Assembly: GCF_035989305.1 (NCBI RefSeq)
Contig: NZ_CP108514.1
Location: forward strand, 1,789,501-1,853,500
Origin: Streptomyces sp. NBC_01233
Lineage (GTDB): Bacteria > Actinomycetota > Actinomycetes > Streptomycetales > Streptomycetaceae
Reading direction: 5' to 3'
DNA length: 64,000 nucleotides
Below are positions 1-64,000 of this stretch, piece by piece. A program made the translations under genes and the position numbers. The notes under the pieces are model-generated. The model did no database searches and was not told the DNA's origin. It saw only the letters and a program-made list of their open reading frames with translations. How positions within the stretch are numbered: position 1 is the first letter of the stretch; each line of letters begins with the position of its first letter.

Positions 1-763
1 CGAGGGCGACGTGCTCGACGCCGTCGACGGTGGAGCGGTAGCCGTAGGCCGTGAACGCGCCGAAGGCGGTCGGCAGGCTGACCTCGGCCTCGCGGCGCAC
101 GGTGGGCTCGGCGGAGCGTCGGTAGGCGATCAGGTCCTCGATGGAGATGATCGTCAGGCCGTGCTTGCGGGCGAAGGGGATCAGCTCGGGCAGGCGCAGC
201 ATGACGCCGTCCTCGCCGGCGATCTCCACGATGGCACCGGCCGGGCGCAGGCCCGCGAGGCGGGCGAGGTCGACGGCCGCCTCGGTGTGGCCGTTGCGGA
301 CCAGGACGCCGCCCGGCTTGGCGCGCAGCGGGAAGATGTGGCCGGGGCGGACGAAGTCGCCGGGACCGCAGACCCCGTCGGCGAGGAGCCGCAGGGTGGT
401 GGCGCGGTCGGCGGCCGAGATGCCGGTGGAGACGCCGTGGGCGGCGCTCGCGTCGACGGAGACGGTGAAGGCGGTCTTCATCGACTCGGTGTTGTTCTGG
501 ACCATCTGGGGGAGTTCGAGCCGGTCCAGCTCGGGGCCCTCCATGGGGGCGCAGATCAGGCCGCGGCACTCGCTCATCATGAAGGCGATGATCTCGGGGG
601 TGGCCTTCTCGGCGGCGATGACGAGGTCGCCCTCGTTCTCGCGGTCCTCGTCGTCGACGACGACCACCGGCCGGCCCGCCGCGATGTCGCGGACGGCCTG
701 CTCGACGGGGTCGAGGCGGAAGGTCTCTTCGGGGATCTCGGGCACGGGCTTGAGGGTGGTCAT
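1..763 (-). CDS. ribBA: RibBA, 3,4-DHBP synthase / GTP cyclohydrolase II (3' part outside window)
   Basis: About 254 residues of the N-terminal half are visible; the gene runs off the left edge. The visible part is the 3,4-dihydroxy-2-butanone-4-phosphate synthase domain, which makes the four-carbon unit of riboflavin from ribulose 5-phosphate. It shows the acidic loop DDEDRENEGDL (about residues 37-47) that binds metal and substrate, and the HTEAAVDLARLAG segment. The last visible residues begin the GTP cyclohydrolase II half. The ATG overlaps the ribM stop as ATGA and has a good ribosome site (GGAAGGAG) inside the end of ribM, so the two are translationally coupled. It is the fourth gene of the operon under the FMN riboswitch. 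Whether the second domain is intact cannot be seen here. Confidence 0.95.
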   Translation of the reverse strand, partial: MTTLKPVPEIPEETFRLDPVEQAVRDIAAGRPVVVVDDEDRENEGDLVIAAEKATPEIIAFMMSECRGLICAPMEGPELDRLELPQMVQNNTESMKTAFTVSVDASAAHGVSTGISAADRATTLRLLADGVCGPGDFVRPGHIFPLRAKPGGVLVRNGHTEAAVDLARLAGLRPAGAIVEIAGEDGVMLRLPELIPFARKHGLTIISIEDLIAYRRSAEPTVRREAEVSLPTAFGAFTAYGYRSTVDGVEHVAL

Positions 764-1416
764 GCCGTTGCTCCTTCCGGGGCCGGGGCGGGGGTGGTGG
801 TGCGCGAGCGCTGGTACCAGTCGTAGGCGCCCCAGAGCACGAGGGCGAAGTACACGACGTAGACGAGGCCGGAGAAGGCCAGGCCGTTGTTGAAGGCGAG
901 GGGGACGCCGACCAGGTCGACGAGGAGCCAGGCGATCCAGAACTCGACGAGGCCGCGGGCCTGGGCGACCATGGCGACGATGGTGCCGACGAAGATGTAC
1001 GCGTCGGCCCACGGGCTCCAGGACAGGTCCGGGTAGAGCGTGAACAGGCCGCCGACGGCGAGGGTGCCGAGCGCCGCTCCGGCGAGGAGCAGTCCGCGCT
1101 CCTTCCAGGTGGCGGTGCGCACGGCGATGGAGCCGTCCTGGGCCTGCTGCCGGCCGAGCTGCCAGGCCCGCCAGCCCCACGCGGCCACGCCGATGACCAG
1201 GAGCTGCTTGCCGACGCCGCCCGCGAGGTGGGCGGAGGCGTAGGCGGCGATGAGGATCAGGCCGGAGAGGAGCTGGGCGGGCCAGGTCCATATGGAGCGG
1301 CGCCAGCCGAGGGCGAGCGCGGCCAGGCCCATCAGGTTGCCGATCATGTCGGACCAGATGACCTTCTGGCCGAAGACGGTGAAGGCCTCGGCGTTGAGCC
1401 AGGTCAGGGCGGTCAC
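760..1416 (-). CDS. ribM: RibM/PnuX-type riboflavin transporter (PnuC family)
   Basis: A 218-residue polytopic membrane protein of the PnuC family, with several hydrophobic helices and family signatures such as WTWPAQLLS and NNGLAFSGLVYVVYF near the C-terminus. PnuC proteins facilitate vitamin uptake. PnuC homologues that sit in actinobacterial rib operons under FMN riboswitches are known riboflavin importers (RibM, formerly PnuX), and the position between ribE and ribBA fits that role better than nicotinamide riboside transport. The GTG start overlaps the ribE stop by four bases. Substrate is inferred from context, not from a residue I can point to. Confidence 0.88.
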   Translation of the reverse strand: MTALTWLNAEAFTVFGQKVIWSDMIGNLMGLAALALGWRRSIWTWPAQLLSGLILIAAYASAHLAGGVGKQLLVIGVAAWGWRAWQLGRQQAQDGSIAVRTATWKERGLLLAGAALGTLAVGGLFTLYPDLSWSPWADAYIFVGTIVAMVAQARGLVEFWIAWLLVDLVGVPLAFNNGLAFSGLVYVVYFALVLWGAYDWYQRSRTTTPAPAPEGATA

Positions 1417-2042
1417 TGATCGTCTCCCGCCGGATTCGCGCGCAGCGGGTCCACCCCGGCGGCCAGGAGGCGCTCGACGTACTTCGCGAGGACGTCGACC
1501 TCCAGGTTGACCGGGTCGCCGGGCTGCTTGATGCCGAGCGTGGTCAGGGCGAGGGTGGTGGGGATGAGGCTGATCGTGAACCAGTCGGCGGCTGCCTCGA
1601 CCACGGTGAGGCTGACGCCGTCGACCGTGATGGAGCCCTTCTCGACCACGTACCGCGCGAGGTTCTCCGGGAGGGCGACCTTGACGATCTCCCAGTGCTC
1701 GGAGGGGGTCCGGGAGAGGATCTCGCCGGTGCCGTCCACGTGCCCCTGGACCAGGTGGCCGCCGAGTCGTCCGCCGAGGGCCATCGGACGCTCCAGGTTG
1801 ACCCGGGAGCCCTCGGCGAGGGCGCCGAGGCTGGAGCGGTTCAGGGTCTCCTGCATGACGTCGGCGGTGAACTCGCCGTCGGCGGTCTCCACGACGGTCA
1901 GGCAGACGCCGTTCACGGCGATGGAGTCGCCGTGCTTGGCGCCCTCGGTGACCAGGGGACCGCGCAGCCGGAAGCGGGAGGCCTCCTCGAGCTGCTCGAC
2001 GGCGGCGACCTCGCCCAGTTCTTCGACGATTCCGGTGAACAC
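1413..2042 (-). CDS. ribE: Riboflavin synthase alpha chain
   Basis: A 209-residue enzyme that dismutates two 6,7-dimethyl-8-ribityllumazine molecules to riboflavin. It starts with the signature MFTGIVEELGEV and has the internal duplication of the family: two beta-barrel lumazine-binding halves, the second beginning near GHLVQGHVDG (about residue 95), followed by ITVDGVSLTV, which mirrors IAVNGVCLTV in the first half. Length is typical. The start directly follows the ribD stop and the stop overlaps ribM, so it sits inside one coupled operon. B. subtilis/Streptomyces call it ribE; the E. coli name is ribC. Confidence 0.96.
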   Translation of the reverse strand: MFTGIVEELGEVAAVEQLEEASRFRLRGPLVTEGAKHGDSIAVNGVCLTVVETADGEFTADVMQETLNRSSLGALAEGSRVNLERPMALGGRLGGHLVQGHVDGTGEILSRTPSEHWEIVKVALPENLARYVVEKGSITVDGVSLTVVEAAADWFTISLIPTTLALTTLGIKQPGDPVNLEVDVLAKYVERLLAAGVDPLRANPAGDDQ

Positions 2043-3161
2043 TCAGCGCTCCTTGGGGGCGGTGGCGGGGATGGCGGTGATGCGGAGATCGGGGCCCACG
2101 CGGACGGCCTCGGTGAGCTCGAGGCGGACGGCGTGGGAGATGTTCGTGATGCCTGCGTCGCCGAAGGCCGCGGGGCCGGCGCCGAGCAGGGCCGGGGCGA
2201 GGTAGCCGACGACCCGGTCGACGGCTCCGCCTTCGACGAAGGCGCCCGCCAGGGTGGGACCGCCCTCCAGGAGGAGGGAGCGCACGCCACGGGCGTACAG
2301 CTCCTCCAGGAGCCGGAGGACCGGGATCCGGCCGTCCTGCAGGGGCAGCCGCAGGAGGTCGACGCCGGGCAGGTGGCGGGTGTCGGCATCCTCGGCGACG
2401 ACCAGCAGCGTGGGCGCGGAGTCGTCGAGGATGCGGGCGCCCGGCTGGAGTCCGGCGTGGGTGTCGAGGGCCACGCGCAGGGGCTGGGTGGCTCCGTCGA
2501 TGCCGCGTACGGCCAGGTGCGGGTCGTCGGCGCGCAGGGTGCCGCCGCCCACCAGGACGGCGTCGGCCTCGGCGCGCAGCCGGTGGACGTCCGCGCGGGA
2601 CTCGGCGGAGCTGATCCAGCGGCTGGTGCCGTCGGCTGCGGCGCTGCGGCCGTCGAGGGTGGCGGCGTACTTCCAGGTCACGTGGGGGCGGCCGAGCCGG
2701 ACGGAGGTCAGCCAGGCGGTGTTGCCGGCCTCGGCCTCCGCCTCCAGGAATCCGGCCTCGGTGTCGACCCCGGCGGCGCGCAGGGTGGCCGCGCCACCGC
2801 TGGCCCGCGGGTTCGGGTCGGAGACGGCGTAGACCACGCGGGCGATCCCGGCCTCGACGAGGGCGCGGGCGCAAGGTCCCGTACGGCCGGTGTGGTTGCA
2901 GGGTTCGAGGGTGACGTAGGCGGTGCCGCCGCGGGCCGCGTCGCCTGCGGTGCGCAAGGCGTTGACCTCGGCGTGCGGGCCGCCGGCCCGCTCGTGCCAG
3001 CCCTCGCCCACGACGGTGCCGGAGGCGTCGGTGATGACGCAGCCGACGACGGGGTTGGGGCTGGTGGAGCCGAGTCCGCGGGCGGCGAGCTCGACGGCTC
3101 GGCGCATGGCACGGGTACCCGCGTCGGATGCGGGTGCTGCGTGCGCGGCGTGTGTCGCCAC
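2043..3161 (-). CDS. ribD: RibD, bifunctional deaminase/reductase
   Basis: Converts the GTP cyclohydrolase II product by deamination and then side-chain reduction with NADPH. The N-terminal cytidine-deaminase-type domain has the zinc ligands HAEVNAL and PCNHTGRTGPC; the C-terminal reductase domain carries LLLEGGPTLAGAF. I place the start at the GTG at 3161 (372 residues), because a strong AGGAGG lies six bases upstream of it. An ATG six codons earlier (3179) has no ribosome site, and the AGGAGG would lie inside its coding sequence. First gene of the rib operon, about 90 bases downstream of the terminator hairpin of the riboswitch leader. Confidence 0.95.
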   Translation of the reverse strand: MATHAAHAAPASDAGTRAMRRAVELAARGLGSTSPNPVVGCVITDASGTVVGEGWHERAGGPHAEVNALRTAGDAARGGTAYVTLEPCNHTGRTGPCARALVEAGIARVVYAVSDPNPRASGGAATLRAAGVDTEAGFLEAEAEAGNTAWLTSVRLGRPHVTWKYAATLDGRSAAADGTSRWISSAESRADVHRLRAEADAVLVGGGTLRADDPHLAVRGIDGATQPLRVALDTHAGLQPGARILDDSAPTLLVVAEDADTRHLPGVDLLRLPLQDGRIPVLRLLEELYARGVRSLLLEGGPTLAGAFVEGGAVDRVVGYLAPALLGAGPAAFGDAGITNISHAVRLELTEAVRVGPDLRITAIPATAPKER

Positions 3162-3252
3162 CGGGTCCTCCTGCCTCATCGGGCACGGACTCCGGGGCCT
3201 GTCGGGATACGACAGATGAAGCGGTCCAGCTCACAGGGGGACGCCGAGGCCG

Positions 3253-3300
3253 AAAAAACGGTCCGATCGGGCATGTCCGCAGGGATATGCCGATGAACCG
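3253..3300 (-). terminator. Attenuator-like intrinsic terminator of the rib leader
   Basis: On the minus strand the leader reads CGGT-TC-ATCGG, a loop of about 19 bases, CCGAT-CGG-ACCG, then six T residues. The stem has two paired blocks (four and five base pairs) around an internal loop, followed at once by a U-tract. U-tracts are rare in Streptomyces terminators. Placed between the FMN aptamer and ribD, it could serve as the expression platform (premature termination when FMN is bound). The antiterminator pairing was not worked out. Confidence 0.55.
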
Positions 3301-3332
3301 CCGACGGCGGCGTACCCGTGACTGGCCCGCCG

Positions 3333-3460
3333 CGCACTGCCTCCCATCCGGACTTTAACCGTCGGTCCAGGAATCTCACCTGGTCAACCGGCCGCTGGCT
3401 GCGGACGGGTCGCGGACTATAACCGCCGGTTCGGAATTACACCGACCCCGGAGTGCGCTG
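3333..3460 (-). promoter_or_regulatory. FMN riboswitch (RFN element)
   Basis: Read on the minus strand, the segment has the RFN core: GGGGTCGGTGTAATTCCGAA, then ACCGGCGGTTATAGTCCGCGA, ACCAGGTGAGATTCCTGG, GACGGTTAAAGTCCGGATGG and a closing GGAGGCAG. The paired halves AACCGGCGG.. and the GTGAGATTCC hairpin are in the usual order. It binds FMN and turns down the downstream riboflavin synthesis and uptake genes. Confidence 0.96.
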
Positions 3461-3586
3461 CTACTGGTACTCCAGCCAGTCTGCCACGGGTGATCGGCCG
3501 CCATGCAGGTGATGCGGTGTGGCCTGGCTCACAGAGGGTGACCCGGAGGTGACCGCGTCCGGGACCCGGCCAAGTGGACCGGGGGT

Positions 3587-3628
3587 TGGTCCAGACCTAT
3601 TGACGGGGTGGTCTAGTCCTCTTAACGT
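3587..3628 (+). promoter_or_regulatory. Chitinase promoter with two DasR-like direct repeats
   Basis: Two 12-base repeats, TGGTCCAGACCT (3587-3598) and TGGTCTAGTCCT (3609-3620), start 22 bases apart. Between and around them is a good sigma70-like promoter: TTGACG (3600-3605), 17-base spacer, TAACGT (3623-3628). The second repeat lies inside the spacer, the first just upstream of -35. Paired 12-base repeats of this kind are known in Streptomyces chitinase promoters and resemble the DasR consensus ACTGGTCTAGACCACT. Control by N-acetylglucosamine metabolism through DasR is inferred. Confidence 0.8.
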
Positions 3629-3757
3629 TCCCTTCATCTTCCCGGGAACAGCCCGTCAGATGTGCGCACGTCACGGGCCAACACGCTTCTGTACCACCCC
3701 TGTTGCTTCACGTTGTGTCCAGTTGCGTCCTGCATCCTCCCCTCCCCAGGAGGCACC

Positions 3758-6112
3758 ATGCCGTCCCCCACACGTACGAGAGCGATGCTCCTGGCATCCG
3801 GCGCCGCAATCGCCGGACTGCTGGTGGGCGGGCTCTCCGCGGGCGTCTCGCACGCCGCCGACAACGAGTCCTGTCGCCCCGACGGGCTGTACAAGACGGC
3901 CGGCGTCGACGTCCCGTACTGCTCGGTCTACGACTCCGAAGGCCGCGAGAAGATGGGCGCCGACCACCAGCGCCGCGTCATCGGATACTTCACCGGCTGG
4001 CGCACCGGCAAGGACGGCACGCCCGCCTACCTCGCCCACAACATCCCGTGGTCCAAGGTCACCCACCTGAACTACGCCTTCGCCCACGTGGGCGCCGACA
4101 ACAAGATCTCGGTCGGCTCGGACAACGTGAACAACGCCGCCACCGGGATGACCTGGCCCGGCGTCGCGGGCGCCGAGATGGACCCGGCCCTCCCCTACAA
4201 GGGCCACTTCAACCAGCTGACGAAGTTCAAGAAGCAGTACCCGGGCGTCAAGACACTGATCTCGGTCGGCGGCTGGGCGGAGACCGGCGGCTATTTCGGT
4301 GACGACGGCAACCGGGTCGCCTCCGGCGGCTTCTACTCGATGGCCACGAACGCCGACGGCTCCGTGAACCAGGCCGGCATCGACACCTTCGCCGACTCCT
4401 CGGTCGAGTTCATCCGCAAGTACGGGTTCAACGGCGTCGACATCGACTACGAGTACCCGACCACGATGAAGGACGCCGGCAACCCGCTCGACTGGCAGCT
4501 GGCCAACGCCCGCCGCGCCGGCCTGGTCCAGGGCTACGCGGCCCTGATGAAGTCCCTGCGCGAGAAGCTCGACCGCGCGGGCGCCGCCGACGGCAAGCAC
4601 TACCTGCTCTCCGTCGCCGCCCCCTCCTCCGGCTACCTGCTGCGGGGCATGGAGACGTTCCAGGTCCAGAAGTACCTGGACTACGTCAACATCATGTCCT
4701 ACGACCTGCACGGCGCCTGGAACGAGCACGTCGGCCCCAACGCCTCGCTCTTCGACGACGGCAAGGACGGCGAACTGGCCGCCGCGGGCGTCTACTCCAC
4801 CTCCCAGTACGGCGGCATCGGCTACCTCAACACCGACTGGGCGTACCACTACTTCCGCGGCTCGATGCCGGGCGGCCGCATCAACATCGGCCTGCCCTAC
4901 TACACCCGCGGCTTCAAGAACGTGCAGGGCGGCACCGACGGCCTGTGGGGCAAGGCACCCGCGACCACCTGCCCGGCCGGCGCGGGCCTGACCAAGTGCG
5001 GTGACGGCGCGGTCGGCATCGACAACCTGTGGCACGACAAGGACACCAACGGGGTCGAGTCCCCGGCGGGCTCCAACCCGATGTGGCACGCCAAGAACCT
5101 GGAGAAGGGGGTCGTCGGCGACTACGTCACCAAGTACGGCTTCCCGGCGAACACCACGCTGACCGGCACCTACGTCCGCAAGTACGACTCCACCCTGGTG
5201 GCGCCGTGGCTGTGGAACGCGCAGAAGAAGGTCTTCCTCTCGACGGAGGACGAGCAGTCGGTCAGCGCCAAGGCCGACTACGTGGTCAACAAGGGCATCG
5301 GCGGCACGATGGTCTGGGAGCTCGCGGGCGACTACTCGTACAACGCGGCCAAGGGCCAGTACGAGATGGGCGACACCCTCACCGACGCGATGTACCAGAA
5401 GTTCAAGTCGGCCTCCCCGTACGGCGCGAAGAAGTCCAACGCGGCGCTTCCCGCCCAGGCCGTGAACATCAAGACGGAGTTCACCGAGTTCAAGCTGGGC
5501 GACTCCAACTACCCGCTCACCCCGAAGCTCAAGATCACCAACAACACGAACACGACGCTGCCCGGCGGCACCGAGTTCCAGTTCGACTACGGGACCTCGG
5601 CCCCGGACAACGCCTCCGACCAGTCGGGCTTCGGCACGAAGGTGATCGGCAGCGGTCACACCGGCAACAACGTCGGCGGCCTGAAGGGAGACTTCCAGCG
5701 GGTCTCCCTCAAGCTCCCGGCCTGGCAGACGCTGGCCCCCGGCGCCTCGGTGGACCTGGCGTTCAACTACTACCTGCCGGTCTCCACGCCCTCCAACTGG
5801 ACGGTGAACATCTCCGGCACCACCTACGCCCTCGCCGGTGACCTGGCACGCGGCACCACGGTGACGGAACCGGGCGGCACCCAGCCGCCGACCACTCCCC
5901 CGACCACCCCGCCGACGACTCCCCCGCCCACCACCCCTCCCCCGACGGGCGGGACCTGCACCAGTCCGGCGTACGTGGCGGGCACGGTCTACAACAGCGG
6001 CAACGTCGTCTCCCACAAGGGCCGCAACTGGAAGGCCCAGTGGTGGACGCAGAACGAAGAGCCCGGCACCACCGGAGAATGGGGTGTCTGGAAGGACCAG
6101 GGCACCTGCTGA
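3758..6112 (+). CDS. Secreted GH18 chitinase with C-terminal chitin-binding domain
   Basis: 784 residues. A signal peptide (about 1-33, cleaved near SHA-AD) is followed by a family 18 catalytic barrel. SVGGW is at 169-173 and the active-site strand [11 protein letters not shown] at 224-234, with catalytic Glu232 and Asp230; the first Asp of the usual DGxDxDxE is Asn225. Next come a beta-rich domain (about 580-710, carrying many Asn/Thr), a Thr-Pro linker made of PPTT repeats, and a C-terminal CBM5/12-type module with the aromatic residues of WKAQWWTQ and WGVWKDQG. The ATG has AGGAGG at 3748-3753. A perfect hairpin terminator follows. It degrades chitin outside the cell; the promoter repeats suggest control by chitin-derived sugars. 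Confidence 0.96.
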
Positions 6113-6135
6113 CCCCGGTCCGTGCGTGAGCGGGT

Positions 6136-6169
6136 GAGGACCCGGTGGCCCGGCGGCCACCGGGTCCTC
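6136..6169 (+). terminator. Terminator after the chitinase gene
   Basis: Perfect 15-base-pair stem GAGGACCCGGTGGCC / GGCCACCGGGTCCTC with a four-base loop (6151-6154), 24 bases after the chitinase stop. No U-tract, as usual in Streptomyces. Confidence 0.85.
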
Positions 6170-6190
6170 GCCCGTGCCTAGGCTGTCCCG

Positions 6191-7090
6191 GTGAACACCC
6201 ATGTCACCGCGACCGACGCGGACTTCGAGGAACACCGGCCCCGGATGTTCGGCATCGCCTACCGCATGCTCGGCTCCGCCGCGGAGGCCGAGGACACCGT
6301 GCAGGACGCGTACCTGCGCTGGGTGTCGGCCGACCGCGCGGACATCCGGCAGCCGGGGGCCTGGCTCGCCAAGGTCGTCACGAACCTGTGCCTCAACCAC
6401 CTCACCTCGGCGCGCGTCCGGCGCGAGGAGTACGTCGGACCCTGGCTCCCGGAGCCGGTCCTCACCGGGGACGGGACGCTCGGCCCGCTGGAGTCGGCGG
6501 AGCAGCGGGACAGCGTGTCCATGGCCCTGCTGGTGCTGCTGGAGCAGCTCACGCCGGTGGAGCGGGCGGTCTACGTGCTGCGCGAGGCCTTCGCGTACGG
6601 CCACCGGGAGATCGCCGGGCTCCTGGACCTCGGCGAGGCCAACTGCCGCCAGCTCTACCGGCGGGCGGCGGGCCGGGTGGCGGCGGAGCGGGCGGCCACC
6701 GAGGAGCGGCGCTTCGCACCGGACCCCGAGCGGTGGCAGAGCCTCGTGGAGACCTTCCTTTCGGCAGCGCGCGACGGGGACCTGGACCGGCTGGAGGGCC
6801 TGCTGACGGCCGACGTGCGGTACGTGTCGGACGGCGGCGGCGTGGTCGGCGCGGCGCTGCGGCCGATCCTTGGGCGGGACAAGGTGGCCCGGTTCTCGAT
6901 CGGGGTGCTGGAGAAATTCGCCGCAGGCCTGCCGGTCACCGTCGCGGAGGTCAACGGCACGCCCGCGCTGCTGTTCGGCGAGGTGGCGGTCCTCTTGGTG
7001 GAATTCGAGAATGGACTGGTCAGCGGCATCAACACGGTGGTCAATCCGGAGAAGCTGGCCTTCCTCCGGCGGCAGCTGTCACATTCCTGA
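6191..7090 (+). CDS. ECF41-type sigma factor with fused SnoaL-like domain
   Basis: 299 residues from a GTG start. Sigma2 region about 10-75, sigma4 region about 110-165 (helix-turn-helix YGHREIAGLLDLGEANCRQLYRR), then a SnoaL/NTF2-like C-terminal domain (about 180-299). The three hallmarks of group ECF41 are present: WLPEP in the sigma2-sigma4 linker (85-89), DGGG (214-217) and NPEKL near the end (285-289). In this group the C-terminal extension takes the place of an anti-sigma factor and tunes activity in cis. The usual genetic partner is a carboxymuconolactone decarboxylase, oxidoreductase or epimerase gene; here it is the NAD(P)-binding protein immediately downstream. Confidence 0.93.
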   Translation: MNTHVTATDADFEEHRPRMFGIAYRMLGSAAEAEDTVQDAYLRWVSADRADIRQPGAWLAKVVTNLCLNHLTSARVRREEYVGPWLPEPVLTGDGTLGPLESAEQRDSVSMALLVLLEQLTPVERAVYVLREAFAYGHREIAGLLDLGEANCRQLYRRAAGRVAAERAATEERRFAPDPERWQSLVETFLSAARDGDLDRLEGLLTADVRYVSDGGGVVGAALRPILGRDKVARFSIGVLEKFAAGLPVTVAEVNGTPALLFGEVAVLLVEFENGLVSGINTVVNPEKLAFLRRQLSHS

Positions 7091-7103
7091 GGGCTGTCCT
7101 GTC
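7077..7103 (+). promoter_or_regulatory. Candidate ECF41-dependent promoter
   Basis: TGTCACA (7077-7083), exactly 16 bases, then TGTC (7100-7103). The published ECF41 signature, as I recall it, is TGTCACA-N16-CGTC, so the -35 and spacing are exact and the -10 differs at one base. The -35 overlaps the sigma factor stop codon, and the oxidoreductase start lies 39 bases downstream of the -10. This would make the neighbour a direct target. Confidence 0.72.
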
Positions 7104-7142
7104 CCAGCTGGCGAAGAGACGTTCCCGGCGGAAGGCGGACCC

Positions 7143-7892
7143 ATGAGCACCATCCTCGTCACCGGAGGCACCGGCACCCTCGGCACGCTGGTCGTGTCCC
7201 GGCTGCGGGAGGCGGGCCACGAGGTCCGCGTCCTGAGCCGGCACGCCCCCGAGTATCCGGTGGACCTGCAGGACGGCAGCGGACTGGACGCGGCGACGGC
7301 GGGCGCGGAGGTGGTCGTGCACTGCGCGAGCGACACGCGCCGCGCGGGCAAGGGCGACGAGGTGGCCGCGGGGCACCTGGTCGACGCGGCCCGCCGGGCG
7401 GGGACGGTCGGCAACATCGTCTACATCTCGATCGTCGGGGTGGACGTGGTTCCGCTCGGCTACTACAAGGCGAAGCTGCGGGTGGAACGGATGCTGGAGG
7501 GATCCGGGCTGGGGGTGACGATCCTGCGCACCACGCAGTTCCACGACCTGGTGGCGCAGGTGACCGACCTGGCGGCCAAGCTGCCGGTCGTGCCGATGCC
7601 GAAGGGGGTCCCGGTGCAGCCGATCGCCGTCGAGGAGGTCGCGGACCGGCTGGCCGGCCTCGCGGTCCCCACCCCGGCGGGCCGGGTCCCCGACATGGGC
7701 GGCCCGCAGATCCGGCGCCTGACGGACCTGGCCCGCAGCTACCTCGAGGCGACCGGCCGCCGCGGCCGGGTGGTCCCCGTCCCCCTGGCGGGCAGGACGT
7801 ACGCCGCCTTCCGCCGGGGCGGCCACCTGGCCCCGTCCCACGCGGTGGGCAAGGGCACGTTCGCGGAGTTCCTCGCGGGGCGGGGGCGGTGA
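7143..7892 (+). CDS. NAD(P)-binding NmrA/SDR-like oxidoreductase (ECF41 partner)
   Basis: 249 residues, an atypical short-chain dehydrogenase/NmrA-like Rossmann protein. The dinucleotide motif TGGTGTLG is at residues 7-14, followed by HEVRVLSRH. A YYKAK segment (about residues 105-109) sits where extended SDRs have YxxxK. It is 52 bases downstream of the ECF41 sigma gene with its own candidate ECF41 promoter. Such partners are the conserved neighbours of ECF41 sigma factors; the physiological substrate is unknown. A tandem repeat array follows the stop codon. Confidence 0.88.
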   Translation: MSTILVTGGTGTLGTLVVSRLREAGHEVRVLSRHAPEYPVDLQDGSGLDAATAGAEVVVHCASDTRRAGKGDEVAAGHLVDAARRAGTVGNIVYISIVGVDVVPLGYYKAKLRVERMLEGSGLGVTILRTTQFHDLVAQVTDLAAKLPVVPMPKGVPVQPIAVEEVADRLAGLAVPTPAGRVPDMGGPQIRRLTDLARSYLEATGRRGRVVPVPLAGRTYAAFRRGGHLAPSHAVGKGTFAEFLAGRGR

Positions 7893-7924
7893 CAGGGCCG
7901 ACCCAACGGTTGTGACGGGGTCGG

Positions 7925-8343
7925 GCGTGTGCCGGGGGGATCCCCGCAGGCGCCCTTGGCCTCGCCGGCCGGAACACAACAGCCACGAACCCCGACGCTC
8001 CCGGGTTCCAGCGGGGCCGGGTGTGTGCCGGGGCGATCCCCGCAGGGCGCCCCAGGCCTCGCCGGCCGGAACACAACAGCCACAGCCCCCGACACGCCCC
8101 CAGGTTCCGCCAGGGCCGGGTGTGCGCGGGGGCACTCCCCGCAGGGCGCCCCAGGCCTCGCCGACCGGAACACAGCAGCCACAGCCCCGACGCACCCCCA
8201 GGTTCCGCCAGGGCCGGGTGTGCGCGGGGGCACTCCCCGCAGGGCGCCCTTGGCCCGGCCGACCGGAACACCACAGCCACGGACCCCGACGTTCCCGGGT
8301 TCCGGCGAGCCGGGTGTGTGCCGGGGCGATCCCCGCAGGGCGT
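7925..8343. repeat. Five-copy ~98-bp tandem repeat array
   Basis: Copies begin at about 7925, 8021, 8120, 8218 and 8314; the last is cut short at about 8343. Periods are 96-99 bases. Each unit opens with a GTGTGYGCSGGGG block and a small inverted repeat (GGGGATCCCC or GGGGCACTCCCC), then GCAGGGCGCCC, a GACCGGAACACMRCAGCCAC core and a CGGGTTCCGGC / CAGGTTCCGCC tail. Copies differ by scattered substitutions. The array lies between two convergent genes and fills most of the 579-base gap 7893-8471; the remainder (8344-8471) shows nothing I recognise. Open frames through it are repeat artefacts. Confidence 0.88.
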
Positions 8344-8471
8344 CGAACGCCATGTGGTTCGGCCCTCCGACCCCCCGCCACGTTCGGCGCCCGAGGAGAC
8401 GCCCCGGCGCGCGACCAGCCCCACCTCTCCCACAGGTCCCAGCCCCGCACGAGCGGCGCAGCCAACCGGGC

Positions 8472-9623
8472 CTACCCCCCGAACAGCACGTCCTGCGCCG
8501 CCTCCCGTGCGGCCAGGCGGGCTCCGGCCAGGACCGCCGGGTCGCCCAGGGTCGTGGCGCGGATCTCCGTCGGGACCGGGGTCAGCTTCGCCAGGCGGTG
8601 GGCGACCCGGGCCGCCAGGGCGGGGCCGCCCGCGCGGCCGAGTTCGCCCCCGAGGACCACGCAGCCGGGGTCCAGGATCGCCGCCGCGGCCGCCGCGCCC
8701 AGCGCGAGCCGCTCGGCCAGGGCTTCGAGGAACGCCTCGCCGGCGGCTCCCGCCACCGCTTCCTCCGCCGGGCCCGCGAAGCCGTGTGCGCGCGCGAGCG
8801 CGGTCACGCCGTCCCGGCCCGCCAGGGCGTGGAATCCGCCCCCGCAGTCGGCGGCCGAGGGCAGGACTCCGGTGCCCGGTACCGGGAGGAAGCCGATCTC
8901 GCCCGCCCCTCCCGACGCGCCCCGGCGCAGCCGGCCGTCGAGGACCACCGCCGCGCCCACCCCCGCGCCGAGCCACAGGAGTACGAAGGAGTCCAGGTCG
9001 CGGGCGACGCCCAGGCGTTGCTCGGCGAGGGCGGCGAGGTTGGTCTCGTTCTCGACCACCACCACGGCGGGCAGGGTCCGCTGCAGGGCGGTCACCAGGT
9101 CGCGGTGCCAGGCCGGCAGGCCGCTGGTGTCGCGGAGTTCGCCGGTGGCCGGGGTGACCAGGCCGGGGGCCCCGATGACGACGGTGTGCAGGGCCGCGGC
9201 GCCGGCCTCGTGTGCGGTGCGCAGCAGGGCCGCCACCGCGTCCTCGGGTGCGCCGACGGGCAGGGCGGCCTCGGCCAGGGGGTGGCCGAGCAGGTCGGTG
9301 ACGACGGCGGTGACCCGGTCCGTGCGGACGTCCAGGGCGGCCAGGTGGGCGCGGTTCGCGACGATCCCGTACAGCTTGGCGTTCGGGCCGCGCCGCTGTT
9401 CACCGGACTCCCCGACGACCTCGATCAGCCCGGCTCCGGTGAGCCGGTCGACGAGGTCGGCGACCGAGGGGCGGGAGAGACCGGTCATGGACTTGAGCTG
9501 GGTGGCCGTCAGCGGCCCTGACTCCTGGAGGAGTCGCAGGGCGAGGCGGTCGTTGATGGCCCGCGCCGTGCTGGGCGAGGCGGGGGACGGTACCGGGGCG
9601 GGGGCGGAAGTCACGGCGCCCAT
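8472..9623 (-). CDS. ROK-family transcriptional regulator
   Basis: 383 residues. An N-terminal winged helix-turn-helix (about 20-75, with TATQLKSMTGLSRPSVADLVDRLTGAGLI) precedes a sugar-kinase-like ROK domain (about 90-375). The ROK region has VENETNLAALAEQ and GAGVGAAVVLDGRLRRGASGGAGEIGFLPV. The zinc-binding CxCGxxGCxE that should follow is reduced to a single DCGGG, so metal binding is doubtful. It is divergent from an MFS transporter across a 55-base gap holding a perfect palindrome, its likely operator. Sugar or sugar-derivative sensing is inferred from the family. Confidence 0.92.
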   Translation of the reverse strand: MGAVTSAPAPVPSPASPSTARAINDRLALRLLQESGPLTATQLKSMTGLSRPSVADLVDRLTGAGLIEVVGESGEQRRGPNAKLYGIVANRAHLAALDVRTDRVTAVVTDLLGHPLAEAALPVGAPEDAVAALLRTAHEAGAAALHTVVIGAPGLVTPATGELRDTSGLPAWHRDLVTALQRTLPAVVVVENETNLAALAEQRLGVARDLDSFVLLWLGAGVGAAVVLDGRLRRGASGGAGEIGFLPVPGTGVLPSAADCGGGFHALAGRDGVTALARAHGFAGPAEEAVAGAAGEAFLEALAERLALGAAAAAAILDPGCVVLGGELGRAGGPALAARVAHRLAKLTPVPTEIRATTLGDPAVLAGARLAAREAAQDVLFGG

Positions 9624-9645
9624 CCTAGGGAGTCGAAGGCGTTAT

Positions 9646-9668
9646 CTATCAGGCAGGGTCCCTGATAG
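9646..9668. promoter_or_regulatory. Perfect palindromic operator between rok and MFS genes
   Basis: CTATCAGG (9646-9653), seven bases, CCTGATAG (9661-9668), set in unusually AT-rich sequence for this genome (TTAT before it, TTTATTTG after it). It ends 10 bases before the MFS start codon and is 22 bases from the rok start. It is probably bound by the ROK protein, blocking both promoters. Confidence 0.82.
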
Positions 9669-9678
9669 TTTATTTGCC

Positions 9679-10917
9679 ATGACCGGGGACACCGACCTCA
9701 GCCCGGCGCGCATGCGCCATGCCCGTTTCGCCATCGCCGCCGTCTTCTGCGCCCACGGCGCTGTCACCGGATCCTTCGCCACCCGCATCCCCTGGATCCA
9801 GGACCACGCCCAGCTCAGCGCGGGCACCCTGGGCCTCGCCCTCGCCTTCCCCGCCCTCGGCGCGGCGCTCGCGATGCCGCTGGCCGGGCGGATCAACCAC
9901 CGGTTCGGAGCCCGCGCCGCGCTGCGGGCGCTGCTGGCGCTGTGGACCCTCTCCCTGATCCTCCCGAGCCTCGCGGCGAACCTTCCCGCCCTCTGCTTCG
10001 CCCTCTTCGTCTACGGGGCCACCTCCGGCATGTCGGACGTGGCGATGAACGCGCTGGGCGTGGAGACCGAGAACCGGCTGCGCCGCTCGATCATGTCCTC
10101 GCTGCACGGCATGTGGAGCGTGGGCGCACTGCTCGGTTCGGCCGCCGGCATGGTCGCCGCACACAGCGGGGCCGACGCCCGCCTGCACCACCTGGTCGCC
10201 GCACTCGTCCTCACCGCGGCCGGGCTGGTCGCCGTACGGGGAGTGCTGGACCTCAGGAGCGACGCGGAGGCGCAGGCGCCGCCGCACTTCGCGCTGCCCC
10301 CGAAGTCCGCGCTGCTCATCGGGGCCATCGGGTTCTGCGCGGTCTTCGCCGAGGGTGCGAGCCTGGACTGGTCGGCGGTCTACCTGCGGGACGTGCTGCA
10401 CACGGACGCCGGCCTGGCGGCCGCCTCCACCACGGCCTTCGCGCTCACGATGGCCGTGGCCCGGCTCGCCGGGGACCGGGTGGTGGACCGGTTCGGGCCG
10501 GTGCGCACGGTCCGGGCGGGCGGCGTACTGGCCACCGCGGGCGGGCTGCTCGTGGTGCTGGTGCGGCATCCGGTGGCGGCCCTGGCCGGCTTCGGGATGA
10601 TCGGGCTCGGCATCGCGGTGGTGGTCCCGCTGGCCTTCGCGGCCGCGGCGCGCAGCGGGCCGGCCCCGGCGCAGGCCATCGCGGGCGTCGCGACGATCAC
10701 GTACACCTCGGGGCTGATCGCGCCGTCGGCGATCGGCGCGGTGGCCGACGCGAGCTCGCTGGTGGTGTCCTTCGGACTGGTCACGCTGCTGGCCTTCGCG
10801 CTGGTCGCGGGCGCCGCAGTACTGCGTCAGCGGCCGCCGGTGGGGCAGTCTGGGGGCGGGGCCGGCGAAAAGGCCGGTCCGGCCGATCGGGACGAACCCA
10901 TCGATATCCGGCCGTAA
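9679..10917 (+). CDS. MFS transporter (YbjJ/FucP-like)
   Basis: 412 residues with 12 hydrophobic segments. Family features include GAVTGSFATRIPWIQDHAQLSAGTLG in the first helices and a loop GRINHRFGARAALR after TM2. The motif MNALGVETENRLRRSIMSSLHGMWSVG is typical of the YbjJ/fucose-permease-like group. The ATG at 9679 has no visible ribosome site, and the operator is only 10 bases upstream. The message may be leaderless, or translation may begin at the ATG at 9709. Substrate unknown; paired with the ROK regulator it probably moves a sugar or a small metabolite. Confidence 0.9.
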   Translation: MTGDTDLSPARMRHARFAIAAVFCAHGAVTGSFATRIPWIQDHAQLSAGTLGLALAFPALGAALAMPLAGRINHRFGARAALRALLALWTLSLILPSLAANLPALCFALFVYGATSGMSDVAMNALGVETENRLRRSIMSSLHGMWSVGALLGSAAGMVAAHSGADARLHHLVAALVLTAAGLVAVRGVLDLRSDAEAQAPPHFALPPKSALLIGAIGFCAVFAEGASLDWSAVYLRDVLHTDAGLAAASTTAFALTMAVARLAGDRVVDRFGPVRTVRAGGVLATAGGLLVVLVRHPVAALAGFGMIGLGIAVVVPLAFAAAARSGPAPAQAIAGVATITYTSGLIAPSAIGAVADASSLVVSFGLVTLLAFALVAGAAVLRQRPPVGQSGGGAGEKAGPADRDEPIDIRP

Positions 10918-10920
10918 TAT

Positions 10921-10964
10921 GTCGACTGGCCGCAGCGGCACGATCCGTGCGCTGCGGCCTCGAC
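10921..10964 (+). terminator. Strong hairpin between MFS and uracil permease genes
   Basis: GTCGA..GGCCGCAGCG-GCACG / CGTGC-GCTGCGGCC..TCGAC forms a long stem with one bulged base, directly after the MFS stop and about 47 bases before the permease start. Most likely the MFS terminator. It could also be a leader structure for the permease. Confidence 0.65.
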
Positions 10965-11010
10965 GTGTGAGCGGCCGGCGCTGTGGCCGTCCGGAGAAGA
11001 GGAGTGGAAC

Positions 11011-12393
11011 ATGGGCCTCGGCGTGGGCTGGACCCTGCACGGAGACGGGCGGACCCCCGCCCCCGGCGCGGTGGTACGGCCACAGGAGCGGCTGTCGTGG
11101 CCGCGGACCGCCGGGCTCGGCGCCCAGCACGTCGTGGCGATGTTCGGCGCGAGCTTCGTCGCACCGGTCCTGATGGGCCTGGACCCGAACCTGGCCATCA
11201 TGATGTCCGGCGTCGCGACGGTGATCTTCCTCCTCGCGACGCGCGGCCGGGTCCCCTCCTACCTGGGCTGCTCGCTGTCCTTCGTCGGCGTCGCGGCGGC
11301 GATCCGGGCCTCGGGCGGGGACAGCGCGGTCGTCACCGGTGCGATCTTCGTCGTCGGCGTGGCCCTCTTCCTGGCCGGTCTGGCCGTCCAGCGTTTCGGG
11401 GCCCGCGTCATCCACACGGCGATGCCGCCGGTGGTGACGGGCGCGGTGGTGATGCTGATCGGCTTCAACCTGGCGCCGGTGACGGCCTCGACGTACTGGC
11501 CGCAGGACCAGTGGACGGCGCTGCTGACCATGCTCGTCACCGGGGCGGCCGTGGTCTGCCTGCGCGGTTTCTGGTCACGCATCGCGATCTTCCTCGGGCT
11601 GCTCTTCGGGTACGCGCTCTCCTGGATCCTCGACCGGATCTTCGGCAAGATCCACTCGACCGCGGGCGGGCCGGAGGCCGTGGACCACTGGCGCCTGGAC
11701 CTCTCCGGCGTCGGCAAGGCCGACTGGATCGGCCTGCCCGCCTTCCACGCCCCGCAGTTCGAGTGGTCGGCGATCCTGATCGCCCTGCCCGTCGTGATCG
11801 CGCTGATCGCCGAGAACGCCGGACACATCAAGGCCGTCGGCGAGATGACCGGCGACCCCCTCGACGACAAGCTCGGCACGGCCATCGCGGCGGACGGCGC
11901 CGCGTCCATGCTGTCCACCGCGGTCGGCGGACCGGCGAACACCACGTACTCCGAGAACATCGGCGTCATGGCGGCGACCCGGGTGTACTCCACGGCGGCG
12001 TACTGGGCGGCGGCCGGCTTCGCGCTCCTCTTCGGGCTGTGCCCCAAGTTCGGCGCGATCGTCGCCGCGATCCCGGGCGGGGTGCTCGGCGGGATCACCG
12101 TGATCCTGTACGGGATGATCGGCCTGCTGGGCGCCCAGATCTGGATCAGCGGCGGGGTGGACCTGCGCAACCCGCTGAACCTGGTGCCGGCCGCGGCGGG
12201 CATCATCATCGGCATCGGCGGCGTGCGGCTCCAGATCACCGACACCTTCGAGCTGGGCGGCATCGCACTGGGCACGATCGTGGTGATCACGGGCTACCAC
12301 GCGCTGCGCTACCTCGCCCCCGCACACCTGAAGCAGCAGGAGCCCCTGCTCGACGAGGGCACCTCCGACTACGACGACTCCGCGGGGGCGTAG
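11011..12393 (+). CDS. uraA: Uracil/xanthine permease (NCS2 family)
   Basis: 460 residues, about 14 transmembrane segments. Signature segments of nucleobase-cation symporter 2 proteins are visible: LGAQHVVAMFGASFVAPVLMG near the N-terminus, LIAENAGHIKAVGEMTG (about 268-284) with the substrate-binding Glu, and the GGPANTTYSENIGVMAATRV motif (about 307-326). It imports uracil, or possibly another pyrimidine or purine base, with protons. The ribosome site GAGGAG is 8 bases upstream of the ATG. Subfamily is assigned as uracil by overall resemblance, not by a decisive residue. Confidence 0.92.
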   Translation: MGLGVGWTLHGDGRTPAPGAVVRPQERLSWPRTAGLGAQHVVAMFGASFVAPVLMGLDPNLAIMMSGVATVIFLLATRGRVPSYLGCSLSFVGVAAAIRASGGDSAVVTGAIFVVGVALFLAGLAVQRFGARVIHTAMPPVVTGAVVMLIGFNLAPVTASTYWPQDQWTALLTMLVTGAAVVCLRGFWSRIAIFLGLLFGYALSWILDRIFGKIHSTAGGPEAVDHWRLDLSGVGKADWIGLPAFHAPQFEWSAILIALPVVIALIAENAGHIKAVGEMTGDPLDDKLGTAIAADGAASMLSTAVGGPANTTYSENIGVMAATRVYSTAAYWAAAGFALLFGLCPKFGAIVAAIPGGVLGGITVILYGMIGLLGAQIWISGGVDLRNPLNLVPAAAGIIIGIGGVRLQITDTFELGGIALGTIVVITGYHALRYLAPAHLKQQEPLLDEGTSDYDDSAGA

Positions 12394-12483
12394 GACAAGC
12401 CCCGTTGACGGGTTTCGCCCGAATCGGGGAAGCGTACGGCCAAGTTCCCCGGTTCCGCGGCGGCGCCTGCGACTCTGCCTCCC

Positions 12484-13161
12484 ATGGAAGCGGTGCTGGC
12501 GCGGATGCGCGCCCTGGACGAGCGGCTGCCGCCGCAGGACGGTGTCGCCGTCTTCAACCGGGTCTACCTGACGGTGACGGAGACCCTGCACCGGCGGATC
12601 GAGCACGGGGGGTTCCCCGCGCCGCGCAGGGCGCAGACCCTCAGCGTGCGGTTCGCGGAGCGGTACCTGACGGCGGTGGAGGCGGACCGGGCCCCGGCCT
12701 GCTGGCGCCCCCTCCTCCAGTACCGGCGCCACCCCGGGATCCGCCCGCTCCAGCACGCGCTGGCCGGGATCAACGCGCACATCGGCCACGACCTGGCGGT
12801 GGCGGTGGTGTCCTCATGCCGCGCCCTGGACTGCGAACCGTCCGCCCTCGAAGCCGACTTCGACCGGGTCGGCGACACCCTGGTCTCCCTGGAGGAACGC
12901 ATCCGGGAGGACCTGATGCCGGGCCCGGACCTCCTGGAGGTCGCCGACCCGCTGACCCATCTGGTCGGCTCGTGGAGCCTGGACCGCGCCCGCGCGGCCG
13001 CCTGGGCGGCGGCCCGCCTGCTCTGGACACTGCGCCGCTCCCCCGAACTGGCCGAGGAGTTCACGAAGTCCCTGGACGCCGGCGTCGGCCTGGTCGGCCG
13101 CTGCCTGCTGACTCCCGTCAGGACGCCCTCCGAAGCGGGCCGGTCCCCGAGCCGGGCCTGA
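12484..13161 (+). CDS. DUF5995-family protein
   Basis: 225 residues, mostly alpha-helical, cytoplasmic by composition. It resembles the actinobacterial DUF5995 family: NRVYLTVTETLHRRIEHG, a central PLLQYRRHPGIRPLQHALAGINAHIGHDLAVAVV and a late GSWSLDRARAAAWAAARLLW. Histidines in NAHIGHDLA could bind metal, but I know of no assigned reaction. It stands alone after the permease; no clear ribosome site precedes the ATG. Confidence 0.75.
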   Translation: MEAVLARMRALDERLPPQDGVAVFNRVYLTVTETLHRRIEHGGFPAPRRAQTLSVRFAERYLTAVEADRAPACWRPLLQYRRHPGIRPLQHALAGINAHIGHDLAVAVVSSCRALDCEPSALEADFDRVGDTLVSLEERIREDLMPGPDLLEVADPLTHLVGSWSLDRARAAAWAAARLLWTLRRSPELAEEFTKSLDAGVGLVGRCLLTPVRTPSEAGRSPSRA

Positions 13162-13207
13162 CCCGCCGCCCCGGCACGATCGGCAGGACACCCCCTAGGC
13201 TCGCGCG

Positions 13208-13789
13208 ATGGCCAGTTTCACCACGCACCGCCTCCGGGCGCACGACCCCGCGCGTTCGCCGGCGCTCCGCTTCGCCGCGCTGTGCACGTGCCTCGCCGAG
13301 TTCGCCCCGTACGGGTTCCGCGCGACCTACCACCACCTGTGCCACAGCGCGGGGATCCCGCCCGAACCGGAGCAGGACCCGGAGGCGGTGGTGCGGGCCG
13401 TCGAGGAACTGCACGCGGCGCGGGAGGTCTGGTTCGCCGCGTTCCGGGCCTGGAAGGGAGCGCGCCGGGTGCAGAAGCTCGCCGGGGTACGGGTCCCGGA
13501 GCCGCCCGAGCCGCGCCGCATGCTGTGGTGCCCCGACCCGGGCTTCCACCCCGCTGAACCGCTCGCAGCGGTGATGCCGCGCATCCTGCGCGCCCCTCCG
13601 GGAGCCCTGTCGCACTGCCCGGTCTGTCCGGAGGGCCGGGTCACGGTGCCCTGGCACGACGGGACCCTGGTCCACCGGCTCTGCGCGGGCTGCGGGGTGA
13701 GCCTCTCCAGCCGGCCGGGCCCCCACGATGCCCGCATCGCCGCCGACCGGGCGGAGCGGTGGCGGCTGGTCTGGAGACGGCGGGCATGA
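13208..13789 (+). CDS. Hypothetical protein with C-terminal Cys4 zinc ribbon
   Basis: 193 residues, not recognised. The C-terminal third has CPVC (about 142-145) and CAGC (about 165-168), the spacing of a zinc ribbon. The N-terminal part contains a helical stretch with YHHLCH. It ends a short plus-strand run; a large hairpin follows, shared with the convergent davB gene. Codon use looks normal for the genome. Confidence 0.65.
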   Translation: MASFTTHRLRAHDPARSPALRFAALCTCLAEFAPYGFRATYHHLCHSAGIPPEPEQDPEAVVRAVEELHAAREVWFAAFRAWKGARRVQKLAGVRVPEPPEPRRMLWCPDPGFHPAEPLAAVMPRILRAPPGALSHCPVCPEGRVTVPWHDGTLVHRLCAGCGVSLSSRPGPHDARIAADRAERWRLVWRRRA

Positions 13790-13791
13790 GA

Positions 13792-13837
13792 ACGGGCCGC
13801 CGCCCCGCGTGCTGACGTTCGCGGGGCGGCGGCCCGT
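13792..13837. terminator. Bidirectional terminator between convergent genes
   Basis: Perfect 18-base-pair inverted repeat ACGGGCCGCCGCCCCGCG / CGCGGGGCGGCGGCCCGT with a 10-base loop (13810-13819), between the stop codons of the zinc-ribbon gene and davB. Confidence 0.88.
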
Positions 13838-13856
13838 GATCAGGGGCCGGGAGGGG

Positions 13857-15554
13857 TCAGTCCTCCGGGAGTTCGACCGGGGCGATTTCGTCGTAGACGT
13901 CGCCCGGGCCCGGGTTGGTGGCGTCCGTGGAGCCGCCGAGGTGGTGCATGACGCCCCAGACGGCGTTGAGGGCGGTCTGGACCGCGCCCTCGGCCCAGCC
14001 GGCCGTCCAGGAGATGTCGTCGCCCGCGAGGAAGATGCCGCGCTTGTCCTCGGGGAGGCGGTCCTGCATGAAGTGGGTGAACAGGCGGCGCTGGTAGCGG
14101 TAGTGGCCCGGGAGGTTGGCCTTGAACGCGCCCATGAAGTAGGGCTCGTTCTCCCAGGACACGGTGACCGGGTTGCCGATGACGTGGCGGCGGATGTCGA
14201 CCTTCGGGTAGATCTCGCCGAGGGACTTCAGCATGACCTCCATCCGCTCGTTCGCGGACAGCGGCAGCCACTTCAGGCTGTCGTCGCACCAGGTGTACGA
14301 GAGGCAGATGACAGCGGGCTTGTCCGGGCCGTTGTCCAGGAGGTACGTGCCGCGGGTCATGCGGTCCGTGAGGGTCATCGACATGACGTCGCGGCCGGTC
14401 TCTTCGTCCTTGTCGAGCCAGAAGGGGCGGTCGACGGGGACGAAGAGCTTCGAGCTCTCCATGTAGTGGGTGCGCTCGATCGCCGTCCAGTGGTCGATCG
14501 GGAAGAGCGTGTCGTCGCACTCGATTTTCGACAGCAGCATCCAGGACTGGGCCGTGAAGATCGCGGCGCGGTACGTGCGGATGTCGCCGGAGGAGTCGGT
14601 GACCGTGATGCGGTTGCCGGCCGTGCGGTGCAGGCGGGTCACCGCCGGGCGCGGGGTGCCGTCGTGCAGGGTGGACAGGGACGTGCCCTGGGCCCAGTGC
14701 ACGATCTTCTCGGGCTCGCGCTCCCACAGGCGCAGCGGCAGCTGCTGCGAGCCGCCCACGATGCCGCGGTGGTGGTCGTCGGCCTCGGTGTAGACGACGC
14801 GCAGGATCTCCAGGATGGAGTTCGGGAAGTCGGTGTCCCAGCCGCCGGTGCCGAAGCCGACCTGGCCGAAGATCTCGCGCTTGCGGAAGGACTGGAAGGC
14901 CTCGGACTTGCAGAGGAAGCCGTAGAAGGTCTCGTCGTCGAGCTTCTCGACGAGCTTGGCCCAGATCTCGCGGATGCGCGGGACGTCCCGCTCGCGCATC
15001 GCGGTGTTCATGTCGGAGAAGTCGGCGCCCTCGTCGAGGCAGGCGTTCCACGCGGCGGCGACGTCGCGGTAGACCTGCGGGAGGTCGGCGATGGTCTCGG
15101 CGTAGTGGGTCTCGCCCTTGAGGTCCACGACCGTCGAGGGGGTGGCCTCGGCGAGCGGGTTCGGGAAGGGCTCGGTGACCAGGCCGACGAGGTCGATGTA
15201 GTGCTGCAGGGCCGTGGAGGACGGCGGGAAGCGCATGGCGCCCATCTCCGCGGTCAGTTCCTCGGTGCCGGCGCCCTCGAAGCCGACGGTGCGCAGCCGG
15301 CCGCCGATCTGGTCGGCCTCGTAGACGACGGGCTTGAGGCCCATCTTCATCAGCTCGTAGGCCGAGATGATGCCGGACAGACCGCCGCCGATGACGGCGA
15401 CCTCGGTGCCGAGTTCGGTCGCGGGTATCTGGCCGAGCCCCGCCGGGTGGGCGAGGAAGTCGTCGTAGGCGTACGGGAAGTCCGGGCCGAACATGGTGAT
15501 CGGCGGCTGTCCGTCGCTGTGCGGGACGGCGGTGGTGGGCACCGTGGACGTCAT
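13857..15554 (-). CDS. davB: L-lysine 2-monooxygenase-like flavoprotein (DavB type)
   Basis: 565 residues. Rossmann FAD motif VAVIGGGLSGIISAYELMK (about 51-69), followed by VVYEADQIGGRLR, and a C-terminal FAD/active-site segment GIFLAGDDISWTAGWAEGAVQTALNAVWG. From memory it aligns nearly end to end with Pseudomonas DavB: ITMFGPDFPYAYDDFLAHPAG at the start, FGQVGFGTGGWDTDFPNS in the middle, DNPGPGD-type ending. DavB oxidises lysine to 5-aminovaleramide with release of CO2. The next gene upstream encodes the matching amidase, 40 bases away, which supports lysine rather than another amine as substrate. Ribosome site AAGGAG. Confidence 0.87.
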   Translation of the reverse strand: MTSTVPTTAVPHSDGQPPITMFGPDFPYAYDDFLAHPAGLGQIPATELGTEVAVIGGGLSGIISAYELMKMGLKPVVYEADQIGGRLRTVGFEGAGTEELTAEMGAMRFPPSSTALQHYIDLVGLVTEPFPNPLAEATPSTVVDLKGETHYAETIADLPQVYRDVAAAWNACLDEGADFSDMNTAMRERDVPRIREIWAKLVEKLDDETFYGFLCKSEAFQSFRKREIFGQVGFGTGGWDTDFPNSILEILRVVYTEADDHHRGIVGGSQQLPLRLWEREPEKIVHWAQGTSLSTLHDGTPRPAVTRLHRTAGNRITVTDSSGDIRTYRAAIFTAQSWMLLSKIECDDTLFPIDHWTAIERTHYMESSKLFVPVDRPFWLDKDEETGRDVMSMTLTDRMTRGTYLLDNGPDKPAVICLSYTWCDDSLKWLPLSANERMEVMLKSLGEIYPKVDIRRHVIGNPVTVSWENEPYFMGAFKANLPGHYRYQRRLFTHFMQDRLPEDKRGIFLAGDDISWTAGWAEGAVQTALNAVWGVMHHLGGSTDATNPGPGDVYDEIAPVELPED

Positions 15555-15594
15555 GGGGGTACGTCTCCTTGCGGCAGGGCTGGGGGAAGGGGGC

Positions 15595-16395
15595 TTAGAC
15601 GAGGGAGGCGTAGAGCCCGGGGCGGCGGTCGCGCAGGTAGGGGTTGTTCTCGCGCGACGCGGCCAGCAGCTCGGGGTCGGCCTCGCCGAACACCAGCTCC
15701 TCGCCGCGGCCGGCCCGGGTCCGGGTGACCCCGTCGGGGCTCGCCAGGCAGCTGAGTCCGACGAACTCGAACTCGCCTTCCGGGCCGGTGCGGTTGACGT
15801 ACGCGATGTACATCTGGTTCTCGAAGGCCCGTACGGGGACGAGCTGTTCGGCGACGAACTGGAACGGGTGCATCTGCGCGGTCGGCACCAGGAGGAGGTC
15901 GGTGCCGGCGAGCGCGTGCGCCCGGACGTTCTCGGGGAACTCCACGTCGTAGCAGATCATGATGCCGATGCGGAGGCCGTCGAGGTCCGCCTGGACGACG
16001 GGGGTGTCGCCGAGGGTGAAGGCGTCCTGTTCGAAGCAGCCGAAGAGGTGGGTCTTGCGGTAGTTCGCGAGCCGCACCCCGTCGGGGCCGATGAGCTGTG
16101 CCGCGTTGTAGACGGCGTCGTCCGCCCGCTCCGGGTAGCCGTACAGGACGGCGATGCCGTGGCGGCGGGCGATCTCGCCGATGGCGACGGCGGACGGGCC
16201 GTCGGCCGGTTCGGCGAGCCCGGGGATGTCCTGGAGGTCCAGCGCGTAGCCGGTCAGGAACATCTCCGAGGTGACGAGGAGCCCGGACCCGCCCTGTGCG
16301 GCGTGCGCCGCCGCCTCGTCGAGCGCCTTGAGGTTCCGGGCGGTGTCGCCGAGAACTCCGGAGCTCTGGAGGAGGGCGGTGCGCAGCGCAGGCAT
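15595..16395 (-). CDS. davA: 5-aminovaleramide amidase-like nitrilase (DavA type)
   Basis: 266 residues, nitrilase superfamily. Catalytic triad visible as Glu44 (TSEMFLTGY), Lys (NYRKTHLFG, about 115) and Cys (ICYDVEFPEN, about 149). These blocks match Pseudomonas DavA, which hydrolyses 5-aminovaleramide to 5-aminovalerate and ammonia. First gene of a two-gene operon with davB. The upstream region carries four CGTTGC motifs also seen before the lysine-type permease. Other small amides remain possible. Confidence 0.85.
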   Translation of the reverse strand: MPALRTALLQSSGVLGDTARNLKALDEAAAHAAQGGSGLLVTSEMFLTGYALDLQDIPGLAEPADGPSAVAIGEIARRHGIAVLYGYPERADDAVYNAAQLIGPDGVRLANYRKTHLFGCFEQDAFTLGDTPVVQADLDGLRIGIMICYDVEFPENVRAHALAGTDLLLVPTAQMHPFQFVAEQLVPVRAFENQMYIAYVNRTGPEGEFEFVGLSCLASPDGVTRTRAGRGEELVFGEADPELLAASRENNPYLRDRRPGLYASLV

Positions 16396-16445
16396 GGGCT
16401 ACCTCTGTGACAGGAGGGGTGGGGTCATACGAAGGTACGTTCGCG

Positions 16446-16529
16446 CGTTGCACCCGGACAAGCCGTGACCGTTGCGCTGCGCGCATCGATTCGTTGCGTG
16501 TTCCGCGACGGGTGCGGCGATTCGTTGCG
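16446..16529 (-). promoter_or_regulatory. CGTTGC motif cluster upstream of davAB
   Basis: CGTTGC occurs at 16446, 16470, 16492 and 16522. The last two are within the exact 12-base repeat CGATTCGTTGCG (16487-16498 and 16518-16529), 31 bases apart. Similar ATCGTTGCG and TGTTGCG elements lie before the permease gene next to an Lrp-family regulator, so these are candidate binding sites of that regulator. Confidence 0.6.
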
Positions 16530-16594
16530 CGGGACCCCCAGAGGCTCCCGGGGAACCCCTGAGGACCGCCGCGGACCCCCTCGGCGGGCCCCTC

Positions 16595-16990
16595 CTACGA
16601 GGCCTTGTGGAAGGCCGGGTGGCCGGCCGGGAAGTGCAGGTCGTCGAGGATGTCGGGGGTGTGGTCGGAGACGATGCGGCCGCTCCAGGTGTCGACGAGG
16701 GCCGGGACGGTCAGGGTGCCGTCGAAGTGGTGGCCGGCGGCCTCGTACGCGAGGCGCAGCGCGGTGTGATCGCCCGCTTCGGGGCCGCAGCCCGTCCCGG
16801 TGTCGACGAGGGTGCCGGTTTCGACGACGGTGTCGGTGCCGGTTCCGAGGACCGTGGTGGCGACGGAGTCCTCGATGCCCAGCAGGGCGAGGGCGGCGGC
16901 CACCCGCCGGGAGCGCGGACAGTCGGCGCGGAGGTAGAGGCGGTAGCGGTGCGGGACGGGGGAGAAACCGGCCCCGATGCGGCCGCGCGG
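16595..16990 (-). pseudogene. GST-N/glutathionyl-hydroquinone reductase-like protein, 5' end lost
   Basis: The frame encodes a thioredoxin-fold segment of the family found as short single-domain proteins in Streptomyces: RIGAGF..VPHRYRLYLRADCPRSRRVAAALALLG, then LRLAYEAAGHHFDGTLTVPALVD and GRIVSDHTPDILDDL. The family's CPxx active-site position is present as ADCPRS. No start codon with a ribosome site exists near the expected N-terminus. The only upstream start in frame (GTG at 17068) would translate the antisense of the adjacent GNAT remnant. The first ten or so codons therefore seem to have been removed by the deletion that also cut the GNAT gene. It might still be expressed from the GTG. 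Confidence 0.6.
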
Positions 16991-17176
16991 GGCGGGGGCC
17001 GGGCCGGCCGGCTGACCCGTGCGGTCGTGGCGGCGGTGCGGGAGCGCGGGGACAGCCCGTTCCTGCACGCGGCGGCGGCGAACACCGGCGCCGTCCGGCT
17101 GTACGAGTCGATGGGCTTCACGCCGCGCCGCCGCCCGCTCTTCCTGGGCCTGCGCACACCGGCCCGGGTGGCCTGA
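16985..17176 (+). pseudogene. C-terminal remnant of a GNAT acetyltransferase
   Basis: About 60 codons encode GRLTRAVVAAVRERGDSPFLHAAAANTGAVRLYESMGF, the acetyl-CoA binding and C-terminal half of an FR47-type GNAT N-acetyltransferase, ending in a normal stop. The N-terminal half is absent: upstream sequence in this frame is the antisense of the GST-like gene. It marks one side of a head-to-head deletion junction near 16985-16992. Confidence 0.75.
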
Positions 17177-17268
17177 TCCGGAGGGCGCCCGGCCGCGTAC
17201 CGGGCGTGGCGGTGTTTCAAGGGGCGGCGAGCGGTCACACGCGGGACATCCCGAAGAAAGGAACCGTC

Positions 17269-17508
17269 ATGACCGACGTGTCGCGCCTGCCCGGCGCCGT
17301 CCACCACTCCTGGCAGTGGCAGGCCGGGGCGGCCTGCCGGGATCTGGGGTCCGGCCGCTTCTTCCATCCCGCCGGTGAGCGGGGCGAGGACCGCGAGGAG
17401 CGGGACGGCGCCGCCAAGCGGGTCTGCGCGGCCTGCCCGGTCCGGACGGCCTGCCTGGAGCACGCGCTGCGGACCCGCGAGCCGTTCGGCGTCTGGGGCG
17501 GCGCCTGA
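17269..17508 (+). CDS. WhiB-like iron-sulfur protein, C-terminus frameshifted
   Basis: 79 residues. WhiB-like proteins hold a [4Fe-4S] cluster and act as redox- or NO-sensitive transcription regulators, usually with sigma factors. The four cysteines are present: one in GAACRDLG, then CAACPVRTAC. The glycine turn FGVWGG is reached, but the frame stops one residue later at TGA (17506). Moving back two bases, starting CTG at 17505, restores a typical tail LTEEERHAL ending at TAG 17570. Two extra bases (a GC in GGCGGCGCC) thus appear to truncate the DNA-binding tail. The cluster domain is intact. It is either a recent mutation or a sequencing error. Ribosome site GAAAGGA. Confidence 0.83.
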   Translation: MTDVSRLPGAVHHSWQWQAGAACRDLGSGRFFHPAGERGEDREERDGAAKRVCAACPVRTACLEHALRTREPFGVWGGA

Positions 17509-17651
17509 CGGAGGAGGAGCGCCACGCGCTCCAGGGCCCGGCGGGGATGACCCTGGCGGCGCGGGCCTAGATGTATTGCCCCGGGAGGTTGTGGACGCGG
17601 ACGGGGCCCGGCCGGCATCGGCCGCCCGGCCCCGGCCGCGTCCGCGAGGGG

Positions 17652-18107
17652 CTACGCCGGAGCGCCGGAGGTGAAGCGGCGAAGCAGCGGGGAGAGGACC
17701 AGGACCGACTTGGTGCGCTCCACGAAGGGCTCGCCCGCGATGCGCTCCAGGACCCGCTCGAAGTGCCGCATGTCCGAGGCGAAGATCTGGACGAGGGCGT
17801 CCGCGTCGCCGGTGACGGTCGACGCGGACACCACCTCGGGGTAGCGCTCCAGTCCTCGCCGGATGTCGTCCGGCGAGGTGTTGTGGCGGCAGTAGATCTC
17901 GATGAAGCCCTCGGTCTCCCAGCCCATGGCGGCGGGGTCCACGCGGACGGTGAAGCCGGTGATGGCGCCTTCGGCGCGCAGCCGGTCCACGCGCCGCTTC
18001 ACGGCGGGGGCGGAGAGCCCGACCTCGGAGCCGATGTCCGCGTAGGAGCGGCGGGCATCCTCGGCGAGGGCGTGCACGATGCGTTCGTCGAGATCGTTCA
18101 GTCGCAC
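17652..18107 (-). CDS. Lrp/AsnC-family transcriptional regulator
   Basis: 151 residues. N-terminal helix-turn-helix (about 4-50: LNDLDERIVHALAEDARRSYADIGSEVGLSAPAVKRRVDRL), then a RAM amino-acid-binding domain (about 60-150). It sits 16 bases downstream of the permease gene in the same direction, so the two probably form an operon. The likely ligand is the permease's amino acid; with davAB nearby I infer lysine. CGTTGC motifs before davA and before the permease are candidate sites. Confidence 0.93.
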   Translation of the reverse strand: MRLNDLDERIVHALAEDARRSYADIGSEVGLSAPAVKRRVDRLRAEGAITGFTVRVDPAAMGWETEGFIEIYCRHNTSPDDIRRGLERYPEVVSASTVTGDADALVQIFASDMRHFERVLERIAGEPFVERTKSVLVLSPLLRRFTSGAPA

Positions 18108-18123
18108 GGGGGGTGAATCACTT

Positions 18124-19599
18124 CTATTCAGCGACCTCCGAGGCCGTGGCGGCCAGGGCGGCCACAGTGGCCAGGCTGGAGCGGCGCATGCCGTAGAAGA
18201 AGTAGATCACGAGCCCGACGGCCATCCAGCCACCGAAGACCAGCCAGGTGATTCCGGGCAGCTCCGTCATCAGGTAGGCGCAGAGCAGGAAGCCCACGAT
18301 CGGGGTGACCGGGAAGAGCGCGACCTTGAAGGTGCGGTTCATCTCCGGGCGGGTCTGGCGCAGGATGATGACTGCGACGTTGACCAGGGCGAACGCGAAG
18401 AGCGTGCCGATGCTGGTGGCGTTCGCCAGCTCACCCAGCGGGATGAAGGCGGCGAGCAGTCCGCAGAAGAGGCAGACGATGATCGTGTTGACGCGGGGGG
18501 TGCCGCTCTTCGGGTCGACCTTGGCGAACGCCTTGGGCATCAGGCCGTCGCGGGACATGGCGAAGAGGATGCGGGTCTGACCGTAGAGGACGGCGAAGAC
18601 GACGCTGGCGATGGCGACGACGGCGCCCGCGGCCAGGATGACGCTCCAGAAGGAGTGTCCGGTGACGTTCTCCATGATCTGGGCCAGGGCGGCCTCGCTG
18701 CCCTCGAACTCCTGCCACGGCATGGCGCCGACGGCGACCAGGGCGACGAGGCAGTAGATCGCGGTGACGATGGCGAGCGAGAGCATGATCGCGCGCGGCA
18801 GGTCCTTCTTCGGGTTCTTGGCTTCCTCACCGGCGGTGGAGGCGGCGTCGAAGCCGATGTACGAGAAGAAGAGCATGGAGGCGGCGGTGCTGATGGCGGT
18901 GACGCCGAGCGGGGCCAGCGGGGTGTAGTTGCCGGCCTTGATGCCCATGAAGCCGATGACGCAGAAGAGCACCAGCGTCACGATCTTGACGGCCACCATG
19001 ATCGAGTTGATCCGGGCGCTCTCCTTGGCCCCGCGGAGCAGGAAGACCATGCAGAGCAGGACCACGACCAGGGCCGGCATGTTGATGTAACCGCCCTCGC
19101 CCAGCGGGGCGGAGAAGCCCTCGGGGATGGTGATGCCGAGGGTCCCGTCGAGCAGCTCGTTGAGGTACTGGCCCCAGCCGACGGCGACGGCCGCGACGGA
19201 GACGCCGTACTCCAGGATCAGGCACCAGCCGCAGACCCAGGCTATGAGCTCGCCCATGGTGGCGTAGGCGTACGAGTACGAGGAGCCCGAGACGGGGATG
19301 GAGCCCGCGAGCTCGGCGTAGGACAGCGCCGAGAACAGCGCGGTCAGGCCCGCGATGATGAACGCGATGAAGACGGCCGGGCCGGCGATCGGGGTGGCCT
19401 CGCCGAGGACGACGAAGATGCCGGTGCCCAGGGTGGCGCCGATGCTGATCATGGTCAGCTGCCACATGGTGAGCGAGCGCTTCAGCGCACCGCCCTCACC
19501 CTGGCCGCCCTCGGCGACCAGCTGCTCCACCGGCTTGCGGCGGAGCAGCGGGTTGACGGGCTTCGAGTCGAGCGGTGGCGCCTGGCCGTGGTCGAGCAC
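18124..19599 (-). CDS. Amino acid permease, cationic amino acid transporter (CAT) type
   Basis: 491 residues, about 12-13 transmembrane helices, APC superfamily. TM1 carries MISIGATLGTGIFVVLGEAT. YAELAGSIPVSGSSYSYAYATMGE and FFSYIGFDAASTAGEEAKNPKKDLPRAI are characteristic of the CAT/YfnA group that moves cationic and some neutral amino acids. I place the start at GTG 19599 because AAGGAG stands eight bases upstream. It is the first gene of an operon with the Lrp regulator. Given davBA, lysine import is the best guess, unproven. Confidence 0.92.
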   Translation of the reverse strand: MLDHGQAPPLDSKPVNPLLRRKPVEQLVAEGGQGEGGALKRSLTMWQLTMISIGATLGTGIFVVLGEATPIAGPAVFIAFIIAGLTALFSALSYAELAGSIPVSGSSYSYAYATMGELIAWVCGWCLILEYGVSVAAVAVGWGQYLNELLDGTLGITIPEGFSAPLGEGGYINMPALVVVLLCMVFLLRGAKESARINSIMVAVKIVTLVLFCVIGFMGIKAGNYTPLAPLGVTAISTAASMLFFSYIGFDAASTAGEEAKNPKKDLPRAIMLSLAIVTAIYCLVALVAVGAMPWQEFEGSEAALAQIMENVTGHSFWSVILAAGAVVAIASVVFAVLYGQTRILFAMSRDGLMPKAFAKVDPKSGTPRVNTIIVCLFCGLLAAFIPLGELANATSIGTLFAFALVNVAVIILRQTRPEMNRTFKVALFPVTPIVGFLLCAYLMTELPGITWLVFGGWMAVGLVIYFFYGMRRSSLATVAALAATASEVAE

Positions 19600-20043
19600 G
19601 AGGGGACTCCTTGTCACTGCGGATCGGGGAGGTCGGGATGAGGCGTCGACCGCGACGATCCGGAGCAGGACAGGGCCCGACGGGGGAAGGGCCTGAGCAT
19701 GGGGGGACCGCCGAGCAGGCGATCCGCCACTCCACGTACAGCGAGTGAGCCTACGAGCTGAGTGATACCGCCCGTAATGCACCATCCTTGCACATTGGCG
19801 CACGATCGTTGCGCGGATCTGTCCGGGATGGTCCTTTGTTGCGTGCGGATGATCGATCGCTGCGCAGCCCTCCCTGAACCCCCTTTCTTGACTCTTCGTC
19901 AGATGTGCCGCAGCGTGCCGCCTGACGGCTTTGGTGCGACCGGAGGCGGTGGATCCGGGCCCGCGCGGGGTACGGGTCGCCGAGACCGCGACCGGAGCCG
20001 AAGGCTCCCGGACCGGGACGGCGGGCACGATCGGAGGCGAAGC
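19600..20043. promoter_or_regulatory. Divergent intergenic region with Lrp-type motif copies
   Basis: A 444-base gap between the permease (minus) and the SGNH hydrolase (plus). Motifs close to those before davA lie at 19807-19813 (CGTTGCG, preceded by GAT), 19837-19843 (TGTTGCG) and 19858-19864 (CGCTGCG, preceded by GATCGAT), spaced 30 and 21 bases apart. They are likely control sites for the permease promoter. No other gene is evident; the open frame that extends the hydrolase gene upstream through here has no ribosome site. Confidence 0.5.
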
Positions 20044-21063
20044 GTGAGCAGACCGGGCGCTGACCAGCAGTGGCCGTGGCAGGATCCGCAGCCCTTCCTG
20101 CGCGGGGTCGCCTGGCTGGACAAGGGGCGCCCGGTGCGGGCCGACCCGGCCGACACCATGCGGCTGCCCTGGGACACCGGCGAGCGCTCCACCCTGCCCA
20201 TAGGGGTCCGGCTGGAGTTCACCACCGAGACCGCGCGGGCGGTGGAGATCCGCTACCGGGCGACCGTGCCCGGCCCCACCGACGCCCTGCGCGACCTCGC
20301 GCACGGCTTCGCCCTGTGGGACCGGCACGGGGTGGTCGCCGAGGTGTTCACCGAGCCGGCCGCGGAGGCCGTCGTGCGGATCGGCCTGGGGGGCGGCAAC
20401 GGCCCGTTCACCGTCCATCCGCCCGAGACCCAGTCCCCGCTGGTCCTCGGCCTGCGCGGGATCGGCGGCTCCCTCACCCCGGCGCCGCCCGCCCCGCGCT
20501 GGGTGGTGCACGGCGACTCCATCACCGAGGGCTGGTGGTCCACCCGCCCCGCGCACGGCTGGCCTTCGGTCACCGGCCGCGCACTCGGCTGGGACACCGT
20601 CAACCTCGGCTACGCGGGCGCCGCGCGCGGCGAGCTCACCACCGCCGAACAGCTCGCGGGCCTGTCCGCCGACGTCCTCACCCTCGCCTTCGGCACCAAC
20701 TGCTGGTCCCGGGTGCCCTTCTCGGCGCCCCTGCTCTACGAGACCACGCGCGCCTTCCTCGAACTGGTCCGACAGGGGCACCCGCGGACCCCGCTGCTGC
20801 TGGTCTCGCCGGTACTGCGACCCGACGCGGAGCGCACCCCGAACAAGCTCGGCGCCACCCTGGGCGCCCTGCGCGACGCGATGGAGCGCGCCACCCGGGA
20901 CCGGATCGCCGCCGGGGACGACCGGCTCGCCGTCCTCCCGGGCCGGGACCTGCTCGGTCCCGAGCACCTGGAGGACGGGCTGCACCCCAACGACAGCGGA
21001 CACCAGGTACTCGGCCTCGCTGTGGCCACGGCTCTGCGGCGCGCCGGGTTCGGCGCGGGGTGA
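20044..21063 (+). CDS. SGNH/GDSL-type hydrolase
   Basis: 339 residues from GTG 20044, chosen because CGGAGG lies just upstream. The C-terminal two thirds is an SGNH esterase domain: HGDSITEGW (block I, nucleophile Ser, about residue 160), GAARGEL (block II glycine), FGTNCWS (block III Asn) and DGLHPNDSGH (block V Asp and His). The N-terminal beta-rich part (about 10-140) resembles the carbohydrate-esterase-like N-domain of actinobacterial members. No signal peptide is seen. It removes acyl groups from an unknown substrate. Confidence 0.88.
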   Translation: MSRPGADQQWPWQDPQPFLRGVAWLDKGRPVRADPADTMRLPWDTGERSTLPIGVRLEFTTETARAVEIRYRATVPGPTDALRDLAHGFALWDRHGVVAEVFTEPAAEAVVRIGLGGGNGPFTVHPPETQSPLVLGLRGIGGSLTPAPPAPRWVVHGDSITEGWWSTRPAHGWPSVTGRALGWDTVNLGYAGAARGELTTAEQLAGLSADVLTLAFGTNCWSRVPFSAPLLYETTRAFLELVRQGHPRTPLLLVSPVLRPDAERTPNKLGATLGALRDAMERATRDRIAAGDDRLAVLPGRDLLGPEHLEDGLHPNDSGHQVLGLAVATALRRAGFGAG

Positions 21064-21181
21064 GTGAAACAGCCCACACGAGCCCCCTTGAACAGATCCC
21101 TGCCATCAGGGCGTGTCCTGAGCACAGTTGCCGCCGCCGGGGGCGACGGCACGACAGACACCACATCTGGGAGAGATCAAG

Positions 21182-22135
21182 ATGGGCATCAAGCGCGGAA
21201 CCACCCTTGCAGCCGTCGCGATGACGGTCGTCCTCGCGGCGACCGCCTGCGGTCCGTCCGACGACAAGGCGGCCGACTCGGCCCAGCCCGCCGGTGCCGC
21301 CTCCCAGGCTCCCGCCGCGGACGGGGGATACGGGGCCCCCGCCGCGGACTCGGGATCGGGCGCCAAGACCGGCGGGCAGCTGGCCATCGCGAACAACGAC
21401 CAGCTGGGCGCGGTGCTCACCGACAGCGCGGGGCTCACCCTCTACCGCTTCGACAAGGACACGGCCAAGCCGCCGAAGTCGAACTGCGACGGGGACTGCG
21501 AGAAGACCTGGCCGGTGGTCGCCGCCGGCGATGCCACCGCCGCGGCGGGCATGGACCCCTCGCTGCTCGGCGAGGTCGTGCGCAGCGACGGCAGCAAGCA
21601 GCTGACGGTGGCCGGCTGGCCCGCGTACCGCTTCAACAAGGACGCCAAGGCGGGCGACTTCAACGGCCAGGGCGTCGGCGGGGTGTGGTTCGCGCTCGCG
21701 CCGGACGGCAAGAAGGCCGCTAAGGGGGCGGCGACCGAGGGGGCACCGCCGGCCGCGGGCGGCGCCGCCGAGGCCGACGGGAAGCTGTCGGTGGCCAAGG
21801 ACCCCAAGCTGGGCGACCACATCGTCGACGGCAGGGGCATGACCGTCTACCGGTTCAAGCCGGACACCCAGTGGCCGATGACCTCCAAGTGCGTGGGCGA
21901 CTGCCTGACCAAGTGGCCGGTCGTTCCGCCGGTGGAGAAGGCCGAGGACAAGGGGATCGCCGAGAAGAACTACACGGTGCTCAACCGCCCGGACGGCCTG
22001 AAGCAGCAGAGCGTCGACTGCTGGCCCGTCTACACCTTCACCGGCGACAAGAAGCCCGGTGACATCAACGGCCAGGGCGTGGGCGGCACGTGGTACGCCG
22101 TCTCCCCCGAGGGCAAGCTCATCACCGTCCAGTAG
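21182..22135 (+). CDS. Lipoprotein with two secreted-repeat (PF03640-type) domains
   Basis: 317 residues. A lipoprotein signal (TTLAAVAMTVVLAATAC, Cys about residue 22) is followed by an Ala/Gly-rich spacer. Two copies of the short repeat domain of the Lipoprotein_15 family come next (about 65-175 and 195-315). Each has LGxxLxDxxGxTLYRF, CxGxCxxxWP and GQGVGGxWxAxxPxG. Function is unknown; the repeated Cys pairs and exposed location suggest a structural or redox-linked surface role. It stands alone between terminators or gaps. Confidence 0.85.
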   Translation: MGIKRGTTLAAVAMTVVLAATACGPSDDKAADSAQPAGAASQAPAADGGYGAPAADSGSGAKTGGQLAIANNDQLGAVLTDSAGLTLYRFDKDTAKPPKSNCDGDCEKTWPVVAAGDATAAAGMDPSLLGEVVRSDGSKQLTVAGWPAYRFNKDAKAGDFNGQGVGGVWFALAPDGKKAAKGAATEGAPPAAGGAAEADGKLSVAKDPKLGDHIVDGRGMTVYRFKPDTQWPMTSKCVGDCLTKWPVVPPVEKAEDKGIAEKNYTVLNRPDGLKQQSVDCWPVYTFTGDKKPGDINGQGVGGTWYAVSPEGKLITVQ

Positions 22136-22180
22136 CCCGGGACCTCCCGAAGTCCCCTCCGGTCCCCCCACCACGGTCGC

Positions 22181-22216
22181 GCGGCCCCTGCCCCCATCCC
22201 CCCGGGCAGGGGCCGC
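22181..22216 (+). terminator. Terminator after the repeat lipoprotein
   Basis: Perfect 13-base-pair stem GCGGCCCCTGCCC / GGGCAGGGGCCGC with a 10-base loop, 45 bases after the stop. Confidence 0.82.
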
Positions 22217-22258
22217 GCCCCGTTCCGCCGCGGCGCGCCGGTATCTAGACTCGGCGGC

Positions 22259-23083
22259 ATGCTGCGCGTACTGGCCGTCGACGACGAGAAGCCGCTCCTG
22301 GAGGAACTCCTCTACCTGCTGCGCTCGGACCCCCGCGTGCTCAGCGCGGAGGGCGCCTCGGACGCCACCGAAGCCCTGCGCCGCGTCACCCGGGCACTGG
22401 AGTCCGGACCGGACGGGGCCGACGGCATCGACGTCGTCTTCCTCGACATCCACATGGCCGGGCTGACCGGTCTGGACATCGCCCGGCTGCTGGCGGGGTT
22501 CGCGCAGCCGCCGCTGATCGTGTTCGTCACCGCCCACGAGGGCTTCGCCGTACAGGCCTTCGACCTGAAGGCCGTGGACTACGTGCTCAAGCCGGTGCGC
22601 CCCCAGCGGCTGGCCGAGGCCGTGCGGCGGGCCTGCGCGCAGCTGGCCCGCGCCGGGGAGGCACCGGTGGCCGCCGAGCCGGCGGCGAGCCCGTCGGCCG
22701 TGGCGGCTCCGCGCCGACCGGCCGCCGAGGTCACGGTCACCGACCGCGCCCCGGAGCAGATCGCGGTCGAACTGGGCGGCGTCACCCGCTTCGTGGCGAT
22801 CGCCGACATCGCCTACGTCGAGGCGCAGGGCGACTACGCCCGCCTCCACACCGACGAGGGCAGCCACCTGGTCCGGATCCCCGTGTCCACGCTGGAGGAG
22901 CGCTGGGCGGCGCGCGGGTTCGTACGGATCCACCGCCGCCATCTGGTGGCGCTGTCGCGGATCGACGAGATCCGGCTGGACGCGGGCACGACCAGTGTCC
23001 GGGTCGGGGCGGCGGAGCTCCAGGTCAGCCGCAGGCACGCGCGGGAGCTGCGGGACCTCCTGATGCGGCAGGCCACTGGCTGA
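22259..23083 (+). CDS. LytTR-family response regulator
   Basis: 274 residues. Receiver domain (about 2-120) with acidic pair DDE at 8-10, phospho-acceptor Asp63 (FLDIHMAG) and Lys in YVLKPVRP. An Ala/Pro-rich linker leads to a LytTR DNA-binding domain (about 165-270: IAYVEAQGDYARLHTDEG, STLEERW, FVRIHRRHLVALSRID). The cognate LytS-type kinase is two genes downstream, with a sodium:solute symporter between. This suggests a uptake system controlled by sensing of its substrate. Confidence 0.94.
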   Translation: MLRVLAVDDEKPLLEELLYLLRSDPRVLSAEGASDATEALRRVTRALESGPDGADGIDVVFLDIHMAGLTGLDIARLLAGFAQPPLIVFVTAHEGFAVQAFDLKAVDYVLKPVRPQRLAEAVRRACAQLARAGEAPVAAEPAASPSAVAAPRRPAAEVTVTDRAPEQIAVELGGVTRFVAIADIAYVEAQGDYARLHTDEGSHLVRIPVSTLEERWAARGFVRIHRRHLVALSRIDEIRLDAGTTSVRVGAAELQVSRRHARELRDLLMRQATG

Positions 23084-23279
23084 AAGCGGCCGCCGGCGGG
23101 GCCGGTACGGGCCGCCCGTCCGCCGGCGCCCGACCGTCCGGCGCGCGCGGGCGCCGTTCGTCGCGCCGGGAGGGACGTACGGCGATCCGCCGGAGCCGTC
23201 GGCCGCACCGGCGGCGTGAACGGCCCGCCACCGCCAACACCCCTGCGTATCGTGGATCTTCCGGCGCGGGAGGAGCGAG

Positions 23280-23555
23280 ATGTCCGAGATCCAGGCGCTG
23301 GTCGACGCCCTGAGCGGACTGCCCCGTACCCGGCCCGCCGGGCCCGCCGAGGCGGAGGTGCTGCTGGCCCGGCTGCGCAGCGCGGCCGCCCGCTGGGCCG
23401 ACCTCCTGTACGAGGCCCGCGAGGGGGTCCGCGAGCAGGTGCCGCCCCGTGCGGAGGCGGCCCTGACGCTGGCCTTCCGGCGCGCGGAGGAGTCGTACGT
23501 GGAGCTGGAGATCGCCTTGCGGGACTGCGCCGAGCACCGCGACCCGGCCGTCTGA
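23280..23555 (+). CDS. Small hypothetical protein
   Basis: 91 residues, acidic and helical, not recognised. The ATG is preceded by GGGAGGAG. It lies between the LytTR regulator and the symporter in the same direction, so it may be co-expressed with them. No motif or membrane segment is seen. Confidence 0.6.
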   Translation: MSEIQALVDALSGLPRTRPAGPAEAEVLLARLRSAAARWADLLYEAREGVREQVPPRAEAALTLAFRRAEESYVELEIALRDCAEHRDPAV

Positions 23556-23690
23556 TCCACGAGCGGCGCGGGGTCCCGGGCGGCGCCCCGGCAGCGGCGC
23601 CGCCGGGCCGGATCGTGCCTGTTGCCGGGTCGGGGCTCGTGCGTAGACTCCGGTCTCCGCTCCACGCCCCTGCGCCGAAGGACCCGACCG

Positions 23691-25448
23691 GTGAACCAGA
23701 CGTACGCGCTGACCGCGGTCGCCGTCGTCGTGGTGGCCACCGTCCTGGTCGGCGCGCTGGGCCTGCGCATATCCCGGACCACCTCCGACTTCTACGTGGC
23801 CTCGCGCACGGTGGGGCCCCGGCTCAACGCGGCGGCCATCAGCGGGGAGTACCTCTCGGCCGCGTCCTTCCTCGGTGTGGCCGGGCTGGTGCTGCTCCAG
23901 GGGCCCGCGATGCTCTGGTACCCGGTGGGCTACACGGCCGGTTACGTGGTGCTGCTCGCGCTGGTGGCGGCGCCGCTGCGGCGCTCCGGCGCGTACACGC
24001 TGCCCGACTTCGCCGAGGCCCGGCTGGAGTCGCAGGCGGTGCGCCGGATCGCGGTGCTGTTCGTGGTCGGGGTGGGCTGGCTGTACCTGCTGCCGCAACT
24101 GCAGGGCGCCGGGCTGACGCTGGAGATCCTGACCGGGGCCCCGCACTGGGTCGGCGGGCTGGTCGTGGCCTTCGTGGTGAGCACGGCGGTGGCCGCCGGC
24201 GGGATGCGCAGCATCACCTTCGTACAGGCCTTCCAGTACTGGCTCAAACTCACCGCCCTGCTGGTCCCGGCCTTCTTCCTGCTGGCCGCCTGGGCCGGGG
24301 ACGGGGCGCCGCGGGCCACGTTCGACGCCCCGGCGGTCTTCCGGGAGCACACTTCGGTGACGCTCGCGGAGGACGTGCGGCTGTCCCTGGACGAGCCGCT
24401 GACGGTCACGGTGACCGGGCAGGTGGACGGGCACGGCTACGTGGCGGTCCCGCTGACCCTGGCCCCCGGCGGGCATTCCGTACGGGCGCACGCGCGGCTG
24501 GAGTTCGCCCCGGACACGCCCGTCCCGGACACCCGCGCGGAAGCCGGTCTCGGGGTGTCCGGCTGGTCGGAGCCGCTGTCCGGGGACCGCCCGGAGCACC
24601 GGCTGTACGCCACCTACGGGCTGATCCTGGCGACCTTCCTCGGCACGATGGGCCTGCCGCACGTGGCGGTGCGCTTCTACACCAGCCCGAACGGGCGGGC
24701 CGCGCGGCGCACCACGCTGGTCGTGCTCGGCCTGGTCGGCGCCTTCTACCTGCTGCCGCCGGTGTACGGGGCACTGGGCCGGATCTACGCCCCCGAACTC
24801 GCCCTGACCGGCGACGCGGACGCGGCGGTGCTGGTGCTGCCCGAGCGGATGCTGGGCGGACTGCTCGGCGAGCTGCTGGGGGCGCTGCTGGCCGGGGGCG
24901 CCTTCGCGGCCTTCCTCTCGACCGCTTCGGGGCTGACGATGGCGGTGGCCGGGGTGCTGCACCAGGACGTGCTGCCGGCGCGCGGGGTGCGCAGCTTCCG
25001 TTCGGCGGTGCTCGTGGCGATCCTGGTGCCGCTGGGCGGGAGCGTGACGGCGACGGAGGTGCCGGTGGCGGACGCGGTGGGCCTGGCCTTCGCCGTGTCG
25101 GCGTCGTCGTTCTGTCCTCTGCTGGTGCTGGGCATCTGGTGGCGCGGGCTGACCCCGCCCGGGGCGGTGGCGGGTCTGGTCACCGGCGGCGGCGCGGCGC
25201 TGAGCGCGGTACTGGCGACGCGGACGGGGCTGGCCCCGGCGGGCTGGGTGCACACGCTGCTGGCGTGGCCTGCGGTGTGGTCGGTGCCGCTCGGGTTCCT
25301 GACGATGGTCGCGGTGTCGCTGGCCACCCGGTCGCGGGTCCCGGCCGGGGCGGCGGCCACCCTGGCCCGGCTGCACCTGCCGGAGAACGTGGCCGTGGAC
25401 CGGGCGTGGGAGTCCCCCCGGCGGAGCGAGGGGGAGGGCGTGCGGTGA
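23691..25448 (+). CDS. Sodium:solute symporter (SSS family, acetate-permease-like)
   Basis: 585 residues from GTG 23691, about 13 membrane helices. SSS features: RTTSDFYVASRTVGPRLNAAAISGEYLSAASFLGVAG near the N-terminus, GGMRSITFVQAFQYWLK, and TMGLPHVAVRFYTSPNGRAARRT (about 319-341), typical of monocarboxylate/acetate members. An unusually long loop of about 100 residues (203-306), rich in acidic residues and beta-prone, separates the helices before and after it and should face outside. The stop overlaps the LytS-type kinase start by four bases (GTGA), so transporter and sensor are coupled. Substrate is inferred as a small carboxylate. Confidence 0.9.
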   Translation: MNQTYALTAVAVVVVATVLVGALGLRISRTTSDFYVASRTVGPRLNAAAISGEYLSAASFLGVAGLVLLQGPAMLWYPVGYTAGYVVLLALVAAPLRRSGAYTLPDFAEARLESQAVRRIAVLFVVGVGWLYLLPQLQGAGLTLEILTGAPHWVGGLVVAFVVSTAVAAGGMRSITFVQAFQYWLKLTALLVPAFFLLAAWAGDGAPRATFDAPAVFREHTSVTLAEDVRLSLDEPLTVTVTGQVDGHGYVAVPLTLAPGGHSVRAHARLEFAPDTPVPDTRAEAGLGVSGWSEPLSGDRPEHRLYATYGLILATFLGTMGLPHVAVRFYTSPNGRAARRTTLVVLGLVGAFYLLPPVYGALGRIYAPELALTGDADAAVLVLPERMLGGLLGELLGALLAGGAFAAFLSTASGLTMAVAGVLHQDVLPARGVRSFRSAVLVAILVPLGGSVTATEVPVADAVGLAFAVSASSFCPLLVLGIWWRGLTPPGAVAGLVTGGGAALSAVLATRTGLAPAGWVHTLLAWPAVWSVPLGFLTMVAVSLATRSRVPAGAAATLARLHLPENVAVDRAWESPRRSEGEGVR

Positions 25449-26689
25449 GCGCGGTGTGTCCGGCCGTGCCGGCCCTGCTGGCGGTGGCGGGTGCGGTCCT
25501 GCTGCTGGCCGCGGGCTGGGCGGCGGGCCGCCGGCACGCCCTGCGCGGTGAACGGGCCGCCGGGCCGGACCTCGGGACGCCGGTGGAGCGGGCCACCTTC
25601 CACACCCTGCACACGGCTTCGCTGGCCGCTCCCCCGCTGCGCGCCGGGCTCACCGAGGACGCCGCCCGCAAGGCCGCCCGGCGGCTGCGGTCGCTGCTGG
25701 GTACGGAGGCCCTGTGCCTCACGGACCGGGAGTCGGTGCTGGCCTGGGACGGCCCGGGCGCCGACCACCACGAGCGGCGGGCGATGGCCCGGGTGGCGGT
25801 GATGCTGGAGTCGGGCCGCAGCCAGAGCGTGCGGACCGAGTGCCAGCGGCCCGACTGTCCGCTGAAGTGGGCGGTGGTGGCCCCGCTCACCGGCGAGGAC
25901 GGGATGCTGGGCGCGCTGGTGGCGTACGGGTCGCGGGAGTCCGCGGTACTGGTGCGGGCCGCGACCGAGGTCGCCCGGTGGGTGTCCGTGCAGCTGGAGC
26001 TGTCCGAGCTGGACCGCTCGCGGACCCGGCTGATGGAGGCGGAGATCAAGGCGCTGCGGGCGCAGATCTCCCCGCACTTCATCTTCAACTCGCTGGCCGC
26101 GATCGCCTCGTTCGTCCGCACCGATCCGGAGCACGCCCGGGAACTGCTGCTGGAGTTCGCGGACTTCACCCGGTACTCCTTCCGGCGGCACGGCGACTTC
26201 ACCACGCTCGCCGAGGAGTTGCGCTCCGTCCAGCAGTATCTGGCGCTGGCCGGCGCCCGGTTCGGCGACCGGCTGAAGGTGACCCTGCAGGTGGCACCGG
26301 AGGTGCTGCCGGTGGCGCTGCCGTTCCTGTGCCTGCAGCCCCTGGTGGAGAACGCCGTCAAGCACGGGCTGGAGGACTCCACCGAGGAGTGCCGGATCAC
26401 CATCACCGCGCAGGACGCGGGCGCGGAGGCGGTGATCACCGTCGAGGACAACGGGGTGGGAATGGATCCGGCACTGCTGCGCCGGATCCTGGCCGGGGAG
26501 CACAGCGGTTCCACCTCCGGCATCGGGCTGCCCAATGTCGACGAGCGGATCCGGCAGGTGTACGGGGACGAGTACGGGCCGGTGATCGAGACGGGCGTCG
26601 GCGCCGGCATGAAGGTCACCATCCGCATTCCCAAATACCGTGCGGGCGTGCACAGTTCACCGTCGGGACACCATCCCCCCCGCCCCTGA
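25445..26689 (+). CDS. LytS/YehU-type sensor histidine kinase
   Basis: 414 residues from a GTG that overlaps the symporter stop. One N-terminal membrane helix (about 8-27), a GAF-like sensor region (about 50-180) containing a Cys pair (TECQRPDC, about 132-138), then the His_kinase domain with AQISPHFIFNSLAAI (phospho-His211) and an ATPase domain with LVENAVKHGL and DNGVGM. It presumably phosphorylates the LytTR regulator at 22259-23083. The short membrane anchor means a signal may reach it from the symporter or from the cytoplasm. Confidence 0.93.
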   Translation: MSAVCPAVPALLAVAGAVLLLAAGWAAGRRHALRGERAAGPDLGTPVERATFHTLHTASLAAPPLRAGLTEDAARKAARRLRSLLGTEALCLTDRESVLAWDGPGADHHERRAMARVAVMLESGRSQSVRTECQRPDCPLKWAVVAPLTGEDGMLGALVAYGSRESAVLVRAATEVARWVSVQLELSELDRSRTRLMEAEIKALRAQISPHFIFNSLAAIASFVRTDPEHARELLLEFADFTRYSFRRHGDFTTLAEELRSVQQYLALAGARFGDRLKVTLQVAPEVLPVALPFLCLQPLVENAVKHGLEDSTEECRITITAQDAGAEAVITVEDNGVGMDPALLRRILAGEHSGSTSGIGLPNVDERIRQVYGDEYGPVIETGVGAGMKVTIRIPKYRAGVHSSPSGHHPPRP

Positions 26690-27104
26690 GCGGCCGATCC
26701 CGTGTCATCCGGGGAGGGGCGCGGCGCGACCGGCGCCCCTTCCTGGTCGGGCCACCTCAGCGTGACCGACCCACGCCCCGGAGTTATCCGCCGCTTGGCG
26801 TATCCGGCTCCCGCCTGCGCCGAACGGTCACCCGCCACGCCGAACGGTCGCCCCGGGCGCGGCTGGATCGTGCCGCCGCGGCTCAAGACCCGGGGCTCCG
26901 CCCCAGACCCCGCGCCTCGAACGCCGGCGAGGCTGGATGTGCCGGCACCGTCCGCCAGGCGCGGCTGGATCGGCCGGAGGCCGAGGCCGGCCCGCCCGCA
27001 CGGCCGGCGATCGAGGCGCGGGGGGCGGGGGGCGGGGCAGGCCCCGGGAACGGGCGTGGCCCCGGCGTCCGCGAAGGGACGGCCGGGGCCACGGTGGAGT
27101 GGGG
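26690..27104. repeat. Gene-free gap with a dispersed Streptomyces repeat unit
   Basis: A 415-base gap between convergent genes. It holds one inverted unit of the dispersed repeat also seen at 60384-60605 (about 26878-26940: CCCGCGCCTCGAACGCCGGC), a short direct repeat CCGAACGGTC (about 26819 and 26842) and the terminator at 27055-27093. No coding sequence is supported. Confidence 0.7.
27055..27093 (-). terminator. Terminator downstream of guaB1
   Basis: Inverted repeat CGTGGCCCCGGC (27055-27066) / GCCGGGGCCACG (27082-27093), with a loop that can extend the stem (GTCC/GGGAC), ending 12 bases before the guaB1 stop on this strand. Confidence 0.75.
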
Positions 27105-28586
<1,482 letters not shown>

Positions 28587-28613
28587 TCAGCCGAGGAAAC
28601 GCACGTACTTCAT
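28587..28613 (-). other. Duplicated guaB1 start segment / possible leader mini-ORF
   Basis: The 14-base string ACGTGCGTTTCCTC occurs at the guaB1 start and again 57 bases upstream, in frame. The upstream copy reads MKYVRFLG-stop from an ATG at 28613, or VRFLG-stop from the GTG at 28604, which has GGGAG ten bases before it. It may be a leader peptide that affects guaB1 translation, or a leftover of a local duplication. Confidence 0.4.
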
Positions 28614-28682
28614 TCTCCCACGACCTGGCGTTTACACAGTCCGGGCCGATCGTCCAGGACATGCCGGGCCGCCTGGTTCTTT

Positions 28683-28706
28683 CCTACGGGACCTTGGTCC
28701 CGTAGG
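28683..28706. promoter_or_regulatory. Perfect palindrome resembling a DevR/DosR-type box
   Basis: CCTACGGGACC-TT-GGTCCCGTAGG: two perfect 11-base arms around two bases. The core GGGAC-N4-GTCCC matches the layout of the DosR/DevR consensus (GGGACTNNAGTCCC). It lies about 77 bases upstream of the cupin ATG and about 70 bases upstream (in its own direction) of the guaB1 leader. Confidence 0.55.
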
Positions 28707-28783
28707 GGCGCGCGGGATGCGCCGGATGGGCGGAGAGTGAAGGGAGGGAGAGGAAGACAAGCACGGAGAGCGGAGGTCGGACC

Positions 28784-29149
28784 ATGGCGGGAACGACGCG
28801 GGACGAGACCCCCGTCGCCCTCGAGGGCGGTGGCCTGGAAGTGCGGGTCAAGGAGATCGGCGGAGACCTCACCGTCGGCTTCTTCCGCCTGCCCGAGGGC
28901 ACGGACATGACGGCGGCGGTCAAGGGGCTGCCGGACGACATGTGCCAGTGCCCGCACTGGGGCTACCTCCTCAAGGGCCGACTGCTGATGCACTCCCGGG
29001 ACGGGGACACGGTGTACGAGGAGGGGCAGGCCTTCTACTGGGGGCCGGGCCACGTCCCCGTGGCGCTCACCGACACCGAGTACGTCGACTTCTCCCCGAC
29101 CGAGGAGTTCAACAAGGTGCTCGACCACGTGAAGGCCCGGGCCGGCTAG
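28784..29149 (+). CDS. Cupin-domain protein
   Basis: 121 residues, one RmlC-like cupin barrel. The segment CQCPHWGYLLKGRLLMHSRDGDTVYEEGQAFYWGPGHVPVALTDTEYVDFSP carries the two cupin motifs, with possible metal ligands His58 and His87 and two Cys (CQC). The ATG has GGAGG nine bases upstream. Function unknown; it is close to plant-anther-like or anti-sigma-type stand-alone cupins in length. A palindrome upstream suggests dedicated control. Confidence 0.8.
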   Translation: MAGTTRDETPVALEGGGLEVRVKEIGGDLTVGFFRLPEGTDMTAAVKGLPDDMCQCPHWGYLLKGRLLMHSRDGDTVYEEGQAFYWGPGHVPVALTDTEYVDFSPTEEFNKVLDHVKARAG

Positions 29150-29219
29150 GAGCCGTCCGGCCGATCAGGGGACCGCGGGCTCCAGGATCACGGGAAGAGG
29201 CGCTCCCGACATGCGACGC

Positions 29220-29629
29220 AGGCCGGCAAGACCGTCGACGCCACCGACTGGAATCCGAGCTGGGGGTGGGCGGCCGCCGCGATGATCTCCGACCTGGACG
29301 ACATGCGGCGCTGGGCACAGGCCCTCGCCACCGGCACGCTCCTGTCCCCCACCACCCAGGCGGAGCGGATGAAGATGCTCCCCACCGGCTTTCCCGGCAA
29401 CGACTACGGGCTCGGCATCTTCGACAACCACGGATGGATCGGGCACAACGGCTCACTGCCCGGATACGAGAGCGTGACCGTCCACCTGCCCTCCGAGCGG
29501 GCGACCCTGGTCGTCCTGATCAACACCGACATCCACCACCGGGGCAGCGAGCCGAGCACGCTCCTCGCCAAGACGATCACCGGCATCGTGACCCCGGACA
29601 ACGTGTACGACATCCCGCCCAAGGAGTAG
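29220..29629 (+). pseudogene. 5'-truncated serine beta-lactamase/D,D-carboxypeptidase-like gene
   Basis: Only the C-terminal third of a class C beta-lactamase-fold serine hydrolase remains: GKTVDATDWNPSWGWAA, MISDLDDMRRWAQAL and GHNGSLPGYES. The last is the HxG motif that replaces KTG in this family. The SxxK and YxN parts that carry the nucleophile and base are absent, and no start codon with a ribosome site precedes the homologous region. The break is at about 29215-29230. It is not expected to be active. Confidence 0.8.
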
Positions 29630-29716
29630 CGCCGTCGGTGGCCGCACCGCGCCGTCCGCAGTGCAGTGCAGGCGCCGCTCCGCTCGATCCGCACAGTGCT
29701 GCGGGCGCCGACGCCC

Positions 29717-30874
29717 TCATCCCCTCCCGGCCGCCCGGGCCACCTGCGCCGCACGCCGGTGCACCGGACCGGGGCGCTGCGCCAGCGGGAGCACCGTTCC
29801 TCCGTGCCGGACCGCCGTGAACTCGGCGGCGATGGCCAGGGCGGTCTCCTCGGGGGTGGCGCCGCCGAGGTCCAGCCCGATGGGTGAGCGCAGCCGGGCG
29901 AGCGCTGCGTCCGTCACCCCTTCCTCCCGCAGCCGTCTGACGCGTTCGGCGTGGGTGCGCCGCGACCCCATGGCTCCCACGTAGCCCACGGGCAGCCGCA
30001 GGGCCAGTTCCAGCAGCGGTACGTCGAATTTGACGTCGTGGGTGAGGACGCACACGGCGGTACGGGAGTCCAGGCGGCCCGCCTCCCATTCCGTGGCCAG
30101 GTGCCGGTGCGGCCAGTCGACGAGGACCTCGTCGGCGTCGGGGAAGCGCTCCGGGGCCGCGAAGACGGGCCGGGCGTCGCACACGGTGACCCGGTGGCCG
30201 AGGAAGGCGCCGATCCGCGCGAGGGCCGCGGCGAAGTCGATGGCTCCGTAGACGATGAGCCGGGGCGGCTCGGCGGCCGATTCGACGAGCAGGGTGAGGG
30301 GCTCCCCGCAGAGTCCGCCGGCGGTGCCGAGCTCGGCGGTGGCGGTGCGCCCGGCCAGCAGCAGGGCCCGTACCCGCCCGGCGGCGGCCCGGTCCAGGGC
30401 GGGGCCGCCGGCGAGCCCGCCCTCGTAGGAGCCGTCGGCGTGGACGGCGAGCGCCCGGCCGAGTTGGCGGGGCGGGCCGGAGACGACCCGGGCGAGCGCG
30501 GCGCGGGTGCCGCCTGCGGCGGCGGCGAGCACGGAGCCGAGCACGGGCCGTACCGGGTCGAGTCCGCGCACCGGGGTGACCAGTACGTCCAGGACTCCAC
30601 CGCAGGTCAGGCCCACGGCGAAGGCGTCGTCGTCGCTGTAGCCGAAGCGGTGCAGGCCGCCTTGGCCGGAGGCGAGCGCGTCGAGGCACAGCTCGTGCAC
30701 GGCGGATTCCACGCAGCCCCCGGAGATGGAGCCGAGCGCGGCGCCCCGGGCGTCGACGGCGAGGGAGGCACCGGGGCCGCGCGGGGCGCTGCCGCTGACG
30801 GCCACGACGGTGGCCAGCGCGAACTCCCGTTGGGCGGCGCACCACGCGCGTAGCTCGTCGGCTATGTCGAGCAT
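29717..30874 (-). CDS. XdhC/CoxI-family molybdenum hydroxylase maturation protein
   Basis: 385 residues. N-terminal XdhC_CoxI domain (RAWCAAQREFALATVVAVSGSAPRGPGASLAVD, GSISGGCVESAVHELC with the conserved Cys, GLTCGGVLDV) and C-terminal Rossmann XdhC_C domain (LIVYGAIDFAAALARIGAFLGHRVTVCDARP, GYVGAMGSRRTHAER). XdhC proteins bind molybdopterin cofactor and help its sulfuration and insertion into xanthine dehydrogenase-type enzymes. A matching three-subunit enzyme lies at 36201-39981. Its ATG overlaps the stop of the transposase-like gene by four bases. Confidence 0.93.
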   Translation of the reverse strand: MLDIADELRAWCAAQREFALATVVAVSGSAPRGPGASLAVDARGAALGSISGGCVESAVHELCLDALASGQGGLHRFGYSDDDAFAVGLTCGGVLDVLVTPVRGLDPVRPVLGSVLAAAAGGTRAALARVVSGPPRQLGRALAVHADGSYEGGLAGGPALDRAAAGRVRALLLAGRTATAELGTAGGLCGEPLTLLVESAAEPPRLIVYGAIDFAAALARIGAFLGHRVTVCDARPVFAAPERFPDADEVLVDWPHRHLATEWEAGRLDSRTAVCVLTHDVKFDVPLLELALRLPVGYVGAMGSRRTHAERVRRLREEGVTDAALARLRSPIGLDLGGATPEETALAIAAEFTAVRHGGTVLPLAQRPGPVHRRAAQVARAAGRG

Positions 30875-32190
30875 CAGCGGATGTACTCGCGGCGCGGGGT
30901 CTGGCCGGGGAGGTACGGGCGCGGCGGCAGCGCGGCCGGGGTCGCCGGCCGGGCTGCGGCGGGCCGGGCCGCCGTGGCGGCCGGCCGGGTGACGGCGGCG
31001 CGGGCGGGCCCGGGGTATCCGTCGGGCAGGTGCGGCCGCGTGCCGAGCAGTTTGGCGGCGTGGGCCACGCTCGCGAGGGTGGCGTGGTGGTGCCAGCCGC
31101 GGAAGGAGCGGCCCTCGAAGTCGCGGATGCCCACCGGTTCGCAGGTCTCGGCGAAGTCCAGGGAGACCCTGTCGGTGAGTTTGGCGAGCAGGAAGAGCTG
31201 GGCGAGGGGCCGGTCGCCGATGTTGGTGATCCAGAACTCGGAGGGCAGCAGGGCGGCTTCGGTCCAGGCTCCGACCAGCAGCAGCGGGGTGGGCGGCGCG
31301 GGCACGGGCCGGTCCTCGCAGGGGGTGGCGAGGATCGAGGCCGAGGTCAGCAGGGTCACCGCGCCTTCGGCGCGGCCGTGCCGGGTCCATTCGACGACGC
31401 GGCGCTGGGACCGCAGGGAGTCGATGAGTTCGCGGGCGGGTGCGGTGTGCGGTCCGGGTTTGTGGCGGCCGGCGCCGCCGAAGGAGACGGGCAGGGAGCC
31501 GTCGACCTTGAAGACGAAGGGGATGTCCTGCAGCGTGAAGGACTCGATGCTCTGGGGCAGATCGCCGTTGGCGACCTCCATCACCACGGGCCGGCGCTGG
31601 AGTTGCCAGGTCGCGGCCATCCGCTGGACGGCGTGTACGGCGTCCTGGGCGGGGGTGAGGGAGCGGGCGGTGTCGGGGATGCCGGCCCGTCGGCGGCGCA
31701 GGAGTTCACTGGTCCAGGGCCCGGGGAGGGTGAGGGTCCATTCGACCGGGAAGCTGGCCTCGCTGGAGGCGAGCCAGATCCCGCTGGCCTGCTGACAGTT
31801 GGCGGTGCGGCCGAGCTGGGGGACGAACTGCCGGCCGACGCCGACCGAGCGGTCGCCTGCCTTCTCTATGACCATGGGCTGGAGCACCCAGGCCAGGGGG
31901 CGCTGGGCGGTGCGTTCGAGGTGCTGGGCGAGGGAGCGGCGGACCGGGGTCCAGTCCCAGGGGGACTTGCTGATGAACTGCTGGAGGCTCTGCTCGACGG
32001 AACTGGCCCCTGTTCCGGCGATGTTACGGATTGTTTTCTTCCCTGTGGTCCGCACCAACCCGTTCAGATAAACGCGGGCCCAGTTTCGCTGATCCCGCCG
32101 GGGTAAGGACTCAAAGAGCAGAGAGATCATGACGTCGATCAATTCGGAGATTTCCTTCGTGGAATCCTCCGGCAGGACTACGCGAGCCAT
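30874..32190 (-). CDS. Catalytically dead IS701-type transposase homologue
   Basis: 438 residues. The frame follows IS701-family DDE transposases: LFESLPRRDQRNWARVYLNGLV, SVGVGRQF..LGRTANCQ, and FEGRSFRGWHHHATLASVAHA near the end. The catalytic positions are changed: the usual DDTGF is VIEKAG (107-112) and the DxxYG block is MEVANGD (204-210). A low-complexity Pro/Ala tail (about 395-438) is added. There are no terminal inverted repeats that I can find. The frame is intact, has a good ribosome site (GGGGGAGG), and its stop overlaps the xdhC start by four bases. This looks like a domesticated transposase-derived, perhaps DNA-binding, protein rather than an insertion sequence. Confidence 0.78.
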   Translation of the reverse strand: MARVVLPEDSTKEISELIDVMISLLFESLPRRDQRNWARVYLNGLVRTTGKKTIRNIAGTGASSVEQSLQQFISKSPWDWTPVRRSLAQHLERTAQRPLAWVLQPMVIEKAGDRSVGVGRQFVPQLGRTANCQQASGIWLASSEASFPVEWTLTLPGPWTSELLRRRRAGIPDTARSLTPAQDAVHAVQRMAATWQLQRRPVVMEVANGDLPQSIESFTLQDIPFVFKVDGSLPVSFGGAGRHKPGPHTAPARELIDSLRSQRRVVEWTRHGRAEGAVTLLTSASILATPCEDRPVPAPPTPLLLVGAWTEAALLPSEFWITNIGDRPLAQLFLLAKLTDRVSLDFAETCEPVGIRDFEGRSFRGWHHHATLASVAHAAKLLGTRPHLPDGYPGPARAAVTRPAATAARPAAARPATPAALPPRPYLPGQTPRREYIR

Positions 32191-32262
32191 CTGGGCCTCC
32201 CCCGCGACCAGCTAGATCCAATACCCTACTTGACCGCGAAGAACGGCCGTAGGCCCCGGCGG

Positions 32263-32910
32263 CTACTTCCTGAGGTCGCTGGCAGTTTCGAGCCGCTCTT
32301 CCTCTACCACGAGGGGGATGGGGATCTGGTTCGCCGCATAGTAGATCGCGATCAGGAAATGTGCGACAAGCGTGAGTGTTGCGGAGTAGAAGGCCAGCGC
32401 GACGGTGAGGGGGTAGGCGATGGCACCGAGGCCGAAACGCACCCGTGTGGCTCGTGCGCCCTCCCGGTCCACCTTCTCGTGGAAGAGGTGGCCGACCCGG
32501 GTGACGTACCACCAGAAGGCCAGGAAGGCCAAGGCGTAGGCCACGGTGACGGCGCTGTAGAGGACCGCGGCCGCATTGGCGGAGCCGCCTTCCTCCACGA
32601 GGTGCTCGGCGAGGACGTTGGTGGTGTACGGAATCACCGACACCACCATCAGCACCAGGAGATTCAGGAACAACAGGGGGCGGTCGACCCTCTTCAGGTG
32701 ACTGAAGATGGTGTGGTGGTTCACCCACATCACGCCGATGATGAGGAAACTCACGACGTAGGCGGCGTAATGCGGCCACTGCTCCCGGACCCCGTGCCAG
32801 AACTCCGATCCCGTTTCTTCCGGAACCTTCAATTCCAGAACAAGGATGGTGATGATGATGGCGAATACTCCGTCACTGAATGCCTCGATCCGCCCGGTTT
32901 CGTTTTCCAT
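32263..32910 (-). CDS. TMEM175-family potassium channel-like membrane protein
   Basis: 215 residues, six hydrophobic helices: the length of one TMEM175 repeat as in characterised bacterial channels. The defining first-helix motif is RIEAFSDGVFAIIITILVLEL (7-27), including FSDG. Start at ATG 32910 is chosen for its GGGGAGG; an in-frame extension upstream has none. Homologues conduct potassium as tetramers. It stands alone after a 117-base gap. Confidence 0.9.
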   Translation of the reverse strand: MENETGRIEAFSDGVFAIIITILVLELKVPEETGSEFWHGVREQWPHYAAYVVSFLIIGVMWVNHHTIFSHLKRVDRPLLFLNLLVLMVVSVIPYTTNVLAEHLVEEGGSANAAAVLYSAVTVAYALAFLAFWWYVTRVGHLFHEKVDREGARATRVRFGLGAIAYPLTVALAFYSATLTLVAHFLIAIYYAANQIPIPLVVEEERLETASDLRK

Positions 32911-33027
32911 TGCCTCCCCTTTGCCACTGCTCGCATATATGCGCAGTCCGCCGACGCGCGGTATGCCACACATACGGGGAGGGCGTTTCTCCCGCCCTCC
33001 CCGCACACGCTACCCAGATTTCGGCCG

Positions 33028-33369
33028 TCAGCCGCCGAACCCGGCAGTCTGCCGCCAGATTCGGCCATCGCGGACGACAAGTGTCCCGAACGCGTGCTCC
33101 GGTTCGCCGTTCAGGTTCATGATCGCCCGGTAGAAGATGGTGTCTTCGGTCTCGATGTACTCCTGGAGTTCGACGAGGGTGGGCTTCACCGTGAGATAGC
33201 CGGTGAACGTCTCGCGAACGGCTTCGATGCCCACCGAGACCCCCTCGAAGCGCAGCAGCACGGCGTCGTCGGTGTAGTTCTTCATCACCGCCTCGATGTC
33301 CAGGGCGGCCAGCGCTTCCATCTGGCGGACGAACACCGGGTGCAGCTTGGAGATGTCGTACTTGGCCAT
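33028..33369 (-). CDS. SnoaL/NTF2-like protein
   Basis: 113 residues, a cone-shaped alpha+beta NTF2 fold: LHPVFVRQMEALAALDIEAVMKNYTDDAVLLRFEGVSVGIEAVRETFTGYL then strands ending GTLVVRDGRIWRQTAGF. Members bind small hydrophobic molecules or act as isomerases or hydratases; no catalytic residue is decisive. It is 12 bases downstream of the histidine kinase gene and probably in its operon. Confidence 0.8.
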   Translation of the reverse strand: MAKYDISKLHPVFVRQMEALAALDIEAVMKNYTDDAVLLRFEGVSVGIEAVRETFTGYLTVKPTLVELQEYIETEDTIFYRAIMNLNGEPEHAFGTLVVRDGRIWRQTAGFGG

Positions 33370-33381
33370 GTCGACTCCGTT

Positions 33382-34893
33382 TCAACTGGGTGAGGTGCCC
33401 TCGACGGGTGCCGTATCGGGCGTTGCGGCAGGTGACACGCAGGACTGGGCGCTGCCGGCGAAGGGCAGCCGGACCACCATCCGGGTGTCGCCCGGACGCG
33501 AGCGCGCGGTGATCGAGCCGTGGTGGCGCTGGGTCACGATGCGGTAGCTGAGGTGCAGTCCCAGGCCCGTGCCCTTGCCCACGTCCTTGGTGGTGTAGAA
33601 GGGTTCGAAGATCCGCGGCAGGGACTCCCCGGGGATGCCGCGGCCGGTGTCGGAGATCTCCACGACCATGCAGACGCCCTCGGCCCGGGCGCGCAGGGTC
33701 AGTACGCCCGCGCCCTCCATGGCCTCGGCGGCGTTGTCGACCAGGTTGGTCCACACCTGGTTCAACTCGCTCGGATAGCCCGTCAGTTCGGGCAGGCCCG
33801 GCTCGTACTCACGCACGATGCCGATGCCGGTGAGCTTGGCACGCAGCACGACCAGCGTGTTCTCCAGTCCCTCCGTCACCGAGAAGCGCCGTTCGGGCGC
33901 CCGGTCGAGATTGGCGTAATCCCGGGTGGCGGAGACGAGTTGGGAGATCCTGGGACCCGCCGCCCGGAGCTCCGCGGCGAGCGAGCGGATCTCCAGCAGC
34001 GCCGCCAGGTGGTCGAGGGCGCAGGCGAGGGCCGGCTCGCCGACCCCCTCCAGCCGCTCCAGGAGCCAGCCCAGTTCCAGTCCGAGGTCCGAGATCCCGG
34101 AACCGAGCAGGCCGGGCCGTTCGGTGCCCTCCTCCTCGGCCCAGTCGGCGATCTCCTCCTCGGCGTCGGCCTGGGCGAACGGGTCGGTGGTCACCGGCGG
34201 CGGCAGCTTGTCCAGTTCCTCGGCGAGCCGGTCGAAGACGGCCCGCTCCGCGCCGGTGGCGGCCGCGCCCCAGGCCTGGGCGGTCCGGGTGAGCCGGTCC
34301 AGGGCCGGGGCCAGCTCCTGCGCGGCCCGGGCCACGGCGGCCGCCGGGTTGTTCAGCTCGTGCGCGAGCCCGGCCGCGAGGGTGCCGAGGGCCTCCACCG
34401 TGGCCCGTTTGCGGGCCTGCACCTCGGAGGACTTGATCCGCCAGGCCAGTACGGGGATCAGCACGGCGGCCACCCCGTGGCAGCGGGTCAGCATGTCGAA
34501 GAACACCGGCTTGGGGTACGCCACGACGGTGGTCGACGGCCCGCTCGCGGCCGCGGTGGCCACGTACGAGCCCTCGGTCAGCAGGGGCAGTTCGCCGGTG
34601 AACCGGTGGGCGGCGGACGGTTTGCCGTCGTGCTCCTCGGCGGAAGCGCTCTCTTGCTCCGTGGAGTGGCGGGTGAGCACCTCCTCCCGGCCGTCGACGA
34701 CCTTGGTGACGACCAGCCCGCCCGAGAGCAGGACGTGGAAGCCGGCAGCCTCCTCACCGTCCCGGAAGAGCACCTCCCCGTCGGCGAGGACCCGCGGTTC
34801 GGACACCGAGACCAGCCAGTCCAGCTGGTCCTCGGCCAGCCCTTCGAAGATCTCCAGCGAGCGCAGGGCGGACCGCAGTTCTGCCGGGTTCAT
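33382..34893 (-). CDS. Sensor histidine kinase with N-terminal cyclic-nucleotide-type domain
   Basis: 503 residues. Soluble. Residues about 10-135 form a Crp-like cNMP-binding fold (LEIFEGLAEDQLDWLVSVSEPRVLADGEVLFRDGEEAAGFHVLLSGG). The dimerisation helix has GLAHELNNPAAAVARAA with phospho-His178. The ATPase domain has LVDNAAEAM, DTGRGIPGE, FYTTKDVGKGTGLGL. Start ATG 34893 has GAGGAGG; an upstream in-frame start is inside the MFS gene. It overlaps the MFS stop by four bases. No response regulator is adjacent; the receiver-thioredoxin reductase fusion at 57159 is a possible partner. Confidence 0.88.
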   Translation of the reverse strand: MNPAELRSALRSLEIFEGLAEDQLDWLVSVSEPRVLADGEVLFRDGEEAAGFHVLLSGGLVVTKVVDGREEVLTRHSTEQESASAEEHDGKPSAAHRFTGELPLLTEGSYVATAAASGPSTTVVAYPKPVFFDMLTRCHGVAAVLIPVLAWRIKSSEVQARKRATVEALGTLAAGLAHELNNPAAAVARAAQELAPALDRLTRTAQAWGAAATGAERAVFDRLAEELDKLPPPVTTDPFAQADAEEEIADWAEEEGTERPGLLGSGISDLGLELGWLLERLEGVGEPALACALDHLAALLEIRSLAAELRAAGPRISQLVSATRDYANLDRAPERRFSVTEGLENTLVVLRAKLTGIGIVREYEPGLPELTGYPSELNQVWTNLVDNAAEAMEGAGVLTLRARAEGVCMVVEISDTGRGIPGESLPRIFEPFYTTKDVGKGTGLGLHLSYRIVTQRHHGSITARSRPGDTRMVVRLPFAGSAQSCVSPAATPDTAPVEGTSPS

Positions 34894-36146
34894 ACCGTGC
34901 CCTCCTCTGCCCTGGTGCGGGCGGCCAGTCGCAGGGTGGCCAGCAGGGCCAGCGCGCACACCCCGGCGACGGCGGCCATGAAGCCGACGGAGGTACGGTG
35001 CAGCCCGTGGATGTTGGTGAGCATCCCGGCGAGGACCGCCGGGATGCTCATCGCGAGGTACGCGAAGACGTATACGGCGGCGGTCAGTTCACCGCGGTGC
35101 GCCGGTTCGGCGAGCGCGCTCAGCGCCCGGAAGGAGCCGAGGAAGGCGGCGCCCCAGCCGCTGCCGAGGACCGCGGTGGCCGCCAGGAACACCGTGGCCG
35201 AGCCGAGGCCCAGCGCGAGCAGTACCAGGCCGAGCCCTGCGAGCAGGCCGAACAGCCCGAGCACGGCGGTGCGCAGCGCCGCGGTGCCGCCGAGCATCAG
35301 CTGGGCGACGGTGGCGGCGCCCGCGAGCAGGGCCACCGTGGCGCCGCCGACGAGGTAGTTGGTGGACTCCAGCAGCGAGAGCGCCAGGTGCGGGCCGAGC
35401 GAGAGGTAGAAGCCGCCCACCGACCAGACGGCGACGATGGTCAGCACGAGGACGGCGAACCGGCCGCGGGCCCCCTCCGGCACGCGGATCCGGTGCGGGA
35501 CCACGCGCAAGCGGCCGCCGGCGCCCGGCGCGCTCTCCCGCATCCTGACCACGCCCACCAGGGTCACGGCGAAGGCCGCGACCAGCAGCAGGTAGCTCAG
35601 GACGGTCGGTGCGGGCGCGTACTGGACGAGCAGTCCGGCCCCGATCCCGCCGAGGCCGATGCCCACGGTCGGGCCCGCGCTGTTGACCTGGGCGCCGAGC
35701 GCGGGCTTCGAGGCGGGGCTGAGTTCCAGCAGGGCCGCGCCCATCGCCCCGGTGGCGAGGCCCACGGCCAGGCCCTGTACGGCGCGGGCGGCGAGGAGCA
35801 GGCCGAGCCCGTCGGCTGCGGCGAACAGGGCCATCGAGACGATCGCCAGGACCAGTCCGGCGCCCAGGACCGGGCGCCGGCCCAGGGTGTCGGAGAGGGA
35901 CCCGAACAGCAGGAGGCCGGCGAGCACGGTGACGGCGTACAGGGCGAAGACCACCGTGATCATGCCGGAGGACAGGCCCCACTCCTGCTGGTAGAGCACG
36001 TAGAGGGCGGAGGGTACGGAGGAGGAGAGCATCAGCAGGACGAGGACCGCTCCCACCACCCAGAAGCCGGAGCCTCTGGGCGCACCTGCCGCGGGTGCGG
36101 CCGGGTGCACGGTGATCCCCGTGGTCGTCTTCGATGGTTCGGCCAC
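34890..36146 (-). CDS. MFS transporter
   Basis: About 418 residues, 12 helices. YVLYQQEWGLSSGMITVVFALYAVTVLAGLLLFGSLSDTLGRRPVL holds the A-loop motif GSLSDTLGRRP. Drug/metabolite exporter-like. The start is uncertain: GTG 36146 lies 12 bases after GGGGAG, while the TTG at 36158 abuts it; I prefer the GTG. It is coupled to the histidine kinase by a four-base overlap, which suggests export linked to that sensor. Confidence 0.85.
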   Translation of the reverse strand: MAEPSKTTTGITVHPAAPAAGAPRGSGFWVVGAVLVLLMLSSSVPSALYVLYQQEWGLSSGMITVVFALYAVTVLAGLLLFGSLSDTLGRRPVLGAGLVLAIVSMALFAAADGLGLLLAARAVQGLAVGLATGAMGAALLELSPASKPALGAQVNSAGPTVGIGLGGIGAGLLVQYAPAPTVLSYLLLVAAFAVTLVGVVRMRESAPGAGGRLRVVPHRIRVPEGARGRFAVLVLTIVAVWSVGGFYLSLGPHLALSLLESTNYLVGGATVALLAGAATVAQLMLGGTAALRTAVLGLFGLLAGLGLVLLALGLGSATVFLAATAVLGSGWGAAFLGSFRALSALAEPAHRGELTAAVYVFAYLAMSIPAVLAGMLTNIHGLHRTSVGFMAAVAGVCALALLATLRLAARTRAEEGTV

Positions 36147-36200
36147 TGCTTCACTCAACTCCCCCGTGATGGGGCCCTTTCCGGGCCCCTTGATGGGCGA

Positions 36201-37031
36201 TCAGGCGAGTGCCTGCTCGGCCCTCTGCAAGGCTCGGGCCGTCAGTACCCCCGCGAGGTGGCCGAGGTACTCGGCCGAGGTGCCGCGCCCGGGGACGAAG
36301 AGCTCCCGGGGTTCGGCGCGGAAGGCCGCGAGCACGGCGTCGGTGCTGTACGGGCCCCCGCGCAGGCGGTCTTCGACCCCGCGCAGCCGCAGCGCGCGGG
36401 AGGTGGCCCCGGTGACGGCGATGCGCGGCCCGTCGGGAGCGATCCGTACGGCGGTGGCGCACACCGGGTAGCGGCTGGCCCGGTCGGCGGTCTTCTCGAA
36501 GGCGGCGGCCCGGCCGGCGGCGGGCACCAGCAGGGCGGTGAGCACCGCGGCGGCGGGTGCGCTGCCGGCGGCGAACTCCTCGGCCGGCAGCGCCGACCGC
36601 CCGTCGGGGCCGGCCAGTTCGACGGCGGCGTCCGCGGCGATCGCGGCGACCGGCAGGTCGGTGGCCCGCCCGGCCGCGGCGAGGTTGCCGCCGACCGTGC
36701 CGAGGTTGCGGACCTGCGGGTCGCCGTTGGCGCGGGCCGCGGCGGCCAGTTCGGGCGCCTCGGCGAGCACCAGCGGGTCCGTGGCGAGCTCGGCGAGCGT
36801 GGTGAGGGCCCCGATCCGCAGCTGCCCGCCGCCGGGGTCGCGCCGGACGCCCCGCAGTTCCTCCAGCCGCCGGATGTCGACCAGCAGGCGGGCGCGGTCT
36901 GCTCCCGTGCGCAGGTCGGGCAGCAGGCTCTGTCCGCCGGCCAGGATCCGGGCGCCGCGCGTCCCGGTGAGCAGGGCCAGCGCCTCGTCGAGGCCGGCGG
37001 GCCGGACGTAGTCGAATTCGGTGAGGATCAC
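36201..37031 (-). CDS. FAD-binding subunit of a molybdenum hydroxylase (CoxM/XdhB-like)
   Basis: 276 residues. FAD motif ARILAGGQSLLPDLRTG (about 28-44) and QVRNLGTVGGNLAAAGRATDLP (about 106-127), as in CO dehydrogenase medium subunits and xanthine dehydrogenase FAD subunits. C-terminal CO_deh_flav_C domain from about 170. It passes electrons from the iron-sulfur subunit to the acceptor. GTG start with GAGAGGGG; it overlaps the stop of the large subunit gene by four bases. Confidence 0.93.
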   Translation of the reverse strand: MILTEFDYVRPAGLDEALALLTGTRGARILAGGQSLLPDLRTGADRARLLVDIRRLEELRGVRRDPGGGQLRIGALTTLAELATDPLVLAEAPELAAAARANGDPQVRNLGTVGGNLAAAGRATDLPVAAIAADAAVELAGPDGRSALPAEEFAAGSAPAAAVLTALLVPAAGRAAAFEKTADRASRYPVCATAVRIAPDGPRIAVTGATSRALRLRGVEDRLRGGPYSTDAVLAAFRAEPRELFVPGRGTSAEYLGHLAGVLTARALQRAEQALA

Positions 37032-39433
37032 TGGGATTCCCCTCTCAGGCGGCGCCAGACCTTCTCGGGGGTGAGCGGCATGTCGATGTGCTGGACGCCC
37101 AGGTCGGAAAGGGCGTCGACGACGGCGTTGACGACGGCCGCGGCGGGCGGGACGGTGGCGATCTCGCCGGCGCCCTTGGCGCCGAGCGGGTTGTGCGGGC
37201 TGGGCGTGACGGTCTTGTCGAGCGCGAAGAACGGCACGTCGGCGGCGCGCGGCAGGGCGTAGTGGTTGAGGTCGTAGCTGACCAGCAGCCCGTTCTCGTC
37301 GTATTCGGCGGCCTCCATGAGGGCCTGGCCGAGGCCGTGCACGATGCTGCCCTCGATCTGCCCGTGGACGATCTTCGGGTTGCCGATGTTCCCGGCGTCG
37401 TCGACGGCCGTGTAGGCCACCACCTCGGTCTCGCCGGTCAGTTCGTCGATCTCCACGACCGCGACGTGCGTCCCGAAGGGGTAGTTGAAGTCCGGCGGGT
37501 CGAAGTGGGTGGTCTCGTCGAGGGCCGGCTCGATCTCCGGGGGCAGCCCCCAGCCGTACCACATGGACATGGCCAGTTCGGCGAAGGTCTTGGCGTTCTC
37601 CGGGTTGCCCTCTTCGCAGACCTTGCCGCCCTCGTAGACGACCTTCTCCTCGGGGACGCCCAGGAACACCGCGCCGGCCTTCAGCAGCTTGCTCTTGATC
37701 TTCCGGGCGGTGAGGGCGACGGCGGGCGCGGCCATGCTGTAGGAGCGCGAGCCGTAGGTGCCCTGCCCGTACGGGGCCTTCTGGGTGTCGCCTTCGAGGA
37801 CCTGGATCGTGTCCGGGTCGATGCCGAGCTCGTCGGCGGCGACCATCGCGAAGACGGTGCCGTGGCTCTGGCCGGTGGAGGCGGAGCCCACCGTGACGGT
37901 GACCTCTCCGGTCGGGTGGACGCGGATGTTCGCGCTCTCCCAGGTGCCGCCGAGCATGCCCTCCTGGGACATCCGGGTGGAGGGGCCCACCCCGCAGATC
38001 GCGACGTAGGTGGCGAGGCCGACGCCCAGGCGCTTGCCGCGGGTGCGGGCCTCGGCCTTGCGGGCGGGCATGTCGGCGTAGCCCGACAGCTCGATCGCCC
38101 GGTCGAAGTTCAGCTCGTAGTTCCCGGAGTCGTAGGTCCAGCCCAGACCGTTGTCGTACGGGAACTTCTCCTTCGGCACCAGGTTCTTGCGCCGTACGGC
38201 CGCCGGGTCCATGCCGATCTCGGAGGCGTACCGGTCGACCAGGCGCTCCATGAGGAAGGCGGCCTCGGCGCGCCCGCTGCCGCGCTGGGCGCCGAGCGAG
38301 ACGGTGTTGGTGAAGGCGGCGTAGACCTCGCAGAAGGCCGCGCCGATGTCGTACATGCCGCTGATGGAGCGGCCCATCAGGGCGGTGGCGACACCGGGGC
38401 CGATGGTGGAGGGGTAGGCGCCGAGGTTGGCGTAGCTGGTCGCGCGCACGGCGGTGATGCGGCCGTCGCGGGTGCCGGCGAGGGTGACGTGCTGGCGGTG
38501 GTCGCGGCCCTGGACGGTGGAGTTCATCAGCCCGGTGCGGGTGTCCACCCACTTCACGGGCCGGCCGAGCGCCTTGGAGAGCAGCAGGACCAGCGCCATG
38601 TCGGGGTACAGGTACCCCTTGGTGCCGAAGCTGCCGCCGACCGTCGGGGCGATCACCCGGAGTTTGTTGAAGGGGATGCCGAGGACCAGCGCGGAGAGCA
38701 GGAAGCGGTGGTTGTGCGGGCCCTGGGTGGAGGCGTAGAGCGTGTACTCGCCGGTGGCGGCATTGAAGTCGCCGACCGCGCCGCGGGGCTCGATGGGGCT
38801 GTTGATGGTGCGCTGGTTGACCAGGTCGAGCTCGACGGTGACCTCGGCCTCGGCGATGGCCGCGTCGGTGCGGTCCTTGTCGCCGCAGGTCCAGTACGCG
38901 TTCAGGTTGCCCGGGACCGCCTCGTGCAGCTGGGGCGCGCCTTCGGCGAGTGCCTCGTCGGCCCGGGTGACCACGGGCAGCGGCTCGTACTCGACGGCGA
39001 TGGCGGCGAGCGCCGCGGTGGCCTGGCGCGGGGTCTCGGCGACGACCACGGCGATCGGGTCGCCGACGTGCCGCACGGTGTCGCCGGTGAGGACCGGGCG
39101 GGCGCCGGGAAGGCCGTAGGGGTGGGGCGGGAAGTGGCTCTCGACCCCGCCGGGTATCCAGATGCAGGGCAGCGGCATGACGTCGGTGAAGTCGGCGGCG
39201 GTGGCCACCTTCAGCACGCCGGGCAGCTGCTCCGCGGCCTTGGTCTCGATGGAGAGGATCTTCGCGTGGGCGACCGGGCTGCCCAGGATGGCCATGTGGG
39301 CGGTGCCCGGCAGGTCGATGTCCGCCACGTACGTCGCCTCGCCGCGCAGCAGCTGCGGATCCTCGCGGCTGTCCAGCGGCTGCCCGAGCACTCCGCCTCC
39401 CACGGCAGGGGCGTCCCCCGTCACTGCGGTCAT
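37028..39433 (-). CDS. Molybdopterin-binding large subunit (CoxL/XdhA-like, not a true CO dehydrogenase)
   Basis: 801 residues. Aldehyde-oxidase/xanthine-dehydrogenase fold: an N-terminal a/b hammerhead ([21 protein letters not shown]), then the Moco domain with [22 protein letters not shown] and [21 protein letters not shown] near the end. The active-site loop reads [11 protein letters not shown]. True (form I) CO dehydrogenases have AYRCSFR with the copper-binding Cys; this loop is the form II type. It thus probably hydroxylates an aldehyde or N-heterocycle, not CO. ATG 39433 has AGGAGG. The small subunit lies five bases upstream. Confidence 0.93.
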
Positions 39434-39438
39434 GTCCC

Positions 39439-39981
39439 TCACACCTCCTGTCCGGCAGCGGTGGACGCGGCGACGGCGCCGGACTCGGCGAGGGCCGCGG
39501 GCTCCTCGGCCCGGGCGGCGGCGCAGGCGCGCTGCACGCCCCGTACGACGCTGTGGTAGCCGGTGCAGCGGCACAGGTTCCCGGTGAGCCACTCGCGGAT
39601 CTCGGGCTCGGTGGGGGCCTCGCCGCCGGCGGTGGTGTCGACGAGTTCGCCGAGCGCCATGACCATGCCGGGCGTGCAGAAGCCGCACTGGGTGCCGTGC
39701 TCCTGGCGCAGTGCCTCCTGGAGTCCGGTCAGTTCGCCGCCCGGGGTGGTGACGCCCTCGATGGTGGCCACCTCGCTGCCGGCGGCCGAGGCGGTGAGGA
39801 CCAGGCAGCTCTTGACGGACCTGCCGTCGAGCCGGACGACGCAGGAGCCGCACTGGCCGGTGTCGCAGCCGACCTTGGTGCCGGTGAGTCCGAGGCCGTC
39901 GCGGAGCCGTTCCACGAGCAGTTCGTTCGGCTGCGCCGAGAACTGCTCCGGTCTTCCGTTCACATTCAGTGTGATATCCAT
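39439..39981 (-). CDS. 2Fe-2S small subunit of a molybdenum hydroxylase (CoxS-like)
   Basis: 180 residues, two [2Fe-2S] clusters. The plant-type ferredoxin domain has GCDTGQCGSCVVRLDGRSVKSC; the C-terminal helical domain has CGFCTPGMVM and GNLCRCTGYHSVVRGV. It starts within the last 16 bases of the F420-reductase-like gene and has no clear ribosome site, so translational coupling is likely. The C-terminus is extended by an Ala/Glu-rich tail of about 25 residues. Confidence 0.94.
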   Translation of the reverse strand: MDITLNVNGRPEQFSAQPNELLVERLRDGLGLTGTKVGCDTGQCGSCVVRLDGRSVKSCLVLTASAAGSEVATIEGVTTPGGELTGLQEALRQEHGTQCGFCTPGMVMALGELVDTTAGGEAPTEPEIREWLTGNLCRCTGYHSVVRGVQRACAAARAEEPAALAESGAVAASTAAGQEV

Positions 39982-40580
39982 GCCAGCGCCTGCGCTTCCG
40001 TGAGCGGCCGGTTGAAGAGGGGCCCGCCGGGCTGCTGGAGAATTCCTCCGGAGTGCAACGGGCCTGTGTCTACGGGCGCGAATCCCAGATCCGTGATGAT
40101 TCCCGCGACGATTTCCTTCGCTTTCGCGTCGTCGCCCGCCGTGTAATGCGCCAGGCGCTCTCCGGATGCGGTGCCGGCGACGGCGAGGGTTTCGAAATGC
40201 ATGGTGTTCAGGGATTTCACGACCTGGGCGTCGGGGTACCACTCGGCGACCAGGTCGCTGGAGCCGCGCCCGTCTCGCGCGGCAGGGGTGCCGGGGCCGC
40301 CGAACGCATTGGTGGCGTCCACCAGCACCTTGTCCTGCACGACGCGCGGCGGGAGCAGACCCCGGACGCTGTCGAAGGGCACCATCAGCACCAGGAGTTC
40401 GGCCTGGGCGGCGGCCTCGGCGGGGTGCGCCGCCGAGGCCGCCCGTCCCAGCTCGGCCACGAGCGGGCCGAGGGTCTGCGGGCCCCGGGCGTTGGCGAGG
40501 ACGACCTGGTGGCCAGCCGCCACCAGGATCCTGGCCAGGGTCGAGCCGATCCGCCCGGTGCCGATGATGCCTGTGCGCAT
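39966..40580 (-). CDS. NADPH-dependent F420 reductase-like protein
   Basis: 204 residues. N-terminal Rossmann motif GIIGTGRIGSTLARILVAAGHQVVLANARGP (4-34), with an Asn-Ala-Arg-Gly end typical of F420H2:NADP oxidoreductase-like proteins, then VVKSLNTMHFETLA. The family moves hydride between NADPH and F420 or acts on small substrates; cofactor cannot be settled here. ATG with AAGGAG. It lies between an aldehyde dehydrogenase and the molybdenum hydroxylase, suggesting a shared oxidation pathway. Confidence 0.86.
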   Translation of the reverse strand: MRTGIIGTGRIGSTLARILVAAGHQVVLANARGPQTLGPLVAELGRAASAAHPAEAAAQAELLVLMVPFDSVRGLLPPRVVQDKVLVDATNAFGGPGTPAARDGRGSSDLVAEWYPDAQVVKSLNTMHFETLAVAGTASGERLAHYTAGDDAKAKEIVAGIITDLGFAPVDTGPLHSGGILQQPGGPLFNRPLTEAQALAWISH

Positions 40581-40603
40581 TGCCGCTCCTTCGGGAGGGG
40601 ACC

Positions 40604-42088
40604 TCAGTCCATGCCGATCCAGACCGACTTGGTCTGGGTGTAGCTCTCCAGCGACTCGGGGCCGCACTCGCGGCCGTAGCCGGAGGCCTTGTAGCCGCCG
40701 TAGGGCACGGAGGGGTCGTACTGGTTGTAGCAATTGACCCAGACCGTGCCGGCCTTGATCTGCGAGGCGACCCGGTGGGCGCGCCTGAGGTCCTTGGTGT
40801 GGACGCCGGCGGCGAGGCCGTACGCGCTGTCGTTGGCGATGCGTACGGCGTCCTCCTCGGTGTCGAAGGGGATGATCGACAGGACCGGGCCGAAGATCTC
40901 CTCCTGGGCGATCCGCATCCCGTTGTCGACGCCGGTGAAGACGGTCGGCAGGAAGTACAGGCCCTGGCTGGAAGCGCCCTCGGGGGTCCAGCCGGTGCCG
41001 CCGGTGCGCAGGAGGGCGCCCTCCTTCTCGCCGACCTCGATGTAGGAGCTGACCTTGTCGAACTGGCCGCGGTGGGCCAGCGGCCCGAAGAGGGTGGCCG
41101 GGTCGCGCGGGTCGCCGGGCTTGAGGGCGGCGGCCCGGCGGACGAGGCGTTCGACCATCTCGTCGTGGATGGGCCGGTGCAGGAGCAGCCGGGAGCCGGC
41201 GGTGCAGATCTCGCCCTTGTTGTAGTAGATGCCGAAGAAGGCGAGTTCCTCCGCGGCGTCGAGGTCGGCGTCGGCGAAGACGATGTTGGCGGACTTGCCG
41301 CCGAGCTCCATCGTCACCTTCTTCAGGGTGCCGGCCGCCTTGCGGATGATGGACTGGCCGACCGAGGTGGAGCCGGTGAAGGCGATCTTGTCGATGTCCG
41401 GGTGGTCGGTGAGGGTCTCCCCCAGTTCCACGCCGGGACCGGTGATCACGTTCAGCACGCCGTCCGGGATCTCCGCCTCCTGGAAGAGCTCGGCGATCTT
41501 CAGAGCGGTGAGCGGGGTGGCCGGGGAGGGCTTGTGGACCACCGTGTTGCCCGCCGCGAGGGCCGGCGCGATCTTCGTCATCGACAGCAGCAGCGGGAAG
41601 TTGAACGGGGTGATGGCGCAGACCACGCCCAGCGGTTCGCGCAGGGTGTAGGCGAGCTGTCCGCCGGCCGGGGCCCGCGAGGAGCCGTCGACGCGGGTCA
41701 CGGCGCCGGCGTAGTAGTGCATGAGCTGAGCGGCCATGGGGGCGTCGACCGTGCTGGAGAAGGCGAACGGCTTGCCCATGTCCACGGTCTCCAGCAGGGC
41801 GATCTCCTCCAGGTCGCGCTCGATGAGCTCACCGACCCGGTTCAGCCGCAGCGCGCGTTCCTGGGCGGACAGTCTGCTCCACGGGCCTTCCTCGTACGCC
41901 GTGCGCGCGGCGGCGACGGCCGCGTCCGCGTCGGCGGCGGTGGCCTGGGCCACCGGCACGATCTCCTGCCCGTCCACGGGGCTGATGTCCGGTTCGGTAC
42001 GGCCGTCCTGGGCCGGGACCCATGTGCCGCCGATGAACAGTTTCCCGGGGTTCGCGAGGGGCTGGCCGCTCAGCTCACGCTTGGTCAT
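40604..42088 (-). CDS. NAD(P)-dependent aldehyde dehydrogenase
   Basis: 494 residues. Canonical ALDH: ITPFNFPLLLSMTKIAPALAAGNTVVHKPSPATPLTA (cofactor region), FTGSTSVGQ, catalytic Glu in MELGGKSANIVFADADLD, and catalytic Cys within YYNKGEICTAGSRLLLHRPI. The ending PYGGYKASGYGRECG is typical of betaine-aldehyde/phenylacetaldehyde-type enzymes. It oxidises an unidentified aldehyde to acid. Close to the molybdenum hydroxylase genes and in the same direction, 23 bases from the next gene. Confidence 0.93.
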   Translation of the reverse strand: MTKRELSGQPLANPGKLFIGGTWVPAQDGRTEPDISPVDGQEIVPVAQATAADADAAVAAARTAYEEGPWSRLSAQERALRLNRVGELIERDLEEIALLETVDMGKPFAFSSTVDAPMAAQLMHYYAGAVTRVDGSSRAPAGGQLAYTLREPLGVVCAITPFNFPLLLSMTKIAPALAAGNTVVHKPSPATPLTALKIAELFQEAEIPDGVLNVITGPGVELGETLTDHPDIDKIAFTGSTSVGQSIIRKAAGTLKKVTMELGGKSANIVFADADLDAAEELAFFGIYYNKGEICTAGSRLLLHRPIHDEMVERLVRRAAALKPGDPRDPATLFGPLAHRGQFDKVSSYIEVGEKEGALLRTGGTGWTPEGASSQGLYFLPTVFTGVDNGMRIAQEEIFGPVLSIIPFDTEEDAVRIANDSAYGLAAGVHTKDLRRAHRVASQIKAGTVWVNCYNQYDPSVPYGGYKASGYGRECGPESLESYTQTKSVWIGMD

Positions 42089-42120
42089 GGCTGCCTTCCG
42101 GTGTCGGGTGCGGGGCGGTA

Positions 42121-42861
42121 CTAGCCCTTCGCGAGCTGCCGTAAGAAAGTCTCGGCGAGGGCCTTGGAGGAGTAGGGGTTCTGGCCGGTCGTCAGCCTGC
42201 GGTCCACGACCACGTGCGAGTCCCAGATGGCTTCGGCCTTCTCGTAGCGGGCGCCGAGCCGGGTGAGCTCGACCTCCAGGATCAGCGGGAGCCGGCCGGC
42301 CATGTTGGTGACCAGTTCCTCGCTGTGCGAGAAGGCCGTCATCCGGTAGCCCTCGAACGGCCAGCGGCCTTCGCCGTCGCGCAGCGCGAGCAGCGAGGTG
42401 TGGCCGTGGCAGACGGTCGCGAGCGGCTTGTCCTGGGCGATGACCCAGCGCAGGATCTGCGCGAGCTCGTCGGACTTGGGCAGGTCGCCGATGGCGCCGT
42501 GGCCGCCGCTGACGTACACGCCGTCGTAGTCGGCGATGTCCTTCTCGGTGAGGTCCTCCAGCGCGAGGGGAGCTCTCAGCCGGGGGGTGTCCCCGATGAC
42601 CCGGACGTACTCGGCGGCGTTGGCCGCGTCCTCGTCCGGCGAACCCTGGGGGCGGACCCACTGGAGGAACTGGGGGTCGATGCTCGTCTGGTCGACGGTG
42701 GGTGCCTGGCCACCGATCGTCGCCACGTCCACTGCGTGGCCGGCGGCCTTGAAGAGCTGATAGGGGACGACGAATTCCTCGGCCCAGAATCCCGAGGGAT
42801 GCTGTTCGCCGTCCAGCAGGTGCAGTGTGGCCTTGGCCGTCATGACGACGAGAATCTTCAT
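42121..42861 (-). CDS. DJ-1/PfpI-family (class I glutamine amidotransferase-like) protein
   Basis: 246 residues. Nucleophile elbow LATVCHGHTSLLAL (Cys about 150) with YVSGGHGAIGDLP upstream, as in the Hsp31/YhbO-like branch of the DJ-1 superfamily. These act as glyoxalase III, deglycase or chaperone-type proteins. Start ATG 42861 has AAGGAGAG; an in-frame start 13 codons upstream lacks one. Lying beside an aldehyde dehydrogenase, a role in clearing reactive aldehydes is a reasonable guess. Confidence 0.88.
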   Translation of the reverse strand: MKILVVMTAKATLHLLDGEQHPSGFWAEEFVVPYQLFKAAGHAVDVATIGGQAPTVDQTSIDPQFLQWVRPQGSPDEDAANAAEYVRVIGDTPRLRAPLALEDLTEKDIADYDGVYVSGGHGAIGDLPKSDELAQILRWVIAQDKPLATVCHGHTSLLALRDGEGRWPFEGYRMTAFSHSEELVTNMAGRLPLILEVELTRLGARYEKAEAIWDSHVVVDRRLTTGQNPYSSKALAETFLRQLAKG

Positions 42862-42930
42862 GATTCTCTCCTTGTTCTGGATTCGCTGCCGATTCAACAC
42901 GCCCCCCGCAAGGGGCGTAAGGGGGAGACG

Positions 42931-43674
42931 TCAGGCCCGCGATACTTCGTCACGTGCGTCCAACGCCGAGATGATGGTGCGGAATTCACGGACCAGGGGG
43001 TGGCCGGGATGGGCGTCTGCGAATATGCGTTCCCCGTACAGCGCCGCCATTTCCGGCGAGTACGGAAGGATTCCGGCCAGCGGTGCCCCGTAGACCTCCT
43101 CGGCGCGCCGCCGGGCGTTCTCCCGGTCGATGTCCTCGGGGGCCATGCTCAGCACCAGGATCCGCCGGCAGGTCAGGCGGCCGGCGAGGGCGATGGTCTC
43201 CTCGACCCCGGAGAGGTCGATCCGGTCCGCCCTGGCCATGATCATCAGTACGTCGGCGCTCGCCATGGCGGTCACCGACTCGTTGTTGAGTCCGGCGTGG
43301 GTGTCGAGCAGCAGCACGTCGAGCGCGTAGTGCTCGGCCAGCCGGTCGAAGCCCTCCGGCAGCAGCCCCACGTCGTAACCGCTGGTCATGATCTCGCGCA
43401 GGGCGGCCGTCCCGGTCCGGGCCGGTACGACGTACAGCCCGGGTGGGCCCGCCTGCTGGGCGGTGGCCTCGATCTCGCAGCGGCCGAGGAGGTAGTCGGC
43501 GAGGGAGGCACCGGGTCCGAGCCGGAAGAGCAGGTCCAGGGTGGGTGACTGGATGTCGGTGTCCACCACCCCCACCCGGCGCCCCCCGGCCGCGATCAGC
43601 AGCGCGAGGTTCGCCAGGACCGAGGACTTCCCGGTGCCACCGCGGTGCGAGTGCACCACGATGGTGCGGGCCAT
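42931..43674 (-). CDS. MinD/ParA-like ATPase
   Basis: 247 residues. Deviant Walker A HRGGTGKSS (residues 10-18), switch I DTDIQSPTLDLL (39-50) and DVLLLDTHAGLNNES. SIMIBI-class ATPases of this kind dimerise on ATP and position or activate partners. No membrane-targeting amphipathic C-terminal helix as in true MinD is obvious. Its ATG directly follows the stop of the SpoIIE phosphatase gene, so it belongs to the partner-switching cassette. Role in it unknown. Confidence 0.87.
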   Translation of the reverse strand: MARTIVVHSHRGGTGKSSVLANLALLIAAGGRRVGVVDTDIQSPTLDLLFRLGPGASLADYLLGRCEIEATAQQAGPPGLYVVPARTGTAALREIMTSGYDVGLLPEGFDRLAEHYALDVLLLDTHAGLNNESVTAMASADVLMIMARADRIDLSGVEETIALAGRLTCRRILVLSMAPEDIDRENARRRAEEVYGAPLAGILPYSPEMAALYGERIFADAHPGHPLVREFRTIISALDARDEVSRA

Positions 43675-44934
43675 CTAGGCCACCACCCGGTGCCCGGCGC
43701 CGTCCGCGTGCGGCCCCCGCGCCGCGCGTGGCCGGTGCAGGGCCAGCATGGTGACGTCGTCGTGCTGTTCGGCGGTGCCGGTGTGTTCGCGCACCGCCAG
43801 GTCCATCCGGTCGACCACGTCCTTGCCGCTCACCAGAGGGCCGGCGAGCAGTTCCAGCATCCGTTCGTCGCCGAGGAAGCTGCCGTTCGGGCAGCGGGCC
43901 TCGGGCACTCCGTCGGTGAAGGCGAAGAGGGTGTCGCCCGGGTTCAGCTGGGCGTAGCCGAGGGTGTAGACGCAGTCGGGCAGGACCCCGACGGCCGGGC
44001 CGGTGACGTCCAGGGTCCGGGGCGGGCTGCCGTCGGCGGGCAGCAGCAGGGGCGGGTTGTGGCCGCCGTTGATGTAGACGAGGCTGCCGGTGAGCGGGTC
44101 CAGCACCCCGAAGAACAGGGTGGCGAAGTAGCCCTGCCGCAGGTGGTTGCGGGTGAGGTAGCCGTTGGTGGCGGTGACCGCGTTGAGCAGCGGCGTGGCG
44201 CCGACGACCGGGATGCGCCGGCTGCCGCCGGCGCGTCCGGCGGCGACCAGGTGCTGCAGGCCGCTGTTCTGTGCGGTGTGCCGGAGCAGGGAGCGGATGA
44301 GCGCCATGAACAGCGCGGCGCCGACCCCTTTGTCGCAGACGTCGGCGACGACGAACGCCAGCCGGCGGCCGCGGGATATCTCGAAGACGTCGTAGAAGTC
44401 CCCGGCGACCTGCCGGGCGGGCCGGAAGCGCACGTCGATCTCCCAGCCCGCCGGTACGGGCAGTGATTCGGGCAGGAAGCCCGCCTGGATCTCCCGGCCG
44501 ATCTCCAGTTCCTTCTCGTAGCCCATGAGTTCGGCGCGGGCGTCGGCCTCCCGCAGGGTGCGGCCGAGTCCGGCGCGCTCCGAGCAGCTGTGCAGCCGGG
44601 CCCCGACGAGGGCGGGCAGGAAGGGTGGTACGAGGTAGTCGTGCCCGATCCGGACGTGTGCCTCCAGGGCGGCGAACTCCGTCACGGTCCAGACGACGAC
44701 GATGGGGGCCCCGGCCCAGCGGCGCAGCCGGCGGACGGCGGTGCGGACGGACTCCCCGTCGGACTCGGCCGGGGCCAGCAGCACGTCCGCGACGGGCAGC
44801 AGTTCCAGCGGGCCCGCGAGCAGCTCCGTCAGCGTACGGGTGACGAGTTCCGCGTCCATGATCCGCAGCGCCTGCAGGAGCTCGGGCGGCGGTGGCGGGT
44901 ACGCGTCGAGGATGATCACGGTCGTGGAGGGCAT
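43675..44934 (-). CDS. SpoIIE-type PP2C phosphatase with N-terminal receiver-like domain
   Basis: 419 residues. Residues 1-120 look like a degenerate receiver domain (VIILDAYPPPPPELLQALR..., PIVVVW). PP2C/SpoIIE domain from about 150: GREIQAGFLPESLP, metal Asp in VAGDFYDVF and VVADVCDKGVGAALFMALI, GGHNPPLLL, FTDGVPEAR and DDVTMLAL. It should dephosphorylate the STAS proteins of this operon, reversing the RsbW-type kinase. Overlaps the kinase gene by 19 bases. Confidence 0.91.
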   Translation of the reverse strand: MPSTTVIILDAYPPPPPELLQALRIMDAELVTRTLTELLAGPLELLPVADVLLAPAESDGESVRTAVRRLRRWAGAPIVVVWTVTEFAALEAHVRIGHDYLVPPFLPALVGARLHSCSERAGLGRTLREADARAELMGYEKELEIGREIQAGFLPESLPVPAGWEIDVRFRPARQVAGDFYDVFEISRGRRLAFVVADVCDKGVGAALFMALIRSLLRHTAQNSGLQHLVAAGRAGGSRRIPVVGATPLLNAVTATNGYLTRNHLRQGYFATLFFGVLDPLTGSLVYINGGHNPPLLLPADGSPPRTLDVTGPAVGVLPDCVYTLGYAQLNPGDTLFAFTDGVPEARCPNGSFLGDERMLELLAGPLVSGKDVVDRMDLAVREHTGTAEQHDDVTMLALHRPRAARGPHADGAGHRVVA

Positions 44935-45389
44935 CGGTCCGTCTCCTCAGCCTTCACAGTCAGCGTGCTGATGTTGCGGCCGTCCCGGTGCGCGTAGCTG
45001 AACTCGTCCACGCTGGTCAGCGCCAGGTGGATGCCGAGGCCACCGATCCGCCGGTCCTCCGGGGGGACCCCGGGGGCGGGCGGAAGGCGGCCTTCGACGG
45101 GGTCGAAGGCGGGTGCGGCGTCTTCGATGGTGATCTGCACCCCGCCCGGGCCGGAGCGGCCGCGGACGGTGATCCGTCCGTCGCCGCACCGGTACCCGTG
45201 CATCACGATGTTCGTGGCCAGTTCGTCCACGGCCAGCCGGATCCGGTACGTGGCGCCCTTGCCCAGGCCCGCCCGGCCGGCCAGCCGCAGGACGAACGCG
45301 GCGATGTCGCCCAGTGCCCCCACCGTCGCGGGCACCTCCAGCAGGGAGGACGACCTCGCCAGTTCGGCCATGTCAGTCACGGTGGTCAC
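44916..45389 (-). CDS. RsbW-like anti-sigma/serine kinase (GHKL ATPase)
   Basis: 157 residues. HATPase_c domain with N-box LAVDELATNIVMHGY (about 52-66), G1 EDAAPAFDP and G2 IGGLGIHLALTSVDEFSY. Such proteins bind a sigma factor or another partner and phosphorylate STAS antagonists. GTG start overlaps the STAS gene stop by four bases. No sigma factor gene is next to it, so the partner is elsewhere or not a sigma factor. Confidence 0.9.
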   Translation of the reverse strand: MTTVTDMAELARSSSLLEVPATVGALGDIAAFVLRLAGRAGLGKGATYRIRLAVDELATNIVMHGYRCGDGRITVRGRSGPGGVQITIEDAAPAFDPVEGRLPPAPGVPPEDRRIGGLGIHLALTSVDEFSYAHRDGRNISTLTVKAEETDRCPPRP

Positions 45390-45697
45390 TCATCGGAGAG
45401 CACGATGCTGCGGTCGAGTCCGGCCGTCCGGATGGTCCGGGACACGGGCTCGATGGCACCGACCACCTTGATGGTGACGTTGTTCGCGACCTTCTGCTGG
45501 GCGAAGACCAGGGAGCGCAGTCCGGCGCTGGCCATGTAGCCGACGCCGGCCATCCTGATCTCGACGGTGCTGGTGCCGTGCCCGGCGGCCTTCTCGATGG
45601 TCTGGTGGAAGTCCGGCGCGGTCTTGGCGTCCAGCTCGCCCGTCAGCTCGATGACGGTGGTGTCGCCCTCGATGCTCAGGGACACGGAAAGCGGCAT
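45386..45697 (-). CDS. STAS-domain anti-sigma factor antagonist
   Basis: 103 residues, a single STAS domain: VIELTGELDAKTAPDFHQTIEK and the phosphorylation loop VGYMASAGLRSLVFAQ (Ser about 61). ATG with AAGGAG. Direct neighbour and likely substrate of the overlapping RsbW-like kinase and the SpoIIE phosphatase. Confidence 0.92.
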   Translation of the reverse strand: MPLSVSLSIEGDTTVIELTGELDAKTAPDFHQTIEKAAGHGTSTVEIRMAGVGYMASAGLRSLVFAQQKVANNVTIKVVGAIEPVSRTIRTAGLDRSIVLSDE

Positions 45698-45713
45698 GTC
45701 AGGTCTCCTTCGG

Positions 45714-47852
45714 TCACAGCATCTCGGGATCATCGGTACGGCCCACCAGGATCACGACCGAGCGCGGGCCGATCAGGTACTTCCCGGCGTTGTCCAGTTC
45801 CTGCTCGCCGCCGGGGGTGCGGATGTCGTGCGGTGCCTCGGCCCCGGTGTCGGCGAACAGGTGCCAGCTCCGGCCTCCCGGCAGGGCGGGCAGTTCGAGG
45901 TCGTGCGACTCCCAGTGCGCGTTCATGGCCACGTACACCACGTCGTCGTCCCCGGTGCCGCACCGGGCCACGGCGATCAGCCGGCTCTCGGAGGACCAGT
46001 CGGGCTGCCAGGCCCGCTCCCCGTGCCAGCTGATGTCCGGCAGGCCCAGGTTCTCGCGGACCTGGCCGGTGGGGTGGGCGGTGGAGCGCAGCTCGCGGTG
46101 GTGCTTGCGGAAGGCGATCATCTCCCGTGTGAACCGGAGCAGTTCGGCGTTGTCGTCGACCTGGTCCCAGTCGAACCAGGAGAGTTCGTTGTCCTGGCAG
46201 TACGTGTTGTTGTTGCCCTGCTGGGTGCGCGCGACCTCGTCCCCGGACAGCAGCATCGGAATGCCCTGGCTGGTGAAGAGGATGGCGATCGCGTTCTTCA
46301 TCTGCCTGGTGCGCAGCGCGTTGATCTCGGGGTCCTCGGTGGGCCCCTCGGCGCCGCAGTTCCAGCTGTTGTTGTCGTTGGCGCCGTCGTTGTTGTTCTC
46401 GCCGTTGGCGTCGTTGCGCTTGTCGTTGTAGGAGACCAGGTCGGCGAGGGTGAAGCCGTCGTGCGCGGTCAGGAAGTTGACCGAGGCGGCGGTGCCGCGG
46501 CTGGAGTACAGGTCGGGCGAGCCGGCGATGCGGGTGGCCAGTTCTCCGGTGACCCCGGCGTCGCCCTTGAGGAAGCGGCGCACGGTGTCGCGGTACTTGC
46601 CGTTCCACTCCGCCCAGCGGCCGTACGCCGGGAAGTTGCCGACCTCGTAGAGGCCGCCGGCGTCCCAGGCCTCGGCGATGAGCTTGGTATGCCGCAGGAC
46701 CGGGTCGTAGGCGAGCAGTTCCAGCAGCGGCGGGTTGGGCAGCGGGGTGCCGTCCAGGGCCCGGCCGAGGATGGCCGCGAGGTCGAAGCGGAAGCCGTCG
46801 ATGTGGTAGTCGGCGACCCAGTGGCGCAGGCAGTCGAGCACGTAGTTGCGCACGACGGGGTGGTTGCAGTTGACGGTGTTGCCGGTGCCGCTGAAGTTGA
46901 AGTAGTACCCCTCGGGCGTGAGCATGTAGTACGTGGCGTTGTCGAGCCCCTTGAAGGAGATCGTCGGGCCCTGCTCGTTGCCCTCGGCGGTGTGGTTGAA
47001 GACGACGTCGAGGATGACCTCGATGCCGGCCGCGTGCAGGTCCTTGATCAGGGTGCGGAACTCGTCCCCCTGCATCCCGTACCGCCCGGTGGCCGCGTAG
47101 CCGGCCTTGGGCGCGAAGAAGGAGACGGTGTTGTAGCCCCAGTAGTCGAAGAGCCGCTCGCCCGTCTCCGGGTTGGAGCGCGGGTTGTCGCTCTCGTCGA
47201 ACTCGAACACCGGCAGGAGCTCGATGCAGTTGATCCCGAGTTCCTTGAGGTACGGGATCTTCTCGCGCAGCCCGGCGAAGGTGCCGGGCGCGGTGACCTG
47301 CGAGTTGGGGTGCCGGGTGAAGCCGCGCACGTGGGCCTCGTAGACGACGAGGTCCTCGGCGGGGATGCCCAGCGGTGTGTCGTCGCCCCAGTCGAAGTCC
47401 TGGAGGCAGACGCGGGAGCGGTACTGGTAGCCGCGGCTGCGGTCCGGCTCCACGCCCCACACGTCACGGCCGGCGATCAGCCGGGCGTAGGGGTCGGAGA
47501 GGACCTGGCGGGCGTCGAAGCGGTGGCCGGTGACCGGGTCGTAGGGGCCGTCCGCCCGGTACCCGTACTCGATGTTCTCGTGGTCGAGGCCGAAGACGGT
47601 CATCGCGAACACGCTGCCGGTGCGGAATTCCTCGGGGAACTCCAGTTCGGCCATCGGTTCGGGCTCTCCGCGCTTGTAGATGACCAGGGTCATGGACGTG
47701 GCCTGGTCGGAGAAGACGGAGAAGCTGACCCCGCCGGGGACCACGTTGGCCCCGAAGGGGAACGGTTTGCCCGCGCGGACGCGGTACCCGCCCACCTCGT
47801 GGGTCGGGTACGCGTCGACGCGCAGGACCTGCTCGGACTGGGTCTCGCTCAT
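45714..47852 (-). CDS. glgX: Glycogen debranching enzyme GlgX (TreX type)
   Basis: 712 residues. N-terminal CBM48 domain (about 25-140: GANVVPGGVSFSVFSDQATSMTLVIYKRG), GH13 barrel with DVVFNHTAEGNE (region I), DGFRFDLAAILGR (nucleophile Asp), LIAEAWDAGGLYEVGNFP (acid/base Glu) and NFLTAHDGFTLADL. It removes alpha-1,6 branches from glycogen or limit dextrins. It lies between two STAS genes, overlapping one by four bases, an unusual embedding that suggests glycogen use is tied to this regulatory cassette. Confidence 0.95.
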   Translation of the reverse strand: MSETQSEQVLRVDAYPTHEVGGYRVRAGKPFPFGANVVPGGVSFSVFSDQATSMTLVIYKRGEPEPMAELEFPEEFRTGSVFAMTVFGLDHENIEYGYRADGPYDPVTGHRFDARQVLSDPYARLIAGRDVWGVEPDRSRGYQYRSRVCLQDFDWGDDTPLGIPAEDLVVYEAHVRGFTRHPNSQVTAPGTFAGLREKIPYLKELGINCIELLPVFEFDESDNPRSNPETGERLFDYWGYNTVSFFAPKAGYAATGRYGMQGDEFRTLIKDLHAAGIEVILDVVFNHTAEGNEQGPTISFKGLDNATYYMLTPEGYYFNFSGTGNTVNCNHPVVRNYVLDCLRHWVADYHIDGFRFDLAAILGRALDGTPLPNPPLLELLAYDPVLRHTKLIAEAWDAGGLYEVGNFPAYGRWAEWNGKYRDTVRRFLKGDAGVTGELATRIAGSPDLYSSRGTAASVNFLTAHDGFTLADLVSYNDKRNDANGENNNDGANDNNSWNCGAEGPTEDPEINALRTRQMKNAIAILFTSQGIPMLLSGDEVARTQQGNNNTYCQDNELSWFDWDQVDDNAELLRFTREMIAFRKHHRELRSTAHPTGQVRENLGLPDISWHGERAWQPDWSSESRLIAVARCGTGDDDVVYVAMNAHWESHDLELPALPGGRSWHLFADTGAEAPHDIRTPGGEQELDNAGKYLIGPRSVVILVGRTDDPEML

Positions 47853-48223
47853 CGTGCGGCCTTGGCCTTGGCCTTGGCCTTGGCCTTGGCCTTGGCCTTG
47901 GCGGCCGCCGCGACGGCCTCGCCGGTCTCGAAGAAGTCGAGGAAGCCGGTGGCCGACATGACGAACCGGACTTCCTCGCTCACCCCGTAGAGGGTGACGG
48001 CGACGCCGGCGTGCTGCGCCTCGCGGTAGACGACGAGCAGGGTGCGCAGGCCGGCGCTGGAGACGTAGGTGACGGCCGTGAGGTCGATCTTCAGCGGCTT
48101 GCCCTCGCGGACGAGCGGCAGCAGGGCCTGGAGCAGCGAACCGGATGTCTCGCTGTTGATCTCGCCGGTGGCGACGAGCACGGTGCCCGTCTTGTTCCGG
48201 CGTTCCTTGACGTTGAGAGTCAT
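47849..48223 (-). CDS. STAS-domain protein with an Ala-Lys repeat tail
   Basis: 124 residues. STAS domain (about 10-100) with TGEINSETSGSLLQALLPL and the loop VTYVSSAGLRTLLVVY (Ser about 56). Unlike its relative at 45386, it ends in a basic tail containing seven Ala-Lys dipeptides encoded by a perfect hexanucleotide repeat. A lysine-rich tail could bind nucleic acid, polyphosphate or membrane. Stop overlaps glgX start (ATGA). Ribosome site AGAGGGG. Confidence 0.92.
   Translation of the reverse strand: MTLNVKERRNKTGTVLVATGEINSETSGSLLQALLPLVREGKPLKIDLTAVTYVSSAGLRTLLVVYREAQHAGVAVTLYGVSEEVRFVMSATGFLDFFETGEAVAAAAKAKAKAKAKAKAKAAR
47858..47899. repeat. Hexanucleotide repeat (GGCCTT)7 in a STAS gene
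   Basis: Seven perfect tandem copies of GGCCTT (GCCAAG-type on the coding strand) encode (Ala-Lys)7 at the C-terminus. Copy-number change would lengthen or shorten the tail without shifting the frame. Lys is AAG throughout. Confidence 0.95.
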
Positions 48224-48260
48224 TGCATTCCCCTCTGGTTGGGGCGCCCCCCGTTGAGCG

Positions 48261-50084
48261 CTACTTCTTGGCCACTGGACGCAGCCGCACCTTGACCTTC
48301 ACCCGGCCCTGGACGTCGGGCAGCCGCACGGTGAGGGCGTCCGCGTCGAAGTCCGTGTACGGCTTCTCGTCGATCTCGACGGACGCGATCCGCACCGAGC
48401 CGGCCGGGAGCAGGTCGGGCGAGACGCGCAGGACCCGGTCGGGCAGGCCGGTCGGGTCGGGCTGGAAGTGGAAGTCCATCTCCCGGCCGTTGACGAGCAG
48501 GTTGTTGTAGACGGCGGAGAGGTAGCAGAGCTCCGCCGAGTGGTACATGGACATCGAGTGGCTGCCCTTGAGGCGCTCGGTGCCGAGCAGGTACGGCGTA
48601 CCGCTGGCGAGCACGTTGAAGTAGACGGCGCCCTCGTCGTGGTCGAGGAAGAAGGTGTTGTAGAAGGACTGCGCCTGCCGGGCCTCGCGCAGGTTCGCGT
48701 CGCCGCCGACGGTGCCGTTCAGGATGAGGTAGGCGAGGATCGCCTGCTCCTGCTGCCACCAGGCCTTGCGGTCGTGCCAGGCGAAACGATACGTCTCCTC
48801 GTCCCCGGACTTGATCCGCTCGACGACGTCGTACCAGCCGCCGCGCTGCACGTCGCTGCCGACCGCCGGCATGATCTCGCCGATCTTCTTCGCGAGGTCC
48901 TCGTACGCCGGCTTGGCCTTCAGCGAGTTCATCCGCATCAGGTTCCAGGCGATCTTCAGGTTGTGGCCGACGACCGCGCGGTTCTGCTGCCAGCTGTGGG
49001 CGGTGTCGTGCGACCAGTCGCGGAAGAAGCGCTCCTGGACGAAGGGGCTGTTCTTGTAGTCCGGGAACTTGTCCGCGATGGTGTCGAAGGTGTACTCGAG
49101 GAAGTCGGCGTACTTCTGCTCGCCCGTCGCCAGGTAGAGGTTGATCAGGTACGCGGGCGCGTGGTCGCCGACCGAGTTCCAGTTCTTGCGCTCGGCGTTC
49201 TCGCCGAGGGACTCGTGGTCGGCGCTGAAGAGGATCGGGTCGATGTGCGAGTAGTAGCCGCCCTGCTCCGGGTCGAAGAAGAACTTGTCGAACAGCCGGA
49301 TGGTGGCGTCCGCGTCGTTCTTGATCCGGACGTCGCCGGTGACCCGGTACGTCTGGATGGGGCCGGCCAGCGCGTAGATCTGCTCGTACATCGGGATCGC
49401 GTCGTAGTCGTCGGAGAACTCCGAGGTGAAGAGCTTGCGCTCGCTGTCCCCGTCGACGCTGATGCCGTGGTACCAGAAGACCACGTCCTCCTCGCTGTCC
49501 ACGACCCGCATGTGCTTGCGCAGGTACTCGGTGCCGCGCTCGGCGACCTCCAGGTACTCGTCCTTGCCGGTCAGCAGGTAGGCCGAGGCCATGCCGTAGA
49601 CCAGGCGGGAGATCGTGTCGGTCTCCTGGACGTGGCTGGCGGTCTTGTCACCGCCGAGCCGGATCTCGGTGCGGTACTCGGCGAAGTCCACCGGCCCGTC
49701 GCCGAACTGGGCCCGCTTGTAGAAGTCGGCCAGCGACTCGATCTGCTTGATCCACCAGCTGGGCTCCTCGAAGCGGTAGTCCTCGGCGCCGCGGCCCAGG
49801 AAGACCAGGCGCTTGGCGTCGAACCGCCCGCCGTGCTCCGGGTAGTGGACTCCGTAGACGAAGAGGAACCGGCCCGGCGAGAGCATCTCGTCGATGTGCC
49901 CGGAGGCGTCGATGTGGGGCTCGTCCAGGTTGCGGACCAGCTCGGCGCTGGGGTCGCCGGCGAGCGAGACGTCGAACCCGCGCCCGTCGGAGGTCTTCAG
50001 ACGCAGCACGCGCGACCCGGAGTCGAAGCGTTCGACGTAGCCGGCGATGGTGTCGGAGAAGGAGAAGCTCACGGCATCCGCCAT
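48261..50084 (-). CDS. AGE-family (N-acylglucosamine 2-epimerase-like) alpha/alpha-barrel protein
   Basis: 607 residues. An N-terminal beta-rich domain of about 110 residues (FSFSDTIAGYVERFDSGSRVLRLKTSDGRGFDVSL) precedes an (alpha/alpha)6 barrel. The barrel has AGE-like blocks RAVVGHNLKIAWNLMRM (His of the active cleft), RKAWWQQEQAILAYL, and many Trp/Tyr typical of sugar-binding toroids. C-terminal beta extension. AGE relatives epimerise or isomerise free sugars at C2; the substrate here is unknown. ATG 50084 chosen: it follows the VOC stop by one base, while an upstream GTG overlaps that gene. Confidence 0.82.
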   Translation of the reverse strand: MADAVSFSFSDTIAGYVERFDSGSRVLRLKTSDGRGFDVSLAGDPSAELVRNLDEPHIDASGHIDEMLSPGRFLFVYGVHYPEHGGRFDAKRLVFLGRGAEDYRFEEPSWWIKQIESLADFYKRAQFGDGPVDFAEYRTEIRLGGDKTASHVQETDTISRLVYGMASAYLLTGKDEYLEVAERGTEYLRKHMRVVDSEEDVVFWYHGISVDGDSERKLFTSEFSDDYDAIPMYEQIYALAGPIQTYRVTGDVRIKNDADATIRLFDKFFFDPEQGGYYSHIDPILFSADHESLGENAERKNWNSVGDHAPAYLINLYLATGEQKYADFLEYTFDTIADKFPDYKNSPFVQERFFRDWSHDTAHSWQQNRAVVGHNLKIAWNLMRMNSLKAKPAYEDLAKKIGEIMPAVGSDVQRGGWYDVVERIKSGDEETYRFAWHDRKAWWQQEQAILAYLILNGTVGGDANLREARQAQSFYNTFFLDHDEGAVYFNVLASGTPYLLGTERLKGSHSMSMYHSAELCYLSAVYNNLLVNGREMDFHFQPDPTGLPDRVLRVSPDLLPAGSVRIASVEIDEKPYTDFDADALTVRLPDVQGRVKVKVRLRPVAKK

Positions 50085-50085
50085 G

Positions 50086-50541
50086 TCAAGCACCGTCCTT
50101 GTCGTGAGAGCCCTCGTGAGTACGGTCGTGAGTGCGGTCGTCCTCGTATCCCTGGCCGACTTCGACGATCACCCCGTCGGGGTCGCGGATCCACACGGTC
50201 CGCCAGCCGCAGATGAAGTCGTCGAAGTCCAGCGGCCCCAGGGTCACTTCGGCCGCGTCGCCAAGCTCGGCCAGGAACGCGTCCACGCTGTCGGTCTGGA
50301 AGGCCAGGTGGCGCATCCGTCCCGGAGCCTGCGGCCCGTCTTCGTGCGCCGGGCGGGCCGGTTCGGCGCCTGCCGCAAAGAGCTCCAGGTACGCGTCCCC
50401 CTTGCGCAGGAACACGATCTGGGCCTCTCCCAGGTCGACCACCCGGGCCCGGGTGAAGCCGAAGTACCGGGTGTAGAACTCCTCGGTGGTCTTCTGGTCC
50501 GCACAGTTCAGGCCCACGTGCGACCAGACCGGCCCGGCCAT
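50086..50541 (-). CDS. VOC-family (glyoxalase-like) protein
   Basis: 151 residues, paired beta-alpha-beta-beta-beta modules of the vicinal oxygen chelate fold: SHVGLNCADQKTTEEFYTRYFGFTRARVV and MRHLAFQTDSVDAFLAELGD, with possible metal ligands His8, His78 and Glu127 (VWIRDPDGVIVEVGQ). The C-terminus is rich in His/Asp/Arg. Its ATG shares one base with the preceding stop (TGATG). Confidence 0.86.
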   Translation of the reverse strand: MAGPVWSHVGLNCADQKTTEEFYTRYFGFTRARVVDLGEAQIVFLRKGDAYLELFAAGAEPARPAHEDGPQAPGRMRHLAFQTDSVDAFLAELGDAAEVTLGPLDFDDFICGWRTVWIRDPDGVIVEVGQGYEDDRTHDRTHEGSHDKDGA

Positions 50542-51152
50542 CAGGCCTGCCCCCGGCCCCGCCCGGCCGCGATCAGCTCGATGATCCGGCGGGCGAAGAG
50601 GTGGTGGTGGGCGCCAGTGCGGCCGGTGACCAGGTCCCCGTCCACCACCACGTCCTCGTCGACGTACTGGCCGCCCATGTTCCGGACGTCCCCGATGAGG
50701 TTGTTGTGGCAGACGACCTTGCGGCCGCGCACCTTGTCCGGGATCGAGGAGGCCAGCCACATGCCGTGGCAGATGATCCCCTTGAGGACCGTTGGCTCCT
50801 CGAAGGCCCGGCGCAGCAGCTCCGTCGCCGGGGCCAGCCGGTCCACGTCCTCGGTGTAGCGCAGCCGGTCGGCCACCATGCCGGAGGGCACGATGACCGC
50901 CGCGTACCGGCGCAGGTCGTCGTCGCTCAGCCCCTCCAGGGACTGGTTCGCGGTGAAGGGCGCCCGGTACTCGTGCCCGGTGAAGGTGATGGAGTCGTTG
51001 CCCCACAGCCGGGTCAGGAAGTCGACCTCGGCACCCTCCTCCGCGAACCGGTGCCGGTAGTAGAAGATCTCCGGCTCGTAGTAGTCGCTCTCGACCAGGA
51101 CCGCGATCCGGGTCCCGGACAGCGCGCCCTCGCGCAGGACGGCATCAGGCAC
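50541..51152 (-). CDS. DJ-1/PfpI-family protein
   Basis: 203 residues. Nucleophile elbow GIICHGMWLASS (Cys about 126) after VIVPSGMVADRL; family member different from the one at 42121. N-terminal strand IAVLVESDYYEPEIFYYRHRFAEEGAEVDFLT has the conserved Glu near the active site. Overlaps the GMC gene by eight bases. Possible roles are amidase, glyoxalase III or hydrolase acting on an operon intermediate. Confidence 0.87.
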   Translation of the reverse strand: MPDAVLREGALSGTRIAVLVESDYYEPEIFYYRHRFAEEGAEVDFLTRLWGNDSITFTGHEYRAPFTANQSLEGLSDDDLRRYAAVIVPSGMVADRLRYTEDVDRLAPATELLRRAFEEPTVLKGIICHGMWLASSIPDKVRGRKVVCHNNLIGDVRNMGGQYVDEDVVVDGDLVTGRTGAHHHLFARRIIELIAAGRGRGQA

Positions 51153-52749
51153 GGGAGGTCCCCCTCAGGAAGTCCGCCGCGCGCTCGGCGATCATCGCGA
51201 TGGCGGTGTGGCAGTTGCCCGACGGGACCGCGGGCATCACGCTGGCGTCGACGACGCGCAGGTTCCGTACGCCGTGCACCCGCAGCTCGGGGTCGACGAC
51301 GGAGAGGTCGTCGATGCCCATGCGGCAGGAGCCGGCCTGGTGGTGGTAGCTCTCCGACTTCTGCTTCACGAAGGTCCGCAGGTCGTCGTCGCTCACGTAG
51401 CCGGGTCCGGGCTGGAGCTCCTGCTTGTACCAGGGGGAGAAGGCGGAGGTCGCGAAGATCTCCCGGGCGGTCTTGACGCCCTGCACCATCCGCTCCAGGT
51501 CCCAGCGGTCGCCGAGGTAGTTCGGGTTGATCAGCGGGTGGGCCACCGGGTCGGCGCTCGCGAGCCTGATCCAGCCGCGCGAGACCGGCCGTACGACACC
51601 GGGCAGGATGGACACCGTGTTGGGGTGGTCCTGGCCGACGATCACGTCGAAGGGCACGTGGACGAAGGCGATCTGGAGGTCGGGCGCGGGCAGTCCGGGC
51701 TGCGAGGACAGGAACAGAGCGCTCTCCGACAGGTTCTGCGCCGGCGGCGGGAGCTCCTGGGTGACCTCGGCCATCAGTCCGGTCAGGACGTGGTTGTGGA
51801 AGTTCTCGCCGACCCCGGGCAGGGCCGCGGTGACCTCGATGCCGTGCTCGCGCAGCTGCTCGGGGTGGCCGATGCCGGAGAGCAGCAGCAGCTTCGGGGA
51901 CTCGATCGCCCCGGCGGCCACGATCACCTCCCGGCGGGCCCGTACGGTGTGCAGCCCGGGCGCCGCGACGCTGCTGTGCGCGTCCCGGACCGTCCGGCCG
52001 GCGAACTCGGCGGGGGCCCGGAGCTGGGCGTACTCGACACCCGTGCAGGTGTCCCCGTCGAAGAGCAGCCGGGTGCTCTGCGCGTTGGTGCGCAGGGTCA
52101 GGTTGGCGCGGTCCAGGGCGGGCTCCAGGTAGGCGGCGAGCACCCCTTGGCGGCGGCCGTCGGCCACGTCGATGTGGTGCCAGCCGGTGCCGAAGAGACC
52201 GCGCCGGGGCCCGTCGGTGTTGAAGTCGGCGATCTCCTCGTGGCCCAGCTCGACGGCGGCGTCGATGAAGGCGCGCGAGACCGGGTTGGCACCGTGCCGC
52301 CCGGCGTTGGTGATCCGCTGCGGCCCCCGGGTGCCGGTGGTGGCGGCGGTGACGTCCTCCTGGCCCTCCAGCAGGGCGAAGTACGGCAGCACGTCCTCGT
52401 GTGCCCAGCCGGCCGCGCCCTGGTAGGCCCAGTTGTCGAAGTCCGAGGCGTGACCGCGGATGTGCATCATGATGTAGAGGTTGCTGCTGCCGCCGGGGGC
52501 CTTGCCGCGGGGTTCGTACGTGCGGCGGCCGTCCAGGCCGGGCTGCGGAGTGCTGGTGTAGCCCCAGTCCACGGGACCGCCGAGGAGCTTGTACCAGGAG
52601 GACGGGTCGTCCACCTCGGGCGGGATCCGGGAGCCGCCCGCCTCCAGGACGAGGACGGAGACGTCCGGGTCCTCGGAGAGCCGGTTGGCCAGGACGCTGC
52701 CGGCGGTGCCGGATCCCACGACGATGTAGTCGTACTCTTCCACGCTCAC
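51145..52749 (-). CDS. GMC-family FAD oxidoreductase (choline dehydrogenase-like)
   Basis: 534 residues. FAD motif DYIVVGSGTAGSVLANRLSED (7-27), GMC signature PRGKAPGGSSNLYIMMHIRG, VIVAAGAIESPKLLLLSGIG, and C-terminal active-site region YHHQAGSCRMG plus VPSGNCHTAIAMIAERAAD. The second catalytic residue is Asn/His in that last block. It oxidises a primary or secondary alcohol, unknown here. GTG start with GAGGGAG. The following NTF2-like and ThDP genes are in the same operon. Confidence 0.93.
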   Translation of the reverse strand: MSVEEYDYIVVGSGTAGSVLANRLSEDPDVSVLVLEAGGSRIPPEVDDPSSWYKLLGGPVDWGYTSTPQPGLDGRRTYEPRGKAPGGSSNLYIMMHIRGHASDFDNWAYQGAAGWAHEDVLPYFALLEGQEDVTAATTGTRGPQRITNAGRHGANPVSRAFIDAAVELGHEEIADFNTDGPRRGLFGTGWHHIDVADGRRQGVLAAYLEPALDRANLTLRTNAQSTRLLFDGDTCTGVEYAQLRAPAEFAGRTVRDAHSSVAAPGLHTVRARREVIVAAGAIESPKLLLLSGIGHPEQLREHGIEVTAALPGVGENFHNHVLTGLMAEVTQELPPPAQNLSESALFLSSQPGLPAPDLQIAFVHVPFDVIVGQDHPNTVSILPGVVRPVSRGWIRLASADPVAHPLINPNYLGDRWDLERMVQGVKTAREIFATSAFSPWYKQELQPGPGYVSDDDLRTFVKQKSESYHHQAGSCRMGIDDLSVVDPELRVHGVRNLRVVDASVMPAVPSGNCHTAIAMIAERAADFLRGTSRA

Positions 52750-52760
52750 GGGTCTCCCTC

Positions 52761-53132
52761 TCAGCCCTGGTTCAGCACCTGGAAGGGGACCGTGTCGTGG
52801 TAGTTCGCCATGTAGGCGATCTTTCCGTCCACGATCCGGAAGAAGTTCATGACCTCGGCCTCGATGGCCTCGCCGGCAGGGCTGACCGCGGTCAGGTGCG
52901 AGACGGCCGCGGCCTTCTCACCGTCGACGAGGAAGTGCACGGGCTCGTTCCGGAAGACCCGGTACATCGTGCCCATGCCCTTCATCATCGAGCGCAGGAC
53001 TTCGAGCCCCTCGATGTGGCCGGCCAGCTGCTCGTCCATGACCTGGTCGTCGGCGAACAGGTCGCACCAGCGGTCCCAGTCCCCGGCGTTGGCGTACTCG
53101 TAGTACTTCTGAAGGATCTGTCGTGCGTCCAT
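52761..53132 (-). CDS. NTF2/SnoaL-like protein 1
   Basis: 123 residues from ATG 53132. This start is nine bases after AAGGGGG; an ATG three codons upstream (53141) abuts the ribosome site and is less likely. Fold: ARQILQKYYEYANAGDWDRWCDLFADDQVMDEQLAGHIEGLEVLRSMMKGM and strands to the end. Close to polyketide-cyclase or limonene-hydrolase-like families. First of three adjacent NTF2-like genes. Confidence 0.82.
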   Translation of the reverse strand: MDARQILQKYYEYANAGDWDRWCDLFADDQVMDEQLAGHIEGLEVLRSMMKGMGTMYRVFRNEPVHFLVDGEKAAAVSHLTAVSPAGEAIEAEVMNFFRIVDGKIAYMANYHDTVPFQVLNQG

Positions 53133-53146
53133 CGCGCTCATCCCCC

Positions 53147-53602
53147 TTATCGGTCCCTGCGGGTTCCGTCCGGCGCGAAAGGCGCCCAGAACTGGCTGAA
53201 GGCGGACGCCGAGTCCCCGAAGAGCCCGTCGCGGCCCTCGACGATCCGGCCGTCCTGCCAGCGCATGTAGTGGAAGACCGGGTAGTCCATCCGCTCGTAC
53301 GGGGACCCGCTCGTCCCGTCCGCGCCGGCCCGCAGGGCGACGTTGCGGCACACGTCCGCGGAACAGTCCTCGCCGACGAGGACCGCCTCCAGGTCCATCC
53401 GGAAGGTGCCGCCCGTGAGCTTGTGGGTCTGGCCCATCAGCTCCAGGAAGGCGTCCAGGCTCTCGTACCAGCCGGCCAGCGGGTGGTTGCCCGGCACCAG
53501 CCAGCGCAGGTCCTCGGAGTAGTACTCGAGGATGCGCGCCCGGTCGCCGGAGCCGAGGGCGGCGTAGGCCGCCCGCACCCGCTCCTGCGTCACTTCGGTC
53601 AT
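53147..53602 (-). CDS. NTF2/SnoaL-like protein 2
   Basis: 151 residues. VRAAYAALGSGDRARILEYYSEDLRWLVPGNHPLAGWYESLDAFLELMGQ is a SnoaL-type N-terminal helix-strand unit; His near GNHPLAG may line the pocket. ATG with AAGGAG. Distinct in sequence from its two neighbours, so the trio is not a recent duplication. Confidence 0.83.
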   Translation of the reverse strand: MTEVTQERVRAAYAALGSGDRARILEYYSEDLRWLVPGNHPLAGWYESLDAFLELMGQTHKLTGGTFRMDLEAVLVGEDCSADVCRNVALRAGADGTSGSPYERMDYPVFHYMRWQDGRIVEGRDGLFGDSASAFSQFWAPFAPDGTRRDR

Positions 53603-53625
53603 GGTCGCTTCTCCTTCGCCGGCGG

Positions 53626-54060
53626 TCAGAGGGAGCCGGAACCGGGCATCGGCGCCAGGTCGTTGACGGTGTACTGCTTGATCAGCGGTCCGTTCGGACC
53701 GGCGACCACGGTCCACGTCTGATCGGCGTCGAAGCCGAGCCACTCGCTGCGGGCGGCCGGCGGGTTCCAGATCTTGGCCTGCCAGTTGACGAGGACCCGG
53801 ACGACCGCCCGGTCGCCCTCGATGACGGGCTCCACCTTCGTGACCGTGTGCACCTCGTCGAAGAAGCGGTGGGTGACGGCCTCGTACCAGCGTCCGAAGC
53901 CCTCGTGTCCGAGGAAGGTGTCCTCGGGGACCTTGAACTCCAGGTCCTCGGTGATCAGGGCGAGCACGTCGGCCGCCCCCACGTGCTGGTCCAGCGCCAC
54001 GTACCACTTCTCCGCGAAACTGCGGATCGCGTCCTCGGTCAGCTGCCGCTCGGCGGGCAT
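53626..54060 (-). CDS. NTF2/SnoaL-like protein 3
   Basis: 144 residues. AIRSFAEKWYVALDQHVGAADVLALITEDLEFKVPEDTFLGHEGFGRWYEAVTHRFFDEVHTV, then VRVLVNWQAKIWNPPAARS and a long last strand. ATG with AGGAGG. It lies 43 bases downstream of the ThDP enzyme gene. Confidence 0.83.
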   Translation of the reverse strand: MPAERQLTEDAIRSFAEKWYVALDQHVGAADVLALITEDLEFKVPEDTFLGHEGFGRWYEAVTHRFFDEVHTVTKVEPVIEGDRAVVRVLVNWQAKIWNPPAARSEWLGFDADQTWTVVAGPNGPLIKQYTVNDLAPMPGSGSL

Positions 54061-54103
54061 GCGGTCTCCTCCTGTCCGTACGGGGACTCGTGTCGGATGG
54101 CTG

Positions 54104-55741
54104 TCAGATCTGGATGTCGACGAGGAAGGGGCCGGGGTGGGACAGCATCCGGCCCACTGCGGAGACCGCCTCGTCCGGCTTCTCCACACGCATCCCGCCG
54201 GCGCCGAGCGACCGGGCCAGCCCGGCGAAGTCGATCTCGGGGTGCGAGAGGTCGAAGGAGCCCGGGAAGCCGTGCGCCGGGATGTCCCGCTCCCGCCAGT
54301 ACTCGGCGATGTTGTCGTCCAGCAGCCGGTACTTGCGGTTGTTGCACACCACGAACTTGGCGTCGATGCCGTGCCGGGCGGCGGTCCACAGCGCCTGGTA
54401 CGTGTACATCGACCCGCCGTCGCCCGCGAAGCCGACGACGAGGCGGTCCGGCCGGGCCAGCTTGGCGCCGACCGCGCCCGGGAAGCCCACGCCGAGCGAA
54501 CCGCCCCGGGTGAGGTGGTAGTCTCCGGGCCGCTCCGCCGGCAGGTACCGCGTGACCAGCGGCGAGGTGGTCAGCGCCTCGTCGAAGACGATCAGGTCCC
54601 CGCCGGTGCGCTCGGCCAGCGTCTTCAGGAAGACGGCCATCGGCGAGCCGTCGTCCGTGGCCGCCTGCGCCTCGCGGGCCCGCTCCCGGGTCCGTGCGTC
54701 GAGCCGGGCGGACGCCGCGGCCCGCTGCTGCGGGCTCAGCAGCCGGTCCAGTACGCCGGCCAGCGCGCGCAGCGCCTGCCGGGGGTCGGCGGCCAGGCCC
54801 AGGTCCACGGGGTGGTTCTTGGCGATCTCGTAGGCGTTGAGGTCGATGTGGACGACCTTCGCGCCCGCCCGGAAGGGGCTCTCCAGCTCGGGGAACACCT
54901 CCGGGAAGACATAGGTGCCGACGATCAGCACCCCGTCGGCGTCCCCGACCAGCTCCTTGCTGTGCGGGCCGAACATGTGGCCCGTCTGGCCGCGCCGCAG
55001 CGGGTGCGAGGCCGCGATGTTCACCTCGGACGAGTCGACCTCGTACACGTCGGCGCCCAGCAGCTCGGCGACGGCGGCGAGTTCGTTCTGCGCCCCGGAG
55101 AGCGAGACCCCGTCCCCGACGAGGACCACCGGCCGCTGCGCGGAGGCGAGCAGCTCGGCCGCCCGCCCCACCGAGGCCGGCGAGGGCGCCACGTCCGTGA
55201 GCGGCACCGTGGCCGGCAGGACGGGCTCGGAGTTGAGCTCGTCCAGCACGTCCATCGGCAGCGCCACGAAGACGGGCCCCCGGGGCGGGGTGAGCGCGAT
55301 CTTCACGGCCCGCCGGATGGTGCGGAGCACGGAGTGCCGGTCGGTGACCCGGGTCGCGTACTTCGTCACCGGCTTGGCCATCGCCACCAGGTCGGACGCC
55401 ATCTGGGCGTCCATGGCGTCGTAGCGCACCCCGGCGTCACCGGCGACCACGACGAGCGGGGTGTGGCCGCGCAGCGACTGGTAGAGCATGCCGATGCCGT
55501 TGCCGAGCCCCACCCCGGAGTGCAGCTGGAGCAGGGCCGCGCCGCCGGTCGCCCGGGCGTACCCGTCGGCGATGCCGGCGGCGACGGTCTCCTGGAGGGC
55601 GAGGATGTAGGTGAAGTCCTCCGCCGCGTCCACCGCGTCGAGGAATCCCTGTTCCACCGTCCCCGGATTTCCGAACATCACCTTCAGGCCGTCGGCCTTG
55701 AACTGCTCGATCAGCCTTTCCCGTCCGGGAGTGGCTTCCAT
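54104..55741 (-). CDS. Benzoylformate decarboxylase-like ThDP enzyme
   Basis: 545 residues, three-domain ThDP fold. VMFGNPGTVEQGFLDAV near the N-terminus, catalytic Glu in ALQETVAAGIADGYARATG (about 51), His in LLQLHSGVGLGNGIGML (about 74; the equivalent of benzoylformate decarboxylase His70), and the Mg-ThDP motif GDGGSMYTYQALWTA..VVCNN (about 435-470). It decarboxylates a 2-keto acid or joins aldehydes (carboligation). Together with a GMC oxidoreductase and AGE-type protein it suggests carbon-chain or alpha-hydroxyketone chemistry. ATG with GAGGGGG. Confidence 0.9.
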   Translation of the reverse strand: MEATPGRERLIEQFKADGLKVMFGNPGTVEQGFLDAVDAAEDFTYILALQETVAAGIADGYARATGGAALLQLHSGVGLGNGIGMLYQSLRGHTPLVVVAGDAGVRYDAMDAQMASDLVAMAKPVTKYATRVTDRHSVLRTIRRAVKIALTPPRGPVFVALPMDVLDELNSEPVLPATVPLTDVAPSPASVGRAAELLASAQRPVVLVGDGVSLSGAQNELAAVAELLGADVYEVDSSEVNIAASHPLRRGQTGHMFGPHSKELVGDADGVLIVGTYVFPEVFPELESPFRAGAKVVHIDLNAYEIAKNHPVDLGLAADPRQALRALAGVLDRLLSPQQRAAASARLDARTRERAREAQAATDDGSPMAVFLKTLAERTGGDLIVFDEALTTSPLVTRYLPAERPGDYHLTRGGSLGVGFPGAVGAKLARPDRLVVGFAGDGGSMYTYQALWTAARHGIDAKFVVCNNRKYRLLDDNIAEYWRERDIPAHGFPGSFDLSHPEIDFAGLARSLGAGGMRVEKPDEAVSAVGRMLSHPGPFLVDIQI

Positions 55742-55783
55742 GAATTCCCCCTCAAATCTCCGATTTCTCTGCGGCCTCCGGGA

Positions 55784-56608
55784 TTACCAGCCGTATCGGG
55801 TGAGACCGTCCTCCAGGACTTCCACGATCTTCTGCCCCGTGAGATACGAGTCGGGGGTGGAACGTCCGGTGACGAAGGGGAAGTCGACGATCACCGAGAC
55901 CGGCTTGCCGAAGTTCCCGTGATACGCGCCGCCCGGGCCCGTCGCATCGCGCAGGATGTACTCCAGCGGATACGGCGGCGGCCCCATGTTGAAATCGGTA
56001 CCGAGGAATCCGGTGCCGTCCTTGTAGTCGTACTCCTTGCAGTGGCCGGTCACGTGCTTGCCCCAGATGATGCTCTTGCGGTCGCTCCAGTCCCGGGCGA
56101 AGGCCAGGCAGGCGACCCCGTAGCACTCCGCGGCCACGACCTTGCCGGCCTTCTTGAAGGCCAGGATCAGGGCGTGCACGCGCTCGTTGTTGGCGAGGTC
56201 CGCGATCGGGCCGCTGCCTCCGACGATGAGGATCGCGTCGTAGTCCGCGATGTCGGCGTCGAGCTTGTCCAGATCCCGGTGGTACTGCTCCAGCTTGCGC
56301 AGGTAGCCCTCGTCGCTCGTGTACGGACGCTCGGGGACCCACGCCTCGATGTCGAGCGGCGAGTCCAGCCGGCTCGACTGCTCGAACTCCCGCCCCAGCC
56401 GGGCGTTCTCCCCGCTGGTGACCGAGCGTCCCAGTGGAGGATCGATGTAGTTCGCGTCGAGGCTCGGCGGAAGAGCGTGTGCACGCTTTCCGGTCGGCGT
56501 GGCGAATATGACCTCGTAGCCCCGCTCGTCGAACTTCGATACCGGTCCGATCAGTTCCTCGGCCCAGTAACCGTGTTCGGAGACAATGACCAGAATCTTT
56601 CTGCTCAC
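55784..56608 (-). CDS. DJ-1/PfpI-like class I glutamine amidotransferase fold protein
   Basis: 274 residues from GTG 56608, picked because GGAGG lies upstream; an in-frame ATG further up has no ribosome site. KILVIVSEHGYWAEELIGPVSKFDERGYEVIFATPTG, YDAILIVGGSGPIADLANNERV, and nucleophile AAECYGVACLAF (Cys about 157). Longer than its operon relatives, with extra helices about 85-125. First gene of the long minus-strand run; the promoter must lie in 56609-56889. Confidence 0.85.
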   Translation of the reverse strand: MSRKILVIVSEHGYWAEELIGPVSKFDERGYEVIFATPTGKRAHALPPSLDANYIDPPLGRSVTSGENARLGREFEQSSRLDSPLDIEAWVPERPYTSDEGYLRKLEQYHRDLDKLDADIADYDAILIVGGSGPIADLANNERVHALILAFKKAGKVVAAECYGVACLAFARDWSDRKSIIWGKHVTGHCKEYDYKDGTGFLGTDFNMGPPPYPLEYILRDATGPGGAYHGNFGKPVSVIVDFPFVTGRSTPDSYLTGQKIVEVLEDGLTRYGW

Positions 56609-56727
56609 GTATTCCTCCAGGCGCCGCCTGTTGTCGTTGGCGTCCCCCACACTGGCCGCGCCCGGAGCCTGCGTCAAAGCGCTGGCATGCGACTTCGTGA
56701 GGTAGCCGCCCAGGTCATGGCAGCACC

Positions 56728-56778
56728 TCAGGAAGTCACCGGCGGACGTCAGGAAGTAGCTTCAGGACTACCTGACTT
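56728..56778 (-). promoter_or_regulatory. Repeated TCAGGAAGT motif in the divergent promoter region
   Basis: TCAGGAAGT at 56728-56736 and 56749-56757 (21 bases apart, two helical turns), a variant TCAGGACTA at 56762, and the inverted form CCTGACTT at 56771-56778. They stand between the first gene of the long metabolic run (start 56608) and the UBP zinc finger gene (56890). Nothing else is recognised in this 281-base gap. Likely operators of an unknown regulator. Confidence 0.5.
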
Positions 56779-56889
56779 CGGCTGATTCGATGAACCATTA
56801 CCGCGTCCCCGCCCTATGGTCTGGACGCGCCGTGAATGACGGGCGCGCGAGCCGTGTTGGTGAACGAGCACGAGAGAGGGACGGGGACG

Positions 56890-57162
56890 ATGACGATGGA
56901 CCTGTTGTGCACACACATCGATCAGATACGTCCGGTGAAACCCACCGCCGCCGGCTGCGAGGAGTGCCTCGCAGCCGGCGACATCTGGGTGCACCTGCGG
57001 ATGTGCCTCAGCTGCGGGCACGTCGGATGCTGCGACTCGTCGAAGAACCGTCACGCCACCCGGCACTACCGGACCACCGAGCACGCCATAGCCGCCTCCC
57101 ACGAGCCCGGCGAGGACTGGGCCTGGTGCTACGCCGACAAGCTGATGCTGGACCCGGCATGA
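56890..57162 (+). CDS. UBP-type zinc finger protein
   Basis: 90 residues, a stand-alone zf-UBP domain: CTH at 7-9, CEEC, CLSCGHVGCCDS, H..RHYRTTEHAI and ASHEP, giving the Cys/His set that holds three zinc ions in eukaryotic ubiquitin-binding fingers. Bacteria lack ubiquitin, so the ligand (perhaps a protein C-terminus) is unknown. Its stop overlaps the start of the receiver-thioredoxin reductase fusion (ATGA), so the two are made together. Confidence 0.93.
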   Translation: MTMDLLCTHIDQIRPVKPTAAGCEECLAAGDIWVHLRMCLSCGHVGCCDSSKNRHATRHYRTTEHAIAASHEPGEDWAWCYADKLMLDPA

Positions 57163-58886
57163 GCGCGGCCCCGGAGAGCTCGGCCGCCCCGGCCGTGTCC
57201 GCGGCGGCGGCCGCCGAGCGCGCCGAGAACAAGAAGCCGGTCATCCTGGCCGTGGACGACGACCCGCAGGTGCTGCGCGCCGTCCGCCGCGACCTGCGCA
57301 GCGCCTACGGCGACCGCTACCGGGTGCTCGGCGCCTCCTCGGCGGCCGACGCCCTGAAGATCCTGGACTCCCTCGACGAACGCGGCCACGACCCGGCGCT
57401 GTTCCTCGTGGACCAGCGGATGCCCGACGTCACCGGCGTCGAGTTCCTGCTGGAGGCGGTCAGCCGCTTCCCGGACGCCCGCCGGGTGCTGCTGACGGCC
57501 TACGCGGAGACCGACGCGGCGATCACCGCCATCAACCGGGTCCGGCTGGACTACTACCTGCTCAAACCATGGGACCCGCCGCACGAGCGGCTCTTCCCGG
57601 TCCTGGACGACCTGCTGTCGGACTGGCTGGCCACCTACCGCCCGGCGTACGACGGGATCATCGTCGCCGGCCACCTGGTCTCCCCCGGCACCCACGCCGT
57701 CCGGGACTTCTTCACCCGCAACGGCCAGCCGTTCCGCTTCCTCAACGTCGAACGGGACCCCGAGGCCCTGACCCTGATCGCGGCCCAGCCCGACGGGGCG
57801 CTCCCCCTCGTCCGCTTCCCGGACGGCACGGTGCTCTCCGCCCCCACCGACACCCAGCTCGCCCAGCGCCTGGGCCTGGCCACCACCGCCTCGCGCCCGC
57901 ACTACGAGTGCGTCATCGTCGGCGCGGGCCCGGCGGGCCTGGCGGCCGGGGTCTACTCGGCCTCCGAGGGCCTCTCCACGCTGATGCTGGACTCCCGCGC
58001 CCCGGGCGGCCAGGCCGGCACCTCCAGCCTGATCGAGAACTACCTCGGCTTCCCCTCGGGCCTCTCGGGCGGCGACCTGACCCGCCGGGCCACGATCCAG
58101 GCCTCCCGGTTCGGCGCCGAGATCCTGCACCCGGTGGAGGTGGTCTCGCTGACCCGGGACGATCCGGCGAAGATCCTCACGCTGGCGGACGGCACGGAGA
58201 TCAGCGCGGAGACGGTCCTGCTGGCCACCGGCGTCTCGTACAACCGTCTGGAGGCCCCCGGCGCGGACCGCTTCGAGGGCGCGGGGCTCTACTACGGCGC
58301 GGCCACCACCGAAAGCTCCGCCTGCATCTCGCAGCACGTGTTCATCGTGGGCGGCGCCAACTCGGCCGGCCAGGCGGCGGTGCACTTCGCGAAGTACGCC
58401 GCCCGGGTGACGATCCTGGTCCGCGCGGCCTCCCTCGACGCGAGCATGTCCCGCTACCTGATCGACGAGATCGACCGCACCCCGAACATCGAGGTGAGGG
58501 TCCGCACGACGGTGGTCCGCCTCGACGGCGACGAACACCTGGAGCGGCTGACCCTCCACGACGCGGACACGGGCGGGAACACGGAGGTCCCGGCCCGGTT
58601 CATGTTCACCTTCATCGGCGCCCGCCCGCACACCGACTGGCTCTCCGGCGTCGTCGAGCGGGACGAGTACGGCTTCGTCCTCACCGGCTCGGACCTGATC
58701 GCGAACGGCGGCGAACTCCCGGCCGAGTGGAGCCTTGAGCGCGCCCCCTACCCGCTGGAGACGAGCGTCCCCGGCGTCTTCGCGGCCGGCGACGTCCGCG
58801 CCCACTCGGTCAAACGGGTCGCCTCGGGCGTGGGCGAGGGCGCGATGGCCGTCTCGCTGATCCACCGCTACCGCTCGATGGGCTGA
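57159..58886 (+). CDS. Response-regulator / thioredoxin reductase-like fusion without CxxC
   Basis: 575 residues. Receiver domain (about 27-155) with DDD at 33-35, phospho-acceptor Asp85 and Lys136. A glutaredoxin-like middle part (about 165-240: VRDFFTRNGQPFRFLNVERDPEA) follows, where the usual Cys is absent. The FAD/NAD(P)-binding thioredoxin reductase-like part (about 250-575) has GAGPAG at 255-260 and VGGANSAGQAA near 397-407. Where thioredoxin reductases have CATC this protein has SSACIS (Cys389 only), so it cannot cycle a disulfide in the classical way. It should oxidise NAD(P)H for another acceptor, with activity set by phosphorylation. The kinase is not adjacent. Confidence 0.9.
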   Translation: MSAAPESSAAPAVSAAAAAERAENKKPVILAVDDDPQVLRAVRRDLRSAYGDRYRVLGASSAADALKILDSLDERGHDPALFLVDQRMPDVTGVEFLLEAVSRFPDARRVLLTAYAETDAAITAINRVRLDYYLLKPWDPPHERLFPVLDDLLSDWLATYRPAYDGIIVAGHLVSPGTHAVRDFFTRNGQPFRFLNVERDPEALTLIAAQPDGALPLVRFPDGTVLSAPTDTQLAQRLGLATTASRPHYECVIVGAGPAGLAAGVYSASEGLSTLMLDSRAPGGQAGTSSLIENYLGFPSGLSGGDLTRRATIQASRFGAEILHPVEVVSLTRDDPAKILTLADGTEISAETVLLATGVSYNRLEAPGADRFEGAGLYYGAATTESSACISQHVFIVGGANSAGQAAVHFAKYAARVTILVRAASLDASMSRYLIDEIDRTPNIEVRVRTTVVRLDGDEHLERLTLHDADTGGNTEVPARFMFTFIGARPHTDWLSGVVERDEYGFVLTGSDLIANGGELPAEWSLERAPYPLETSVPGVFAAGDVRAHSVKRVASGVGEGAMAVSLIHRYRSMG

Positions 58887-58941
58887 GAGCGAACGCCAGC
58901 CTCCTTGCGATCAAGAAGGCATCGGATGCAACGTTGATTAC

Positions 58942-59451
58942 ATGATTACAGCCGAACAGAGCGAACAGCTCCGCGCGTGGTTCGCCGAGCGCCTGCCGGT
59001 GGACGTCTACGAGTCCCTCGTCTCGGTCACGGCCGACCGCGAGGAGATCACGGTCGTCGGCGTCATACCGGCGACCGAGTCGGTCAAGGAGTTCCGCGAA
59101 CGCACCCGCGAACAGCGCATCGAGGTGGCCCGCGAGGCCGAGTCCCTCTACCGCCGCAAGGTCGCCTGGGGCGTGCGGGCGGGTGAGGAGACGACGCTCT
59201 TCACCCACCTCGCCGTCCCGGTCATGACCCGCCTGCGCCAGTCCGAACGCCAGGTCCTCGACACCCTGGTCGCCGGCGGGGTCGCCCGCAGCCGGGCCGA
59301 CGCCCTGGCCTGGTGCGTCCGCCTCGTGGGGCGCAACACCGACACCTGGCTGACCGAACTGCGCGACTCCCTGGACAAGGTCCGCCAGGTCCGCGACCAG
59401 GGCCCGGACGTCTCCGACGGGACCGACTCCAGGAAGTCCGGGTCCGAATGA
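58942..59451 (+). CDS. Conserved hypothetical actinobacterial protein
   Basis: 169 residues, acidic, helical C-terminus. The segment ERQVLDTLVAGGVARSRADALAWCVRLVG (about 100-128) looks like a ribbon-helix-helix-type or related short fold that recurs in Streptomyces proteins of unknown role. No ribosome site is visible before the ATG; the message may be leaderless (AT-rich GTTGATTAC precedes it). Alone between the fusion oxidoreductase and the ABM gene. Confidence 0.7.
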   Translation: MITAEQSEQLRAWFAERLPVDVYESLVSVTADREEITVVGVIPATESVKEFRERTREQRIEVAREAESLYRRKVAWGVRAGEETTLFTHLAVPVMTRLRQSERQVLDTLVAGGVARSRADALAWCVRLVGRNTDTWLTELRDSLDKVRQVRDQGPDVSDGTDSRKSGSE

Positions 59452-59524
59452 CGGATCGGCCCCACTCCGGCGCATGATCGCGTAAGGCTGGCCGGGACCA
59501 CCAACCAGGGAGAGGCACGCACCC

Positions 59525-59845
59525 ATGACCACCACCGTCGAATACATCCGCTACCGGATCGCATTGGACGACCAGCCGGCCTTCGAGCACGCGTACGCCC
59601 GGGCCGCCGAGGCCCTGGCCGCGTCACCCGAGTGCATCGACTACGAACTGGCCCGGTGCGAGGAGGAGAAGGAGCGCTACATCCTGCGCATCCGCTGGAC
59701 CTCGATCGAGGCCCACCTGGGCGGATTCCGCAAGGGTGAGCACTTCCCGGCGTTCTTCAGCGCGATCCGACCGTACGTGACGGCCATCGAGGAGATGCAG
59801 CACTACCTCGTGACGGGCGTCGTGGGCACGGGAAAGGCCACCTGA
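59525..59845 (+). CDS. Antibiotic biosynthesis monooxygenase (ABM) domain protein
   Basis: 106 residues, a dimeric ferredoxin-like ABM fold: VEYIRYRIALDDQPAFEHAYARAAEALAASPECIDYELARCEEEKERYILRIRWTSIEAH. Members include haem-degrading and quinone-forming oxygenases. GGGAGAGG precedes the ATG. It is five bases upstream of a truncated haemoglobin gene, a pairing that suggests oxygen or NO related chemistry. Confidence 0.88.
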   Translation: MTTTVEYIRYRIALDDQPAFEHAYARAAEALAASPECIDYELARCEEEKERYILRIRWTSIEAHLGGFRKGEHFPAFFSAIRPYVTAIEEMQHYLVTGVVGTGKAT

Positions 59846-59850
59846 CGACG

Positions 59851-60321
59851 ATGAGCACCACACCCACCATCTACGAGTGGATGGGCGGCGCGGAGGCGAT
59901 GGACCGCCTCACCGACGCCTTCTACGCCCACGCCCTGCAGGACGAGATCCTGGCCCCGGTCTTCGCCGGCATGGACTCGGAGCACCCGCAGCACGTCGCG
60001 GTCTGGCTGTCGGAGGTCTTCGGCGGCCCCTCGGAGTACACCGACCACCACGGCGGCCACCAGCACATGGCCACCAAGCACCTGGGCCGCGCGATCACCG
60101 AGAAGCAGCGCCGCCGCTGGGTGGACCTGCTCATGGACACGGCCGACGAGGTCGGCCTCCCCACGGACCCCGAGTTCCGCGGGGTCTTCGCCTACTACAT
60201 CGAGTGGGGCACGCGCATGGCCCTGATCTACTCGGGCCCCAACCCACCCCCGGTGGACGCGGCCAAGATCCCGGCCTGGTCCTGGGGCCAGACCCCGCCG
60301 TGGATCCCGAAAACGGACTGA
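59851..60321 (+). CDS. Group II truncated haemoglobin
   Basis: 156 residues. Two-over-two globin: YEWMGGAEAMDRLTDAFYAHALQDEILAPVFAGMD, GGPSEYTDHHGGHQHMATKHLGRAITEKQRRRWVDLLMDTA. The proximal His is in the MATKHLGRAI block (about residue 76) and a Trp is at the G8 position (about 90), as in GlbO-type proteins. A Pro/Trp-rich tail ends the protein. Likely binds O2 or NO with high affinity; probably co-transcribed with the ABM protein. Terminated by a hairpin six bases after the stop. Confidence 0.92.
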   Translation: MSTTPTIYEWMGGAEAMDRLTDAFYAHALQDEILAPVFAGMDSEHPQHVAVWLSEVFGGPSEYTDHHGGHQHMATKHLGRAITEKQRRRWVDLLMDTADEVGLPTDPEFRGVFAYYIEWGTRMALIYSGPNPPPVDAAKIPAWSWGQTPPWIPKTD

Positions 60322-60326
60322 ACGAC

Positions 60327-60355
60327 GAAGACCCGGGGCACAGCCCCGGGTCTTC
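60327..60355 (+). terminator. Terminator after the truncated haemoglobin gene
   Basis: Perfect 13-base-pair stem GAAGACCCGGGGC / GCCCCGGGTCTTC with a three-base loop ACA. Confidence 0.9.
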
Positions 60356-60383
60356 CCACGCATTCCAGCCCCGCCACACCATC

Positions 60384-60605
60384 CAGCCCCGCCGGCGCTC
60401 GAGGCGCGGGGCCCGGGGCGAGCCCCGATCTGTTCACCCCGGCCGACACAACTCAGCCCCGCCGGCGCTTGAAGCGCGGGGCCCGGGGCGAGCCCCGATC
60501 TTTCAGCCCCGCCGGCGTTTGAGGCGCGGGGTCCGGGGCGGAGCTCCGATCTTTCAGCCCCGCCGGCGTTTGAGGCGCGGGGTCCGGGACAGAGCCCCGG
60601 CAGCC
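60384..60605. repeat. Cluster of four dispersed intergenic repeat units
   Basis: Units begin CAGCCCCGCCGGCG at 60384, 60454, 60504 and 60555 (spacing 70, 50 and 51 bases). Each is followed by a CTTGAAGCGCGGGG-like arm and a GGGGCGAGCCCCG hairpin. A related unit in the other orientation is at about 26878-26940. The last unit overlaps and encodes the C-terminal end of the barstar-like gene. Repeats of this type are common between Streptomyces genes. Confidence 0.88.
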
Positions 60606-60985
60606 GGCCCGGGCCCGGCCTCGGCCTCGGCCAGCAGGACCGTCAGCCCCGGCCCGCCCTCCTGCTCCCGCCAGAAGTCGACCGCCTCCTCCAGCACCTC
60701 CACCAACGTCTCCCACTCGCCGGGTCGCGCGGCGGCATAGCCACGCCACGAGGTCACCGCGACCAGCCGCCCCGCGGCACCCGGCAGCCACGACAGGTCC
60801 CGCATCGCGTCCGCGAGCGCGTCCCAGTTCCCGCCGACCCACTCCGGCAGCCGCAAGGCGACCCCGCACCGCCGCATCAGCTCCGCCTTGCCCCGTACGC
60901 CGTCCAAGTCCAGCCGTACGGTCGTCCAGCCGGCGGCATCGGCCGCCTCGAGCGCGGGGGCGAGCGGCCGCGGGTCCAGGGTCAT
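60554..60985 (-). CDS. Barstar-family RNase inhibitor
   Basis: 143 residues. WTTVRLDLDGVRGKAELMRRCGVALRLPEWVGGNWDALADAMRDLSWLP matches barstar, including the acidic NWDALAD helix that plugs the barnase active site. The body ends near residue 120; the last 14 residues (ending RLKRRRG) are encoded by an invading intergenic repeat, so the tail is not ancestral. Overlaps the RNase gene stop by four bases. It should protect the cell from the exported nuclease before secretion. Confidence 0.91.
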   Translation of the reverse strand: MTLDPRPLAPALEAADAAGWTTVRLDLDGVRGKAELMRRCGVALRLPEWVGGNWDALADAMRDLSWLPGAAGRLVAVTSWRGYAAARPGEWETLVEVLEEAVDFWREQEGGPGLTVLLAEAEAGPGPAAGALSRTPRLKRRRG

Positions 60986-61440
60986 CGGAGAACCCCCTTG
61001 AAGGTGTCGTAGTGGTCGTCCGTGTAGAAGAACTCCCCACCCGAACCCGTCACGATCCGCCGGGCCCCGCGGTCCCGCTCCCCCGGGGTCCGCACCGTGA
61101 ACTCGTGGTAGTAGCCGCGCTTCTGCCGGGGCAGGGTCTTCTCGAAGTTCCCGAAGACGGCGCCGTCCTGCCGGTACGGATACGGCCCGCCCTGGTCGAT
61201 GAGCGCGAGCACGTCACGTGCCTGCTGCGGCAGCGCGTCGGCCCGTACGACGGCCATGCCCTTCGCCCACGCGGGAGCGGTACTGCTACCGGGACTGGCA
61301 CCGCGGGTGCTGGCACTGGCGCTGGCGGCGGCGGGCGCGGGCTGCTGCCCGCCACAGCCCACCGCGCCGACCAGCGCGGCACAGAGGAACGCGGCCCCCA
61401 GCAAACGCAGCAACGATCGGGGCACGTTCCGAAAGATCAT
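60982..61440 (-). CDS. Secreted guanyl-specific RNase (barnase/RNase Sa family)
   Basis: 152 residues. N-terminal export signal (about 1-29, LRLLGAAFLCAALVGAVGC, with a lipobox-like Cys29), a Ser/Ala/Pro spacer (about 30-55), then the ribonuclease N1/T1 domain (about 60-152). Catalytic residues are visible as Glu in YYHEFTVRTPG, Arg in GARRIVTG and His in TDDHYDTF. It cleaves RNA after G. Coupled (ATGA) to the barstar-type inhibitor. Extracellular feeding or competition are both possible. Confidence 0.9.
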   Translation of the reverse strand: MIFRNVPRSLLRLLGAAFLCAALVGAVGCGGQQPAPAAASASASTRGASPGSSTAPAWAKGMAVVRADALPQQARDVLALIDQGGPYPYRQDGAVFGNFEKTLPRQKRGYYHEFTVRTPGERDRGARRIVTGSGGEFFYTDDHYDTFKGVLR

Positions 61441-61489
61441 GCACCGATCGTGCCAAATGTCCGATTCGCTCGCGAATCGCCCGGTGGCC

Positions 61490-61711
61490 TCAGAGCGCGG
61501 CCATCTTGGTGTAGGGACTCAGGATTCGCTTCTGGACCGAACCGAAGTCGACGAGAACAGCGATCCCCTCCTCGATTCCGACGACACGGCCGAGGCCGTG
61601 CTCATCGTGAGTGACCCGGTCGCCGACGCTGAACTGCCGGATGGGCTGTTCCACGGGGGCCTTGAACGGGCTGGACGGCAAATGGCGGCGAGGTACTGCT
61701 GACTTTGTCAT
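61490..61711 (-). CDS. Small CarD/Tudor-like domain protein
   Basis: 73 residues from ATG 61711. The body IRQFSVGDRVTHDEHGLGRVVGIEEGIAVLVDFGSVQKRILSPYTKMAAL is a small SH3-like barrel as in CarD/UvrD C-terminal Tudor modules. Conserved in Streptomyces, function unknown; a role with RNA polymerase or nucleic acids is a guess from the fold. No strong ribosome site. Confidence 0.75.
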   Translation of the reverse strand: MTKSAVPRRHLPSSPFKAPVEQPIRQFSVGDRVTHDEHGLGRVVGIEEGIAVLVDFGSVQKRILSPYTKMAAL

Positions 61712-61813
61712 TGGAACCAGTATGCGCCCAGCAGGCCGCCGCGCGGTCCGCCGTTCGGATCTCAATTCCGGCACCATCCGCACCAGCCGTGGCGGCGGAC
61801 CGCCGATCCGCCG

Positions 61814-62839
61814 CTACAGGTCGTCGGGATCGGCCCGATCCAGCGCCGGCCGGAGCCCGGGGGCCGACTCGGTCAGCAGGTAGTCGGCGACGGCCGTGTC
61901 GGTGACGAGGCTGGTCACCAGACCGGACCGGAGCACCGCCCCGATCGCGGAGGCCTTGCGCAGACCGCCCGCGATCGCCACGACCTCCGGGATCCGCCGC
62001 AGCCGGTCCGCCTCGACGGTGATGCACCGCTCGCCGAGGTCCCGGCCGACCCGCCGACCCTCGGAATCGAACAGGTGGGCGGACATTTCGGCCGCGACGC
62101 CCAGCGAGGCGTAGTGGGCCCGCTCCTCGTCCGTCAGCATGTCGTGGACGGTGGAGATGCCCGTCTCCCACGAGCCGATGGAGACGGCCGCCACCGTGAC
62201 CTTGTCGAAGTACTCGAAGGCGCGCGCGATCCCGGTCTGGCTGCGCAGCGCGGCCGCGGTCGCCGGATCGGGCAGCAGCATCGGCGCGTAGATCGGGTGC
62301 GCGTCGCCCCCCGAGACCTGGGCGGCCCTGCGCACGGCCTCGACCGAACCGCGCTCGGCGGTCCCCGCGTCGTACACGCCGGTCAGCTGGACCACGGTGC
62401 ACTGCGGCAGCCGGTGCAGGGAGGCGGCCATGTGAATGGTCGACCGCCCCCACGCCAGGCCCAGTACGTCGCCCTCGTTGACCAGCTCGCCCAGCAGGTC
62501 GGCGGCGACCGCGCCCAGGTTCTCCGGATCGGGCGCGTCCTCGGTGGCGTCGGCGGGCGACTCCACCACGACGGCGTGCCGGAGCCCGTACCGGGCCCTG
62601 AGCGCGTCCGAACGCTCCGCGTCGAGTTCGGCCGGTACCCGGATCTCGATCCGTACGAGGTCCCGCTCCAGGGCGGTCTCCAGGACCCGGGCCACCTTGA
62701 AGCGGCTCACGCCGAACTCCTCGGCGATCTGGATCTTGGATTTGCCCTCGAGGTAGAAACGGCGCGCCATGGCCGCCGCCTGCACCAGCTCCGCGGGTCC
62801 CATCCGCAGGGCTGACCGTCCCGCCGACATTGCAGACAC
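61814..62839 (-). CDS. SorC/DeoR-type sugar-binding transcriptional regulator
   Basis: 341 residues from GTG 62839, which has GAGGAG six bases upstream; an in-frame GTG at 62863 lacks one. N-terminal helix-turn-helix (about 18-60: MARRFYLEGKSKIQIAEEFGVSRFKVARVLETA), then the SorC effector domain with GLAWGRSTIHMAASL and GGLRKASAIGAVLRSGLVTSLVTD. These tetrameric regulators bind phosphorylated sugars. It lies just downstream of rpe and its upstream DNA holds tandem repeats, so autoregulation and a pentose/sugar phosphate ligand are likely. Confidence 0.92.
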   Translation of the reverse strand: MSAMSAGRSALRMGPAELVQAAAMARRFYLEGKSKIQIAEEFGVSRFKVARVLETALERDLVRIEIRVPAELDAERSDALRARYGLRHAVVVESPADATEDAPDPENLGAVAADLLGELVNEGDVLGLAWGRSTIHMAASLHRLPQCTVVQLTGVYDAGTAERGSVEAVRRAAQVSGGDAHPIYAPMLLPDPATAAALRSQTGIARAFEYFDKVTVAAVSIGSWETGISTVHDMLTDEERAHYASLGVAAEMSAHLFDSEGRRVGRDLGERCITVEADRLRRIPEVVAIAGGLRKASAIGAVLRSGLVTSLVTDTAVADYLLTESAPGLRPALDRADPDDL

Positions 62840-62856
62840 CGCGTTCTCCTCACTGC

Positions 62857-62960
62857 TGTTCACACTCTCGTGTTCACACTCTCGACTCGCCGTTCATCCT
62901 GTCAGATCCGGCGGCCGTTGATCAGCCTGGACAGCTCCCGTTCACCGAGCTGTTCATCAA
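62857..62960 (-). promoter_or_regulatory. Tandem operator-like repeats upstream of the SorC regulator
   Basis: A perfect 14-base tandem repeat TGTTCACACTCTCG (62857-62870 and 62871-62884), plus further GTTCA half-sites at 62892, 62940 and 62952 (the last in TGTTCATCA). TGAACA/TGTTCA elements are typical of SorC/DeoR-type operators such as that of Bacillus DeoR. They lie immediately before the regulator start. Confidence 0.7.
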
Positions 62961-62968
62961 CCCTTGGC

Positions 62969-63655
62969 TCAGTGGTCGCAAGCCCACGGCGCGGCGGCGA
63001 TCGCCGCACCCGCCTGGTCACGCAGCGTGCTCACGGCGGTGGCCGGATCGACCGCGCCGTAGACCGCGCTGCCCGCGACGAATACGTCGGCGCCGGCCTC
63101 GGCACAGCGTTCGATGGTCGAGGCCGAGACCCCGCCGTCGACCTGCAGCCACAGCTCCAGGCCGTGCTTGGAGATCAGCTCCCGGGTCCGGCGGATCTTG
63201 GGGAGCATGATGTCGAGAAAGGGCTGGCCGCCGAAGCCGGGCTCGACCGTCATGATCAGCAGCATGTCGAGCTCGGGGAGGATGTCTTCGTACTGTTCGA
63301 TGGGCGTCGCGGGCTTGAGCGCCATCGACGCCCGCGCCCCCTTCGCCCGGATCTCCCGCGCGAGGCGCACGGGCGCCGCCGCGGCCTCGGCGTGGAAGGT
63401 GACCGAACCCGCACCGGCCTCCACGTACTGCGGGGCCCAGCGGTCCGGGTTCTCGATCATCAGGTGGAGGTCCAGCGGGATGTCCGTCGCCCGGCTCAGG
63501 GACTCCACGATGGGCATGCCGAGGGTGAGGTTCGGGACGAAATGGTTGTCCATGACGTCGACATGCAGCCAGTCGGCCCCCTCGACGGCCCTCGCCTCCT
63601 CGGCGAGTCGGGCGAAGTCGGCGGACAGGATGCTGGGATAAATCTGCGCGGCCAT
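62969..63655 (-). CDS. rpe: Ribulose-phosphate 3-epimerase
   Basis: 228 residues, TIM barrel. [16 protein letters not shown], the metal-binding [41 protein letters not shown] and [10 protein letters not shown] are all canonical. It interconverts ribulose 5-phosphate and xylulose 5-phosphate in the pentose phosphate pathway. ATG 63655 follows GGGGGC. It lies upstream of the SorC regulator in the same direction. Ribulose 5-phosphate is also the substrate of RibBA at the other end of the window. Confidence 0.97.
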
Positions 63656-63764
63656 GCCCCCAAGCCTGCCATGCCTGCGACCGGTTCCGGCCACGACCCC
63701 GCAAGTCGGGGCGGGGGTAGCATTGCTTAACCGATCGCGCGGGATGCTTCAGCCGTCCTTAAAG

Positions 63765-63795
63765 GCCGGCGGGACCGGAACCCGGTCCCGCCGGC
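63765..63795 (-). terminator. Terminator between the edge gene and rpe
   Basis: Perfect 14-base-pair stem GCCGGCGGGACCGG / CCGGTCCCGCCGGC with loop AAC, three bases after the stop of the gene at 63798-64000. Confidence 0.9.
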
Positions 63796-63797
63796 TC

Positions 63798-64000
63798 TCA
63801 CACGTCGGCGGACGCCGGACCGGTGGCGGGCGTCGTCACCGCGACGCGCACCGCGCCGGTGGTCGAGGCCGCGACCTGCGCGACCGTGCGGTCTCTTGGG
63901 TGGCCGGCGACGACGGCCGGGGTGCCCTCGACCGTCGGCGCACGGCGCACGGTCCATCCCGCACTCTGGAAGAAGGTCTGCGCGCGCTCCACGGCGGCCG
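63798..64000 (-). CDS. Hypothetical protein, C-terminal end only
   Basis: About 67 C-terminal residues of a gene whose start lies beyond the right edge. The visible stretch ends ...VTTPATGPASADV, with FFQSAGWTVRRAPTVEGTPAVVAGHP before it. No family is recognised. It is followed at once by a strong terminator, so it is the end of its transcription unit. Confidence 0.6.
   Translation of the reverse strand, partial: AAVERAQTFFQSAGWTVRRAPTVEGTPAVVAGHPRDRTVAQVAASTTGAVRVAVTTPATGPASADV

Follow-up and report, generated by a model that had tools for sequence, protein, structure and literature searches.

An icfG-type operon in Streptomyces sp. NBC_01233 with a candidate switch on an AGE-type epimerase and GlgX

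As read from the sequence in its gene content and order, its kinship with Synechocystis, its catalytic and acceptor residues and the co-occurrence of its ATPase, a run of genes in Streptomyces sp. NBC_01233 is an actinobacterial icfG-type operon, a relative of the icfG cluster of Synechocystis. We consider it evenly balanced whether this operon also carries a switch by which the phosphorylation state of one of its two STAS proteins, STAS2, would set the activity of an AGE-type epimerase (AGE) and the debranching enzyme GlgX, perhaps together with a sigma-factor branch. The window in which the run lies, that is, the whole stretch of DNA analysed, is 64,000 nucleotides long.

Gene content and relatives of the run

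The run (56608-42931) comprises exactly 15 genes, all on the minus strand, and its largest gap is 43 bases; the 14 gaps from DJ-1a to the MinD-like ATPase are 42, 43, 23, 14, 11, -8, -1, 1, 37, -4, 16, -4, -19 and 0 bases, negative values being overlaps. The original prediction had described just such a tight minus-strand run, and its family names (two DJ-1, ThDP, three SnoaL/NTF2, GMC, VOC, AGE, two STAS, GlgX, HATPase_c_2, SpoIIE and ParA/MinD ATPase) are likewise backed by Pfam and NCBIfam. Start codons inside the longest open frame were picked for DJ-1a, the three NTF2 genes, VOC, AGE and STAS2 on the basis of GGAG-like words upstream, codon-position GC and domain limits. The run may extend past 42931: a third DJ-1 gene (HchA-like; 42121..42861, minus strand; PF01965, NF003168 below cut-off), retained mostly among close relatives, begins 69 bases beyond this end, followed after a 32-base gap by an aldehyde dehydrogenase gene (40604..42088, minus strand; PF00171) and then by an oxidoreductase gene. 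A simple and little informative scan of 39900-57000 found no promoter-like sites; its five terminator-like sites, against 4.8 expected by chance, are confined to the plus strand.

The metabolic half begins with DJ-1a, a DJ-1/PfpI (ThiJ-like) protein of 274 aa (55784..56608; PF17124, PF01965; GTG start at 56608), and a benzoylformate-decarboxylase-like ThDP enzyme of 545 aa (54104..55741; Pfam TPP N/M/C). The closest solved relatives of the latter are BFD, and its Glu51 and His74 are present in 81/81 aligned rows. As a benzoylformate decarboxylase proper it was rejected, since it did not reach the NCBIfam equivalog cut-off (307 vs 493 bits) and none of its His residues aligns with that of BFD VFRYH, which we take to be the second active-site His. 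Three NTF2/SnoaL-like proteins follow, all matching PF12680 and all with picked starts (144 aa, 53626..54060; 151 aa, 53147..53602; and 123 aa, 52761..53132, with 53141 as an alternative start). Beyond these lie a GMC oxidoreductase (534 aa, 51145..52749; PF05199, PF00732), for which alcohol and choline oxidases are the closest solved structures and which scored under the cut-off for mycofactocin MftG; DJ-1b, a second DJ-1/PfpI protein (203 aa, 50541..51152; PF01965), which is joined to AGE as one protein in a single relative (P0112); and a VOC (glyoxalase-fold) protein (151 aa, 50086..50541; PF00903; ATG at 50541).

AGE itself (607 aa, 48261..50084) is Slr1855-like, matches PF07221 and belongs to the N-acylglucosamine 2-epimerase superfamily. 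Its remote PDB matches are AGE-family epimerases, and it is 62-63% identical to its counterpart in Synechocystis salina (locus L065); as a cellobiose epimerase it scored far under the equivalog cut-off. The Slr1857-like glycogen debranching enzyme GlgX (712 aa, 45714..47852) exceeds the TIGR02100 cut-off (693 vs 640.9 bits) and is 62% identical to the L065 GlgX, as against 42-43% for the genome's two further GlgX. Asp357 (126/126 rows), Glu394 (125/126) and Asp465 (126/126), presumably the GH13 catalytic residues, are conserved.

As had been claimed earlier, GlgX sits between two STAS genes, namely STAS1, of the anti-sigma-antagonist type and at the Slr1856 position (47849..48223), and STAS2, at the Slr1859 position (45386..45697); both match PF01740 and TIGR00377. 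Ser56 of STAS1 aligns with the RsbV serine that we take to be the acceptor, is Ser in 94/94 aligned rows of AGE subfamily I (the window's AGE form) and is the probable phosphate acceptor; Ser57 of STAS2, kept in 97/97 such rows, is the probable acceptor there. The Slr1861-like RsbW-like serine kinase (44916..45389; PF13581; aligned with RsbW 6m36) has its N-box Glu and Asn in 92/92 rows. The SpoIIE-type phosphatase (43675..44934; PF07228) combines an IcfG-like catalytic domain, in which the Asp residues of the GDFYD, DVCDKG, TDG and DD motifs are present in 89/89 rows, with a different N-terminus; this part varies from lineage to lineage, and no Pfam domain was found N-terminal to the SpoIIE domain in the window protein. 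The hallmark residues of a partner switch (acceptor Ser, kinase Glu/Asn and phosphatase Asp) are therefore all present, and are shared with the RsbV/RsbW/RsbU and SpoIIAA/SpoIIAB/SpoIIE modules. Unlike those modules, the run has its two STAS genes on either side of a metabolic gene, and a sigma gene was not found nearby.

The combination was at first thought not to be known, but Synechocystis has AGE-STAS-GlgX-STAS-kinase-phosphatase as its icfG cluster; papers that cite the early work place its publication in the 1990s. The cluster of PCC 6803 (slr1852-slr1862), whose gene order we took from the near relative S. salina L065 and from the literature on PCC 6803, has the same AGE, STAS, GlgX, STAS order as the window, the second STAS being followed immediately by a SpoIIE phosphatase and a HATPase kinase, and AGE being preceded by a DJ-1 gene. 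In the window the kinase comes before the phosphatase, whereas this order is reversed in L065, and the L065 phosphatase has a dCache/HAMP region before its catalytic domain that the window phosphatase does not have. Because the phosphatases of the cyanobacterial loci L054 and L055 differ too, we do not treat this region as defining. The window adds the MinD-like ATPase and, upstream, the ThDP, NTF2, GMC and VOC genes. For Synechocystis, the literature reports a role of the cluster in carbon control and phosphorylation of both Slr1856 and Slr1859 by Slr1861. It also reports that IcfG dephosphorylates Slr1856 and not Slr1859, the STAS2 counterpart, an observation that counts against a switch from STAS2 to AGE.

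Distribution of the cluster and its ATPase

The AGE-STAS-GlgX-STAS-kinase-SpoIIE cluster was found in Actinobacteria, Cyanobacteria, Chloroflexi and one verrucomicrobial MAG; no relative was found on viral contigs. Gene order and gene counts for the named loci come from the best 80 of 510, among which STAS1 lies no more than 1.5 kb after AGE in 79, GlgX no more than 2.5 kb after AGE in 79 (L041 being cut by a contig end), and RsbW and SpoIIE are on the locus in 72. A phylum-wide sample gave only one positive in 296 genomes, the source genome itself, and the survey was therefore redone with alignment in the family, using 394 Streptomycetaceae genomes and loci selected regardless of neighbourhood. 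Every one of the 22 subfamily-I loci in this sample carries STAS1, GlgX, STAS2, RsbW, SpoIIE and MinD with AGE. As all six partner genes are shared by loci chosen blind to their neighbourhood, the order is not a matter of chance, and chance adjacency was rejected on the strength of this synteny.

The link to glycogen in the original prediction is also borne out in relatives. In related Streptomycetaceae, GlgE, and in most such loci GlgB too, lies downstream of MinD, such that GlgE-pathway glycogen genes of actinobacteria adjoin the cluster there; in the source genome GlgE is elsewhere, its sole match lying approximately 4.6 Mb away from the run.

The MinD/ParA-like ATPase at the end of the run (42931..43674; AAA_31/ParA; MinD/FleN alignment) resembles the ParA/MinD ATPases (FleN, MinD, McdA) in its sequence match and P-loop, but has Arg11 where their deviant Walker A motif has the signature Lys. 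Among the loci having a MinD-like ATPase, Arg stands at this site in 54/56 named loci and 22/22 family-sample loci. McdA type 1 is also described as being without the signature Lys, with Ser there in S. elongatus. The Arg-type ATPase and AGE subfamily I occur in exactly the same 23 of the 394 Streptomycetaceae genomes, a co-occurrence that appears to be new.

An AGE form without the switch

A distant form of AGE, subfamily II, is found without the regulators: RsbW/SpoIIE are present in 0/31 of its loci, while GlgX adjoins AGE in 28/31. The pairing of AGE with GlgX thus survives loss of the switch. A STAS2-like part is also nearly always retained, and in 26/31 subfamily-II loci, compared with 0/102 in subfamily I, it forms a domain at the AGE C-terminus. 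At the acceptor position, the 26 fused domains have Arg (24) or Gln (2), and the four free STAS2 proteins of switch-less loci have Ala (3) or Thr (1); with the Thr, in L115, phosphorylation is still possible. Neither of the switch-less groups in the tree retains Ser, which requires two independent changes of this position.

The fusion claim is founded on the STAS2 profile of the cluster, on profile comparison and on precomputed Pfam STAS matches. Compared with STAS2, a profile of 12 of the 26 fused domains gave 98.1% probability (E 1e-13), and two control families gave 0.2%; its match to STAS1 was weak (21%), and it found no solved STAS structure. Pfam at E 0.01 did not see a STAS domain on two fused AGE proteins. 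One fused AGE has 4618 matches; of the best 120, precomputed Pfam STAS domains are present in 20 and Ser at the acceptor position in 7. A weak MinD-profile match in the subfamily-II locus L122 (E 2e-5) and STAS1-profile matches in L115 and L132 were left out of the count of cluster genes. The switch-less AGE form with a fused, Ser-replaced STAS2 appears to be new, and among the papers listed from the openly licensed PMC literature we found none on an actinobacterial icfG-type cluster or an AGE-STAS fusion.

Proposed control of AGE and GlgX

In the mechanism that we propose, a metabolic module (AGE, GlgX and DJ-1b, here also ThDP, GMC, NTF2 and VOC) would be co-produced with its own regulator, made up of the two STAS proteins, one RsbW-like kinase, one SpoIIE phosphatase and the MinD-like ATPase. 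The kinase would phosphorylate the STAS proteins at Ser56 and Ser57, and the phosphate would be removed again by a phosphatase, which for one or both STAS proteins would be SpoIIE. STAS2 in one of its phospho-states, in the simplest case without phosphate, would dock on AGE or on an AGE-GlgX assembly and set its activity; alpha-glucan breakdown and the sugar steps that follow would then be gated at the enzyme level, with a sigma-factor branch through the kinase possible alongside. Where the kinase and phosphatase are absent, STAS2 would have turned into a part of AGE that cannot be phosphorylated and is usually joined to it covalently. The fusion, and the way in which kinase, phosphatase and acceptor Ser are missing together, indicate the neighbouring AGE and GlgX as the target. 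The phosphorylation gate suggested earlier is, as an enzyme-level gate, backed both by this fusion and by the disappearance of the phospho-Ser, whereas the sugar/ketol metabolite of the original prediction is hypothetical. The fusion itself is an association and gives neither the direction nor the sign of control. A fused STAS could also have a structural role or permanently sequester a distant anti-sigma factor.

A fuller version of this proposal is plausible, though we lean slightly against it. Here, partner switching may place STAS2 (perhaps STAS1) on AGE-GlgX such that no new transcription is needed to switch glycogen use, switch-less lineages may have hard-wired STAS onto AGE, and the Arg-type MinD may position or load the assembly, as McdA does for carboxysomes.

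The main rival is an ordinary sigma-factor partner switch, in which RsbW would hold a sigma factor encoded elsewhere, STAS1 and STAS2 would be anti-anti-sigma factors and the metabolic genes would be co-transcribed targets or neighbours. We treat this as a serious contender, albeit one less probable than the mechanism proposed here. All the classical parts are there with conserved residues, and the source genome has 49 Sigma70_r2 matches, any of them a possible target. Slr1861 is reported to be an anti-SigC factor that controls SigC with its antagonist Ssr1600; a sigma output therefore exists in the best-studied member, which counts against an enzyme-only switch, and a sigma factor may still be the target of the window switch. 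On the other side, an HMM built on 20 of this genome's sigma regions, which distant types may escape, found no sigma-factor gene in 133 cluster loci, and a resident sigma factor was rejected. The sole sigma gene that this HMM found in the window (6182-7087) is not an independent control, because it was also in the training set. According to a 2025 paper, it is unknown which sigma factors are the targets of Slr1856 and Slr1859. Nor does a sigma switch predict the fusion of STAS2 to AGE or the retention of STAS2 without the kinase.

It is improbable that the fused STAS is merely a structural stabilizer of AGE, with STAS2 a passive subunit and phosphorylation serving something else. The acceptor position of the fused proteins among the best 120 matches has drifted to many residues, as a passive domain might, but the invariant Ser of subfamily-I STAS2 and its disappearance from both switch-less groups argue against this. 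Least probable, in our judgement, is an accidental adjacency of two unrelated operons, one an icfG unit and the other a catabolic ThDP/GMC unit. In its favour, ThDP and NTF2 are each absent from all 18 cyanobacterial loci (0/18), which means that the icfG half can exist by itself, and in the Chloroflexi locus L073 AGE and the ThDP unit are divergently oriented. Against it, ThDP is on 54 of the best 80 of 510 named loci and on 20/22 subfamily-I loci of the family sample, part of its module adjoins AGE in the Chloroflexi locus L056 and in the switch-less L105 and L115, and VOC, AGE and STAS1 are tightly packed (gaps of 1 and 37 bases). With ThDP on so many loci, the metabolic and STAS/GlgX halves do stay together in other genomes, as the original prediction expected, and the outcome that would have spoken against it, no other genome keeping them together, was not seen.

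If switching of AGE and GlgX by STAS2 is correct, a module usually read as sigma-factor control would govern glycogen enzymes, and such control would span Actinobacteria, Cyanobacteria, Chloroflexi and one verrucomicrobial MAG. The Arg-type MinD-like ATPase would, in turn, gain a setting in which it can be studied.

A Streptomyces cluster of icfG type

The genome that holds the window (10.3 Mb; closest named relatives, Streptomyces) carries 15 genes on the minus strand, from 56608 to 42931 of the window, with a widest gap of 43 bases and six junctions that overlap or touch; the run of about 15 minus-strand genes in the original prediction was thus borne out. In transcript order, the first half encodes a DJ-1 protein (DJ-1a), a ThDP enzyme, three NTF2/SnoaL proteins, a GMC oxidoreductase, a second DJ-1 protein (DJ-1b) and a VOC protein, and the second half an N-acylglucosamine 2-epimerase-type protein (AGE), STAS1, GlgX, STAS2, an RsbW-like kinase, a SpoIIE phosphatase and a MinD-like ATPase. 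The ThDP enzyme most resembles benzoylformate decarboxylase, yet it falls under the family cut-off and has no second active-site histidine, which we take to be the one at the VFRYH position of benzoylformate decarboxylase. A third DJ-1 protein (HchA-like), an aldehyde dehydrogenase and an F420-type oxidoreductase follow on the minus strand (42861-39966; gaps of 69, 32 and 23 bases). Near relatives whose loci extend that far hold all three, and a few more distant loci (e.g. L047) hold single members of the set. Upstream of DJ-1a, the stretch 56609-56860 is in part conserved across 24 near relatives and contains repeated ACTTCCTGA-like words; it may be common to DJ-1a and a divergent plus-strand gene, a response-regulator/pyridine-nucleotide reductase fusion. 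STAS1 ends (47849-47910) in an alanine/lysine repeat tail of varying length and composition among near relatives. An FMN riboswitch (Rfam RF00050) lies at 3330-3460 on the minus strand, and the sole sigma-factor gene found in the window (6182-7087) is about 36 kb from the kinase-phosphatase switch.

As described in excerpts of two papers (PMC12329169, PMC8670252), the icfG operon of Synechocystis PCC 6803 has the order AGE-STAS-GlgX-STAS, then SpoIIE and HATPase; the window shares this order with SpoIIE and HATPase adjoining, and we read it directly in the Synechocystis salina locus. GlgX of the window shares 62% identity with its S. salina counterpart and 42-43% with the other two GlgX copies that the window's genome encodes, so that on sequence identity the cluster copy is a separate lineage of icfG type. 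Elsewhere in the window's genome, only weak matches to the phosphatase (next best, 63 bits) and the kinase (27.6 bits) were found. The N-terminus of the phosphatase differs by lineage (dCache/HAMP in S. salina, no Pfam domain in the window, different again in loci L054-L056); the conserved core appears to carry different sensors. The run in the window is an icfG-type cluster, of a kind already known, in a new variant.

Distribution, the MinD-like ATPase and glycogen genes

Named genomes were scanned with an AGE alignment, and of 510 confirmed loci the best 80 were kept, a choice that favours near relatives; by record title, they comprise 59 actinobacterial, 18 cyanobacterial and two Chloroflexi loci and one from a verrucomicrobial MAG. 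By tblastn, 79 of these 80 have STAS1 within 1.5 kb after AGE, 79 have GlgX within 2.5 kb of AGE, 72 have RsbW and SpoIIE and 56 have MinD, some misses being due to contig ends. The ThDP gene was found in 54, including the Chloroflexi locus L073, where it is divergent, and in none of the 18 cyanobacterial loci. Distribution is patchy: in a phylum sample, the cluster was found in one of 296 genomes, namely its own. In a family sample, AGE of the window kind was found in 54/394 genomes (E 1e-50). With the genome of the window itself set aside, one locus was taken from each of the remaining 53, giving 22 loci of subfamily I (AGE 72-96% identical to the window form) and 31 of subfamily II (55-59%). 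As several genomes seem to be common to both sets, named and family-sample counts are kept separate. One sample genome (G456) has two AGE copies of equal score (C1:109170 and C1:8672304), placed symmetrically with respect to the two contig ends, an arrangement that terminal inverted repeats would produce.

STAS1, GlgX, STAS2, RsbW, SpoIIE and MinD are all present in each of the 22 sample loci of subfamily I. When the 394 genomes of the family sample were searched separately for the MinD protein (E 1e-25, with six candidates per genome scored), 23 gave a match, one apiece, and these are the 23 genomes with a subfamily-I AGE, the window's own included (lists compared by eye; Fisher p ~1e-37, uncorrected for kinship). 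The ATPase is a dedicated part of the cluster, with a looser tie among the named loci (the 56 of 80). An arginine replaces the ParA/MinD signature lysine in 54 of those 56 and in 22/22 sample loci; excerpts on McdA type 1, which positions carboxysomes, likewise describe a protein without this lysine (PMC6328274, PMC8262871). Since the ATPase directly follows GlgX in Nostoc-type loci (L061, L062, L074, L076), with the kinase and phosphatase kilobases off or not seen, gene order suggests that it may be tied to the enzymes. The second P-loop lysine is arginine in three aligned rows (L025 and two family-sample loci) and glutamine in the cyanobacterial L055. In Candidatus Chloroploca (L073:16600-18213), two MinD-like matches stand in tandem 3' of SpoIIE.

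GlgE lies downstream in 16/42 named Streptomycetaceae loci (among the best 80 of 510) and in 8/22 subfamily-I sample loci; in L031 the open frames of GlgE and MinD overlap, with GlgB next after GlgE. In three loci without kinase or phosphatase (L105, L115, L132), a DJ-1a-ThDP-DJ-1b-AGE-GlgX run is adjoined by GlgE and an amylase that we call TreS-like from its Pfam domains. For four enzymes of glycogen degradation in Synechocystis, GlgX (slr1857) included, an excerpt (PMC3859321) reports no correlation between mRNA and protein levels.

AGE-STAS fusion and the acceptor serine

RsbW and SpoIIE were found in none of the 31 subfamily-II loci by tblastn and profile searches, and despite this 28 of them have an adjacent GlgX. 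A profile built solely from 97 subfamily-I STAS2 rows detected a STAS2-like stretch in 29 of the 31, and in 26 (L131 solely in a smaller search) it forms the C-terminal 110 residues of AGE. Such fused proteins have 715-730 residues, vs about 607 for subfamily-I AGE, and the same profile found no C-terminal STAS2-like stretch in 102 subfamily-I AGE proteins. In profile comparison, 12 of the 26 fused domains matched STAS2 with 98.1% probability (E 1e-13), vs 21% for STAS1 and 0.2% for two control families. Pfam missed the domain in both fused proteins scanned. One fused AGE used as a database query gave 4618 matches; the best 120 range from 709 to 754 residues, precomputed STAS domains are annotated in 20 of them, and several bear the name epimerase/anti-anti-sigma factor. 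A second fusion partner is seen in P0112 (861 aa), an AGE relative with a DJ-1b-like domain at its N-terminus.

Ser56 of STAS1 aligns with the serine of RsbV that we take to be its phosphorylation acceptor. With rows that were short, missing or interrupted by stops excluded, this position is serine in 94/94 subfamily-I STAS1 rows (the window, 73/80 named and 20/22 sample loci) and in 97/97 STAS2 rows (the window, 74/80 and 22/22). In the 26 fused domains, all from loci without kinase and phosphatase, it is arginine (24) or glutamine (2), and in four free STAS2 proteins from such loci it is alanine (3) or threonine (1), read by eye and, for three of the four, also in a second analysis. The best 120 of the 4618 homologues include seven with serine and three with threonine there, by automatic alignment.

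A tree of 39 chosen AGE rows (28 with the switch and 11 of the 31 without) splits the switch-less forms into two groups. The free-STAS form groups with switch-bearing actinobacteria (support 100/98), and the fused form with Cyanobacteria, Chloroflexi and the verrucomicrobial row (100/99). The well-supported branches force two changes, which we read as two losses of the switch, loss and gain being indistinguishable on an unrooted tree. A single clade of all 11 switch-less rows was rejected (p-AU 0.0025); groups were fixed by identity and neighbours ahead of the tree, and the topology test was run once the tree had been seen.

The target of the switch

We infer that STAS2 partners either AGE or an assembly of AGE with GlgX, and that phosphorylation by the neighbouring kinase would control this partnership, which would become permanent in loci lacking both kinase and phosphatase. 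Such control agrees with the original prediction of a gate that goes beyond a sigma factor alone; against such control stands evidence from Synechocystis, for which an excerpt (PMC12329169) reports that IcfG acts on Slr1856, the STAS1 counterpart, and not on Slr1859, that of STAS2, and that the kinase counterpart Slr1861 is an anti-SigC factor. The last report favours an ordinary partner switch in which the STAS proteins antagonise an anti-sigma factor, as do the 49 Sigma70_r2 matches in the window genome, but this explanation does not predict an AGE-STAS fusion, and no sigma-factor gene was found in the 133 cluster loci. As an excerpt (PMC13232838) reports a Streptomyces enzyme with a further role as antagonist of an anti-sigma factor, a mixed enzyme and sigma role is possible by analogy. 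Sequence comparison establishes the operon-like unit, its icfG kinship, the conserved switch residues and the pattern of fusion and acceptor serine, and this comparative evidence points to an enzyme as a target of the switch.
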